From NCBI GenBank assembly GCA_029891345.1, contig CM056999.1, forward strand, positions 28,493,418-28,557,417: DNA of 64,000 bases, written 5' to 3'. Origin of the DNA: Dryococelus australis. Lineage: Eukaryota; Arthropoda; Insecta; Phasmatodea; Phasmatidae. The first letter of the stretch is position 1, and each line of letters begins with the position of its first letter. A model generated the notes under the pieces. It was not told the DNA's origin and did no database searches. It saw only the letters and a program-made list of their open reading frames with translations. A program made the position numbers and the translations under genes. This document shows positions 1 through 64,000 of the stretch, in pieces.

Positions 1-137
1 CTGATGAATCAGTGAAAAATGTCACTGAATCAACAAGTGAAGGAAATCTGGAATTTTTTAGCGGATTCATCAGTTAAATTCACTGAAGTGACTGTTGACT
101 GAATCAGTGAGACTTTAACTGATTCAAATTTAGAGTG
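1..137. mobile_element. Right end of an ACTGATT-type TIR element (copy 1, truncated by window edge)
   Basis: The stretch is built of loose repeats of a short palindromic motif (actgatt...cagtgaa) and ends in caaatttagagtg. The same arrangement, in the same orientation and ending in caaatttaaagtg, recurs at about 2290-2487, where it is the right end of a complete element. This is therefore the right terminus of a second copy whose body lies before the window. No target duplication can be tested. Confidence 0.6.
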
Positions 138-1299
138 CTTGGAATTATATAGGCCTAATTGTTTCCCGTGATAGGACATAAAGGCTTAATTTTCCATGTG
201 CCATTCTTCTAAAATGGTGGAGTAAAGTGTTTATTTGATGCTGTTGTAGATACTAACAGCACCTATATACTAAATTTATTTATACCTAATTGGTTAGGCC
301 TGCCTAGTTTCTCCTATATATAGCCATTCATGGCTTCTTCACACTTTTTGAATATAAAGTTTGAAAAATCACTCCATGTATGATTTGTTTGGTTATATAC
401 AAAAAATTACACGTATCACAAGTGTTTAAAAACTCTGTTAATATAAAAGTGCCTTATTTTTTAGTTAAATTAATACTTTATTTATAGTGTGTCGATAAAA
501 TTTATTATTTCATTAATAAATAATATATACAGGGAGAAAAGAGGTGTGTTAATGCATAGTAAGAAATAGTTCTTATGGAAAATATGAACTATGTGCACAC
601 AAATTCGATGAGGTGTCCCTCTGGTGTAATTTTATATACTTAGATAAGCTTTGTCTGCATGACGTAGAATTAGCCTGGAGGTATAACCTCGGCAGTCCAG
701 GCTTCAGAAAAGTCTGAATTTACCATGAAAGCCTATAGCACACTTAGCTAAAATGTTTATATAGTAGCCGTTCAGAAAATACGTGCCTGGCCAGCTTAAT
801 ATAGGCCCTATATAAATTAAAATTGCCCAACTGTAGTACAACTTCGTCAGATTTGGCGGAAATCGGCCGATTGTCCCCCGAGATACGACATAATTATATT
901 TTTCATGTGGTACTATCTTATAAAAATGGCGGGGAAATGAGGCTCTGTAAAAATTCATTTTATGGTTGTAATATACTGCCAGCATACGAAGTAAAGTCGA
1001 AATTTGTTTCGTACTTTCGTAGATTTAGCTTTCTGAGCTAAAATGGCTGTATTGCCACTATTTTGAAAAGTGCCTCATACTTAAACCACACGAGTTTACA
1101 CCACCTGCCACAGAACTTATTGCCTGCCAAATTGGGTAAGAATCGGTAAATAGTTCCCCATGATATGACAAGAATTTCACTTTTTCATGTTTCGCTATCT
1201 TACAAAATGGCGTACAAATGTAGTTATTTACCTTTACGACGCTTGTAATATATGTATTTTCAGCATAAAAATTTACACGTGATTGGCGGAACGGTGTGA
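138..1299 (+). repeat. Block of degenerate ~285-bp repeat units (family R285), first half
   Basis: Several units follow one another. Each contains, in order, a 'gccaaattTGGxxxgaatcgg' core, 'gagatatgaca', a 'tcttacaaaatggcg' stretch, 'tgtaatagatactgccagcat' and 'gccaccattttgaaaa' (motifs paraphrased; cores near 850, 1130 and elsewhere). The same units occur at 2500-3000, 28345-28800, 61385-62760 and reversed at 45690-47700. They are non-coding, with stops in all frames. The block is interrupted at 1302 by a TIR element and resumes after 2489. Confidence 0.7.
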
Positions 1300-1301
1300 T
1301 A

Positions 1302-2487
1302 CGCTCTAAATTCGAATAAGTGGAAAACCACTGATTTAGCAGTGAAATTCTACTACTCGAATCAGTGAAAATGGCTCCACGTAGATTCAGTGGAAAACCA
1401 CTGATTGTTTCAGTAAAAAAAATTTCACTTATTGTATTAGTGACGTGATATTATTTTACTGATTTAATAAGCGACGGCAGACTGCAGTGGCGAATTAAAT
1501 ATTGTTTTATTGAAAGTAGTCAAATAATTACGTGAAATAAACATAATTAAGATAGTACATTATTTGTATTGCGCAATTTACTTTAATTAAAAATGTGGCT
1601 GGGATTGAACTCGAGCACTCTTTCCACTTCGATCTTTTTTTTTTTTGATAATTGTTGTTTTTTTGTTTTGAAGTGACGTTAGACCGACTTGCTTACAAAT
1701 TCTCTGTGCGACAAGTGAACTGAAAATCCACCGCGAAGGGGCGCGAACCCACGATCACTCTACTGCAAGTTGTGGAAGTAGTGCAAACATTTCTCTTTGC
1801 CTACACGGGGGACTGGGACCCGCACCCCTTATATAATTAGCTGGAACCCTTAACCACATGACCAAATGAACTTGGACACCTGCGCTACGACGCCAAGTTG
1901 AAATAATGAGAGAAAAAGATATGACTTGTAGCTAGTTTCGCCGCGAAATCGTGAAGATTTAAATTTTATGCTCTTTTTTTTTTTTTTTGGTTTAATTGAT
2001 AGTGTTAGGATTTACACGAATAGTATATAGGCCTACGAGTGATCTCTCTTCATACCATTATATGCAGTTTAAACCTTCAGAGCGCTGTAACGATTAGGCT
2101 TACTTGGAAACTAAATGAAAGGCTGAGAGTTCATATGACCTCGTTAAAGGGCGTTTTAAAAGATGAAGCCCATTTTAGAAAGAATTTTGTATTAGTTTTA
2201 TTACTGAATTCGTTTTTATTTCACTTGACACCTACAAGTTTAACGACCATTTTTTTTTTACACTGTTTAAATGATCCATCAGTCAAAACTAAACCACTGA
2301 GTAAACAGTGAAAAAAAATTACTGATACATCAGTGGAAAAAAACTCTTAATTAATAGACTAAGTAATGGAAATATGGCATTTTTTCCACTGATTCATCAG
2401 TTAAGTTCACTGAAGTGACTGTTGAATAAGTCAGATACTTTTGACTGATTGAAACAGTGAAATTCTCACTGATTCAAATTTAAAGTG
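1302..2487. mobile_element. 1.19-kb TIR (foldback-like) DNA element, ACTGATT family
   Basis: The left end reads cgctctaaattcgaataagtg and the right end, reverse-complemented, reads cactttaaatttgaatcagtg, so the two are imperfect terminal inverted repeats. Both ends continue inward for ~150 bp as degenerate repeats of an ACTGATT/CAGTGAA palindromic motif. The element is flanked by TA at 1300-1301 and 2488-2489, and the R285 repeat block resumes on the far side, which supports an insertion. There is no transposase: the largest open frame inside is a 90-codon chance frame. A non-autonomous element; the TA duplication would fit a Tc1/mariner or related mobiliser, but the superfamily is not established. 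Confidence 0.7.
1590..1900 (-). repeat. tRNA-derived SINE-like sequence(s) inside the TIR element
   Basis: On the minus strand, reading from about 1895, there is an A-box-like tagcgcaggtg followed ~40 bases later by a B-box-like gggttccagct. Two more B-box-like stretches follow at about 1757-1735 (gggttcgcgcc) and 1617-1603 (gttcaatcc). tRNA-derived SINEs have this box arrangement. The cloverleaf is not convincing enough for a functional tRNA, and three B boxes in 300 bp suggest stacked or compound SINE heads. Confidence 0.45.
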
Positions 2488-2965
2488 TAGATACACCAAA
2501 TAAACGTTATATATATATATACTTTAAATATACTTTAATACTTTAAATCGTGTACGTTACATAACCTACAATGTTATTTCCGTGCCAAATTTGGCGAAAC
2601 TGGATTAAGTAGTTTTCGAGATATAACACAAAGGCTATACATTTTCCAGCAGTGTTATATTTTAGAGGGAGACCAACAATATCCATCTCTGATTACATGA
2701 TGCACTCTCAGCATACACAATTCGGTTTATATCGTTCGAATATTTTCCGAAATATGAGTCGGGAGCTTAAATTTTTAAATGGTTGCCATTTTGAAAGTAA
2801 GTGCTTATATGTGTACCTCGTTTGATGAGATTCGGTTCACGTGTTGAAAAGTTTTTAGGGGAACACGCGCACACAGACACAAGCAAACAGAAAAGTGATC
2901 ATAAGCCTTTCTTTCGGAAAGTAGACTAAAAATGAGTGTTGTGTGCTTTATTAAGGCATCGGGTT
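2488..2965 (+). repeat. R285 repeat block, second half with terminal module
   Basis: Continues the block cut at 1302. The 'gccaaatttggcgaaactgg' core lies at about 2583. The block finishes with a module shared with other copies: 'gttttTAGGGgaacacgcgcacacagacac', then 'aaagtgatcataagcctttcttt' and 'aaagtagactaaaaatgagtgt' (2850-2945, paraphrased). The same module ends the copies near 62520-62710 and, reversed, 45690-45830. A fixed end shared by distant copies says this is a mobile or formerly mobile repeat with a defined 3' end rather than a simple satellite. Confidence 0.65.
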
Positions 2966-3061
2966 GTTCATCATAAGACGTCAAAGCCATCTATTTTGGT
3001 ATCTTCGAAAGTTTGTGAATCAGTTGGAGTTGGATGATCTGGAAATTTGTCTTTTCAGGAT

Positions 3062-3376
3062 GATAGCATCAACTGTAACACTTCCGGCGCCAGCATGATA
3101 GCTTCAACTGTCACACTTCCAGCGCCAGCATGATAGCTTCAACTGTCACACTTCCAGCGCCAGCATGATAGCTTCAACTGTCACACTTCCGGCGCCAGCA
3201 TGATAGCTTCAACTGTCACACTTCCGGCGCCAGCATGATAGCTTCAACTGTCACACTTCCAGCGCCAGCATGATAGCTTCAACTGTCACACTTCCGGCGC
3301 CAGCATGATAGCATCAACTGTCACACTTCCAGCGCCAGCATGATAGCATCAACTGTCACACTTCCAGCGCCAGCAT
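3062..3376. repeat. Minisatellite, 35-bp unit x 9
   Basis: Nine tandem copies of a 35-bp unit (gatagcttcaactgtcacac + ttccagcgccagcat) at 3062, 3097, 3132 and so on to 3376, with only a few substitutions (agcgcc/ggcgcc, gcttc/gcatc). An open frame crosses it on the minus strand, but 35 is not a multiple of 3, so it does not encode a repeat protein. Confidence 0.95.
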
Positions 3377-5640
3377 GAAAGAAACTGTGTTCTTTAAATA
3401 TTTTTAATTTCCAAAGAACTTTGGCCATCCAGCGCGCCTGACCTTGCCCCGCCGACTTTCTTTCTAAGATGGATGTAACCGCGAGACAACATTTGGCTGT
3501 GACTTGTGATGTGTTGGTCGCTACATTCCGTAACACGGAGAGGCGTGTGCAGGCATCCACTGATGTTAATGGCAAACTTGTGATGTCAGTATTTGTCATA
3601 CACCAAGGTAGTTCGTAGAACATTTCATTACACTATAACCAAGTTTGATATTTATGAGTGAACGACAGGGGATGAAATATTGTACATATTTGGTGTGGAT
3701 TACTTTTTGCGAATACACATTCCTTTAGAATATTTTCTTCCGTCACACGAGCAACTCCAATTATTCACAACAGTAGTTCATTACACCTTAAATTGACCAG
3801 TGTTGTATTGAACGGGTGTGTGCTTCTCCGGTTGCCCTCGCGGCCTATCCGAGAGCAGTATGACGCTGTGCTATGACGCGGAGCTAGGCCACGACGCGAC
3901 ATCGATACGGGATGCAGCTAATCAAGAGGCGTGCAGCTGCCAAGCCACGCCCCCGCGCCGGCCACATGCCAAATTGCGGCAAGGCCACGCCCTCCACTCC
4001 TAGCCCACTTCGCTACAACCAGTCCAGCAGCGCAACATTACCACTTCATACTTCTCACCTTACACGTCCACGTAAAACGCGGTTTTCTGGGGAAACTGGG
4101 TCAACTACTTGCAAGATAACATTAACTTCACATCACTGTTTGATTTGAACACAGTTACGAGATCTGTAGTCGAACATAACGATAACTCAAAAGTCAAGAC
4201 GACGAGTCCCATGATATCTTCAATGTCAATATGTCTTTAGGCAAGGAGAGAAATGTGGATAGACTGTAGCGGGTTTTAAGCCTAAATTACGAGGACTTTA
4301 CGTTTCATTTAACACGTTACAAGCATTAAACTTAGTAAGATGGTTGTACCTTGTATGTTCACATAAAGGAAAGCTTGTGAAAGTGTCGTCTTTGTGAAGC
4401 CAAGGTTAGCAGAGCTGCGGGAACAGTCACCCGGCTGCAATAGAGCTCCTAAACGGTAAGTTCTAGAAAAACTTACTTTGTAAAAGTATTTTAAATCACA
4501 TATATTTGATTACCAAAGCTTTTCCTATTATGTTTATATCTGAATGATTCCAAGTAGTTCTAGAAACACTTACTGTTGAAGTATTTGCTTTGGATCTTAG
4601 GTGCGTACTACAGTTATACTAGTAGGAAAATGTTGTCTGAGAATGTTACTGTGCAGTTATGCGAAAATCTCTTCCTCTCTCGGACTGGTGGAACCAGACA
4701 TGCCGTAATATATTGCGAACCATTGGACTTTTGACACTGTCCGCAATGGAAACCGTACAAGAAATAACCGGATGGCGCCGGGAAACAGCCAGACAAATCT
4801 GGCAGGACGGACGCTACCTGACAGAGCTGCAGTGTATCAAATAAGACAATTCGCACACGTTGGTTGTGACCCGCCTGAATAACAAGACAAATCCGTGTAT
4901 ATAGCGTGTTTCTTTAAGTACGTTACAACGTTTGGCGGTGATTCCTTATGAAAATCGAAGTAGGACATATTTTTATAGCTTGTGATCTAATGTGATTATT
5001 AACGGAGTTGTGAAACTCCAAAAAACTGTAAAATTAAAGCTTTTAATTCAAATCACCAGTAGCTCGTAGGGTGTGTTGTTTTCGGAAAGGGAGAGGGTAA
5101 AAGTTACAACAAGGCGACTTGTTTTTTTTTTTTTTTTTATTCATTTGGACAGAATGTGGGGCCCGAGACTCGCCAGTATAGCAGAAATGTTAGCCATGAT
5201 TGAAGTTTACTGAGATAGTACCTAGTGGCTCGCCCGCTATCGTCCCAGACGAGTATACCAACACTTTTATTGACACAGTTTATCATAATTTAAATACCAA
5301 TAGTGTAAGGCTCTTGAGACTTGGAATGTTCTAGGGTGATAAGCAGTTCTAACTTTCGTGCTCTTCTTGACCAGTAATATGCCAATCCATTTTCAATCCA
5401 GTCTTCTCCCTATCCATACAAATTTAAAAAAAAGTAATTCGACTGCCTCCCAAATTTGTACATCTCAAATTTTTTTTGTATGCAGTCAACTATTCATGCA
5501 TTTTTATAGATAAATAAATTAATATTCAGTGTGCAAATCTGTTCATAAGTACTGTAGTTTTGTGCTCATAGAACCACTTTAAATTTGTGAGGGATAAAAT
5601 GATACAACAAAAAAAAAATAAAGAGAAAATCAATTACTTT
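3377..5640. other. No recognised gene; GC-rich patch at 3820-4010
   Basis: Mostly AT-rich unique-looking DNA. 3820-4010 is conspicuously GC-rich, with ggggcgtgg/ggccacgccc-like boxes, and could be a CpG-rich regulatory patch. A 61-codon ATG frame (4659-4844) and a 49-codon one (3471-3620) were read and match nothing I know. Homopolymer T runs occur at 5130. Nothing else could be supported. Confidence 0.4.
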
Positions 5641-5693
5641 ATAATAATTTATTATTTGGTAATTCCAATTTCAGAAGTAAGCAGTTCATAACA

Positions 5694-6170
5694 TCATCTG
5701 ATATAACCTCGATCCTTAAGTTCTTTTACGATCGAACATACCTCGTTAATGTGCGAGAAATTCCCGCGTTTATGAAAGTCAAGTGAATATGAGAGTATAT
5801 CAAGAAATTCATTCGGGTCTTCGGTAAACATGTAGTCTGTGTTCTTGTCGGCTTCTACCTTCATCGTATCATTTGTCCAAGGAAACACATTGGGTAAATG
5901 TGTGGGAACGTCGAGAGAATCATCATCTTCAACACTATCACTACCTTCGTGATAGTCTTATCTTGCTGTTTCATCACCATCATCATCAAGTTTACTTTTC
6001 TTTGTAGGAGTCACATGCATTTGTAGCTGAAGGTCGTTTATTTTGAAGTTCGACAACTTCACGCGAACGTTTTGCGAGTTTATATATAGCGCGAGTTGAT
6101 TCTACCAAACCTGTCTGTCATTCGGTTTTTACATTAAAAGTATCGACATAATCGTTAGTGAAATCAGTTC
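5694..6170 (-). pseudogene. Left-flank remnant of an older element (C) split by element A
   Basis: The minus strand has an acidic coding-like stretch that ends at 5694: it contains EGSDSVEDDDS and then a FPWTND...DPNEFLDILSYSLDF...VKELKDRGYIR segment (64-codon ATG frame 5694-5888, open further upstream). Charged, low in aromatic runs, no known domain recognised. It stops exactly at the target duplication of element A (6165-6170). The other side of A (14211 onward) also holds minus-strand coding-like sequence, so both are best read as one older element or gene disrupted by A. Broken; family of this part unknown, relation to the Polinton-like family inferred from the right-flank piece. Confidence 0.4.
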
Positions 6171-7030
6171 AGTAGTAGGGAAATGAGGATTTTGGCGCAA
6201 GGTCGTGGGGCGCCAGAGCCGAGGATCCGCCATGTTGTTACGTCACCCGACCGCCATATTGGATGTCATTGACCTTTTATTCCAGACCCATATGACCTTT
6301 GACCATGACACTGACCTCAAAAACCTTTGACACCAAAAACACAAAAAAAAACTTTAAAAGATTCCAAAATACATATTAAAAAAAAACCGGAAAAAATTAT
6401 TGATAATTATTTCAAAATGAGTAAAATTTATTTTCAGAAATATTTGAAGGATCCTCAGAAATGACCTATTTCCCCCCTTAAAAATGGCATGTTAAGAAAA
6501 AAAAACATCAAATCCAACTTTCGCCCAATTGAATTAATTTGGGGTCTTCCTTAGGACATACAGAGCAGTGGCGACCATATTGGTTTAAAGGCATACCTTT
6601 TACCAATTAGATACAAGGGATAAAGGATAGGAGTCAGACCTAAGCATCAGTCATGTTGCATTCATATTGTAAACAGGTGACCTTTGACCTTGACCTTGAG
6701 AATGAAAAATCAAAAATTAAAAATATCGCAAACAATTCCAAAAAAATCACAAATAATTAATAATTAAATAAATTATGAACAATTATTAAAACATTAACAA
6801 CTCATAAATTTTTTTTGAGAAACTTTTATATCTGAATATCTCCCTATAACCATCATTAGTCACATTCGTTCCATCCATAGCAACCGACTGACTCCCGCAA
6901 GCCCACTCCTTTAACCTATACTCATTCTGCCATCAATTTTTTTCGTTTGTCATTTGTTTATACATTACTAGAGGCCACCATCTTGATATGAGACCCCCAT
7001 CTTAGTAGGTGACAACTATCTTGGTAGGCC
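6171..7030 (+). repeat. Left TIR of element A
   Basis: Matches the reverse complement of 13327-14210. Landmarks in order: gccatgttgttacgtcaccc (6231 on), runs of tgacctttgaccttgacc (for example 6678-6698), and 'ccaccatcttgatatgag...ggtgacaactatcttggtagg' at 6970-7030. These are AGGTCA hexamers and GCCAT/AAGATGG motifs seen on the opposite strand. The two arms are diverged but collinear. Confidence 0.75.
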
Positions 7031-9430
7031 CTTAGTGATTTTGCACTGTAGTCATTTTCAGTAGACTGTTAGATTGTCTTAAATATTTTGAGTAGGTTAT
7101 TCCTTTTGGAGCTTCGAAGATACGTTTTAATATTTCTTAATTGTGTTTAAAACGTGCGTTTGTTAGTTTTTGAGAAATGAAATGACTAGTTTAACATTTA
7201 GCCCTATTTACCACTAGCCTAGTTCCTATTCGCTCTGCTTCGTCAGCTCACTGCTCAACTGGACAGAAAACTTTTAATATTTAGTTTGGGGTACTCAAGT
7301 TTCTTTCTAGGGCTCTGTTTGGCCTGCTAGTATATTTTAATTTTGTCAGGAGCCCCCTAGCGAGATTGAATCAGCTATGGCTTTTTAAGTTAGATTTATT
7401 TGTGTCATCCAGATTAGGCGCTTTGGTAGGGCTGCACGTCACCGCCTCTTCCGCTTATTATAATCGTGTTGTCTTTAAGGGATTTAAATTTTTTGAGTAT
7501 TAATCCACATGAATTTTAGTGTCGTTTGAAGAATTTTGCTGTGTTTGAGGCTTGAGCACTTAATATTTGCTGTAATCTTTCACCATTCTTTAGGACATTT
7601 TTTTTTATATTGCACTGTGGAAATTTTATTGAGCTTAGTCATATCGATTCTAGTCTCATACTTGGTGCTTGTGTTCTTGAGTTGAGCAATAATTACTAGA
7701 CCGTTTGACGCAGCGTGAAAGGCGGTGACGTGCCCCATCCGTACGCACGTCTCTGAAATAAAAAATGTACAGCAGTGTTCATATAAAACCTCTACTTCTG
7801 AGTAGAATTTTGTATTTTACTTTGTTAGGAATTTATGTAGATGTCCGTTTAATATTTGCATATTTAAATGTATTTACAGCGCTTGAGATTATGGTTTAAA
7901 GTTAGTATTGCAGTTTTAAAGTTGCCATTCGTCAGGTGTGAACGCTCCTTAGCACTTTTCTTGATATTGTGGTCAAGTATAAATCTATGTTTACTTGCTT
8001 TAGGCATAGTTTTGGGTGCTTTAAAATTGTACTATAGGTAAGGATGACCTGTTTCGTGTAGTATCAAAGCAAGCGTAATTTTAAATGATTCTTTGGTGGA
8101 AAATCAGTCAATTTTGTACCTGAAATATTTTAAGAGCACCCGTCATATTTTTTTACATGTTCATTTTGCGGAACATATATTAGTGAAGGGTGTGCTGTGT
8201 TTTTTCAAGCAATTATTGTCAGTATTACAATTTGAAGAATATTGTATAAAATAAAATGTGTTTCACGGAAATTTTGTGTGCGCTGTTTTTAATTTCTAGC
8301 TTTGATATCCTGCCAACAATGTTTACTATAGTGAGTGTTTGTTAATTACACCTGATTTCGTGCCATATTGAATGCAGACTATATTTACCTTAACCACATG
8401 ACCCAGAATGACTTTTAAAACTAAAGATTGAGGATAAATTCGTAAAGGTTAGCATCCTGGCAGCCAAGCGAGCTGTAGGTCTTTATATTTATAGGTATAA
8501 AAACCTGTAATTTTCCAACCAATTAAAACATGTTTCCAATCAGTATACCTACAAACATGAGGCGAGTCTTTGATTTCATATATAATTTATTAAATACATA
8601 TTTGTTATTAAAAATTTTATGTAGCACAATTTTAAAAAGCATTTTTTAGATTAATTATATATAAATGTAAATATAGTACAATAGTACTTTCAAAATACTT
8701 TTTAATGACGTTTATGTTATACTTGTATCTCTTAATTTTAATTTTATTTTACCAAATTAGGTAAACATGAAATAAAACAAACTTTTTTTTTCACACACAC
8801 ATTTTATTCAATTAATTTATTACAGTCACTCATGCCCTCTAAAAACAATTACAATACTATTCAATAGATACGCATCCCAATACATTCAACTTTGTTGTAG
8901 ATTACAGTATTTAATGCATCTCGCTTTTCACAATAGAGTTGTCTTTGTGCGACAAGAGTATTGAGATAAAATATTATTAATGTTAATGTTCTAATATTGT
9001 TACATTTTATTTGGTAAATCATTTCGTATATAATGGCTGTCATGGGACGATTGGAACACTTTTATTGGGGATGTTTGTCACCTGGGTCAGAGCAAGTTTA
9101 CTTCACAGAAATAATTCACGACTTAATATATTTTTTCGTGTCTCGGAAGGCAAAGTTTGGGGTGTTTTTTTTAGCTAATTTTGAAGTGAGGTTACCTAGG
9201 CCGACAGCAGGGGTGGTTATATTTGCGGACGCTCATATAATAATTTTTGGTACCCAAACTTGAAACATTTTTCGTATTGTAATAGAACCACTACAAAGAT
9301 TATTAAAAGTCTGTGACAACATAAACTGTCAAATAATAATAAACTAATAATTGTTGATAACTCCCTACCGAAGTTTTAAATTAACATAGGGCGTTTGTAG
9401 ATGCCTATATTTTGACATTTATATACTATA
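7031..9430. other. Interior of element A, unrecognised
   Basis: AT-rich, no long open frame. A 13-bp perfect inverted pair (gcacgtcaccgcc at 7434-7446, ggcggtgacgtgc at 7721-7733) brackets ~300 bp and extends imperfectly outward, perhaps a small TIR element. Otherwise I see nothing assignable. Confidence 0.35.
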
Positions 9431-9431
9431 A

Positions 9432-9847
9432 GCTGTTCACGGTAATATGAGCACTTTTGAAAGCCCTGTTTAAGATCTACTTGTATGCACTTTGCGTATT
9501 CTTCCGCCTTATGTAAGAATAACACTGTCACGGGTCTAATCAGTTCATTCATGTATCGGTCAAGTGAAACTGTGAAATTGTTATAAAAGTAAACATTTTA
9601 CAAATCTGCTCATTTTTACACTTTCATGAATTAAAAAAACGGAATGCGAAACGTATAATTTAAATTATCAGAAATTGTTACCTAAACCTTTTTATTCGAC
9701 GTTAAGATACGGAACTATTTCCCATCCGTCGTTACCAACTTTACTGGGCTCATGTCACTCAGGGCGCCCGTTAAAAAATATGCAGGTAGTAGAAGTGACA
9801 TTTTTCTGAGGTTGATTTCAAAAGTGCTCACTTTAGCGTGAACCGCC
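9432..9847 (+). mobile_element. 416-bp MITE, CTGTTCACGG family, copy 1
   Basis: Left end gctgttcacggtaatatgag, followed by cacttttgaaagccct; the right end is caaaagtgctcactttagcgtgaaccgcc in complement logic, giving ~30-bp TIRs. Homologous over its length to 29268-29678 (inverted), 30214-30474 (partial) and 31085-31468, and shares only its ends with 34349-34579 and 55933-56165. Non-coding. Confidence 0.8.
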
Positions 9848-11420
9848 TTTATTTACCTTTATTTATTAATAAATTTTTTCGTGAAATAACTAGGGTTTAG
9901 TGTGAAATCATCAGCCATAGCTACAAAAAAAACTGATTTGCACTACTTAAAGTAGTCCCACTTTTTATTATTTTTTTTTTTTTTTTTGCAGAAAATAATT
10001 TTGTATTTAAACGAATTTCTAAAAACAGTGTACATAAAAACATGTTTCTACGTTTCAGAATGGAGAGAACACGCAAGCGGACCACAGATCATGGTAAAAT
10101 TTTAGAGGATTTTATGGAAAAAATGTTTAACACTGCTATAGATGCTTCAATGAAGACATCCTGGAAAGAGGATAACCATTGTAACACGCCTAAATAAAAA
10201 TAAAGGAATACTGACGAATGTCAGTTATGTAATGCTCTGGCTAGCTTAGTTAGGATATGCGCTGTTACATAACATAAATTTTGTCTTTGTAAACACTGAC
10301 CCAGAAATCTATGCCTTGACCAAATTATCCTTACTTATGCTACTGAATTTGCATAAGCCTCCATTAAAGATTTTTTATTTATGGGTTTGAATTGGCATAT
10401 CATATTTGTGATGACTCTCCTTGGTATGTTTCAAATATGAATTATAATTATAAAATATGTTATTGGCAAATCATATTAACGTAACAGAAAAATTTGCAAA
10501 GCTTACATTTATCTACCACACAAGCAAAGGCATGCAGCACAAACGCGTTATGCTCACCGGATCCACCCATATATTAGCTGATTTATAATGATTATCCTAC
10601 TTTCAGTGTTCATGCATCTCTCATTAAAATAATTATATGCGCTGGACTTGGCTCTGGACGATACAACACTGTAGTAGTCCCTAGAATCGCAATACTCCCC
10701 TGGTGACTGCTGCTGGAAGGACCTGCTACTAAAACGGATCTCGCCCCTCGCCATCAGGAACTGGTCATTCTCGGCCGCCTGCAGCTACCGTGGTCCTGGC
10801 CTCGACTCTCGTCGCAGCTGCCTCGCTGTGGTTTTGCCGTTGCTGATCGAACCCCGTGTCTGGCTCCTTTCACTCGTCGTACCTCTCCTGACCGGAGCAA
10901 CGGGCGGTGAACTCCGTATTCGGATGCTGAGCTGGTTCAGGCCTGGGTCCTTTGACGACGTGCCGGCAACATCGCCTCTACGTAGTTGACTCGTTATAAT
11001 GCATACAAATTATATTGGAAGTTTAACGATACATAATTATATCTTCCTCTGTTCTGGATTGATGAATTTCAGGGCAGTACATCTCTTCTAATCAAAGTCT
11101 ACGTGGAGCCTTATAATTATGCTGTCTCCAATCTTGGAACACTGTTTAGAAGAACCACTAACATTCGATTATTTGTTCCTAATAAAATCGCCGTTGTCAA
11201 TGCCAACCTGGTTTGTTTATGTTATACCACAGAAAAATACTTTCTAACATTCAAAATGCAAGGATAGAGTTACAATTAAATATTAAATTACCATCTGCGA
11301 AGGCTTTCCAAAACAGTTTCTCAAAAACACTTTGCATACTATCAGCTGACAACTTGATATTAGAACATAAATTATGGCAATCTAATATAATATTATGTCC
11401 CTACATAAAATAAAACAATC
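9848..11420. other. Interior of element A: short exon-like frame and GC-rich patch
   Basis: A T-rich tract and tttcag precede an ATG frame at 10062-10196 beginning MERTRKRTTDHGKI, which resembles the basic start of pogo/jerky-type transposases but is too short to be sure. 10550-10990 is a GC-rich island in otherwise AT-rich DNA, with a B-box-like ggggttcgatc on the minus strand. No known domain was found. The rest is unrecognised. Confidence 0.3.
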
Positions 11421-11429
11421 TAACATAGC

Positions 11430-12130
11430 CAGGTGTTACACCATATATGATATTCCTGAAATAGTTTAAAATGCCTTGCCCCAAGCATCACTACAAAAGA
11501 ATATAATGTCAGTGTTTTCTGCAACAGGAATATGGTCATACAAAGAGGATATGTTTAATGATTCCGAGTTTGTTCCTTGTGATGTTACTGAAAGACCAAA
11601 CCCTCACCTGATTAGTTGTTCGCTTCAATCTGTTCGACAGCCATCAACTTCCCAAATATACATGCATGAAAATAGTGGTATTAGTAAAGGAAATGAGTTA
11701 CTTAATCTTCTAAATCCTTCGACATTCTCTCCTCAAATAGTGAGACCACATTCTGCTAAAGTAAACATTTATAACGAAAATTCTTCAATCAATTTGAAAA
11801 ATAGAAGGAAACGCAAAACAGCAATTCTCACTAGCACACCTGAGAAGAATGCTTTAGAAGAACAGGAAAAAAACTATTTTCTAAATGCATATAAAATTGG
11901 CAGATTGGCAAGAAACAGGCGAAGACTAGGTTAAGAACGAAAATAACCTGCAGAAAAGTCACCACAAGTTCATCCGATGACGAATATTCTTGTATTGTGT
12001 GTTTAGATAACTTTAAGGACAGTTCTCCCAATGAACAATGGGCACAATGTGTTCCTTGTAATTGATGGGCTCATGTGCTTTGCACGAAAGGGGAACTGCA
12101 TTACAAATGTCAAAACTACAAGTCCAAATG
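11430..12130 (+). pseudogene. pogo/jerky-type transposase, C-terminal fragment with zinc finger
   Basis: In one frame from ~11435 the sequence reads YTIYDIPEIV, then an in-frame stop, then the 152-codon frame 11476-11934 with NIMSVFSATGIW, FNDSEFVPCDVTERP and RKRKTAILTSTPEKNALEEQ. These match the tail of pogo-superfamily transposases (xxISGFRATGIxPxNxxxFxxxDFxPxxVTxRP, then a basic TAILTSTPxKxxLE block). After the stop at 11932 a shifted frame gives CIVCLDNF...QWAQCVPCN, a stop, and WAHVLCTKGELHYKC, a C4HC3-like finger typical of the C-terminus of these transposases in invertebrates. The DDE core and DNA-binding domain are absent here. A plain DNA transposon fragment nested in A; non-functional. 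Confidence 0.8.
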
Positions 12131-13010
12131 ACATGATCAGGAAAACATGTTTCCATTATTATGCATTAAACTTCCATTCATATTTTCAAAACTTTATATT
12201 TTGTATTATTTTTAGTTTAAACATGCCATAGCCTTGTTTTAAAGAATTATATTCTCTCAATCTGTGCAAAGTACATGTGTTTTGTTACCAATCTCATAAA
12301 TATGACTTCAGCCAATCTTGATATTAAACTAGGCAGTAATAATGGCTTAAAGAAAAGTAAGTCTACTTAGTTTTAAGAGAAATATAATTCTTTGTGTTAT
12401 ATTGGCCAGTTTAGCTGTGAAATAAGATAAAACATAATATTTGAGCATAATAAAATTAATTCCTGCTGAGTTCCGAAGCCATTATGTGCAAATTGGACAA
12501 GGTTTTATTGTAAATTAAAATATGTTACAACCAATCCTCATATATGTTAAAAATGACCCTCAATAGGGGTTGACTTTAAAATTACACATTAATGTAGAAA
12601 ATTGCAATTTAACAAAAATGTCGACAATACACAGCTAAATGTTCACATGGACACAACCACAAAGAAATATCCTATATATCTTGAGTGACACGATCTCAAG
12701 AAAGCACTGGTTTAATGAAAAAAAAGTTAGAAAGACCCCAGTCTCCCCTACTATATGAAAATGTATATATATAATTAATTATAAATACTTCTTTAAAATT
12801 GCATATCATAACATTTTTAAAAACAAACCTACATTTAATCAATTATGCATGAAGTCAACGTCCCACATCATGCTTGTAGGTATCCTGCTGATTGAAAACA
12901 TCCTTAGTAGGGGGAAATTGCAGGTTTTTTACATATGAATATAAGGACAGACAGCTCGCTTGTCCTCCATCATGCTAACTTTTACGAACTTATTCTCGAG
13001 CTTTTGTTTA
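12131..13010. other. Non-coding tail between pogo fragment and right repeats of element A
   Basis: AT-rich, no open frame of note apart from the terminus at 12731. Probably pogo 3' untranslated sequence up to ~12752 and element A interior after that. Confidence 0.35.
12731..12752 (-). repeat. Probable right terminus of the pogo fragment
   Basis: gaccccagtctcccctac followed by TA resembles, in complement, the gtaggggagactgggg end carried by many pogo-type elements of this transposase group. It lies 600 bp downstream of the transposase tail, as expected. No matching left end was found upstream, so the element is probably truncated on that side. Confidence 0.4.
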
Positions 13011-13326
13011 CAAGGTCATTCAGGGTCATGGGGTCAAGACAAAGGTAGTCTGCATCCAATATGGTTGTGGTAATCTGTAATGTATTATGCTTGTTGACTT
13101 TAATGTATTTTTCTCGAGCTTTGGTTTTCAAGGTCATTCAAGGTCATGGGGTCAGGGTCAAGATAGGCTGCATATAATATGGTGGTATTCTGTAGTATAT
13201 TATGCTTGTAGACTTTTATGTTTTTTCTAGAGTTTTGGGTTTCAAGGTCATTTAAGGTCATGGGGTCAGGGTCGAGATCATTGGCATCCAAAATGGTTGA
13301 TGGGTGATGTCTACCAAGATGGTGGT
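13011..13326 (+). repeat. Tandem ~118-bp units with AGGTCA hexamers (right side of A)
   Basis: Three units begin at 13011, 13129 and 13243 with caaggtcatt. Each carries 'catggggtcaaggtcgagat', a 'catccaatatggtggt' stretch, 'attatgcttgttgac' and a ctcgag box. The same unit forms five copies at 22125-22680 in B and reversed copies at 17690-18150. Not seen on the left side of A, so A is asymmetric here. Confidence 0.8.
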
Positions 13327-14210
13327 TGCCTACCAAGATAGTTATCACCTACCAAGATGGCGGTCACCTAGCAAGATGGTAGTCGCCTACTAAGATGGTG
13401 GCCTCCAGTAATGTATAAACAACTGAATGAAAAGATGAATATGGCAGGATTACTATAGGTAAGGGGAGTGGGAGTGAGGGAGTCAGTCGTATGCTAGGGA
13501 TGGAACAAATGTGACTAATGGAAGTTCTGGGGGGGGGGGGGCCTTCGGAAATGTCAGTTTTTTTAAATTATAAGTTTTTAATTAATATTTTAATTATTTT
13601 AATAGATAATTGTTAAGAATCATTTTTTTTCTAGAAATTTCTTGTGATTTTAATTTTTTTAATTCTAAAGGTCAAAGGTCAACTGAATAAAATATGGATG
13701 CAAGATGGCAGATGCTTAGGTCTGACTTCTATTCTGTATCCCTTGTATGGAATATGGCATAGGGTATGCCTATAAAACAAATATGGCTGCAACTGCTCTG
13801 TAAGTCCTAAGGAAGCCACCAAATTTATTATATTCGGCGAAATTGTATTTCTGGGGCTTTTTTCTGCCCATGGGGAAGCTTTTACCATTTTTGAGGGAAA
13901 ATGGGTCATTTCTGAGAATTCTTTTAATAATGTTTAATAATTCTTTAATAATGTTAAAATTTTTTTCCAAAATTATTTTAGAGTTTCTCAGGATTTTTGA
14001 GGATATCTTTGAATTTTTTAGTATATTTTAGTGTTTTTTGTGGGTCAAAGGTCCTGGAGGTCAAGGTCGAGGTTGAAGGTCATATGGGTCGAGGTTAAAA
14101 GGTCAATTATATCCAATATGGCGGTCGGGTGATGTAACAACATGGCGGCTCCTCGGCTCCTGCTCCGACGCCCCATGCGCTTGCACCAAAGTCCCTATTT
14201 CCCTACTACT
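13327..14210 (-). repeat. Right TIR of element A
   Basis: Reverse complement of 6171-7030 with divergence. At its inner edge (13304-13420) five ~21-bp repeats of the type accaagatggcggtcacct follow one another. A perfect AGGTCAAAGGTCA direct repeat lies at 13669-13681. Ends ccctactact at 14210. Confidence 0.75.
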
Positions 14211-14950
14211 CAGTACTAATATATGGATCAAAAGATATTGGCGACGTTACTTGCTGTCTCCCAGTAGACGAACTCTTGCAGATCTCAGCATATTCCTTCA
14301 TTGTATCACCTGGTGCAAACTGCATGTCGCCATTGTCGTAATGTTTCATCGCTTGAAAAGTTATCTTCGTACAGGCTGTTCTCTCATGCCGTTGGGCACT
14401 GCATCTTTTATTGAAGGACCTGCCACGGTAAGAGAAACGAAGCCTTGAAGAAGTCATCAATTATAGCACTTCTGTAGTGGGATCCATTCGAAGAAGTAGA
14501 TCGTAGAATCGGTACCATGCCCATAGCAGATGACAGCAGTGCTACTGTAGGCAGCCCATTCGAAGAGGTCGATGGCAGTGTTACTATAGGAATACCACTT
14601 AAATAAGTCGATGACACGTCCATAGCTACCATTAGCTCTGGAATACCCGAAGACATAACAGATGCAGAATAAGACTTAGATGAGAAGATGCAGAAGCTAG
14701 TCGAGACGATGTATCATTCATGGAAGCTGCTTTCAAACTAAACCTTTCAGCTGACCTCCTTACTTCTTATAATGTATGAGTATGCAAGCCCTGTGACATA
14801 ATATTGGCTTTTAAACAATCGTATTACACCATTAATACATTGTTCGGACAACGACCAGCCAATCACCGAATTGCCCTATGATTGCAGCTGACTAATCATG
14901 TGAAGGTACTGAGGCATCACATCTAAACATACAAATTGTATCACCAACAT
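14211..14950 (-). pseudogene. Right-flank remnant of older element C: gene head related to those in B
   Basis: Minus-strand coding-like sequence (frames 14656-14408 and 14460-14206) shares GIPELMVAM...TLPSTSSNG with the gene heads of element B (TPELMVAMVVPSTSSG) and continues into a finger-like stretch with HERTAC. Upstream of it, at 14700-14900, the tgacctcc...tataatgtatgagtatgcaag promoter region and ccaatca boxes also match B. A third, older copy of the same gene head, broken, lying directly against the right target site of element A. Confidence 0.55.
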
Positions 14951-16058
14951 TAAATTTCATTTTCTTTCGTGAATAAATAACAGGATTTCCAAACGAATTT
15001 ATAACAGCAGTACTACTTACAACACCTTCACTAACTGGAATTTTTTCCAACAAATTATATCTCGAGAATTATATCTCTAATGTATTTTGGTTTTTGGTTT
15101 TTAAAATTATTTGCTTGTCTGAAAAAAAAAAAACAGAACTCTAAGAATCCAGAGCCAGCTTTTGCAGTAATAACTTGAAGTCCAAATCAGAATGCCACCC
15201 TTGTGGTGTCATGCGTGTGTAATTGGATTTGTGTAGGTGTCGCAAGTTAAAATAACTTCCCCCTATTTTAATTTATATAGTCCTACCTCCAAAAAGGTAA
15301 AAGTTGGACATTTTATTTTAAAATCTCGCTTTAAAAAATGTATATATCCAGATCCCTCTGTATATTTCATTGCCTCATGGGTAAAACTGCATTTACACTT
15401 TGCAATAACAGTGCCTAGAGTATAATGTACGAAAGAAAATCTTGAATATCCCTAAACTTTTACCTTTGGTAAAAATAAATTTTTCGTTACTGTAAATAAA
15501 AGCATCCGAAAACAATATTTAATTCTTGGCTATAAAGGAAGGCAATACTATAATAAAATAACGGTGTGTGTGGACAGCAAACCTATGTTTCTTTAAAATT
15601 CTCTTTAAATGAAAGGAATATCGTGTTGCTGTAAGACAAACAGCATCAAAAAAATTGTTTTGTTTGCCGTACCGAAAACTTTGAATGGATATGTTTAGAG
15701 TGTAAGCATTGTGTAAGGATTCGGCAATGGCCTGTGCTAAGGCTATGTCCGAAATTGCACTTTAATTTGCTAAATGGTCACGCGACCCGTATTAATAGAC
15801 CCAAATGATGAGGTAAGTTGGTATTGCAGTACTTATTCCTCAGCAGGTATTCAAACTTACTAAAATAAAAAAAAATACGAAATCGCAACCATCGGCGAAA
15901 AAGTGAGCATGGACAGTCTCCTAAGTGAACGCTACTTCATACTAAAATACGTATGCAGAGCGGTGAGTTGGTGCGCAGACTACAGAAACACACTGACATT
16001 CATTGAGAAGTGTAATGAGGATGGATGGCCGGACAGGAACTTGAAGCAACGTTGTGTG
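14951..16058. other. No recognised gene
   Basis: AT-rich, A and T homopolymers near 15120 and 15870, only short chance frames. Probably the 5' part or surroundings of element C; nothing further could be supported. Confidence 0.35.
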
Positions 16059-16154
16059 AGGCCAGTGTACTGGCAGCGAGGCAGCGAGGCCAGTGTGCTG
16101 CCAGCGAGGCCAGTGTGCTGCCAGCGAGGCCAGTGTACTGCCAGGTTGGCAGCG
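16059..16154. repeat. Minisatellite, 20-bp unit x ~4.5
   Basis: Units of aggccagtgtgctgccagcg at 16059, 16087, 16107 and 16127, plus a truncated unit at 16079. Frames crossing it on both strands are an artefact of the repeat. Confidence 0.85.
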
Positions 16155-16867
16155 AAGGAGCCACCTGTTCAGCTGGGTTTACACTAAAACAATTATGCGC
16201 TAGGGATGATGTAGTAACCGCAGTTCGCACACGCCTAACTATACGTCTTCTGTATTTACAATTTCCAATTAACGTGACAATTCTGAAGTACAGCCACTGA
16301 GAACTTGCGGTAAGCCTGTCCTGTTTACATTTATTCCTAACCTAACTACGTAATACACAACCATATGTAGGTAGCTGTCGACATTTTATGTCAGGTAAAC
16401 TTTTCTTTGTGTACAAATATATTCATATACTTTTGCATACACATGCCATTGTAATATTTTTTATGCTTACATTACTATAAATAGTTTCCTGCCAACAACA
16501 CCGACTGCTATGCTCAGTTCGGCAGCCACCGAATAAGTTTTGCTCATGTCTACTTCTTCTGTACTTGTCATAACGCATAATTTAACGCTCCGTTTTCATA
16601 CAGTACACCCAGCGTTAGAGAAGAGGCTAAGCAGATCCCTGGGTTCATCCTTCACCAGTGACCTGCGCGGAAGAAGACACGCCTACAGTAAGTGGCAACG
16701 CGCTCACTTGCACAGCCACAAACACACACACTGTAACCATATAACACACGACCACGCAAGGCAAAACGTTCTAAGTAACCCCAGTATCTGTGTTATGTGA
16801 TTCAGATGTTCGACATATAGAGGTGTATTTCGCGTATATTATAGTTCTAAAGCATGTGTTTCTATCT
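16155..16867. other. No recognised gene
   Basis: Mixed-composition DNA with an ~86-codon ATG frame (16540-16800) that resembles nothing known and ends in CA-rich sequence. No repeats shared with the rest of the window were found. Confidence 0.3.
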
Positions 16868-16873
16868 TACAAT
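16868..16873. repeat. Left 6-bp target duplication of element B (TACAAT)
   Basis: tacaat directly before agtagtatgg; the identical hexamer follows the right terminus at 27698-27703. Confidence 0.85.
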
Positions 16874-17690
16874 AGTAGTATGGAAATGCCGATTGAGGCA
16901 TAAGGAGATCGGGGATCGGATTCGGATTATGGGGAGACGCCATGTTGTTACATCACCCGGCCACCATTTTCCCATTTTTTCCCTCGAAATTTCATTTTTC
17001 CTTTAGAATCAACCAAAATACACTAAACTTGTCTTGTTCCAACTTAAAATTTCCCCCTTTCTCTCAAAACATCCCTTGTTTACATTTTAAAAAAAGGCCG
17101 CCCATGTGCATAAAAAAGCCATTGAAATCCAATTTTCACTCAATATGTCATTTGGAGGCTTCCTTAGGACCATCGGAGCAGTGGCGGCCATATTGGTTTT
17201 ATAGACATACGGTATGTCAGATCCAGGATCCAGGATCAGGGTCAGACCTAACCATCAGCTATCTTGGTAAGCATCACCCATCCACCATATTGTATGCAGA
17301 TGACTTTTGACCTTGACCTTTGAACTTGAAAATCCGAAAAATTCTAAAGATATCACAAAAAATATAAAAAAATCCCCCAAAAATACTATTAAAATTATCA
17401 TTAAAAGTTATTAAAAATTATAAAAAATTATTTAACATGTTAGAATTTTTCTTAAACTTACATTTCCCAAGGGGACCCAACACCAATTACTCCCACTGTT
17501 CGACTCCAGCAGACGACTGACTCTATCACCCTCAGTTCCCTCACCTTTATTCATTCCGTCATCTTGATTTTTTAGTTTGACATTGGTTTATACATTACTG
17601 GAGGCCACCATCATGGTATACGACTGCCATCTTGGTAGGTGGCCACCACATTGGTATACATCACTTGACTGTCATCTTGGAAGCCAATGC
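16874..17690 (+). repeat. Left terminal repeat of element B
   Basis: Pairs with 26859-27697. Contains gccatgttgttacatcaccc near 16941, the 'cttccttaggaccatcggagcagtggcggccatattgg' stretch at 17158 and, inward, tandem accatcttggtagg motifs (17600-17690). Also homologous to the TIRs of A inside the first ~60 bp, although the outermost ~50 bp after AGTAGTA differ between A and B. Confidence 0.75.
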
Positions 17691-18150
17691 CCATTGGCAA
17701 TTGAACTTTGACCTGTGACCCATGACCCCTGACCTAGACCCCATGACCTTGAATGACTTTGAAAACAAAAACTCGAGAAAAATATATACAAGTTAGCAAC
17801 TAAAATACATTACAGACTACCACCGCCATATTAGATGCAAACAACATCGACCTTGACACCATGACAATAAAAAACCTTTAAAAAAATCGAAAAAAGACAT
17901 GAACGTCAGCAAGATAATGCATTACAGACTACCGCCGCCATATTAGAGGCAGACTGTCTTGACCTTGATCACATAACATTGAATGATCTCGAAAACAAAA
18001 AATTGAAAAAAAAATGCACAAACGTCAGCAAGCATAATACATTACTGACTACCACCATCACACATGTTGTAGATTATCTCAACCGTGACCCTGTGACCTT
18101 AATAATCTTGAAAACAAGAACTTGGGGAAAAAATTATAAAAAATTAAGGA
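17690..18150 (-). repeat. Tandem ~118-bp AGGTCA units, left arm of B
   Basis: About four inverted copies of the unit seen at 22125-22680: tgaccttgaatgactttgaa, ctcgag, aagttagcaa...aatacattacagactaccaccgccatattag (paraphrased). The stretch at 17698-17757 is dense in tgacc hexamers. Confidence 0.8.
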
Positions 18151-18175
18151 ACATATAATATTAGCCCCCCTTACC

Positions 18176-18496
18176 TTGCTGGTCCCTCCACCACTACCCC
18201 AACATTGTACATCACAAAATCATCGACCACCTCAACCCTTCTTCATCATTCCTCCTGCCAGCTGGCCAACAACTCTTTCCACACTGTCTTGCACATCAGG
18301 CCTGCCTCAACCCTTTTCCCTCCTCGCTCCAAGTATGATGCATCCAACCTGCTTAGAATGCTTTACAGTATTAACCCAATGTCACTTTTTCTACGCTTCA
18401 TCTCAACATATACCTCTGTTACCATATTATGCACATACAGTAATAGACCATTACAGCAAATATTTAAGTAATAACATAATTCGACACATCATTTGA
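18176..18496. other. Conserved open stretch in left arm of B (mirror of 21803-22031)
   Basis: Open frames on the plus strand (18176-18496, 18205-18471) are matched almost residue for residue by minus-strand frames 21803-22031 in the mirror arm (for example SLAPSMMHPTCLEC). The opposite strand is also partly open and reads KRRKSD...RLDASYLERGGKRVEAGLMCKTVW, which looks more protein-like. It is uncertain which strand, if any, was coding; the similarity may simply reflect the palindrome. Confidence 0.4.
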
Positions 18497-18699
18497 CTTT
18501 TATTATTGTGCTCCCTTGCAGTATCGGCTTGTAAAGTCAAATCTGAAAACCAAGACCATCATATTCCTGATATCAAAGAGACAGTCTATGAGAAGATACA
18601 TCGACACAAGCGAGAAATAAAACAGTTTAATTTATTCATCGAAAAAATATAAATTTTTTACGAACATCCGACTACAGACATTAAAAACAGGTATCTATA

Positions 18700-19665
18700 G
18701 TTTCCATATATTCATGTAGCCTTACAGTATTTCCAGTAATAAGCTCACTTTTCTTATAGTGTATATAATCTGCTTATATGCAGATCGAGAAAGTTTACTT
18801 CAACAAGCTTCCAACCAGAACCCTTTTCCATATATTTTTGTTCTTTACGACAAAGATTTTCTTTTATGGCCTCTACAGCCCCTGGAATGCTATTAACGTA
18901 GTACAATGCTTGATTGACTGTCTTGAATGCCCGCCGGCAGACTCCTTCATCAAGAGGTTGAGGCTTATCATAGGCACACTGCAGCAAACATTTTACTTTA
19001 CGGGACAGTCTCCGAATTCCTCAGTTAGTTGATTAGTTATCCTTTTCCTAATGTGGCCCTAGGTATTTACATATGTCTTTTGTACCAGCAAAGTTATTTC
19101 CAATTACATTATATTTTAAAATGCTCTTGTATGCTGAATTTTATAGGTAGAATTCATTCGTTGTGGATCACCAATATATGTACAGTACGTTTCTTAGTTG
19201 CAGAAATTTTACCTTTACACTTGTTGGTATGTCTCTTCAGCTTATAACTCGATCGAACGATCGTTTGCATCCCGCACATTGTTGTATAACACAGGGAAGA
19301 CCCTTCACACAAGTAGTTCTTTCGTTCTTCCTCGCACTATGGCTGAAGTCAAATATCCAGTCACAGTAGCAGCAACGAATCCTTGACGAAGTTGTCGATG
19401 GCGCTGCTATACGTGGCCCACCTGAAGAGGTCGATGGCGCTGTCGACGCCATGTCTGATGTCTCCGATGGCTCCACTGCTGTAGGTGACCCACCCGAAGA
19501 AGTCGCTGATGCTGTCGGCGTCATGCTTGAAGAATACAAAGTCATTGCTGGTACCTTTCCCGAAGAAGTCGATGGCACTGCTATAGTTACAACTAGCTCT
19601 GTATTATGCAAAAGCATCGCAGATTCAGAATAAGACTTTGATGCGAAGAGGCACAAGCCAGCCAA
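18700..19665 (-). pseudogene. Left-arm gene of element B: C2H2 head + polymerase-N-like segment, fossil
   Basis: The minus-strand frame 19665-19237 begins MAGLCLFASKSYSESAM, runs through a Ser/Thr/Pro-rich stretch (PSTSSGG repeats) and reaches finger-like CCYCDWIF...CVKGLPC. Further on, 18987-18754 gives LDEGVCRRAFKTVNQAL, EQKYMEKGSGWKLVEVNF and LHISRLYTL. The (E)Y-x-GKGSGW-x-L...L-x-I-x-R-Y pattern is what I know from the region preceding the type-B polymerase in Polinton/Maverick proteins of arthropods. The polymerase itself is not present. Broken. It runs away from the central spacer, opposite to its twin at 20665. Confidence 0.6.
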
Positions 19666-19726
19666 GATGATCCACTTTTCATGGAAGCTGCTGTCAAACT
19701 AAGACACTAAGCTGACCTCCCTACTG

Positions 19727-19734
19727 CTTATATA
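19727..19734 (-). promoter_or_regulatory. TATA box of the left-arm gene
   Basis: cttatata (TATATAAG on the minus strand) ~60 bp before the first ATG of the left-arm gene, with ccaat boxes at ~19770-19850 (aaccaatcc, agccaatcaca, tgccaatcacg). The mirror arm has the same arrangement at 20596. Confidence 0.6.
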
Positions 19735-19880
19735 CGAGTATGCAAGACCTGTGATGTGATATTGATGGTGAACCAATCCTATTGCGAACACCATCAGCCA
19801 ATCACAGACCAGCTAATTACCGAGTTGTCATGTAATTGCACCTTGCCAATCACGTGCAATAAATGAGATATCACATGTAT

Positions 19881-20446
19881 GAGTCAGTTCCTCACAAGAT
19901 AGACCCCCACACTCACACACGCATACACTTAAACACTCCTACACACATCCAAACACAACTTACACACCCGAATACATATACACACTCAAACCCACCTACA
20001 AACCCAAACACGCGCACTCAAATACACCTGCCAACCCAAACACACCTGCACATCCAAACACACCTACACACCCAAACACATCTACACACCCAAGCACATA
20101 TTCACACATGCACACACACCTATACAAAACATAAAAACTCTTACACACAAAACATAGCTACACACTCCTACACACACTTACTCACCCAAATGCACCTACA
20201 CAACCAAAACACACCTACACACATTCTAACACATACGCATTCCCCCAAACACAGCTACACACCCAAACACAACCTACACACATACACCAACCCAAAGAGT
20301 CCGAAATATTCCAATTTGTCGACTGTCTTCAAATTCACTCCACCACAACCACCACATCCAACGTCACAACTGTCGCCACCGCCACCACCACCTCCTCCTC
20401 CTCCCCTCCTCCTTCTCTTCCTCATTCTCAGGACCCAGAGACTTAC
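19881..20446. repeat. Central spacer of palindrome B: C/A-rich simple sequence
   Basis: Between the arms lies a ~570-bp stretch dominated by degenerate cacaccta/acacccaaa repeats and ending in ccaccacc/cctcctcc tracts. It gives a 217-codon open frame (19863-20516) of His/Thr/Pro-rich low-complexity sequence, best explained as a read-through of stop-poor simple repeat rather than a gene. Not palindromic itself, so it forms the loop. Confidence 0.7.
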
Positions 20447-20479
20447 TCATGCACGTGATGTCTCAGTGCTTGCATGTGA

Positions 20480-20560
20480 TTGGCCAGCTGGAATCATGTT
20501 ACAACTCGGTGATTAGTTGGTTTGTGATTGGCTGGTGGGTGTTTGCAATACGATTGGTTC
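20480..20560 (+). promoter_or_regulatory. CCAAT cluster upstream of the right-arm gene
   Basis: Three attgg (CCAAT on the other strand) boxes: gtgattggcc (~20478), gtgattggctgg (~20525) and acgattggttc (~20550), 40-120 bp before the TATA box. The left arm keeps mirror copies of all three. Confidence 0.55.
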
Positions 20561-20595
20561 GACGTCAATATCACATCATATGTCTTGCATACTCG

Positions 20596-20603
20596 TATAT
20601 AAG
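20596..20603 (+). promoter_or_regulatory. TATA box of the right-arm gene
   Basis: TATATAAG about 62 bp before the ATG at 20665, inside tgcatactcgtatataagca, which is conserved in the mirror arm and, degraded, in the older copy near 14770. Confidence 0.65.
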
Positions 20604-20664
20604 CAGTAGGGAGGTCAGCTGAGAGTATTAGATTGACAGCATCTCCCATGAAAGGTGGATCATC

Positions 20665-21545
20665 TTGGCTAGTTTGTGCCTCTTCGCATCAAAGTCTTAT
20701 TCTGCATCTGCGATATCTCCGGGTACTCCAGAGCTAATGGTAGCTATGGTAGTGCCATCGACTTCTTCGGGAGTTGTACCAGCAGTGTCATTATCTCCTT
20801 CAGACATGACGCCGACAGCACCAGCGGCTTCTTCGGGTGGGCCACGTATAGCAGCGCCATCGACGACTTTTTCAGGACTTCGTTGCTGCAAATGTGACAA
20901 GATATTTGCATACAGAAGTGATGCGAGGAAGCACGACAGAACTTCTTGTGTGAAGAGTCTCTCCTGTGTTACGCAACAATGTGTTAAATGCAAACGACTG
21001 TTCAAACGAGGTAATAAACTGAAGAGACATATCAACAAGTGTAAAGGTAGAGTTCCTGCAGCTAAGAAATGTCCTGTACTAGCTATTGGTGATACCACAT
21101 CAAATGGATTCTACCTAAAAAAAAATTCAGCATTCAAGGAAATTTTAAAAGATTATATAATTGGAAGTAACTTTGCTGGTACGAAAACATATGTACATAC
21201 CTAGGCCACATTAAGCAAAGAATATTCAATCAATTAAACGAGGAAGTCGGAGAAGGTTCCATAAAGTATAATGTTTGACTACAGTGAACCTATGAAAAGC
21301 CTCAACTTCTAGATGAAGGAATCAGCCGGCGTGCATTCCAGACTGCCAATCAAGCATTCTACAATGTTGATAGCATTCCAGGGTCTGTGGAGGCCTTGAA
21401 AAAAATCTTCGTCGTGAAGAACAGGAATATATGGAAAAGCGTTCTGGTTGGACGCTTGTTCACGTAGACTTTCTTAAGCTGTGTATAAGCAGATTATATT
21501 CACTACCGTACAAGAATATATGGAAACTATAGAGATTCAATTTTT
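20665..21545 (+). pseudogene. Right-arm gene of element B: C2H2 head + polymerase-N-like segment, fossil
   Basis: The 179-codon frame 20665-21204 begins MASLCLFASKSYSASAIS, has a Ser/Thr/Pro/Ala-rich linker (residues ~20-65) and two C2H2-type fingers: CCKCDKIF...HDRTSC (residues ~74-95) and CVKCKRLF...HINKCK (~106-127). Downstream, around 21300-21540, plus-strand sequence corresponds to the twin's segment (RRAFQTANQAF, EQEYMEKRSGWTLVHVDF, ISRLYSLPYKNI). This pattern resembles the part preceding the polymerase in Polinton/Maverick proteins. No polymerase, integrase or capsid frame follows. Broken. The two arm copies have diverged from each other, so the duplication is not recent. Confidence 0.65.
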
Positions 21546-22124
21546 TGTCTGTAGACTGATGTACAAAAATAATATATGTGTTTTCAATGAATAAAAAAGT
21601 GTTTTATTTCTCGCTAGTGTCGATGTGACTTCTCCTAGCATGTCTACTTTCCCTGATATCAGGAATATTATTGTCTTGATTTTCAGATCAGACAATACAA
21701 GCCGATACTGCGAGGGAGCACAATAATAAAAATCAAATGATGTGTCGAATTATGTTATCACTTAAATATTTGCTGTAATGGTCTATTACTGTATGTGCAT
21801 AATCAATTATATGGTAACAGAGGTATTTGTTGAGATGAAGCGTAGAAAAAGTGACATTGGGTTAATACTATAATACATTCTAAGCAGGTTGGATGCATCA
21901 TACTTGGAGCGAGGAGGGAAAAGGGTTGAGGCAGGCCTGATGTGCAAGACAGTGTGGAAAGAGGTGTTGGCCAGCTGGCAGGAGGAATGATCAAGAAGGG
22001 TTGAGGTGGTCGATGATTTTGTGATGTTCAATGTTGGGGTAGTGGTGGAGGGACCAACAAGGTAAGGGGGGCTAATATTATATGTTCCTTAATTTTTATA
22101 ATTTTTTCCCCAAGTTTTTGTTTT

Positions 22125-22680
22125 CAAGATCATTTAAGGTCACAGGGTCACGGTTGAGATAATCTACAACATGTGTGATAGTGGTAGTCAGTAATGTATT
22201 ATGCTTGCCGACTTTTATGTATTGTTTCTCGAGTTTTTACTTTCAAGGCCATTCAGTATCGTGGGGTCAAGATCGAGCTAGTCTGAATCTTATATGGCAG
22301 TGGTAGACTGTAATATATTATGCTTGCTAACTTTTATGTATTTTTTCTCGAGTTTTTGTTTTTAAAGTCATTCAAGATAATGGGGTCAAATCGAAATAGT
22401 CTGGATCTAATATGGCAGTGGTAATATGTAATTTATTATTCTTGCTGACTTTTATGTCATTTTTTTCGAGTTTTTGTTTTCAAGGTAATTCAAGGTCATG
22501 GGATCAAGGTCAAGATAGTCTGCATCTAATATGGCGGTGGTAGTTTGTAATGCATTATGCTTGCTGATATTTATGTATTTTTCTTGAGTTTTTGTTTTCA
22601 ATGTCATTCAAGGTCATGGGCCAAGGTCAGGGGTCATGGGTCACAGATCATAGTTCAATTGTTAATGGGAATAGTCTTTC
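22125..22680 (+). repeat. Tandem 118-bp units x ~5, right arm of B
   Basis: Units start at 22125, 22244, 22363, 22481 and 22599, giving a steady 118-119-bp period. Each reads caaggtcattcaaggtcatg, gggtcaaggtcaagatagtc, 'tgcatctaatatggcggtggtag', 'aatgtattatgcttgctgacttttatg' and ctcgag plus a T-rich stretch. Rich in TCAAGGTCA. Confidence 0.9.
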
Positions 22681-24544
22681 AAGATGCAGACAAGTGATGT
22701 ATATCAAGTTGGTGGTCACCATGGAGTAGTAGTATGCAGGAGAAGACAAGTTGTGACGTAGATGAAGCCGCTGGAAATAGACGGTTTTATTATGGATGCT
22801 CTACCCGCCATCTGGACTTTATCCCAAAACATTGTGTTTATGTTAGTATGACGCTGTGAGGAGGGGTACTTTCGTAGTATTAAGTGTTTGACAAAGTGGA
22901 TGATAAATAAATAAATAAATATTATAATTTACGTGTGAAGTTTCACTAATTTATTATTGGTTTGGCTTAGTGCAATCAAATAATTTCCTCATAAAAACTA
23001 CTGACCGTGTGTGTGGTACCGGGGCCCAGAGTTCGGTTATGGGCGACAATATGCACGTGTTTTAGATACAGTGCTCATATATCTGGATTTGTGGAAAACT
23101 ATTGTTTGAATAAATTATTCAATAAAGTATAACAAGCATGCTACCGTTGTCGTATAATGTAGCGCAGGTTACGTATCAGTAATGAGTCCAACAAAACTTC
23201 TACCAGCAGCCTAGCTGAATTTATGGAATGCAAAGTGTTCTTGAGCCACGAATAAATAATTATTTGCTGGCATTTATATATAAATTCCTAACACTGACAA
23301 GACCCGAGAGGTTTGTTTCCAATATGACTTTATCTCTTTTATACACATTTGTTAATATAGAAAATTGTTTCTGGTAGATAAATTCGAATCCGATTTTAGT
23401 TATTCCTACTTTTTATATTACATTAGTTCTCTGTTCTGATACAATTTTACCTGTGGTACATAAGAAAATCACAGAAATTAAAATTTTTTAATGTATTGTC
23501 TGCACTGGACAATTAAGTAACTGTTCAGAAGGAAAAAAGGGGAGGGTTGACAGGAGACATTTCTGGATAATTTTATTACTTATATCTACAAAAGTTTTTA
23601 ATTTTTCTCCAAAAGTGCAATTTAGTACCAAGGGATTAGTAGCCACAATTTTAATTCTGCCCAACAAGCTAAAATATTCCACGTTTGGAGGGAAAACTAC
23701 AAAAAGATATTATTTCTATAAATACACTTTTAGGGATAGTAAATTAACCACCCTATGGTTAGGTTAAAATGTGTGAAAACTTATTCACCAGCTTTTTAGG
23801 TTACTTTGGGCAGTTTTATTAGATTAGGATACACTGTTGAATTACAATGGGTGAAAGGTGCATGCACTGCAATGATATCGATAACAAGTTCACATATACT
23901 AACCACTGCCAAAGTGGTCCACAAACGCACTTGTGACAAAATGTATTTGTTGTTACGTACTAACTTGTGCAATTATTATTTTTAGTGTGAAATAAATTCT
24001 CCTCTACATATATTAAAAAATATTCAGTGTCAATATATCAGAACCACATTGCGGAAACTTGACAAATGAACATCCCCTAAAAAAAAAAAGCAATGTCGCT
24101 AGCAGCAGATTATTCAGCTGAACCTGTAATGCTGCTTGCAGCAGTAACCGCCACTAGATCTGAGGCGGCGCTTCGGCCTCACATATTGCATTATTAAAAA
24201 TGTTTTACAAATAACTCGACATTCATATTATGCAGTTTACCTGCATTTATAAAAATGGGAGGAAAAAATTAGAAAATTTCATTTTTCAGATATAAAAATA
24301 ATGCTGTCACCCTGGTATTTTCTGTCATCTGAATAAACCAAAAATAAGTTGAGAGATGTGTATTTCATTTAATAGACGAGATATATATTTACATTAATGT
24401 GAGACTTGCTGTATGTATTCAGTCAGAGCACATCACATTTAAAAACATTTCATTCTATTCCAGTTTTTGTGTTAGTCTTTGGTCATTAATCAAAAAGTTG
24501 TTCATGATACTACGAGATTTAGGATTCGCTTAACAGCTAAGAAT

Positions 24545-24715
24545 TTCAGTGTTGATGAGGGTGAAGTGAAGTGGATATAGCGCAACAATGAAATGTAATG
24601 GTGGTGGAAACCGCAGAACCCTGAGAAAACCAACCATCCAGTGCCAACACCCGTCATGTTTCCCACGTGCGAACATACAGGGCGACCTCGCCAGGAATAA
24701 AATAGTTTTCATAGA
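24545..24715 (+). repeat. SINE-like dispersed repeat (S1), copy 1
   Basis: Shares the order 'gtggaaa..g.agaacCCTGAGAAAACCaaccat', 'catgtttcccacgtgcgaacat' and 'gcgacctcgccaggaat' with copies at 42235, 55245 and 63590. The most diverged of the four. Confidence 0.5.
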
Positions 24716-26593
24716 AACACAACGATGCCATATTTAACAGCTGTTAATGTACGCAAAAAATAAACGCAGTTTAAATACACTGCCACAAACTACCTGTGCA
24801 CACACACACATACGCACACATACATATATATATATATATATGCACACCCAACTACATTAATATTATGGTAAATAATACAGTGCTCGTATTGAAACTGTTT
24901 AAACTTCTAATGCACCTGTATGTCAAATTCAGCCGTTGTGGACACTACAATTCTTACTACAACAGGAACAAACTCCTCACGTGAACATGTAGATTGAAAA
25001 GTGGGGCGTGGCTGGGCCAAGAGGGCAGTTTACTTTGGGACTTGCCAGTTAACAAAACTTCATTTTTTACTTGCCTCATATACAGTCTATAAAGTATTCT
25101 ATGAATACTTTACCATTAAATCCCTTTCACCAATACCCATATGCAATTAAGTTAAATTGAGATGGTTCACAACCAAACTTAATATTTTATGAAATTTTCA
25201 AAGGTGCCAAAAGGCATCCACCTATCCTTCCCCAAGTTGAAGTTTTTGTTTTGCTCCTGAACAACATAACTATTCAGCATAAAAACAGAGGCAGAAAAAT
25301 AGATGATACATTTTAAACTACACGAGCATTAAATATACAATGCAGGTAAAACTTTCCAGTGATGATGTTTTTGTTTTTGACTTCCATTAAAGCGCCCACA
25401 TACAGTGTTTGAGCAGAATTGCAGTGTGTTTGATATTCACATTTACTAACGAAACTAGCGAATGATTTACAGTGCACTGCCTATTTACTATATTAACATA
25501 TATTTCAAGTGAGGAAAGGTGGGTAATTTTAAAACATGATACACTTAAGAAAATAACATTTTGAAACTCTGCAATAGTATAGCTAAAATTGCTTTTCAGT
25601 TGGCCATATCTTAGTATATACTATCAGACACATACAAAACCAACATATTTATTGCACAGAAGACTGATAAAATGACAGCGCCACAGCTAAGGTCCTGTAG
25701 TTATATGTAGCACGACCAAAATGCTGCATGCTTGTTTGGTATCCTGTGTGTGGCAGCGATGGGGCAGTTTCACCCTTTCCATACCCATGTTTCTGTGCCG
25801 CAGAAATCAACTCCAGCTAGGTGGCATATTATGTAATAATTGTCCATATGACTTAATGTTTTTTAAGCCCATTCAATTTATTAAAAATTACAACGTTTCA
25901 GACACAGCCATGTTCGTTTATGAAATTAATCAGTTTAGTTTGATTTTTTTCTCGAAAAATATTGTCTTACTTGGCTATGTTGTGTGTGATTAGTAATAAC
26001 CATATAGGCCTATTACATTTGCAGGTATTTTCTCCTATTTTCCGAAAAGCCCCTATTCTATATAATTACCAAATGAGTGCAGTAAAGCAAAATATAAAGT
26101 TTTAATGGCATATTCTACGCCGCAAAAAAAAAAAGAAGCTAATTTGGATTGTCATGTAAACAAAACTAACCAATTACCATTATCTTGGTTACACGTGTGG
26201 GCGAGATATACTGCAACTTTACTGACATACATAACTGACAACAGAACAGTTTGATATAACAGGATTATATGTTACTGGGTATCTTCAGCTAAATCCATGC
26301 CTATGCCGTTGCACTCTAGTTGTTTCAGGATATAAACAGCTGCTTTTTCACAAGTATCAGACAGCTGTTGTTATATTCGATTTTAGTACGGTTTGAGTTT
26401 TAGCATAACGTTTAAAAGCTCCTATAGTCGCCAGAACATTATTTCGTGACATATTCTCAAGGCAAATATATAGGAAATGGGAAGCATCTCAACCAAAACG
26501 CCGTATACAACACTTCCACGTAAACGTAAATAATTCATTACTTTACATATTAATGGATAAATTTATACCTAGTTAACTGAAAGAAACATATAC

Positions 26594-26597
<4 letters not shown>

Positions 26598-26653
<56 letters not shown>
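26598..26653. repeat. (TA)n microsatellite
   Basis: Uninterrupted alternating ta/at of about 56 bp. Confidence 0.95.
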
Positions 26654-26655
<2 letters not shown>

Positions 26656-26858
26656 TCAAAAAAGGTTGTATGTTAATTTATGTCAATTTTAATATTCTTC
26701 AAAATACACGCGTTGAAGATAGGCTGATACAATGTTTTTGGCCACTATTGATCACGTGACATTTTTACCGGAAAACAACAGTCTAACTCCACGATATGTA
26801 CTGGCTTCACTTGTTAACACTACGCGATAAAGGACATAGCCACCTCCTGGTGGTCACC

Positions 26859-27697
26859 CATCAATATGGCCGTCACCTACCAAAATTGCGGTCGTATACC
26901 AAGCTGTTGACCTCCAATTATGTATAAACAAATGAACGGAAAAATCCAAATGGCGAAATGAGTATTTATGAGGGGAGTGGGGGCGAGGGAGTCAGTGGTC
27001 TGCTGGAGTCGAACAGTGGTGAGCAAATGGTGGTTGTTGGTGGCGGGGGGGGGGGGGGGGCGCCCTTCGGTAATGTGAGTTGGAAAAAAAAATCGAATTT
27101 TTTAATATTTTTAAATTATTTTTTAATGATTAATTTTTAGTAATATTTTTTTGGGAATTTTGGGGATTTTTTTTTAAATATTTCGGATTATAAAGGTAAA
27201 AGGTCAAGGTCGAAGGTTAAGGGTCAAGTTTAGAAGTCATCTGCATACAATATGGCGGATGGGTGATGTCTACCAAGATAGTTGATGGCTAGGTCTGACT
27301 CTAATCCTGGATCCTTTGTATCGATTTGGCATACCCTATACCTATATAAAATATGACCGCCACTGCTCTGACGGTCCTAAGGAAGCCCCCAAATTAATTA
27401 AATTGGGTGAAAATTGGATATCAAAGGCTTCTTTCTATACATGGGTGGCTTCTGCCATGTTTGGGGGCTTCTTTTATTTTTTGAGGGAGAAAAGAGAAAT
27501 TTTAAGGGACAAAGGGAAATTTTTAGGGAAAAAGGGTTATTGTTAAGGTATTTTGGTTGATTTTGAGGGAAAAAAGGAAATTTTCAGGGAAAAATGGGGA
27601 AAAATTGTGGTCCATTCACGTAACAACATGGCGACTCTCCATAATCCGAATTCGATCCCCGATCCCCCTATGCCTCAATCGGCAATTCCCTACTACT
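26859..27697 (-). repeat. Right terminal repeat of element B
   Basis: Reverse-complement partner of 16874-17640. A G-run (27042-27060), 'aaaggtcaaggtcgaagg' at ~27197, 'catacaatatggcggatggg' at ~27243 and the 'cggtcctaaggaagcccccaaatt' stretch at ~27371 mirror the left side. The open frames here (27316-27546 and others) are read-through of the repeat. Confidence 0.75.
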
Positions 27698-27703
27698 TAC
27701 AAT
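27698..27703. repeat. Right 6-bp target duplication of element B (TACAAT)
   Basis: Directly follows ccctactact and is identical to 16868-16873. Confidence 0.85.
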
Positions 27704-28018
27704 CGTTCAAACAAACGTGGTTATGCTGTATGATCCCTGTAACATGTTAATTTCGGTCGTGTTAAGTTTCTAACATAAGTCGTTAGGCAATATGTGGTTC
27801 CAATTTGTGTTTTTTTCACCATATGGTTCTAACATCTGTGATTATGCTGTGAAACCGTTCTAACGTCTGTCTGTCTTTCGAACGAATGTTGGTTCAGAGT
27901 AGTGTATTTCGTCTGAGTGACTGCTCTAACATGTACAGTATTATTACAAAATAATGTAGCAGCATTGTTTGTTGATATGGTGTGAGGTAGACGAGAAGGC
28001 AGGCGCCATTTTTCTTAC
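27704..28018. other. Intron-like unique DNA downstream of the exon
   Basis: No repeat or frame recognised. On the minus strand it begins with the donor gtaagaaaaatgg next to the exon at 28019-28111. Confidence 0.4.
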
Positions 28019-28111
28019 CTGCTGAACTGCGCACTCGGGTAGCAGGTAGATGTGCTCGTTGTGTGGGTAGTAGTGATACTTGGTGGGTTTAGCCAGCCCT
28101 GTCGCCATCGC
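28019..28111 (-). CDS. Internal exon of a host gene (Tyr/His-rich, LLPECAVQQ)
   Basis: On the minus strand an acceptor tgtgttgacag is followed by 93 bp and then CAG|gtaagaaa, a strong donor. The exon is exactly 31 codons and in frame 0 reads A-MATGLAKPTKYHYYPH, then NEHIYLLPECAVQQ, with no stop; a second frame is also open but looks non-proteinaceous. GC content and codon choice contrast sharply with the surrounding AT-rich DNA. The YPHNEHIYLLPEC stretch looks to me like a conserved motif of a secreted Cys-rich arthropod protein family, but this is from memory and the gene is not named. The internal ATG has a good context (gcgATGG), so a first coding exon is an alternative. Neighbouring exons were not found in the window, so introns must exceed what can be recognised here. 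Confidence 0.65.
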
Positions 28112-28344
28112 CTGTCAACACACCACACACAAAACACATTATCAAAAGCTGCTGATCCCAACTAATATCTACTATAATTATGTTAGTCCTCTTCCATACA
28201 TTCACTTTGAGTCAGAGTCATTATTCATGTAAAACTATACGAGATTATAACTTAAGTTTAATGGAACAGAAAACATAACAAAATAACGTTCTTTAAATAA
28301 ATGTATGGTCCAGATAAAACATATAAATTAATAAGGCGTACCAT
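28112..28344. other. Intron-like unique DNA upstream of the exon
   Basis: No recognisable feature; T/G-rich polypyrimidine-poor acceptor region immediately adjacent to the exon on the minus strand. Confidence 0.35.
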
Positions 28345-28800
28345 ATTACAACTTCTTCGCCAAAATTGTTAGGAATCGGTTAATTTTTCTCGAGATATGA
28401 CATAAGAATTCTATTATTTCATGTAAGTCTATCTTTCAAATTGGTGGAGAAAAGAGGCTCTATAACGACATATCCGATGGTTTCAATAGATACTGCCCGC
28501 ATACATAATAAAGTTTAAATATGTTTCGTAGTTTCGTATATTTAGCATAGTTCTACAAAGCAAAATGTTTATATGGCCACCATTTTGAAAAATAAAGTAC
28601 CTCACTCACTCAAGAGATCCTATAAGTATACATGGTCTGCCGTAGTGCTACTTATTTGGCAAATTTGATACGATTTTAATGTTTTTTTCCCGGCGATATG
28701 ACAAAAAATGGTATTTTTCCGTGTAACTGTATTTTACAAAATGGCGAACGGAAGAGACTTTGTAAAGACACATTTTATATTTGGTATAGATACTCTTTAC
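28345..28800 (+). repeat. R285 repeat fragment (~1.6 units)
   Basis: Cores at about 28350 (cgccaaaattgttaggaatc) and 28655 (ttggcaaatttgatacgat), each followed by gatatgacat and 'tttacaaaatggcg' stretches. Cut off by the minisatellite at 28804. Confidence 0.65.
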
Positions 28801-28803
28801 TTG

Positions 28804-29131
28804 CCTAGAGGGGTGCGGAGATGCAGGGAGCCTAGAGGAGGTGCGGAGGTGCAGGGAGCCTAGAGGAGGTGCGGAGGTGCAGGAAGCCTAGAGGAAGTAC
28901 GGGTGTGCAGGGAGCCTAGAGGAGGTGCGGAGTTGCAGGGAACCTAGAGGAGGTGCGGAGGTGCAGGAAGCCTAGAGGAAGTACGGGTGTGCAGGGAGCC
29001 TAGAGGTGGTGCGGAGGTACAGGGAGATTAGAAGGGGTGCGGAAGTGCAGGGAGCCAAGAGGTGGTGCGGGGGTGCAGGGAGTCTAGAGGTGGTGCAGGG
29101 AGCGTAGATGAAGTGCAGGCGTGCAGGGAGC
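28804..29131. repeat. Minisatellite, 28-bp unit x ~12
   Basis: Units start at 28804, 28831, 28859, 28887, 28915, 28943 and onward (cctagaggaggtgcggaggt + gcagggag). The first unit is 27 bp, then a steady 28 bp; later units diverge. G-rich on the plus strand. A 64-codon minus-strand frame crossing it is a repeat artefact. Confidence 0.95.
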
Positions 29132-29267
29132 CAGCCTGAGAGATGTCCTTTCAAAAAACTGACCATCGAAAAATATTAACACCTTGTCAAAGTTAATAAG
29201 GTTAGCACTACCAATGTTAATTAGTTATAAGAGATCAAAGTCTCAGGTAATAATAAATGTAGGTAAA

Positions 29268-29678
29268 GGCTGTTCACAATAAAGTAAGCACTATTGAAAT
29301 CATCCTTAATATGAAGCCACTTCTCCTACTTGCAAATATTTGCATCGGTACGCTGAGTAACATGAGCCCAGTAATGTTGGTAACGATGGAGGGGACATAG
29401 TTCCATATTTTAATGTCGAATTAAAATTGTTGGGTAGTAATTTTGATAAATTAAATTATTTCGTTTGCTTTTTATTGTTATGTTTCTAAGTATAAGAATT
29501 AGCGGATTTATAAAATATTTACTTGTCGAACAATTTCACAGTTTCACCTGACGGGCGCATGAATAAGTGGCAAGGCACATGGCGTGTTAATTTTATATAA
29601 GCCCAAAGGATACACATTGTGCATACAAGTAGAGCTTAAGCAGGGCTTTCAAAATTGCTTAGTTCATTATGAACAGCC
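29268..29678 (-). mobile_element. MITE, CTGTTCACGG family, copy 2 (inverted)
   Basis: Full-length copy of the 9432-9847 element in reverse orientation. Begins ggctgttcacaataaagtaa and ends ttcattatgaacagcc. Internal landmarks (gcatacaagtagagcttaag, tttcacctgacgggc) match copy 1 in complement. Confidence 0.8.
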
Positions 29679-30213
29679 TTTAATGTGAATAGTGAAAGCA
29701 GAGGCAGTGCAGTGTACGCTACTCTCGTCGACAGCAGTGGATGGCTTTGGAAATGCGAAGGGTGTGAGCGTAACATGATCATCACGGACAATGCTTCCGC
29801 TATTATTGACATGAACTGGCAGTTTCTGATCTGCTCAGTCCCTCCAGCTCCAGCTGAAGTGTTCCAGGAAGAGTGAGCAACGCCCACTTCCTTGGACGTT
29901 ACTCAAGCTCGCAGATATGTGGAGCATAGTGTCACGTGCAGACGACAGTGGTAGCGCCGTCCATCAGGCACATGGCGGGCGCTGGCTCGTTGCCAGGCAA
30001 TAAGAGTCAACTGAGCAGGTCTGGAGCACGTGTCTGATTTGCCGCTGAGGGCAGTCTGCGGCCACTTGCCGGGGAAGGCAGGCATGTTATTGGACATTTC
30101 CTGTCCCGTGACGTGTGCACTCCTCCCACTCCCTAGATCTCCGTCGCCTATGCTATTCCCAAACCGCACGGCCTCGTTACCACTACGCCACTCACCAAAT
30201 GTTTCTTATTGAC
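29679..30213. other. GC-rich unrecognised segment between two MITE pieces
   Basis: About 535 bp of clearly higher GC than its surroundings, with open frames on both strands (63 codons at 29685-29876 containing KCEGCERN; 88 codons on the minus strand at 29903-30169). None matches a family I know and no clear splice sites decide a strand. Could be an exon-bearing or captured fragment. Confidence 0.3.
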
Positions 30214-30474
30214 AAGTAAATATTTTACAGATTTGCTCATTTTTACACTTCGATGCATTAAATAAAAAAGTAAGGGAAATAAATAATTTAAGTTATCACA
30301 AATGGTTACCTAACACTTTTTATCTGGCGTCAATATATGGAACTACTTTCCCACGATCGTTAGCAACTTTACTGGGCTAATGTCACTCAGGGCGTCCGTT
30401 TAAATATATGGAGGGAGGAGCAGTGACTTTTTTCAAACGTTCGTTTCAAAGTGCTCACTTCATCGTGAACAACC
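30214..30474 (+). mobile_element. MITE, CTGTTCACGG family, copy 3 (3' part only)
   Basis: Corresponds to about the last 60% of the 9432-9847 copy, same orientation: 'taaatattttacagatttgctcatttttacac' onward to 'gtgctcacttcatcgtgaacaacc'. The left part is missing. Confidence 0.75.
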
Positions 30475-30576
30475 ATCACGTTTTATACACCTTCAAAACA
30501 TTATTGCTGCAACTCTTTCAATCTTAAATGCGTATCTCGATTCATCACATTATTTGATTTTCTTAGAAACCTGAAA

Positions 30577-30578
<2 letters not shown>

Positions 30579-30660
<82 letters not shown>
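30579..30660. repeat. (TA)n microsatellite, ~41 repeats
   Basis: Pure ta run. A G17-type homopolymer lies nearby at ~30925. Confidence 0.95.
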
Positions 30661-30661
<1 letters not shown>

Positions 30662-31084
30662 CATAATATTTCCAAGCCACTAGTTAATTCGGTTAAGAAC
30701 TACTTTTATTGTTCTAGTTAATCTTAAATATACTGAAATCCTTCACACAATTTCTTCAAAACGAACCGAGTTTGATTTTGCGTTTATCTACAAAATAAAA
30801 TTACTGTATTTGCAGTTCTGAAGGATTAAATTGCACTGTCAGGCTGCAGTACTATACAGATATATGTTTGAAAACATATGGACGCTACAGAGACGTTGAC
30901 ATAGTGCCGGGAGTTTTATTTTTGGGGGGGGGGGGGGGGGGAGGAGATTCATACGAGTGGCAGGGAATGTAATGTACTATCAGTAGACTGTATTAGTTGC
31001 ATGGGGAACGTTGCAGAAAGTCGCGACAACCAAAAAATATTAAAAAATGACACTTTCAAAATGTATGTTAGCAACAATAGTACA

Positions 31085-31468
31085 GGCTTTTCACGGTAAA
31101 TTGAACACTTTTGAAGCCCTGCTTAGCATCTGCTCGTTTGCACGTTGTGTATTCTTCCACCTTGTGTAAAATTAACACTGCTATTGGCCAGGTCACTTAA
31201 TGCTTCAGGGAAATGAAACTGGGAACTTATTAGGAAATTAAATACTTTACATATCTGCTCATTTTCCACTCCAGTGCATAAAAAAAACAGGAAGCGTAAG
31301 AAATACATTAAGTTATCACAAATAGTTACCTATCACTTCTTTTTCGACCTCAAGATTCGGAACTACTTAGCACTCAGTGCGCCCATTAAAATATAGGTTT
31401 ATACAAGTAGGAGCAGTGATTTTTTTCTGGGGTTGATTTCGAAAGTGTTCACTTTATAGTGAACAGCT
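31085..31468 (+). mobile_element. MITE, CTGTTCACGG family, copy 4
   Basis: ggcttttcacggtaaattga at the left, gtgttcactttatagtgaacagc at the right; interior aligns with copy 1 with small deletions (384 bp). Confidence 0.75.
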
Positions 31469-32858
31469 TCTTGTTTGTAGTATTCCTATAGCCGAATTTG
31501 CGCGTGACTACAAAACACGTACTATTTTTGTGACCGTTAATAAACAGTTGTGTGGTCGCTATATAGAGTTCGTTTCTTTCCTTTCACCATAAAATTAGCT
31601 GGTAAGGGTACTTATATTTTAGCTAAATATTTTGCAGTGGTTATGAACATTTTTTAATTACTTCAGTGATGCGTTTAAGTTTTCTGGAGAAAATTGAGAT
31701 TATATATGGGGGAGAGACAGAGAGAGAGGTGGCGTGTTCCCTACCACCGATACAATTTTTTTTAATGGTGTAGCCCAATGAGCATTATAATCTTATCTAT
31801 TAATCATAACAAATTTCAACTTGAATTCTAGTCGTATTACTGCTGTCGACTTTTCGCAAAGTACGGTTCTTCGAAGTGTGGTCTGCGAAGCTAGCAGCAC
31901 GCGCGATCTAGCGGTCCGCGTTGCAACTACAAGTAAGTTGAACTATTCACGAGAGAGAGATGGAGACTACCCCTTAAGGCTGGGCTACAATCGCTTTGAC
32001 GCTACAATAACGCTTGACAATAACTCATGAAATCATGGTGAGTAATAACACTGGCTACAATCGACGTAAAACGTTGTCGCGACGCTAAACGTTAAACGCA
32101 ACGAGTTAAAAGTTGGCCAACATTAAAGTCTTTCGTTTAATGTTTAGCGCCAGCCAATCAGAATTCAAGACGTCACAAAAAAGTGAAAACAAATGGTGTA
32201 GACGATTAGAAACAGATGGCACCACTATCGCTGTACCGCTTTATTATGTTAGGAGGCCGTGTACAAAAACTTGGTTTGAGATATTTTTACCGCGCAGGCC
32301 CCCCGTCAGCCGGTGAGATGTACTGGCTTCGTCGTCTGAAAGTGCAAGGAGCGACCTGCAGGTATAAGATCCCTCGCACAAGGTGCAAGCCGGGAAGGGT
32401 ATTTTCCACGATTTTGTCAGCTGGCTGTGCGGACAGCACAGTTTCAGGACTGAAGGAGAAAGAAATGTATTCGACCATGAAACTGCTCGCGATTTTCATC
32501 TGTTCTACAGCACCTCACTACAGTTGTACACCTCACTACAGTCGTCTGCAATAGATATTCCTATGCGGCGCTATTTTGGATGCAAAGGACTTGTTGCTAG
32601 GCTGTTGCTATGGAAGAAGTACAGCAAAATGGCTATTATTCAATTTGAGTAGTTTGATTTGTATGTCCAAGCGTGAATATGTCATTATTTGTGGTGCTTT
32701 AATCACACATATTTTAATGATTTGTTGCATTTCCTCCAGAGAATTTAATTTAACCCCAAAGCTGTAGGTCTGAAATTCCTGTTGCTATCTTGTATCTATA
32801 AGGGCCACACAAAAATAATGTCAAACAACCACATTACTGGCGGTAAAATGTCTGCACT
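31469..32858. other. No recognised gene; GC-richer stretch 31830-32560
   Basis: Contains duplicated ggctacaatcg motifs with acg-rich tails (31984 and 32053), reminiscent of a decayed TIR miniature element, and several overlapping chance frames (32216-32554, 32383-32652). None resembles a known protein. Confidence 0.3.
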
Positions 32859-33376
32859 TGTTTCATGATAGGCAGTGGCTGTAGGTATTAGCAAGTGTTT
32901 CATGATAGGCAGTGGCTGTAGGTATTAGCAAGTGTTTCATGATAGGCAGTGGCTGTAGGTATTAGCAAGTGTTTCATGATAGGCAGTGGCTGTAGGTATT
33001 AGCAAGTGTTTCATGATAGGCAGTGGCTGTAGGTATTAGCAAGTGTTTCATGATAGGCAGTGGCTGTAGATATTAGCAAGTGTTTCATGATAGGCAGTGG
33101 CTGTAGATATTAGCAAGTGTTTCATGATAGGCAGTGGCTGTAGGTATTAGCAAGTGTTTCATGATAGGCAGTGGCTGTAGGTATTAGCAAGTGTTTCATG
33201 ATAGGCAGTGGCTGTAGGTATTAGCAAGTGTTTCATGATAGGCAGTGGCTGTAGGTATTAGCAAGTGTTTCATGATAGGCAGTGGCTGTAGGTATTAGCA
33301 AGTGTTTCATGATAGGCAGTGGCTGTAGATATTAGCAAGTGTTTCATGATAGGCAGTGGCTGTAGGTATTAGCAAG
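32859..33376. repeat. Minisatellite, 37-bp unit x 14 (exact)
   Basis: Fourteen head-to-tail copies of tgtttcatgataggcagtgg + ctgtaggtattagcaag; 14 x 37 = 518 bp exactly. The only variation I see is gtaggt to gtagat in units 6, 7 and 13. Such near identity means very recent expansion or ongoing homogenisation. Confidence 0.97.
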
Positions 33377-34346
33377 TGTTTTTCTAGGCTTGTATTTGAG
33401 TTATTTAATTTTATATAAAATGCAAATTTATTTGCCCCATTGCCACCAAACGCCTAAAGGTTTGTACTAAGCCTAATGAAATTAACAGTAACTAACAAAC
33501 TTACCTTATCCCTACAAAGAAATTCATAAAGTAACATAATTTATTTGTCATTAAAACAACCTTAATATCCTAAATTGTGTCGTTTAACCACGTTAAACTC
33601 ATGAAGGCCTGACTTAACCTAACTTCACTTAAAGGGTTGGGTGTGCTGATGTACAATCACAAATTGCAGAAAGTACAATAAGGACTAACAGGAGTAAGAT
33701 ACGGTAATTAAACTGTCTCAAAATAAGAATTAATTCCACGAGTCCTTACTGTCCGTATTCCGACCCACGATAGCGCATCTGCTCAGACACATTTGTGATT
33801 CACCTATAGTGAAATAATATCTAGTAAGGTTAGGTCTCATTAGAAATAATACAGTTAAATGACACAATCTATATTTGCCGTTTCTTCCCGTTATTCATTA
33901 TTATTCTTTTTCCGAAATGTGGTGAGAGCATCACCTATAATGAATAATAATAATAACATGGGCGTATTTCAGTTTACCATATTTATGGTATTTAAATATA
34001 TATATATATTTTTTTTTGGGCCTGTTATTATAAGGAGTTTTACCATTACACTTGAAATATGTCTAATATTACTTCAAAGAATCTCAAGTGCGTACCGGCA
34101 CATACGAACGCACATCGATAATATTCAACCTCGTCTTTCGCGAAAGGAAATATTTTACACGCCTCTCTAAGTTATCGTAATTGCAACCAAATGCAAAACA
34201 ATTTATCGTTGCTCCTTCGTGATTATGATTACTACTGCGCAAATATTGCGAAACACAGTAAAACTGTTACTGCACCGTAGAAGTTTGCATCCAGCACAAC
34301 AGTTACTAGGCAACGGTACGGGATATGACGCCGACTTCAAAGCGTG
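33377..34346. other. No recognised gene
   Basis: AT-rich DNA with a 103-codon hydrophobic plus-strand frame (33859-34170) crossing a T/A tract; looks like chance. Nothing else seen. Confidence 0.3.
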
Positions 34347-34348
34347 TA

Positions 34349-34579
34349 GGCTGTTCACGGTAAAGTCAGCACTTTTGAGGCCCTAGTTACTTTTTCCTTT
34401 CAGCCATTTTTTCATCCTCTAATAAATTTTTAAAATTATTATTGCCATGTAAGTAATAAACAGTCTCCATGTTCCACCGCACTTTGAAGTTAACGTCTAA
34501 GGCTAAAATAAAATATATTTACTGACTACTATTCCAATTGAGAGGGCCTTCAAAAGTTCTCACTTTAACGTAAATAACC
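34349..34579. mobile_element. Short MITE (231 bp) with CTGTTCACGG ends
   Basis: Ends ggctgttcacggtaaagtca and, at the right, cttcaaaagttctcactttaacgtaaataacc. Flanked by TA (34347-34348, 34580-34581). Its interior is unrelated to the 416-bp copies but similar in size to 55933-56165. Confidence 0.75.
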
Positions 34580-34581
34580 TA

Positions 34582-35380
34582 TAAACACAGGGATTAAGTG
34601 TCACGTTGTCAGTCATTTTGAATCAGCAACTTGAGTGTCACACACCCACATATCCAACACACAATAAATATGCAAAATAAAAAGTTTTAATTCTGTATGT
34701 TTTGATCAATACAATTTTAAATAAATGATTCTGGAATACTGACCAGGGGAACGATTTCGTATTTCTAGGGCAGGTAGAATAAACGGGAATGATTAAATTT
34801 AGGCAGATGTTGCAGAACCAAAATACATGTTATGTTTAAATAGGATATGTCTTTACACACACTGATTATTTTCCAATCTTATTACCTGTTTTTTTTTAAG
34901 AAAGCGCTTGTAATATTTTGTTCTGCTGTAATACTTATACTGTGCAAGTAAAACTGGCAGCATAATTAGTCTTTTTAACACACTAGTTGGATTTTTACGA
35001 CAGAATTCGCAGAAAGCTTTATTTTCCACATATTGTAAATTTGTTTACGAAGTAAATAACGTGAATAATTTTGACACCTCTTGCTCTTATTCCAACAATA
35101 TGTACTTTACTTTATGACGTGTATAGTTAAATAATTGTTATGAACAAACAAATTTCTAACCAAACCAAATTACACATTATTGCAATGGCCCATACATTTT
35201 ACCATATAAGTAACATGACAAACTTTAAAAAAATGTGCATATTGGACATAAATAATAAAACCCCAATTAATATATTTTACGCTCATGGAAATTTTGAATC
35301 AATATCGAAATAAATAAGCATGATTCCAAAAAATATCCAAATCATTTCCAAGTAAAAACACTAATTTCAACAACTCAGCA
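34582..35380. other. No recognised gene
   Basis: Very AT-rich, no long frames, no repeat matches noticed. Confidence 0.35.
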
Positions 35381-35382
35381 AA

Positions 35383-35471
<89 letters not shown>
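35383..35471. repeat. (TG)n(TA)n microsatellite
   Basis: A short tg run followed by ~70 bp of ta with one slip (taat). A 62-codon frame of alternating Ile/Tyr is an artefact. Confidence 0.95.
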
Positions 35472-35473
<2 letters not shown>

Positions 35474-36906
35474 TAGTTTTTACGAACTCTTTATTTGCTT
35501 GTTCGTACTTGTTAGTGGACAAATCAGGCTCCTGGCTATGAATATGGTCTGTATAGTGCTTATATCTTAGAGACGATACTGGTGCATAGTTTGTTTTTCT
35601 CCTTTTTGCATTATTTCGGGATATTTAAAGAGCTAGTACATATTCTGTCTAACTAGAAAATCCGCTTTCTACTAAGTGGAAATAGATTCACTTCATTATT
35701 CCTGGCGCCATTACAGAAATATTCAAAGCACTTTGAATTCTCGCCAGATATATGTTTATTTGCACCCAAGACTTTCCACAGAGTAACATTTTCCAGAGAA
35801 CTCTAGGTTGTGACGTCGTTCAGTTTTTTGCAGTGATTTTTTTTAATGGGGTTGCGACACTCAGTTTTGTTTACTGTGATATTTTACTAAGGTATTATTA
35901 TATATTGTAAATTTTTTTTTTGTACTTTTACAAGAAAAATATTTGGAAACCCAGGCGCCATGATAATCCTTTTTAGAACTACTAACAGTTTTCTTGTAAA
36001 ATCTGCAAAACATAGAGTTCACTTGTAATATTACAAATCATAAGCTTGTATTACAACTTACATTATTCTTTATAAATAATTGGGTTAGTTTTAATTCATG
36101 CCGATGGATCCTAAAATTATTGACATAATTTTTGCTATATATAAATTTGAAATAAGGATAAGTGTCATGTATGTTATATACTTTCCTTGTTTATAATTTC
36201 ATAACATTGCAGTTTATAATTTTAGAGAAAATTTGGTTTGAAAAGTCACATGCAAAAGATAGGGAAACAGGTTAATGAGAGGCTCGGATGGCTGGGACTC
36301 CTGTGGTGTGACTAAGTAGTGAGGGGACAGTGAAGGAAGGTGGTCTCTCCAGCCGGGTTGCTACCACGAGGTCGTAGGGACACAGGATGAGAAACGCCTA
36401 TCTCCACAACAACAGTTACTAAAGTTGTCATGTGGTCACGTCCATAATAGTATTGAGTGGAAGGTAATATATAGAATATTATTTCCCCTTTTGATTTTTG
36501 TGAAATTTTTAATAAAAACTTGGCTTAATTTTAACTTATGTGGTTGTATCCAAAAATTGCTGACATAATTTCAATCATACAAAGGAAATACTGAACGATG
36601 AATAAATTTTAAGTAAGTAGATGTGATGAGTTTATTACAAACTTTCACTATGTATAGTTTCATATCTTTACCGTTTTTAGTTTTCGAAAAAAAAACACCA
36701 TCGTAAAAATAACTTAGAACTGATATGGGATTGAATTTGTGACACTGTTTCTTAATGTTATACGAAATCAATGTACAAATAACGCTAAACGCATTTACAA
36801 ATAATTGAGTGAAACTAGTGAGTCTGCAGAGTACTTTATTTAAATGAAGGATTTTGTAAATTACAAACACAAACAAAAATATTTTTATATATAGGCCAAC
36901 ACTGCC
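35472..36906. other. Unrecognised; TTTACA-motif repeat at 35900-36060
   Basis: At 35900-36060 the order 'cttttacaagaaaaatatttggaaaccc', 'tttagaactactaacagttttcttgtaaaatctgca' and 'ttacaaatcataagcttgta' recurs at 53255-53400. A 121-codon minus-strand frame (36571-36936) is AT-rich and unlike any known protein. GC-richer patch at 36250-36430 without features. Confidence 0.35.
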
Positions 36907-36909
36907 ATA

Positions 36910-37567
36910 GGCCGTGTCTACATTCGGCCGTTCCATGGACGTGGGCGTGTCTGAGGCTCGGCGTCAAGTGACGTCACATTGTCGCGGTCCAAGTGTGGTC
37001 TACAGATGCGTTGCACGAAGTGAGCTTTCAGAATCTGTCACTAGATAGCACTAAATTTGGCATATCAATTGTTGTTGCGTAGTGTTGTTTAAAATTGCTG
37101 CATTGTTGTTTATTATAGTTTACGAAATGGTTGATTTGATAATTTATTTATAATAAACGCCTTGACAGTTTTATTTTGATTAAGTTCGACAATTGACATT
37201 CAAATTTAATTTTTAAACTTCTTTTAAAAGTTTTAACCTTCAAATAAAATTGTTCAGACCGAACGGAGACATCCCTAATTTCATATTACTATTTCATTAT
37301 ATTTGTTTTGAGAAAGCCCACTTGCACAGCCGATGTTTACATTAATGACGTAAACATTTGACGATTGCGCGCGAAAGTATTTGAAGTCTTCTTCTTTTTC
37401 CATCAGCCTAGGACATAACTTCGGACAAAAGTTCAGTTTTCTGATTGCTTCAACTTGCGACACAGGTTGACTAGGGACAGCACCATGACGTCAGAGGGCC
37501 ACGTTCACCAATCTGCGCATTCTAGCCCTAAGACACAGGTTGGGAATGTCCAAATGTAGACAGACCC
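36910..37567. mobile_element. TIR element, 658 bp, with ATA duplication
   Basis: Left end ggccgtgtctacattcggcc; the right end in complement is gggtctgtctacatttggac. The two agree at most positions of the first 25 bp. ATA precedes (36907-36909) and follows (37568-37570). No coding capacity; gtgacgtcac and tgacgtca sites lie inside both ends. Superfamily not determined. Confidence 0.6.
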
Positions 37568-37622
37568 ATAGGTCGACAGAACATATGTGCTAAGTTTATG
37601 TTTGGCATACGCAAATTACCTA

Positions 37623-37835
37623 AAGTCCATTCACGACTGGAACAGACTTATAAAAATAAATCTTTGAGAAAATACCCTAGCCATTAGCTGTATGCATAGC
37701 TGGTAAAGAAATTGGCGGGTGCGGGAACTGTACCTGGCCCCGCCACTTTCTTTACCAGCTATGCATACAGCTATTAGATAGGGTATTTTTTCCAAGATTT
37801 ATTTTTATAAGTCTGTTCCAGTCGTGAATGGATTA
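37623..37835. mobile_element. Hairpin (foldback) MITE, ~213 bp
   Basis: Two arms of nearly 100 bp (37626-37726 and 37738-37832) are almost perfect inverted repeats: tccattcacgactggaacag...agctatgcatacagct and back. The loop is only ~12 bp. Single-stranded, it would fold into a long stem. The near-perfect arms suggest a young insertion or gene conversion between arms. Confidence 0.85.
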
Positions 37836-40800
37836 TATATAAGTGTTTGAGTTGTATGAATTATTTTATTTCACATGCTAAGTTATTTTATTTTTAATAT
37901 ATTTTTTTTACATATTTCTTATATGAAATGGTTACAATTTTAAATCACGCAGGCCTAATTTATGATTTATGTAAACCCCCAGTCCACTTGTTTTCAATAT
38001 TGTATGATAATTTACAGGAAGTATTTTGCATTTTAACATATTGTTATTTCTGTATTGTAATATTATCTTTATATGTTCAATTTGGTTCTCAGTAATTATT
38101 TTGTGATTTCTGAAGCTTAATTATTTATTTTATTCTCTTATTTGAAAGATTTTTAATTTTGGTTAGTTTCATTTTAAGAAGGTCTAGTAGGAAGTAGGCC
38201 GTGATTGGCTAGTCTTGAATGGAGATGCCGGAACGCTTGCTTCTGGGTAGGACTTTCAACATGGATGGTTAATTGCATTTTCGCTGGGATTTCAATTTTA
38301 GTGAATCCCCAGCGCCAATCTAAGGATACGTTAGTAATGAGTCTCAGAAGTAGTGATTAGGTCAATGCCACAACTGATTACAGAAGAGGGTTGGTGGCAG
38401 GCGTCTAGCTAACTTTATTAGTGAGTTTTGTTGGAAACGCCAGGACGCCGATCTCTAAACGCCAGACACCATGTCGTTAGCGCCGCATCAGAATACAGGT
38501 AACGCCAAGGATTTTGAGAGTCTGGGTGCAGACCTATTTTAACGATTTTACTTGTAATTTACTTCCTACGAACTAAAGTATTTTCAGAAAAAGTTTTTTT
38601 CAAGGGAACTATGCACTTTCTGATCTTTAATTTGTGTATAACCAATAGTCCTGAGATTCCCTATGAGCTAGTAACGCCGGAGCACAATAATATATAAAAA
38701 CTATTGAACTCAGTGTAATTCCTTTCTGAGCTGAGATTTGCTATTTGTTGGAAAGCGTGGAGGAATTTTTCTGAAGTAATTAAATTTAAATTGACATTTT
38801 CAAGTAAAGGATTGGCTCGCGAGAACTGTACATGCAACTAATTACTTGAGAGCTTAGTCAGTTTATTAAACAGTGAGAAATTTAGGAAAATTACTTTCGG
38901 TTATGAACTAATTTTATTTCTGATTTTAATTTCAAGTCAGTTGTTTAATTTTGCAGCAGCCCTACAGATATATTTAATTTTAACCTTTTAATTTGTTTTT
39001 TAATTTCCTTAATTGATTAAACTGTATTATTTATTGGATGGTGGTATTTCATAATTTTTTCACATTTTGAATATTACATCTTGTTGAATTGCATAACTTG
39101 TTTGGTCTAATTTTATTAATTTACATTTCATTAATATATTAATTATTCTGATTTCACATGTTTTATTTTATATGAAGTGCTGCGAAGGTATGCAAGTTGC
39201 TTCTGTGCGTGCTATTACAGTGATCCGGAGATCCTCAGTTTCTTCTGGTAAGCTAAAAGTTGCAAAAGTAATAAGGTGTATTCAGACACGTATAAGCCTA
39301 CGTTTGCCACCTCCCAACTCACATTATGTCCAACCTAGGCTTGTGGCGCCCACATACAAATGCAAATACACCAAAAATACTTCAGCCAATCCAATCCACA
39401 CTCAACGCGGGGTCCTACTTCACTTTAGATTAATCGGCTTATCGATTTCATATCAAATTGATTGACCCAATTAATCTGATAATTAATCCGTTAAATGAGA
39501 TAATCGGCAATCCACTAATCTTATTCTGATATAATTAATGTGATAGAATAAAATTTCTTTAATCAAAGAAATTTGTTGAAAGTAATTGTATCAGAGTTTA
39601 TTAGTAAAATTTCTTTGATGAATTTTTCACTTTGTGCTATTGTATATATTGGTATGTGTGTTAAGGTCCTTTTTTTTTCGTTGGAGAACAACAACATCGA
39701 TGTTCACCCTTGGACATTTGGTGTTGTACTTAGGTGTGATGTGTTGGGAAAGGGGTATGTATGTTTGTATTGTGTAATAATAGTATTGAGGAGGTGGCAT
39801 AGGAGATTCTCCCCTTTTGCCATTTGGCAGGCAACTGAGGGAGAGGGGGAGAGAGCAGCTCCAATCTGAATGTCGACAGAGGTTATGTAAAACGGCAGAG
39901 TTTGGAAATGCGTATTTGGAAATAACGAAGTCAAGTATATTATTGATAATGAATTAGACGCAAAGAATACGATTTATGCTGAAATCCACAATGATAGTTT
40001 ACTAACCCGTCCTGTACGCTAGTAATATAATTGATGACAAACAACAGAGACTCGTATGCAACGAATAAACTATTTGACATATTCAATCCTTGACAAACAG
40101 AATTGTGTGCTCGCGATGTCAGCTGTTTATGCTGAGCGCGATCGGAAGGAATGGCAATGATAGAAGTTACCTTTTGCGTGACGAGGCTTTGGCAGTTACA
40201 AATATGTGAACGGTGCTAAAGACGTCGGCATCTGGGTTTAACATTAGTTGGTTAAGTTTTTGCTCCGATAGCCTCTGGGAAGATTCCACTAACTTGTGTG
40301 TGTGTGTTTTTCGCAATGTTAGTTGAAGTACATTTACGCGTGCGTGAATCGACTGCTGAAACGAAAGCTCGTAAATTGTGTTCCTGAATACGAGTGGTAA
40401 TTTGTTGGAAAATATTGTTCGCTACACGGGGCGGCGTGTGATCGACATCAACCCAGCAGACCGTCCCATTTGGAGGAAATTGCGCAGCAGGCTTCCTAGC
40501 CTGCCGGGTTTGCAGCGGCTTAGAGCGACCGCAATTCTTCGTGTATGCCTGGAGGTTGACTGCAAGGGTTCGCATCAATCAACGGAAATTAAGCTACTCT
40601 CTCATCGATAATTTCGCCCGAGAACATCGCGGGTGGTTACGACGGGAATTCTGCCCAAGGTTGACTATCATGATTCACTCGCGCACCCCACAAGCGGCGA
40701 CCACTTTTAATGTGTGTAAATTGTACTTTTCATAATCATTTTAATGTGAGATTATGGATCACCTGTACGTGATTCGTTAATACTTCTTACGGTTCCATAT

Positions 40801-41640
40801 ACTTACTATCACAAAATTAAGCCTGGAGTACAGTGTGTATACGAATGAACTTAAAGTTGTGTATAAAATATTATTCCAGTAATTATAAATAAATGAAATC
40901 AAACTTTACTTCCGTGAATTATCCATTAGTAGTGTTGCTGATCCAGTACATACTCAATTAAAAAAATATTTCACAAAGCTCATGAATGCATTTTTGCCAG
41001 GATACAACTGCCTTAAACTTGCTATATTTATCTTAAATATATTCATAGGGATTAAAGGACTTAAGGAGTTTTTGTTGATGATGAGTGCTGCTGGTCCCTT
41101 GATGTGTTATAAGTGTTGCGTGGGGGTTTCGGCAAGTGAGGTAGACTTGAAGTGCCTGAGCCCTTAAAGGACAAGAGCGACTCACTTTCACTACATAATA
41201 CTTTTTGAATTTATTCTTTCGTGGTAAGTATATATCTGTATGTTCTCATATCCCAAAAATGAATTAGAATTTAAGTATTTATACCAAATGTTTCAAGTTT
41301 TAAGGTTTATTGTAAACAAATAATATATACTGTTAATATTAAGTCATATCGAACTTAATTTCCTGTTATGAATTTAAACAAATCTTAAGTGAATGGTGTC
41401 AGAGTTTAATGCGTTGACATGTTTCTATCTCTCACGTAGAACAGCGGTCACTTCGCTGCCTTGTTCCAGAGACTTGCATCTCTTGTGTAGAGGCAGCAGA
41501 CATCCCGGTGCAAATGTACCTGAGGCTAAAATCTGTGAAGAGCGAAATGTTTCACTTCTCGCCAACACTGCCATTGAGGAAACTTTAAGAATTACCAACC
41601 CAACATTTTCGTAGTTGTTTTCTTGATATTATAATAAAAT
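37836..41640. other. No recognised gene; mixed unique DNA
   Basis: 38160-38560 and 40100-40700 are less AT-rich. Open frames at 39172-39465, 40252-40578 (minus) and 40378-40611 (plus, overlapping) have no recognisable domains, lie antiparallel to each other and lack splice support. Nothing further could be supported. Confidence 0.3.
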
Positions 41641-41649
41641 ATTTTTAAA

Positions 41650-41728
41650 GTGCCGTTGTAGCCAAGTCAGCAACTTGCTCCCTCCGTCAGCAAGGACCTC
41701 GCGGTCGAATAGACAAGACAACGTAGCC
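41650..41728 (+). repeat. tRNA-derived SINE head
   Basis: gtgccgttgtagccaagtca carries an A-box-like tagccaagtcag, followed ~50 bp on by gcggtcgaataga resembling a B box. The region between resembles a long variable arm. Not a functional tRNA by eye; likely a SINE 5' end. Confidence 0.4.
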
Positions 41729-42234
41729 TCCTCACAAAAAATAAATATATGTAGCTTGCGGTCGGTTCACAGGCTGACATGTAGTACAGGGCTGACCTTG
41801 CCTACAGGTAATCTACCACCCCCCCCCTCTCCATGACAACGTGGCAATCAACACCAACACTCGCCGTGATCTTCTCACCTGCTGCGTCATGCCCGTTGCT
41901 GGCACACGGATCTTCCACTACTAGCGCTCTACTGCATTTTCCGCCCACTCACCTGACTTTCTCCGCGTGCACAGGTAAAAGTACCCTGTTTTCACCGTGC
42001 TCTTCTCCGCCAAAGGAAATAAAAAATAACTGATTGTGAAGGCCACGCGGATACTCGTTGACCTACATTCCTGTACGGTGTTAAAAGACGCAGTTCTCAT
42101 TGCTGCTATCCCTAACTTGTCCAGTCTGTAATACCCTCTCAGATTTTCGTTGGTAGAGAGAGAGAGAGAGGTAGTTTTGTTTGTTAGTTGAAAAGAGGCG
42201 AGAGGGAAGGGAGTTTGGTGGACAGCGAAGTCTA
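41729..42234. other. Unrecognised; C-run and short GA tract
   Basis: A C10 run near 41818 and a gagagagag tract near 42160. A 66-codon Ser/Thr/Pro-rich frame has no recognisable motif. Confidence 0.35.
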
Positions 42235-42400
42235 GAGCGCCGGTGAGGATGAAATGAGGTTAACATGGAGAAGAGTAAACGGGAGAAGACCAGGAAAGCC
42301 TGCCTCCACGTTTCCCCCATTCAAAATCGGATCGACTCCTCCGGGAATGGAGTGCGGTTCGCCTTGGTGGGAGGCGGGCGAGTAGTTTGAAGACTACACA
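42235..42400 (+). repeat. SINE-like dispersed repeat (S1), copy 2
   Basis: 'aaacgggagaagaccaggaaagcctgcc', 'ccgggaatggagtgcggttcgcc' and the following 'gggaggcgggcgag' match 55245-55440 in order and spacing. Confidence 0.6.
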
Positions 42401-42992
42401 GCCTGGTCCGCACCTCTCTGGTGGCACACTGCGAGTGTGAAGTGTATGGTACGAAATACCACGTTCTCGATGGAGTGCACTTTGCACACGAGGTACACGA
42501 CGACTTGCTGACTCCCGACACTCGATAGTACTGCGCAAGGTCCACACAGCACGAAACATGTACTCGAATGTGTAACGACCAATACACTTCTCTACAGTGT
42601 ACACGCAGGTCGCTCTTCTAACCGCGTCTTTAACCGCATTTTTAGAAAACCCAGTAGATTTGTTTTTATTAAAATAGTTACTTCTTTTATGATTTTCACT
42701 AAATTGTTTGTAATAATGTGTTTGGAATTTTCAATAAGTAGAAAAATGTTCGTACAAACACAGAGTGGTATTCCCAACTTGCGGATGTATTTTTGGGTAT
42801 TTTTTCGCTACTTCTTGAGATGTAAATAGTTAAATCAAGGTTTTCTTTATCATGTGTCATTATTATAAGCTTAATAATTTTCTTCTCCACATTCTTTACT
42901 TAGAATAACTCTTGCAAAAAACATGTGAAGATATAAATAATAATGTCAGCGGAAATAAATATATCTGAAATGCCCATAAGTACATAAAAGTG
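42401..42992. other. No recognised gene
   Basis: First ~200 bp GC-rich, then AT-rich; frames here are short and mutually overlapping. Confidence 0.3.
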
Positions 42993-43529
42993 TAGAGTAA
43001 ACCCGCCAAATATGGACCCCGGCCTAATACGAGTTCCCGTCGTATTCGGCGTGATTGGTGCTGCCATCTGTTGGCTCACATCAAGACTTCTTCAACGAGT
43101 AGTAAGCAGTGGCCTGCTACATTGAGAGCGCGCGACACCAACTGTTACGTCTTCCACAGTGATATAAGTAATTTCGTTCATTCTGAATATTTTGCAGTGG
43201 GTAACGTTACGCGATATAAATATCTGGAGGTAAGATATATTTAAATATAACTTAATATTTCTTAAATATAACTTGTACTATAAAACCTAAAAACTACATA
43301 ATGTATTCAGATGCATGTTTCGTGTAAAAGAAATGGTGAAATTTCGACCATTATGCCTGCCATTTTTGATAGGAAGGGACTTCAAGAGGGCCACATAATA
43401 GGAAGTAATTGATATTGCAATCCTATGCGATTGCAATTTTTATGTAATTAAATTTTAAATGAGGTCTTATTGAAAACATGTTAATTGGAACATACCGTAC
43501 TACATTATACTATGTCTTACTATGTTCCT

Positions 43530-44820
43530 GTCAAAGCTACAGCGTAAGAAGTGGGATGAGGATGCTATGGTGTCATTTCTGCAATGAGGAAAAAGTAAAT
43601 GGGGCTAAAAAAAACAGCTAAAGCATATCATATCCCGAGATCGACACTACAAAGGTATGTAAATGACACCACTCTTGATCCCAAACAGGAAGTGGCAACA
43701 ACCTTGGGAAGAAAAACTGTTTTGCCCAAATTGAGAATAGTCTGTTTCAATACTATATAGATATAGACAGGTACTTTGGTTTAACGACTTCTGATGTTCG
43801 TCGCTTATCTTACCAGTTGGCCATTAGAAACGGGATCCCAGATCAATTTTCAGATGATAAAGCATCAGCTTGTGAAAAGTGGTTGAAAGGATTTTTAAAA
43901 GACATAGCACACTCTCTTTGAGAACGCCACAGGGGATTTCTGCTGCTATAGTGTTCGATAGGCACTATTCCCATACAAAGAACGTGGATGTCATTGGCAT
44001 GGCAAGAGACAGCCACGTTTCACTTATCTGCATTCCCCCGCACTCAACACACAAAATTCAGCCACTCGAGGTGACTTTCATGAGGCCTTTTAAGATCTGT
44101 TACTCTCAGTAAATAGACACATGGCTGAAAAATCATCCTGGGCGTGTAGTTACACATTACCAGGTGGCTGACTTGATGGGGAAGGCTTATCTTCAGCTGT
44201 AACAGCTGTCAACGTTTTCAAAAAGACTGACTTGTGTTCTCTAAACAAAGACATCTTTAGAGATCATGATTTCTCCATGTTTGGTCTAGAAAGTGAAGTT
44301 ATGGAAGAAGTTCCTGTGGAAGAAGTTATTCCACAAAACACCACCAGATTTCCTTCAACAGTCGTCCTTCCTAACAACATTCCAGAAGAAACAGGGAACC
44401 AAGGGGCGACCCTCAAGACAAGGCACAACAGCCCTCATCAGTGGTTATCCCTACGTGAAGAAGTTGAAGGAAACGAAGTGCAATTCCTCTTAACATTCAG
44501 AAAAACTATCTGCAAATAGAAAATTATTTATGACTGAGAAAACTACTTCTAAAAAAGAACTACAAACAAGAAGAACATCAACCCTGATTCAACTGACTCA
44601 GAATCAGATGTTGACGACCCCAAACTCATCGACACAGACGATGATATGGACCTGAGTGTGCAGTGTGATGATGCTGGGGTGCATATCGCGGTGGACTTTT
44701 TCGAGACAAAAGAGGGGAGAAGTGGGTACAGTGCACTCAGTACAAAATGTGTTGTCATTCTGACTGTACTGATAGATCAGGACAAATCACTTTTATTTGT
44801 GACAATGCCTTAATGGGTAA
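43530..44820 (+). pseudogene. pogo/jerky-type transposase, decayed, internal deletion
   Basis: Segments in order: psq/HTH-like DNA-binding part (RRKKWDEDAM..., with a stop, then GLKKAAKAY...IPRSTLQRYVNDT across shifted frames, 43545-43680); a CENPB-type segment (DRYFGLTTSDVRRLSYQLA, IRNGIPDQFSDDKASACEKW, 43760-43890); and a DDE part in frame 43879-44112 with VFDRHYSHTKN and PPHSTHKIQPL. Related transposases have LDGHxSH and PPHxSHxLQPLD, so the first Asp-rich strand is missing: GISAA joins directly to IVFDRHYSH, an internal deletion of the region carrying the first catalytic Asp. Then FKKTDLCSLNKDIFRDHDF-type tail (44215-44300). A finger-like CTQYKMCCHSDC...FICDNAL segment ends at 44815. Stops at 44109 and others make it inactive. 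Confidence 0.8.
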
Positions 44821-45014
44821 TTAGATTATAATTATGTTTCCTTGTTTTAAAATATATTTTGCAGGGGCCACAACACGCTATACATTCCTAATATGTGTAC
44901 GTATGTTTTAAAGAAGTGTTCTATTTTTGTAGTGGTTGTGAATGGGTTTTTAATTCAATTATTTCACATGCACAGAAAATAATATGAAAGGCATATACTC
45001 TTTTTTTAATATAG

Positions 45015-45120
45015 AGAGGAATAAGTGGGCCCAGTGCGCATAGTACAAAAATTTTGTGTAACAATCACTGTACAGATAGGTCAGAACTAATTTATTTAAA
45101 TTTGTGTAAAACGCCTTAAT
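45015..45120 (+). repeat. Duplicate of the pogo zinc-finger segment
   Basis: gtgggcccagtgcgcatagt to 'caatcactgtacagataggtcagaac' repeats 44713-44815 (gtgggtacagtgcactcagt...) about 300 bp downstream. An internal tandem duplication now carrying several stops. Confidence 0.65.
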
Positions 45121-45470
45121 ACTAATAATATTTTAAAAAAACATTTTCCATAGTTTATATTTTTTTTGTAGTTATCTCAATAACTATATTTTTAATAGGG
45201 ATATACATTTAAAATTTTTGTGTAACAATATGTACATATCTATTTTAATTAAAAGGCATATACAATTTCAAGTATTGCTATGTGTCTCAATAAAGTAGAT
45301 ATATTTTAGCATATGTATATAGAATATAAATAGTAATTACAATGTATTGCAGTTGTCTCATGCGTAGAAAAGGACAGCATAAACATTTTAGCATTATTAA
45401 TATAAATATATATATTAACTAGTAATACCTTAATTTGAATAAAGGATCCATATCTGGCAGGTTTACTCTA

Positions 45471-45689
45471 GATAAAATGTTATATTTCTATACTAATTAA
45501 TTACCAACTTTCTTCTAGTTAATTAATGGTATATACGCACATTATTATATATTATTTGTTTCGTTATTTATGCTGTGGTTTGTTACAGCCAAACAGGCTA
45601 ATTTTGGTATTCAAAAATTATACCACGCAAAGTTTACATTCAAAATATTTACAGATATTACACACTGAAATATGTTTGTATTTAGAACA
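45471..45689. other. No recognised feature
   Basis: AT-rich spacer between the pogo end and the R285 block. Confidence 0.4.
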
Positions 45690-47700
45690 TTGAACATGAT
45701 GTTTCGGAACTTTTGTCTACCACCATGACTTGTCTATTTTTAGCATACTATCTGAAGAAAAGAAAGGCTATGAGATCACTTTCCTGTATGTGTTATGTGT
45801 ATGTCTGTGCGTGTGTGTCTGCTCCCTTTTCGCCTTTCGAACGCGTTACCCGAATTTTACCAAACTCGGTACACATATATTACTTAGCAAGGAAATCTGA
45901 CTAATAGTTATCAACCATGCCTGGCACTTACTTTCGAAATGGCGGCAATTTTAATATTTACGGTGAAATGTTGTATCTTGGTAACCATTCAAACTATTTA
46001 AAACCAACTTGATATAGTAAGAGTATATAACGTATGCACTGAATTTTGAAATGAATAGCGTTGTTGATTAGCCATTTTGGAAGATACCGCCACATGAGAA
46101 AATTACTCTTTTACATTATATCTCGAAAAATATTTAATCGATTCTTGCCAAATTTGGAAATTAAGTAATACTATGATAGGCCATGTAAATATATATAACT
46201 TAATTAGATTATTTGATTAAAACACTTATTTTCAAAATAGTGGACGTGCATAAATTTTAATTCAGTTTATTGAATTATCTTCCATAGCACTAGACCAATA
46301 TGTACAAATTGTTGTATGCTGATGGTATCTATTACAAGTATCATAAATGCCAAAAAAATAATCTGTTGTCAGCCGTTTTATAAGTAAATAACATTTTTAT
46401 CTCATATCTTGGGAAACAATCAACTTATTCCTACCAAATCTGGCAAACGTGTGGTACTCTTGCAGATGATGTACACTAGTATTTTAAGTAAGTATTTCAG
46501 ACTCTTATTTAAAAAATTGCGGTTATGTAGCCATATTATCTTAAAATGCTTATTGTCGAAACCATGAAATCAATCTGAACTTAACTTTTGCTCGCAGTAC
46601 GCATGACAACAATCAAATGTATATATACGGACCCATTTTTATCCACCATTTTATAAGATAGCGCCACACGAATAAATAACGTTTTTATGACATATTGAAA
46701 AACGATCGACAGATTCCTGCCAAATACGGCACACAAATAGTACTGCGACAGATGATGTAAACTGATATGTTTTAAGGTCAGGCACTTATTTAAAAAATGG
46801 CTGCAATATAGCCATTTCAATTTAGTTTACTATAGGGTCGATACCATGTCATCAATATTACAACTTAATTTTGTTATTTAGGGAGAATATATTACAACTA
46901 TCAAATGTGCCTACACAGAGCATCTTTTCTCCACTATTTTGTAAGATACGTCATATGAATAGAAAAAATTATGTCATCTCGAGAAACAATCACACAATTG
47001 TACCAGATTTGGTAAAAAAATCGTTTTGAATCAGGTGGTGTAGACTTGCATACTTTAAATAGACCAAGCACTTATTTTCAAAGTTGTGGCAATATAAGTA
47101 TGTTAAGTTAGTATATTTTATTTAAGAAACGAATCTTAAGGTAACATCGTCTACGGGTAGCATCTATTACGAACATCAAATTTGTATATACAGAACCTCA
47201 TTTCTTCACCATTTTTTAAGATAGCATCACATGAAAATTGTGTTTGTCACATCAACTTATTATTAAAAAATTTGGCGAAGAAGTTGTGCTGTGGTAGGCC
47301 ATATTAAGCAATATGTTTTAAGTGTGATAGAAACTTATTTTCAGAATAACGGCTATAAAACCATTTTTGCTTAGTGTGCCATATTAAAGAAACTATTAAA
47401 TCGATTCGAAATATACTTTGTATACCGCTAGCATCTACGACAATCATCGAATGTGCTAATACATAATTTTTGTCCTCCATTTATGAAGGTAGTCACATGA
47501 AAAATATGTAGGTTTTATGCCAAACCTCAAGGACCAATCAAACGATTCCCACTAAATGTTGCGCGTAAGTATTGCTGCATTATAGTATTAAAACTGACGT
47601 GTTTTAGGTGCGGTAGCCCTTTTTTGTGGGTTTAATATAAATAACTTATGTTTTTAAGGTATATCTGTTAAACAATTCAACGAAAGTCAACAAAATTTTG
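45690..47700 (-). repeat. R285 repeat block, reversed, ~6-7 units with terminal module
   Basis: On the minus strand the terminal module (gtttggtaaaattcgggtaa, acacacgcacagacatacac, 'aaagtgatctcatagcctttctttt') lies at 45690-45880. Reading the plus strand, cores such as gccaaatttgg or accaaatctgg fall near 46148, 46435, 46718, 47002, 47267 and 47550, giving intervals of 265-287 bp. Units are strongly diverged in sequence but regular in length. Confidence 0.7.
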
Positions 47701-47709
47701 TACTCTAAA

Positions 47710-50405
47710 CTAACAGTATTCGTTGTTTAATGTTGTGATAGTGATTGTGTTTATGGTTGCTAGTGACTTTGTTTTGTTTGTGACGTCACTCAATGTGTTC
47801 GCCAAGATGGCGTGGGTGAAGAAGAAAGTTTTAGTTCTCGTCTGCACTCTTTTCTTTTAACAGTGGAATTAACACTCCTTTGAACACTAAACTTTCAGCA
47901 TAGTAATGCCTATGCTCCTCCGGAGGAATGCGTCATTGCCTACGCAACATTTGGTCTACTCGGGCCAGATTAAACCAGTTTTGTTGTTCGTGTCTTTGCG
48001 CCGTGGTTGCCGCCAATTCTAAGTAAAGAATAATTTGAAAAACTGTGGTGTGACGTAATTTATATTTTGTTTGCATTGTGTTTGTGTTTGGTAACATTAT
48101 TCATGTTTAAATAATTATATCATTGACGAAAAGTTTTGTAAATGAACCTTTGTTCAGTCGCCGTTAGGATTGATGTTTCGAACTTGTTCAGATTATCAAT
48201 ATTCGGGCTTGCTCTATAATGGATGACAAGATCGAAGTGTTGACAAGGTGTCTGCAGCGTGCCGGGAATCGATCACTGAGGGCAGCATCATTAGTCAAAG
48301 CAGTTGTAAACAATTCGTCACAAAAAAAACTTATTTATTGCAACATGTCAAACTTTGCCGCATCTACGAGCTGGATTTCAAGATGACCACTAATCCTTGG
48401 AGCTACTCATAAAAAACGTGAAAAATTTTTAATGAAGGCTTCCATAACAAGTAGTTAGACGACTTCGACGACGTCTATTATGGGGTTATATCAGCTCCAG
48501 CGAATATTCAGGAAGAGCGCAAGGAAAATGAAAGTGCAGTCGCCAGTTCGCCTCGCCACGAATCTGGTTTTTCGCTTCCTGCAATCCATTTACCATCGTT
48601 TTCTGTAAAGCTAACAGAATGGACGAACATCTTCAATTTGTTCCCTACACTAGTGGTGAGCAATTAACATCCAAGCAATATTGAAACGCTGTCATACTTG
48701 AAATCTTCATTGTCAGCTGAACTATTGTCATTAATCCAAGCCCTGCCAATGACAGCAGATAATATTGTTGTTGCTTGGTAGTTACTCGACAAGAGACCTA
48801 ACAACAAAAGGCTCATAGTGTATCATAATTTAGATGCAATTATGCAAATCTCTACTGTTTCTTTATCAAGTCCTGCCACTGTCACCACCTTTGTTACATT
48901 ATTGACAGAGCACGTGGCAGCATTACGGTAATTAAATATAAATATTGATGCTTGGAATCCACTGTGATTGTATCTTTTAAAAAGGAAGTTAGACCATAAT
49001 TTGCTGCAACAGTGGGAGTTGCACATTAGTACTGATGCAAATAAGTTGCCTACATTCAGTTAGATTGTATCATTCTTGGAGGCTCACATAAGCTGTTTAA
49101 ATATCCACAGTTTTTAGACTACTCCACAATAGAATGCTATCACGTTTTCAGGCTCTGACTCAACTGCCTGGCAGATTCTCATCAGGGAAAACAATGTCAA
49201 TCAAAAGTCAGCTGTTCATAATGCCAGGCTAGACATCATACTTACTTAATTTCAGTAATACAGTATCTGGTAACCTGGCACATGGAGGTCCTCTCAAGGA
49301 TAATCCAATAGTGTCTCGGTCTTCAAACCATTCCCCATCTGTTACCCTTGTTGCTGCCCAAACTTGTGCATGACATGATCCTCAAAGTGTGCTATTGACC
49401 TCAGCTATGATAGACGTGCAAGATATAATTGGTGTTTACCACACAGTGCGAGCACTTCTCGACTCTGCGAGCCAGTCGAGCTTCATAACAGAGGACTGTC
49501 TTCAGCGCTTGGCTCTAGTTCGCAGAAAGGCATATCTTCCTATTCATGGGCTTTCTGAGACCTTCCTCCACACAGCAAGGGGAGTAATTGAATGTTGCAT
49601 TAAACCAGTGGGGAAACAAACACCACAGTTCCCATTAAATGCATATGTTTTGCAAAATATGACCAGTGAACTGCCAACACTTCCAGTGTGTACTACCATC
49701 TGGGAACATGTTAAAAAACTACACCTGACTGACCCTCTGTTTGTCACCCCTGCACCCATTGATGTATTTATCGGGACTGGCCGGTTTCCTTACATTTTTA
49801 CAGGCAACAGAACTGTTAAAGATGCTTGCATCCCAGTGGCCTTAGACACTATTTTTGGTTGGTTATTGATGAGCCAGGCCAGGAAAGTACATCGGGCATC
49901 ATCAGAATCTTCAGTGACTTTGTATCTTGCCCTAAGCAACCATCATTAGAAACCATGTTAGAGAGATTTTGGGCAGTAGATCATATGCCTGCGAAGAACT
50001 TCGTATCCCCAAAAGATAAAATGGGCGAGTCGGTTTTTGAAGTTACCCATCGTCGACAATCATCAGGTCATTAAGTAACATCACTGCCATTTCATCATCT
50101 GGAACCTGAAACAGGCGAGTCAAGACGATAAACTATACACTGCTTAAGGAATTTGGAACGATGCCTGCGTAAGCAACGGCAAATGCATGCAGAGTATGTA
50201 GCATTCATGGATATTAGTTACTGGCAGTGTGGTCATTTGGAACTGGTAGACAACCCACACAAGAATTTGAAATTTGCATACTATCTGCCGCATCATGGCG
50301 TAATCAAGGAAGACAATACAACTACAAGACTTCATGTCGTCTTCAATGCATCCACCAAGATGCTACATGGTGTCAGTCTTAATGAGGTATCTCTGGCAGA
50401 ATGAG
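47710..50405 (+). mobile_element. BEL/Pao LTR retrotransposon, truncated fossil
   Basis: Parts in order: a possible LTR/leader (47710-48215); a gag-like region (about 48220-49075) with LPAIHLPSF...TEWTNIFN, YLKSSLSAE- and LLDKR.NNKRL-type motifs known from BEL/Pao gag; an aspartic protease (frame 49389-49949) with RALLDSASQSSFITEDCLQR and later IDVFIGTG; and the start of the reverse transcriptase (about 49950-50404) with YYLPHHGVIKEDNTTTRLHV and VFNASTKMLHGVSLNE. RT core, RNase H and integrase are absent, and no 3' LTR was found. Broken in several places; clearly old. Confidence 0.8.
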
Positions 50406-52960
50406 GTAGCTCGTTCCCAAGTATCGTATTACTATTACAGTTGTAATTTCTTTCCTGTTGAAGAGAAAACCAATTTCAATGTCGTTTGTATCCAAACATA
50501 AATCAAACTGTTGAAAACTTTTTAAATAACAGATGTTTGACTGCACTCGGTTTGACTACTTCATTAGATGAGCCCAACAGATAATACACTATTTGTTACA
50601 ACGAAGATTGATAGCGGTATTTCTGCATTAGCAATATATAAATAATACCATTTTAAATATTGATGTGCATGATATCAGATCTATAAACACCCAATTTTAA
50701 AACAGAAGTAACTATTGCAATGGAAACAGGAGCTGTATTTTTAAAGTAATTACTTGTGTGTTGAAAAAACGAAGGTTTTTGTACTATTTAAATGTTTGGC
50801 GATGTAAACGTCGCTAATAAAATTTATTTTAATTTTATGACGTTTTTATGATGCATTCCTGCGTTATTTATAAATAAAGGGGATCTTTTCGCCCATCGGA
50901 TATTGAGCACAAAGAGTACCTCACTTGGCCTTCAGCCATAGCTTACTACGGTACTCTATTTCTTCCGTTAAATTGTTTGGCAAGGTCAAGAGCATCGCTA
51001 ACGAGCCAAACCACAGCCGTCTAGTGGAAGGTCCCAGTGAGCGAGAATTGGCAACACTGATTGCCTTCCTTCAAAAATACAGCTCGACCATTTGTTTGTA
51101 TTTTTTGTGACAATTAGGAGAGCAATAGTGTTTTTACTTAATTAATTGGTGTTTATTAATGGCACATAAACGTCCTAATAAGACAAGTTAAACATGAAAC
51201 TAAAAAGTAAAGCTGTAAAATTTAAATTTTTATTTGCGCACGTTGTCCAGTATTTATTATGTTTAATTGCATTAAAAAACATTTAGACTTTTTGATGGTT
51301 AGTTTATCCGAGAGTGATTTAGAACCTCGGCCGGGCTTCTAACGTCTCTTATACTAACCGAAACACTAATATACGCATAGACAATGAAATCTTTAGTTGC
51401 ACCAACCAAATCTTTGTCTGGGCCAACCAAATAAGAACAACAAAATTAATTGGTTTGAACAACAAAATATTTTATTGCGCCTTTTTTACAAACAAATATT
51501 TTGTCGAGTCAAGCAAACGTTTCTCTGAGTGCAGTGATCAGGTCGTTTGTATCGAGCATGTGGAAAGACGCGCGACGTGGAGTCATGAATACAAACACAT
51601 TTTGGATGAACGATCCAAGTGAATGTTAAACCACAGCTCTGGTGTTTCATCTGCAGACAGGAAACTGATGTTCACGACCTACAATTGCGACTAGCAGCCA
51701 TACAACATTAGTGTCGTGAGCGGTGAAAGTGTTTGATGCCATCTTTTGGTGACGTAAATATAAAGTTATCGTGAGCGGAAGGCGTGCAGGGTTCTCGCTG
51801 TTCCCCGCAGCTCTGCCAGAGGAGAGTACATCTACCGCTAGATAATTAAACAAATGAAATAAAATACGTGGCAAGTGTTTGTGAATGTGTGTCGTCGCTT
51901 TCATAGCGCCCGCAGATTGTGGCAATGCGGTAGTGAATAAAGTGGTTGTGTGAGTTAACGCCGCTCTTACCCGATCACAGCTTTCATAATAACGGGATTA
52001 CAACATGGGTACATCACAGAGAAAACATGTTGTAAGAGGCGAATCAGAAAAATAACAGCTAAATCACGCCGAGCAACGTGAAACAGGTCGGCCCGAAAGG
52101 GCACATCTTGTAATTAGTGAAAGTTACGATAAAGTTAATCAAGTTCCCTAACCATAAATTATACGATGTTACATTTAGCAAGTGTTAGAAATGAAGCGGT
52201 TGAACAATTATATGTCATTTTCAAGACATAGGGTAGATTTTAAAGCAATGTGAGAACACCACGCCGTTTGTTTTCCCCCGGGAAGCCCTTCAGTTTCTAC
52301 CTGTCATCAGTGGCAAAGGAAAATTTTAAGATAGAAAATATATCTAGCTGTTCCAACAAATACTGTATTTTAAAAGGTATATTTTGTGAAAACGGTTTAT
52401 TGAATGAGGAATCTAGGGATGAGATCTGAGTCTGTGACGATAGAAAGCCTTTATTGTAGACACAAAATTAAACAAACAGAAAGAACTGTAAATAACAAAA
52501 AAGACAACCAAATTATTAAAACAAATTGTTATCTATAACGTGTATTACCAAGAGTGTGTTCGTGTCTGCACAACCTATTCTCGATAGGACATACTGTGCG
52601 TACTCGAATAAATGATAATTTTCACCAAAGTGGGCCAGATAAACGTAAACGGAACATATTTCATCCAGGAACAAATTGTCTAACGTTCATAGTTAACCCG
52701 CTAAAGATAGTGGGAATGTGAAGGGGCGTGAATGCAACTACAATAATTAGGCAACAGCTAGTGTAACGAAATGAGTCGATGATCTAAAGAGTCATGACTG
52801 TAGGGGCAATCCATAAATTCGGGTATTCGTCAGAGAGATTACTCCTGAGTGTGTCAGCGAACTGTTAGCCGGGCGGAACGTGATTGAAGCACTGGGCGTA
52901 AGCATTACTCTGGTTGGGCCGGAGGAGCTGTGAAGTGCGTGGTAGGAGCTGCTGCCCAGG
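50406..52960. other. No recognised gene
   Basis: AT-rich and unique-looking. 51400-51480 has repeated accaaccaaat/caacaaaat motifs suggestive of a decayed TIR element. A minus-strand 92-codon frame (51647-51925) matches nothing known. Confidence 0.3.
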
Positions 52961-52963
52961 TAC

Positions 52964-53224
52964 CTACACAGAGCTGTCCACCTGTAGGAGGCTGCTTGTC
53001 AGCCACTCGCACCAATCACAGACGTCGTGTGGAGTGGTGCAGACACAGCCATTACCCACGTTACATGTAAGCTTGCCTTTGTCTTGCCTAGCAAGCTTCT
53101 TGAATCATGGTGTGATTTCAGCTACATTTCGCGCGACTGGCACATACTTGCGAATAGCAACCCTGCAGATGGCTCGGATTATCTGAATTTGTAGTCTGTC
53201 AAGGCAAGCTTGCAGCAAGTGCAA
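52964..53224 (-). pseudogene. Possible coding remnant with Cys-rich segment
   Basis: An 87-codon minus-strand frame, with one in-frame stop, looks protein-like: LQACLDRLQIQIIRAICRVA, IRKYVPVARNVAEITP, FKKLARQDKGKLTCNVGNG, then CVCTTPHDVCDWCEWLTSSL. Cysteines are arranged C-x5-C-x-C-x7-C-x2-C. It is preceded by a tag that could be an acceptor and followed by ctacag|gtgg that could be a donor. I do not recognise the family. Higher GC than its surroundings, framed by non-coding repeats. Either a degraded exon or a transposon-derived fragment. Confidence 0.35.
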
Positions 53225-54060
53225 CTAACCCAGCTTATTACAAGTTAAACACGTGCACGGTAAAAATTTTTTCTTTACGTCTACAAGAATAATCCTTGGA
53301 ATCCCAATTGCGAAAAAAATTATTTGTAGAACTAAAAACATTTTTCTAGTGAAATCTGCAGTAGTATTACAAATTATAGGCTTATATGACAACACATTAT
53401 TAAAAAATGGACACAAATTTACCCTCTTTTCTTCTGGAAAACAAATATAATGAATTAATAACAGAGAACAGAAAAAAACATTATTTCGAAATATAATTCA
53501 CGAGGATATAAAATTACACCTTGCCAGCACAGTAACTGGAACCCGCATTCTTTGAGTTGCTATCTCACACCATTGATCACTAGACCAATTTGACTTAAAA
53601 ACTTCAGAATTATATTTTCATAAAATAAAGCAGTTAGAACTTACAGCATATTTGTGAAGTTATTTGGTCAACAATAACTCATTTATTCCATCGTAAGTGT
53701 TCTATGTGGGTATGAAACAATAATATTAACAGTCAGAAATAATAGTGCCACGTTTCTTGGAATTGTTGACGTTTTATTACGATTGTTTGAGTTGTTTCTG
53801 TGCTTTCGGTTATTCTAACTTGCAATACATTTCTTTTTACATGCTACTGTACTTTATATCACCCCTAATTTCCGTTCTTGAGTGTCCGCCATTCGCGTGA
53901 GCTCTTGGATATGGCCAGTATACCCAGAAAAACATTTATTGAGATATATTACAAACACGGATCTTGCACTTTTATAAACAAATAATTTTACAAGATAAAT
54001 TTTTGTACTGTTACAAACATATGTAAAATTACAAACAATTTCAGAGTAAAAATTGCAATT
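53225..54060. repeat. TTTACA-motif dispersed repeats and a SINE-like tRNA head
   Basis: 53255-53400 matches 35900-36060 in motif order (ctacaagaataatccttgga, 'gaactaaaaacatttttctagtgaaatctgcag', ttacaaattataggcttata). 53930-54060 has further ttacaa/tttgtaa motifs. Between them, minus strand 53600-53525, gtctagtgatcaatgg and gcgggttccagttac resemble A and B boxes of a tRNA-derived SINE. Confidence 0.45.
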
Positions 54061-54676
54061 TTTTTAAAGTGCGCACACTTGTTAGCTTGATTCCAGCTTG
54101 CTGCAGGCTTACAGTCTTGTCATTGTAGGCCTAAGTCAAGACTGAATCAAGATAATTATGCTATCGGGATGAACTTTAGAGCAGCGGGAGACGGTCTTAC
54201 AAAGTTATGAGTCTCGGTACATGATCTGGCACTCGGATGGACGTGTTCACCTGGCCGATGCATATCGAACAATGTCTACCTTAGTTTGTTGTTTCGACAC
54301 TGATATGTGGTAGCAGTAGTGAGATGCTGTGTAGCCGAGTCTCTTGGTTTGAGCTTCAGACGTTAATATTAATCGATGACTCCATGACCTCTTTGCGTGA
54401 CCAAGAGATTTTGTATAATAACATGCTCCCGACACTGTGGGAACATTAGGGAATATGCAGTTTCCTAAACAATAATCCTCGTGTCTATAAAGCCGGATCA
54501 ACTAGATCACGCCTTGAAGAATATTAGCCAACTACAGCGAGCTTCAGCCTCTCAGCTACTCGTATTGAAAGCCTGCTGCAGCCGTAGCGTACATTGCTCC
54601 CGACCTCAGGCAGGTTCAGCATGGAGGAAAGGAAGAGTGTGCTAACTGGAACCCTTAGGAGGAATATACTATGTGT

Positions 54677-54677
<1 letters not shown>
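54061..54677. other. No recognised gene
   Basis: Moderate GC, short overlapping frames on both strands, no known motif. Confidence 0.3.

Positions 54678-54708
<31 letters not shown>
54678..54708. repeat. (GA)n microsatellite
   Basis: About 15 ga repeats; a Ser/Leu-rich minus-strand frame crossing it is an artefact. The 54708-54775 sequence just after it resembles 63937-63998 (caaaccaatttccgtgctcc versus aacaatctccgtgtccc). Confidence 0.85.
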
Positions 54709-54709
<1 letters not shown>

Positions 54710-55244
54710 CGCATTCGAACTAGGCAGCAAACCAATTTCCGTGCTCCAACATCGAACTGATTCTCTGTCAACAGCACTGTCATATACAACGCCGATAGCA
54801 TCTGAGATTTAGAACACTGTTTAGTGTTTCGAGATTCTCTATCCTAGTGTAAATACAATTGAAGTTAATCAAGGTATTTTATTCACATTAAAAGTGGTGC
54901 CTGTTGAAAAGGCAAATGTAAATAAATACGTGCACGAGCGTTGACCACGTGACTTGGACTGGTTACATTGGCGGCAGGCGAGTGAGGCAATGTAGGGGAC
55001 ATAAGCCCTTAGTGTTTACCGGAGCCAGCTGCGAGAGACACGCTAGCCTGGAGAATGGACAGTTTCTGAGAGGAACGGTGGCGGAATGTGAATGGCGAGG
55101 AAACGGGAGCACCACGAGCAACACAACTTCCCACCACACACCTGGCTCAACGCGGCCGTACTCCTCGCATGAGATTAGACTGTCCGAAATGCTGCTGGCC
55201 GATGGGAGAGTAGAGAGTATTAGTTCTCAACATCGGAGTCTTGT
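54709..55244. other. No recognised gene
   Basis: Unique-looking, with a 100-codon frame (54949-55251) lacking known motifs. Confidence 0.3.
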
Positions 55245-55440
55245 GAAGTGAGGTTAGTGTGGAGCCTCGCCGGAATGCAAGGTCGGTGTAAACGGGAGAC
55301 GCCCGAGAAAACCCGCCAAAGAGCGGCATTGTCCGGCACGATCCCAACATGCGAAAATGCGTGCAGCGACCCACCGGGAATGAAACGCGGATCGCCTAGT
55401 TGGGGGGCGAGCAGTCTGTCCACTACAACGGCCACTGGGG
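55245..55440 (+). repeat. SINE-like dispersed repeat (S1), copy 3 (best preserved)
   Basis: 'ggtgtaaacgggagacgcccgagaaaacccgcca', ggcattgtccggcacgatcc, 'catgcgaaaatgcg', 'gacccaccgggaatgaaacgcggatcgcc'. The last part, in complement, resembles a tRNA-type B box (ggatc..cgcgtttcattcccgg). Overlapping open frames on both strands are artefacts of the GC-rich repeat. Confidence 0.65.
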
Positions 55441-55930
55441 CGCAATGAGCGTACGCAGACAGTGGGTCTGGAGACGTGAGGAAACTCGCATGCAGGTGCA
55501 CACGTGATGTGGTGTCAGCTGGGCGGCAAGGCGCTCTTGACTGGTGCACTAGCCCAGGTCACTGCTCTGGTGGGCCCTCAGCCACCGAGGACACTCCCTC
55601 TAATACTTCACTTCTCCCACTGTCACACCTTCCACTCACTTAGTGAACATACTACGCAACTCTCACATGTACTAACTTATTGTGTATTGTGTTGTTGCAG
55701 ATACATATTCAATAAACTGTTGACGTCAGCTACAAGCACTTTACGCCCAGGCTCGCCAACATCCTACATGACGTAGTTACTTACAACTATTCTGAAGCGC
55801 TGCTAAATTTGTACTTTCACACTTATCCTCCGCATTATGCAAACAAACACTAACTGAGTCTAGATAATCACACCGCACCGCATTCATGCGCCCTCAGTTT
55901 ACTAAACTTTTGTATGAGAAGTTTTTCTTG
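55441..55930. other. No recognised gene
   Basis: A 90-codon Thr/His/Ser-rich frame (55504-55776) has no known domain. Confidence 0.3.
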
Positions 55931-55932
55931 TA

Positions 55933-56165
55933 CGCTGTTCACGATAAAGTGAGCACTTTTTAAGGCTCTTACAATAGGCATTAACCACTAATAAATATGT
56001 TTTATTGCAGCCTTAGACATTAACATTTGAGAATGGTGAAAGTAGACACCGTATTTATTAGTCACGTGACAATGCTGATATTAAAAAATGGCTTAAATAT
56101 AGAAATTGGCTTAAAAGAAAAATTTGCAAGGGCCTTAAAAAGTGCTCACTTTACCTTGAATGGCC
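55933..56165. mobile_element. Short MITE (233 bp) with CTGTTCACGG ends
   Basis: Starts cgctgttcacgataaagtga, ends aaaaagtgctcactttaccttgaatggcc, flanked by TA at 55931-55932 and 56166-56167. Same size class as 34349-34579. Confidence 0.75.
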
Positions 56166-56167
56166 TA

Positions 56168-58080
56168 TACCAGGCATTACAACCACGTATATTTTCTTCC
56201 TGTATTGTTTCATATTAATTATAAATGAAAAAATATAATTTATTGATTAAATGTAAGTAAGAGTTCAATTCGATCAAAAATGAGAAACTTCTACAGTCTG
56301 TTAACAGAATAATAAAACGCTAGCGATACATAAAATATTTATAAAATGACCAAACACGTCACGCATGGGGTAGTTATTAAAAAGTTTGATTCAAAAAGGT
56401 GAGAATAAACTGTGAGTAGACTATACACCTTGCCTTGTTTGACAATTTGGTTTTGAGGAATTTTGCTACCTGGTGTTGTCCTAAAATTAATCAGTAAAGA
56501 CAAGATGTGGGAGGTAAGTACATACATATTTAATTCACTGTCAACATTCTCATAACATTAGGTTCTGAAAACAGTTTAAATTACGTTTCATATTTGGATT
56601 ATGTTTCATGTGGTAGTCTACTTCTGGAATCTATTTGATAGTTTTTATTTGCGTGCGACACAATCTTTCTTATGCTGAAGTTACTTGGTGTCTGAGACCA
56701 GCAACAGTGTTTTTGGTAATTCCACAATTTTAATCGAGTCCTTATTAAAGAATTCTTTTTAATGCTGTAATTGTTTTTAAAACTGCACTACTCAGCATTC
56801 ACACGTATCTTGGCAAACGTGAGAACCGGCTAGCGGACTGCACGCAGAACAATGGAAACGTCGCATGTGTTTGCTGTGGTGCATATCCATGTTGACTCAG
56901 CATCGTGACGTCAGTCAGTGATCAGAGACATTTGATCGCAATTGCTCTTAAAAATCAGAAGTACTTAGTTAGTAGGGATTTGAGTTGACTACAAATGAGA
57001 CGGCGCCACTTTTATTTTCATTTCGTGTCAGGGCACGCCTGCAAGTTATACGGCTCTTTGACCAGGATAAACCACCAATACATGATTAGAAAAAAACTGT
57101 TATATCCCTCCGCTGACAAGAGAAATCCCTCCCTGCCAATAGGAGATAAGTAGCTGTGTGTTACACTCACACCATTGTCTCTTTCGTAATAGCGACTTGA
57201 GGTTACACGTGCATGCGAAGTGATGTGGGTAGTCATACTGGCGCTTAGCTTTTGGACATAAATAATACCTGAGAAGATGCGAAGCCATACCATAATTCCT
57301 CTGCTTTTTTGGAAATAACTGCATGGTCCAAAACAAGAATGCTAAGACATTAATTTTCTTCGACCGTGGCGCCGTCGTGCTGTCTACTTTGCTACGACTT
57401 ATTTTAAATATATAGAGAGTGACGGCCGATATGTACGTATTGTTTCTCCGTTTTTCCCGGACGCATATTTTTTACTCCCTTAGCAAGATAAGAAGGAATC
57501 GTTAAGTTACTCGGTTCACCGTACGATGTCACCACGAGCACTCGGGGTTGACCATACCGCTCTCAGTGGCGCTACAACCTCCACGTGCATATCTACTCTA
57601 CTCTGTGATTATCTCACTGCTAATGTTGCTGTACTGAAACCTAGAGTAGTAAATACGGCTCCTAGCCCCTGTACACGCATGTGCTACCTCCCTGTCTGTC
57701 TACATGAAGAGACGGTACATAGGTTTCATTGCATTCAACCGTGATCTGTGTAACTCGGTGCAGTGCACCGTGTGTTCTACTAAGCCACTGCACCTCAACT
57801 CTCTATTGGCGTAATTGTACTGACAGAATTGAGTGAAACGACGTGTCTCCGGTATTCCATCTGTTTTTATGGAATTACCGAAACGCTAACTGAACTGCTA
57901 TGAAACAGTTCTTGAAGTGATGGAAAACTTTATGCGTTGGATTAAGTAACATAAATATTATTAATTATTAGTTATCTCCATTGTTCCTGAATATGTTTAA
58001 TGTCGCAAACTTTTTCCAGCAGTAAAATATACTTGTGGTTCAAGAAACAACCTACAATTCAATTCGTAGGAATACTTGTA
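56168..58080. other. No recognised gene
   Basis: AT-rich first half; 56800-57780 less so, with overlapping chance frames (57018-57293 minus, 57526-57744 plus). No motif recognised. Confidence 0.3.
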
Positions 58081-58880
58081 TCCCCCAATCTTCCACTGTA
58101 AAAATAAATGTGAATTTACACATACAATTATTTTGTAATTTTTCCTTTTTGTATGCTAATTTGTAAAAGCATTAGTACGTGTAATTTTACACAAATATTC
58201 TCAAGAATCCAGACAGTATTACATGTCTTTAGTGAAAATACATTAATGTATTGCTTAATAAACATAATATTGAGTTAATTTACACATTTTGAAGTATGTG
58301 TAAAAACACACCTACGCTTTGTATTAAAATCTCAAATTGTGAATATTTACTGCTACATGGTCGTTGTATAAACACTCAATGTCAGTGTAAGTTTACATCT
58401 TCCGTTGTGTAATTTTAAAATGAGTTGCATTACATTCTGGAGTATCTGTGAGTTTATATTTACACACAATTTTTCGGCAACTTTACATTTTTATTTGCAG
58501 TTTGCTAAAACTTGTACAATATATGTAATTTTACACTTATGTTCACATGAATTTAAAGGTAACTTGAAGTATTGGTTTAAAACATGCAATGAATGGTAGG
58601 GAGTAGAACTACTTCAAAATATATTTGTGTGTTCAAAAGGAAAACTTAACTCCTACTGATGCAACAACGTATTCTATATCTGAAGTCAATTGTTATCCAC
58701 ATTTCGGAGGTTTTTGTTTCATAACTTTATTAAATTATCAAGTCAAAAAACGGAGTAAAATAACGAGAAAATTGTAAACCTACATATATTGTACGTAAAT
58801 TAACATGACGCAATTGTAAAAGAACGTAGGCTGACAATAAAATTGCTTGTAAAAGACTGAAAAATGTACAGAAATTGTTT
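58081..58880. repeat. Arm of degenerate TTTACA/TGTAAA palindromic motifs
   Basis: gtgtaattttacac-like palindromes recur every ~40-80 bp (about 58110, 58176, 58275, 58297, 58386, 58406, 58460, 58526). A similar stretch lies at 60120-60370, on the other side of the retroposon-like domain. Could be the two arms of a foldback-type element. Confidence 0.45.
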
Positions 58881-58964
58881 ATTTACAACTAGCAGCTCGC
58901 CATTGCTTCGCTCAGGTTTTATCGAGTTACTGAAATACATACCAATATATGTGAATACCTGTGA

Positions 58965-59250
58965 CTGCCATCGACTACCCTTGGCTACCTGCGCCTACCC
59001 GTGACTATCTGCGACTACCAGTGACTACCCGTTACTATCAGCGACTACCTACCCTTAAATACCCGTGACTACCGGCGACTACACGTGAATGTCTGCGACT
59101 AACCGTGATTACCTGCTACTATCTGCTACCACCCGTAAATACCTGCGACTACCTGTGACTACCCGTGATTACTTGCGACTATCCGTGACTACTTGCGACT
59201 ATTTGCAACTATCTGCGACTACCTGTGACATATTGCGACTGCTTGCGAAT
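58965..59250. repeat. Degenerate 11-bp tandem repeat
   Basis: Repeats of cctgcgactac and cgtgactac alternate for ~285 bp with substitutions. Confidence 0.8.
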
Positions 59251-59276
59251 TTATATTATTAAGATAATATTAAGAT

Positions 59277-59656
59277 CCACTGAGCCACTGCGGCCACTTT
59301 TATTATATTCCTATCTACTGAGGCACTGCGGACCCAATTGAGAGTGTTCTAGCCACTGGAACACTACAGACCCACTTGGAATTACTTTATCCACTGGGCC
59401 TCTGTGGCCTCACTTGATATACTTCTGTCCGCTGAACCAATGTGGCCCCACTTGAGATCATTCTATTCATTGAGCCGCTGCAGCCCAACATGGAACCGCT
59501 CTGGCCACTGAGTCTCTGCGGCCCCACTTGATATATTTCTATCCACTTAGCCACTGCAGCCCCACTTTGGATCGCTCTAGTCACAGGACTACTGCAGCTC
59601 CACTTGGCATTATTCTACCCGCTGAGCCTATGTGGCCCCACTTGATATATTCTTCT
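59277..59656. repeat. Minisatellite, 38-bp unit x 10, diverged but indel-free
   Basis: Unit starts (ccactgagcc or variant) fall at 59277, 59315, 59353, 59391, 59429, 59467, 59505, 59543, 59581 and 59619, all exactly 38 bp apart, although units differ at many positions (ccactgagccactgcggccc, then cacttg...attctat). 38 is not divisible by 3, so this is not coding. Confidence 0.9.
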
Positions 59657-60113
59657 TATTTCGATCTGAAGAATCTGGCTTTCTAACAGTGAAAGAATTA
59701 TAAGAATCGGCCCTGAAATTTTGGTACAGTATGCTTAGAAAGCAGCCAAGTAGCTCATTCTTCTCAGACTTGGTTTACAAATTTTGAAATTTTTCAAGGA
59801 TTCGTTTTTTCGAAATAAACATGGCCTACGTCCATATGGAATAATGGTTCTTTCAAACAGTGAAATCATTATACTAATCGGCCCTGCAGTTTGGGTAGAG
59901 CATGCTTAGAAAGCAGTCATGTAGCTCATTTTTCCCCGACTTGGTTCACAAATTTGGAAATTTGTCAAGGAATTTTTTAAAAATTAAACATAGTCTATTA
60001 CCATATGGAAAAATGTTGCTTTATAACGGTGAAAGAGTTATGAGAATCAGCCTTGTAGTTTCTGAGATTAGCCTTTACATATAAACAAATAAACTAACTA
60101 ACTCACATTACCT

Positions 60114-61380
60114 ATTAATTACATTAGATTAGATAACAGTGAAACTGTATTTAACTATTTTGTAAGCAAAAAATCCGCATACACTGTGGTGAAATTACAA
60201 TTGCGATGTCTATGAAAATTTGCTTGACATGGAGAAAAAATACACGAACGTTACAGTTTATTTTATGCTACATAGTTTCTGCAAGTTTACCCCATTCAGT
60301 GTAAAATTTTGAACACTATATATGTTACTTTACTAATTTGTACGGTAAATTTACTAGACGTAGAGTAAAAACCAAAGCAAACGAACGGTCGTAAGTGCGT
60401 AAAAATAGCCGAATTTGTTCACATTACACCTCACTACACGGACCAGCTACACTTGCCCAAAAGCTAGAGTAGTTTGCGCTGCGCAGTAACACACGTGCAG
60501 ACACAGTAGCACACATGCAGGCAGACACAGTTCGCCACGGATCAGCTCCCTCATTCCTAACTGCTGTGGAGATGGTTCACCTTCATGCTCGAAGGAGATG
60601 CCGGCCGGTGTAACAAAAGAATTTGCCCCCGAGCCAACTCTAGCGCAATTTTCGTCAAAAACAGTTACACAATGCGAGGATCGTCATTATGTCTGCAATA
60701 GTAGAGTGAGAATCTTCTGTAACCTCCCTTCACGTTACACTTAGCATACAACAAGAACACGTTCTTGTGTACGTCAAAAACGTGTTTCGTATACCATTTC
60801 AAGATGATCAACTGGCTTACTTTAGAGGTATCCATTAAATAAATACTCTATTAGGAATTAAGGAATGAAAACATATTTTGACAGCAGATAGTTAAGATAT
60901 ATCCTTACTATGATACAGTTCGGGTTAGTAAGTGTTTGGAATTTTCTTTTGTTTTAGTGAATCACTACACTTAAAAGTGACCGTAAATATGAGCTCATCT
61001 ATTGTCGTTGACGTGATACGTGTGAAGTTCTTTTAAAATGACCACTCGAAGTATCAGCAAAATAACAAGACGTTGCCGATATAAATAATGAGCATACTTT
61101 CCTCTAGATACGTGTAGATGAACTAGAAACATATGCAATACTAGTGAGCAATTACAAATACACACGTGGCATATCCGGGACTAAAACCCAGATTTCCTCA
61201 TACTGTAAGCTGGCATGCAAGCAATTGCATCCCGTAGGTAGGAATAACAACATCAACTTCTATTGTAATCAGTCTAACGGTTTGGTAGACAGCGTTTACT
61301 AACATGAAATATTTACAGAGCAATCATTTTGAAAATCAAGTGTGAGCGTCACTGTAATAATGCAAGTTTATATTCCCTAT
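60114..61380. other. Right TTTACA-motif stretch (60120-60370), then unrecognised DNA
   Basis: 60120-60370 carries gaaattacaatt, gtgtaaaattttg and 'gtacggtaaatttacta' motifs mirroring 58081-58880. 60440-60700 is GC-richer without features. Around 61160-61250 (minus) a gggttttagtcccgg B-box-like sequence hints at a SINE head. Confidence 0.35.
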
Positions 61381-61384
61381 GGTT

Positions 61385-62565
61385 GCACTACTTAGGTGAA
61401 CAATTTGATGGGAATAAGTTGACTGATCATCGAGATATGACAAACACTTAATTTTTCCATATGACACTAATCTTATAAAATCGTGGAGAAAATGGCTTTG
61501 TATAGACACATTCTATGGCTGTATTAGATACTACGATTATACCAAATTAAGTTGAAATTTGATGCATGGTTTCGTTGATATAGTGCACTAAGCTAAAATG
61601 TACCCATTGCAGCCATTTTAAAAACACGAGTCTAATACATTTTAACATTATTAAAACATGATCTATTTACATGGCCTTCCGTTGTACTACTCGGTTGCTA
61701 AATGGTATAATTCGGTATGTTAATTTCCGAGATATGACAAAATCTGGCGGATTGAAGATGCTTCGTGTAGTCACATTTTATTGCTGTAATAGATACTGCC
61801 GGCATACAAAGGTAAGATGAAATCGGTTGTACGGTTTCAAAGATGAGCGTCTGATTTACTTATAACATAAGAGTTTACATGGTCTGTCGTTGTACTACTT
61901 GCCTGCCAAATTTGGTAGTAATCGATTGGTTTGTTCCCGAGATATGTTATATAAACCTAATTCTTATTCAGCACTGTCTTGCAATATGGCAGATTAAAAA
62001 ATTATTCTTACTGGCATATTTTATGTATGTAATATATACTTATAGCATACCAAGTTTGGTCGAGATTGGATAAACTATGTGGTAGGTAAAGCAAATTAAA
62101 ATAAATATTTGTATGGCCACCATTCTGAAAGAAAAAAACCGTTAACTGTTCAAAAAGGACAAGTTTACCTGGCCTACCGTAGTATTACTTTTTAACCAAA
62201 TTTTGTGTGAATCTGTTTATTAGTTTCAGAGGTTTGATATTAAAGCTTAATTTTTTAATGTTGCTATCTTCCAAAATCACCAAACAATAACTAATACCAA
62301 TTCATAATTTCAATGCTTTCACGATCCTACTGTCAACATATCAAATTTGGTTTAAATCGATTAGATGGTTACCGAGATATGACATATCTATTAAACATTT
62401 TAATGGCTGCCATTTTGAAAATAGGCATCCGGCGTGGTCGAAATATATCGAAGTACGATGTCCTTGCAAGTACTATATGTGTACAGAATTTGGTAAAATT
62501 CTCTTCGCGTACAAAAGTTTTTAGGGACACACACACTCAGACAGCCATACTTCAACACACAGAGA

Positions 62566-62658
<93 letters not shown>

Positions 62659-62760
62659 TGATCTCACAAGCACACTTGAGAAAGTAGACTCAAAAAGCAA
62701 GTGTTAGGACAAGCTGAAATACCAACGACAATCTCGATACAATTGCCGCGAAACTTTCGC
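61385..62760 (+). repeat. R285 repeat block, ~4-5 units with terminal module
   Basis: Units carry gagatatgacaaa, 'aaaatcgtggagaaaatgg', ctgccaaatttggtagtaatcg (61908), and cataccaagtttggtcgaga (62046). It ends with ttggtaaaattctcttcgcg, tttttagggacacacacact and 'aaagtagactcaaaaagcaagtgt' (62490-62705). The CA/GA tail has expanded into a microsatellite here. Confidence 0.7.
62563..62655. repeat. (GA)n microsatellite within the R285 tail
   Basis: Over 40 ga repeats with one gata interruption, at the position where other R285 copies have a short acacaca/agacag tract. Confidence 0.95.
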
Positions 62761-63116
62761 TTGTTATGTGTCAAATTTTAATGACATTGGCACAGGCATG
62801 CACTTAGATGGATGGGGAGATTGTAAGTATTGGTAACAGACGAGTGGCGTCTGACGATACGTTCAAACATAATAGCGCGTGGCCAAACTTAACAAGCGAC
62901 AACGTAGGCGTTAACTGTTAATGTGAAAATAACAATGACATAGATTGGGGAGCTATTTATCTAATTTAAAGGTAAATTAAAATTTCTCGTGTATTTTTTG
63001 AATGACTTTTGCAGGTAAGCTGTGAATGAAGAAATTGTTATTCCCAACTTACGCCATAGCGAATATTTGTTTCCTGTTGATCACAGACTCTAAAAAATAC
63101 TGACACAGCAAACTAT
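62761..63116. other. No recognised feature
   Basis: Unique-looking AT-rich DNA. Confidence 0.35.
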
Positions 63117-63293
63117 TGGCGTTTTCCACTTGCTTGAAAGCGATTGCGAGTGGAAGCCTTGCCATGACTGCCCGGAGCGAGTGCTGTGTTTACAACACCG
63201 GACGAAAACTGACTCCACTTGGCGCGAGTTCCGGTAACTGGAAGACGCAAAACTCGACCGGTGAGCACCCAGTGCAGTAAGTGGAAAACGCCA
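63117..63293. mobile_element. TIR miniature element, 177 bp, TAT duplication
   Basis: Perfect 15-bp TIRs (tggcgttttccactt ... aagtggaaaacgcca) flanked by TAT at 63114-63116 and 63294-63296. Interior GC-rich, with gcgagt/actcgc motifs repeated inside. Non-coding; the 66-codon minus-strand frame is chance. Superfamily unknown; a 3-bp duplication would be compatible with PIF/Harbinger. Confidence 0.75.
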
Positions 63294-63296
63294 TAT

Positions 63297-63589
63297 GTAG
63301 AAACATCAAACACGGAAGTAGTTAGTCAGTGTTGCTAGGAAACGGTCCGAACATAGCAAACCATATTAAACTACGCCTGGTAACTAGGCACCGGAACAAC
63401 TAGCTCGTAGATTTCATCGACAAGCCAAAGTTGAAACACTTCGTACAGTTGTGATAATTCTGCAGTTTGGTAACAGCTAACTGCTCAAGAGAAATGTGAC
63501 GGCAGTGACGTGAGTGTAGAAGCAGTCTACTGAAGATAAATTAAAATTATGCCCTTTCTAAGCAACAATTTCACGATATGAAAATTATT
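63297..63589. other. No recognised feature
   Basis: Nothing assignable. Confidence 0.35.
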
Positions 63590-63770
63590 CTTCACGTGAG
63601 CAGGTGATAATGGAGGAGCAGTGGAATGCAAAGGCAGGGTAAACGGGAGATCGCCGAGGAAACCAGCCCACCAGCGACATGATCCAGCACGAGTCCCACA
63701 TGTGAAAACGCGGAAGCGACCTCGTTGGGAATGGAAGGGGTTGGGAGGCTAGCTCTATAGTCGACCGCGG
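63590..63770 (+). repeat. SINE-like dispersed repeat (S1), copy 4
   Basis: 'gcagggtaaacgggagatcgccgaggaaaccagccca', gacatgatccagcacgagtc, 'cacatgtgaaaacgcggaagcgacctcg' and 'tgggaatgga' follow the order of copy 3. Confidence 0.6.
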
Positions 63771-64000
63771 TCCCAATATGGCATGTAAGACAGATTTTAA
63801 CCCTTTCAGCTGCTCTTTAAGTAGTGGTTTCAGATGTTAGGAATTAAATATTCATAAATAGTGCTGTACTAAACATAATTCCTGTTACTCTCTGTTCAGC
63901 GCCGTTGATCATTTGACCATAGATTAACTGATCTCGCTGGCTGCGCACAAACAATCTCCGTGTCCCAACACTGAACTTTTTTTCTGCCAACACAACTAGC
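63771..64000. other. No recognised gene; short repeat shared with 54708-54775
   Basis: 63937-63998 (gcgcacaaacaatctccgtg ... ctgccaacacaac) resembles 54708-54775. Otherwise unremarkable. Confidence 0.35.

What the first reader, a model, noticed from the sequence alone, without database searches (positions are those of the whole stretch)
16874..27697. Element B is a giant palindrome with two diverging copies of the same gene
Arms of ~3 kb mirror each other around a ~570-bp simple-sequence spacer. Each arm has terminal repeat, tandem 118-bp units, a short conserved open stretch, a C2H2/polymerase-N-like gene remnant and a promoter. Ordinary Polintons have TIRs of at most several hundred bp to about 1 kb with unique genes between; here the whole gene lies inside the inverted repeat. 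It resembles a dimeric or snap-back replication product that became a transposing unit.
Basis: partly seen in the sequence, partly recalled or inferred. Interest (0 to 1): 0.75.

Follow-up and report, generated by a model that had tools for sequence, protein, structure and literature searches.

The report
A mobile palindrome built from Polinton
A virus-like mobile element in this animal genome has shrunk into a mirror-image form, carrying the same broken replication gene twice, back to back, and it recurs at other places with the same centre, so its replication and spread can be studied directly.

Summary
The palindrome is real. [quoted passage not shown] Its arms mirror each other around a 552-bp spacer. 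Each arm carries TIR, ~118-bp tandem units, a conserved stretch, a promoter-like region with a TATA box, and an outward-reading gene. That gene is the zinc-finger N-terminal part of a Polinton-type DNA polymerase B, cut off before the catalytic domain at the same residue in 9 loci.

Four of four loci fetched by their spacer are palindromes. Fifteen loci carry both arm-spacer junctions in the same order and strand. Zinc-finger hits near left junctions point away from the centre in 27 of 27 cases. No site among 1152 columns separates left from right arms, so the spreading element had near-identical arms. After insertion the arms decayed, with locally homogenised patches.

Best reading: a non-autonomous Polinton derivative, like a snap-back defective genome, mobilised by full Polintons with the same termini. 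The snap-back origin and the helper are inferred. My searches of a limited library returned no palindromic Polinton.

The parts
16868..16873 (.). left target-site duplication TACAAT
16874..17660 (+). left terminal inverted repeat; starts AGTAGTATGG
17661..18165 (+). left tandem array, ~118-bp units (seen by self-match, not listed by TRF)
18148..18620 (.). left conserved stretch; open frame 18148-18468 (+) without evidence of coding; lies in a homogenised patch
18621..19698 (-). left copy of the truncated polB N-terminal gene (open piece 19240-19698)
19621..19888 (-). left promoter/leader region, TATATAAG box at about 19727-19734, read outward
19889..20440 (.). asymmetric spacer: CACACCTA-type simple sequence plus a short unique part; the shared centre
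20441..20709 (+). right promoter/leader region, TATATAAG at 20596
20632..21480 (+). right copy of the truncated polB N-terminal gene: C2H2 fingers (open piece 20632-21201), then the PolB N-domain in another frame
21604..22088 (.). right conserved stretch; 21701-22070 differs from the left arm by only 2-4%
22094..22620 (-). right tandem array, 4.4 copies of a 119-bp unit
22721..26858 (.). nested insertion of an unrelated dispersed repeat (~4.1 kb); TGGTGGTCACC at 22710-22720 and 26848-26858 may be its TSD or part of a 19-bp minisatellite
26859..27697 (-). right terminal inverted repeat; ends CCCTACTACT
27698..27703 (.). right target-site duplication TACAAT

Best explanation
Element B is an old copy of a non-autonomous Polinton/Maverick derivative whose active form was a ~6-7 kb palindrome. 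SHOWN: it ends in Polinton-type termini with a 6-bp TSD; each arm holds a promoter-like region plus the 5' part of a Polinton-type polB gene, truncated at the same place in the copies examined; the same spacer and junctions recur at other loci; the arms were near-identical while the family spread. INFERRED: a Polinton lost most of polB and its other genes, and one end (TIR, tandem array, polB 5' end, promoter) was copied back on itself, as when a displaced or nascent strand folds and primes on itself near the promoter. The product has a terminal origin at both ends. It can be copied by a helper's protein-primed polymerase and inserted by a helper's integrase. Because the whole arm is now an inverted repeat, fold-back of single strands keeps the arms alike before insertion, as short TIRs are kept alike. 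After insertion the arms mutate independently, with occasional gene-conversion patches and many internal deletions.
For: Termini and TSD: (B 6/6; palindrome L032 5/6; element A 5/6; deletion derivative L025 6/6, but its left end matches the motif at only 10 of 15 bases). Terminal motif AGTAGTAGGGAAATG: 1073 exact places against 4 for the reversed control. The same motif bounds a 20.9-kb element (L036-L038) with PolB frames (41% identity to the L033 PolB, E=1.6e-54). Shared centre: junctions aligned; 60 and 140 junction places, 0 for controls; 15 of 60 left junctions have a right junction, among the 100 of 140 listed, downstream on the same strand; 15 of 15 in this order. Divergent genes: 18 of 18 zinc-finger hits near spacer hits and 27 of 27 near left junctions point outward. 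Truncated PolB: the L034 N-terminal query hits 18 of 25 loci and ends exactly at residue 206 in 9 loci; catalytic PolB queries hit 1 of 25 (L019); the 19 arms shown share the sequence after the break. Arms alike during spread: 0 of 1152 fixed L/R columns, 2 with one exception per side; arms of one element are sisters in 6 of 6 elements. L030, whose gene body cannot be aligned with B's, carries that body in both arms (83% alike).
Against: In B itself 5 of 7 bins show arm divergence equal to that between different elements, so the sister placement of B's arms rests largely on one patch. L035's PolB shows no significant match to the arm gene. In L019 a truncated arm abuts PolB and other frames of the 20.9-kb type, so some arms may be ends of longer Polintons, or products of nested insertion. 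TSDs match poorly in L018 (4/6) and L009 (2/6) and could not be placed in 7 of the 12 loci tried. Three right-right junction pairs do not fit one single centre. The codon-phase tests give no sign that the gene fragment is under selection.
Confidence: 0.72

Rival explanations
1. The inverted repeat grew on the chromosome, not during replication: recombination or gene conversion extended an ordinary TIR inward until it contained the gene, as described for Foldback-like elements (recalled), and the extended form then spread.
For: Locally homogenised patches between the arms exist (B p=8.7e-9, L015 p=4.1e-4). Arms hold internal tandem arrays, as Foldback elements do (recalled).
Against: Arm boundaries at the centre are the same at many loci, so extension would have stopped at one place. 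The patches seen are a few hundred bases, not 3 kb.
Confidence: 0.22
2. The palindrome is the normal, functional architecture of a separate Polinton-like lineage, and the zinc-finger/PolB-N protein is a working regulator, not a remnant.
For: The same short gene end is shared by the 19 arms shown; a TATATAAG or TATATAAA box is kept in 17 of 21 arms with data (by eye); 30 of 150 listed zinc-finger matches have no stop inside the matched stretch (by eye).
Against: No excess of third-position changes between elements (16/14/17 at codon positions 1/2/3) or clearly in the L030 comparison; no integrase, ATPase or capsid frame recognised in B (by eye; 5 frames of B in Pfam).
Confidence: 0.1
3. Two separate elements happened to insert head to head, or one into the other.
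For: Dense mobile DNA here: element A and another fragment lie within 3 kb of B.
Against: No TIR is found at the centre, and the same centre occurs at 15 loci.
Confidence: 0.03
4. Assembly artefact (false inverted duplication).
For: Palindromes are a known assembly hazard (recalled).
Against: Arms differ by 14-20% over most of the aligned core, insert in one arm only, TSD intact, same form at other loci.
Confidence: 0.01

Closest known systems
Polintons / Mavericks (vertebrate set in PMC8097293; passages seen)
   Same: AGT-repeat end motif, 6-bp TSD, TIRs; the arm gene matches the N-terminal part of this genome's own PolB genes
   Different: Published intact vertebrate elements are 12.7-24.6 kb with TIRs of 46-1447 bp and unique genes between; here ~3-kb arms contain the whole remaining gene, ~6.7 kb in all, no complete gene
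AAV snapback genomes (PMC8235507; abstract and passages seen)
   Same: Self-complementary defective genomes, symmetric or asymmetric. The 5' form carries a promoter and part of the replication gene (P5, partial rep); dimers of the 3' form have two promoters head to head at the centre, as here
   Different: Parvovirus replication, extrachromosomal and packaged, not a dispersed genomic family; relation by analogy only
Foldback-type transposons (recalled, nothing read)
   Same: Long inverted repeats with internal tandem repeats
   Different: 6-bp TSD and Polinton termini here; a gene with promoter in each arm
Defective adenovirus genomes with inverted left-end duplications (recalled; not among the papers listed)
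   Same: Protein-primed linear genomes; palindromic end duplication
   Different: Not a transposing genomic family

Membership tests
Polinton/Maverick (autonomous) | AGT-repeat termini | tested here: met
   AGTAGTATGG... / ...CCCTACTACT; motif in PMC8097293 passages
Polinton/Maverick (autonomous) | 6-bp target-site duplication | tested here: met
   TACAAT on both sides of B
Polinton/Maverick (autonomous) | complete protein-primed PolB | tested here: not met
   only the N-terminal part, up to residue 206 of the L034 frame; no catalytic PolB match in B
Polinton/Maverick (autonomous) | integrase, ATPase, capsid genes, 12-25 kb | tested here: not met
   none recognised among open frames of 90 aa or more in B (by eye; 5 frames in Pfam); the integrase-like frame of L038 has no match in B; ~6.7 kb without the insert. 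Capsid genes not searched with a model
Polinton/Maverick (autonomous) | TIR within the published 46-1447 bp | tested here: not met
   inverted-repeat arms of 3015 and ~3140 bp
Non-autonomous Polinton derivative | Polinton-type ends and TSD without complete genes, repeated in the genome, with longer PolB-bearing elements sharing the termini | tested here: met
Non-autonomous Polinton derivative | identified direct parent with the same TIR, array and promoter | tested here: inconclusive
   L033-L035 share no TIR or promoter DNA; L036/L038 share only short TIRin matches; L019 has an arm next to PolB-type frames but only one end was seen
Snap-back defective genome | mirror-image arms with a terminal repeat at both ends | tested here: met
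Snap-back defective genome | exists as a replicating extrachromosomal molecule | not testable with these tools
   needs host DNA
Foldback element | TSD of about 9 bp (recalled) | tested here: not met
   6-bp TSD

The most novel reading that the evidence does not exclude
A snap-back defective genome of a Polinton founded a lasting parasite of its own parent: a self-complementary satellite element with an origin at each end and two outward promoters, whose PolB N-terminal fragment or fold-back RNA damps the parent. It stays a palindrome because fold-back replication keeps its arms alike, and its copies may outnumber the parent's.
Probability: 0.25. Interest if true: 0.82.

Novelty: new variant of a known kind. 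Interest (0 to 1): 0.62.

Why it matters
Polintons are thought to be replicated by protein priming like adenoviruses, with little direct evidence (recalled). A dispersed family whose active form was a palindrome with shared junctions would be a fossil record of fold-back replication in Polintons. It offers tests: where strands fold, how inverted repeats are kept alike, and whether defective Polinton genomes can become successful parasites. The listings (judged by titles and starts of abstracts) held no paper on palindromic Polintons; the library is limited.

Tried and rejected
Rejected: assembly artefact, chance head-to-head insertion (see rivals). Rejected: the conserved open stretch as a shown gene; between elements it is hardly more conserved than other segments. 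Rejected: my first reading that arms cluster by element because the whole arm was homogenised in each element. One search showed that in B this rests mainly on one patch; the safer statement is that no fixed L/R difference was found.

Led nowhere: relatives of the zinc-finger protein in IMG/VR (4 pattern matches, none confirmed); Pfam and PHROGs on pieces of the 20.9-kb element (its PolB was recognised only by comparison with L033 and L034); paper searches for palindromic Polintons or defective adenovirus palindromes; host species from papers. PMC6431247 was seen in passages and not used. Rows dropped: 5 of 28 arms left out of the tree (L009 both, L030 both, L032_R: short or too divergent); 4 of 28 left out (L009 both, L032_R, L023_L); one search used 40 of the 58 rows (the other 18 are further pieces at the same loci). 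Unanswered: a third junction pattern.

Full report
WHAT WAS CLAIMED AND WHAT IS THERE. Self-comparison confirms it. The outer ends are AGTAGTATGG... and ...CCCTACTACT, exactly at 16874 and 27697, and both are flanked by TACAAT. The left arm runs 16874-19888 and the right arm 20441-27697, around a 552-bp spacer. The right arm is interrupted from 22721 to about 26858 by a repeat dispersed elsewhere in the genome (127 matches from 40 scored of 4248 candidates). Without it the element is ~6.7 kb.

THE GENE. The outward-reading gene has C2H2-like fingers (Pfam zf-C2H2 below its curated cut-off, E=0.0018). A region open in L021 (136 aa) is 37% identical (E=5.5e-23) to the stretch between fingers and catalytic part of a PolB gene in L034; L033, another PolB locus, matches more weakly (fingers 33%, E=0.003; this region 34%, E=2e-4); the third PolB locus fetched, L035, does not match significantly. 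Frames downstream in L033 and L034 are DNA_pol_B_2 in Pfam (2.7e-21 in L033; 2.4e-5, below the cut-off, and 3.5e-8 in L034). The L034 N-terminal frame (236 aa) as a query hits 18 of 25 loci (B and L009-L032). None of its 28 hits passes residue 206, and in 9 loci (B, L010, L013, L014, L016, L019, L022, L023, L029) the match ends exactly there. Catalytic PolB frames hit only L019. The 19 arms shown share the sequence after the break. So the gene is the 5' part of a Polinton-type polB, lost before the catalytic domain. PolB genes are numerous in this genome: 54 matches from 91 scored of 6287 candidates.

DOES THE PALINDROME MOVE? A 901-base arm query gave 64 matches from 40 scored of 8193 candidates. 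Of 20 loci fetched from these, 11 have more than a TIR on both sides of the centre (L009, L015, L016, L017, L018, L020, L021, L023, L025, L027, L028), some only as remnants; one (L022) has only the TIR on the other side; 8 show one arm in the stretch fetched (my reading of the map). The spacer query gave 58 matches from 40 scored of 454 candidates. Four loci fetched by spacer alone (L029-L032) are all palindromes with promoter and gene on both sides. Aligned, the centres share base-level junctions in B, L028, L029, L031 and L032; L015 keeps the right junction, L023 and L009 parts, and L030 a slightly longer arm. Genome-wide, the left junction occurs 60 times and the right one 140 times at up to 3 mismatches, reversed controls 0. 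Of the 60 left junctions, 15 have a right junction (among the 100 of 140 listed) 325-1305 bp downstream on the same strand; no listed pair within 3 kb is arranged otherwise. Zinc-finger matches (196 from 150 scored of 18161 candidates; 150 listed) lie near 21 of the 60 left junctions and point away from the centre in 27 of 27 cases, 11 of them beyond the spacer at 10 loci.

HOW THE ARMS EVOLVE. In a tree of 23 of 28 arms, the two arms of each of six elements are sisters (five with support 100/99 or 100/100, L023 91/84); grouping by side needs 7 changes for 7 rows on either side. No column of 1152 separates left from right arms across elements; 2 do with one exception per side. So the spreading element had near-identical arms. 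But the signal is uneven: in B, arm differences are 14-20% in five of seven bins, as large as between elements, and 2-4% in 21701-22070 (p=8.7e-9); L015 is uneven too (p=0.0004), L029 weakly (p=0.019), L023, L028 and L031 not. I read this as local gene conversion after insertion on top of arms that were alike at insertion. L030 is informative: its gene body after about 20850 cannot be aligned with B's, yet both its arms carry it (83% alike), around the same spacer. The leader at 20641-20850, by contrast, is nearly unchanged between L030 and the rest, so L030 may be a mosaic.

IS THE GENE USED? No third-position excess appears in differences between arms (94/107/74 at positions 1/2/3) or between elements (16/14/17) in the finger part, nor clearly in the L030 comparison. 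A TATATAAG or TATATAAA box is kept in 17 of 21 arms with data (by eye), which may be recent ancestry. I treat the fragment as a passenger until shown otherwise.

WHO MOVES IT? The terminal motif AGTAGTAGGGAAATG occurs 1073 times exactly, 4 times reversed. One +/- pair 20.9 kb apart encloses PolB frames (41% and 40% identical to L033) and a frame that looks like a Polinton integrase by eye (L038:2456-2761; no Pfam match). Its flanking hexamers agree at 4 of 6 positions. So longer Polintons with the same termini exist and could supply the enzymes. The direct parent was not identified. Two results bear on it. In L019 a truncated arm abuts PolB frames (about 50-70% identical to L037's), another frame of that type and, by eye, an ATPase-like frame: either a full-length Polinton that ends in this arm, or a nested or rearranged insertion. 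In L016 an integrase-like frame (46%, E=1.7e-23) lies just outside the right TIR.

KNOWN OR NEW. Published vertebrate Mavericks have TIRs of 46-1447 bp, sizes of 12.7-24.6 kb, AGT-type ends and 6-bp TSDs (PMC8097293, passages). B meets the end motif and TSD and fails size, TIR length and gene content, so it is a non-autonomous derivative. The nearest working analogue I found is the AAV snapback genome, a self-complementary defective genome (PMC8235507, abstract and passages). No paper on palindromic Polintons came up in the listings.

LIMITS. First-look candidates are not counts of copies, and lists were capped. 

Noticed in passing
window 6171-14210: Element A: another element with AGTAGTAGGGAAAT ends and TSD CAGTTC/CAGTAC, keeping TIRs and tandem units but no gene or spacer match; it contains an open frame (11470-11931) that looks to me like the C-terminal part of a Tigger/pogo transposase (recalled; no Pfam match below E=0.1).
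   Followed up: partly
window 14602-14925: Promoter and gene-start fragment of the same family, just outside element A.
   Followed up: partly
window 17308-22616 and 6685-13250: All 11 copies of TCAAGGTCA in the 64-kb window lie in elements A and B; eight other palindrome stretches have 4-12 each, PolB loci L033-L035 none, L036 two. This is the monomer site of FTZ-F1/ERR-type nuclear receptors (recalled), so the 118-bp array may be a host-driven enhancer.
   Followed up: partly
G000 C1:40854726/40857072, C2:907536/908116, C2:72766456/72770710: Three divergent pairs of right-type junctions without a listed left type, and more right than left junctions overall (140 against 60): possibly palindromes with another centre.
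   Followed up: no
L036-L038 (G000 C1:216843528-216864444): 20.9-kb Polinton with the same terminal motif, PolB frames and an integrase-like frame; a possible helper family.
   Followed up: partly
L019 1500-5700: PolB-type and ATPase-like frames of the L037 kind directly beside a truncated arm of this family.
   Followed up: partly
window 49374-50401: Open frames that look like a BEL/Pao retrotransposon protease and reverse transcriptase start (recalled, not tested).
   Followed up: no
L030 against B, leader 20641-20850: The gene leader is almost unchanged between L030 and the rest (0-9% stem differences) while the gene body cannot be aligned: a mosaic or a constrained leader.
   Followed up: partly
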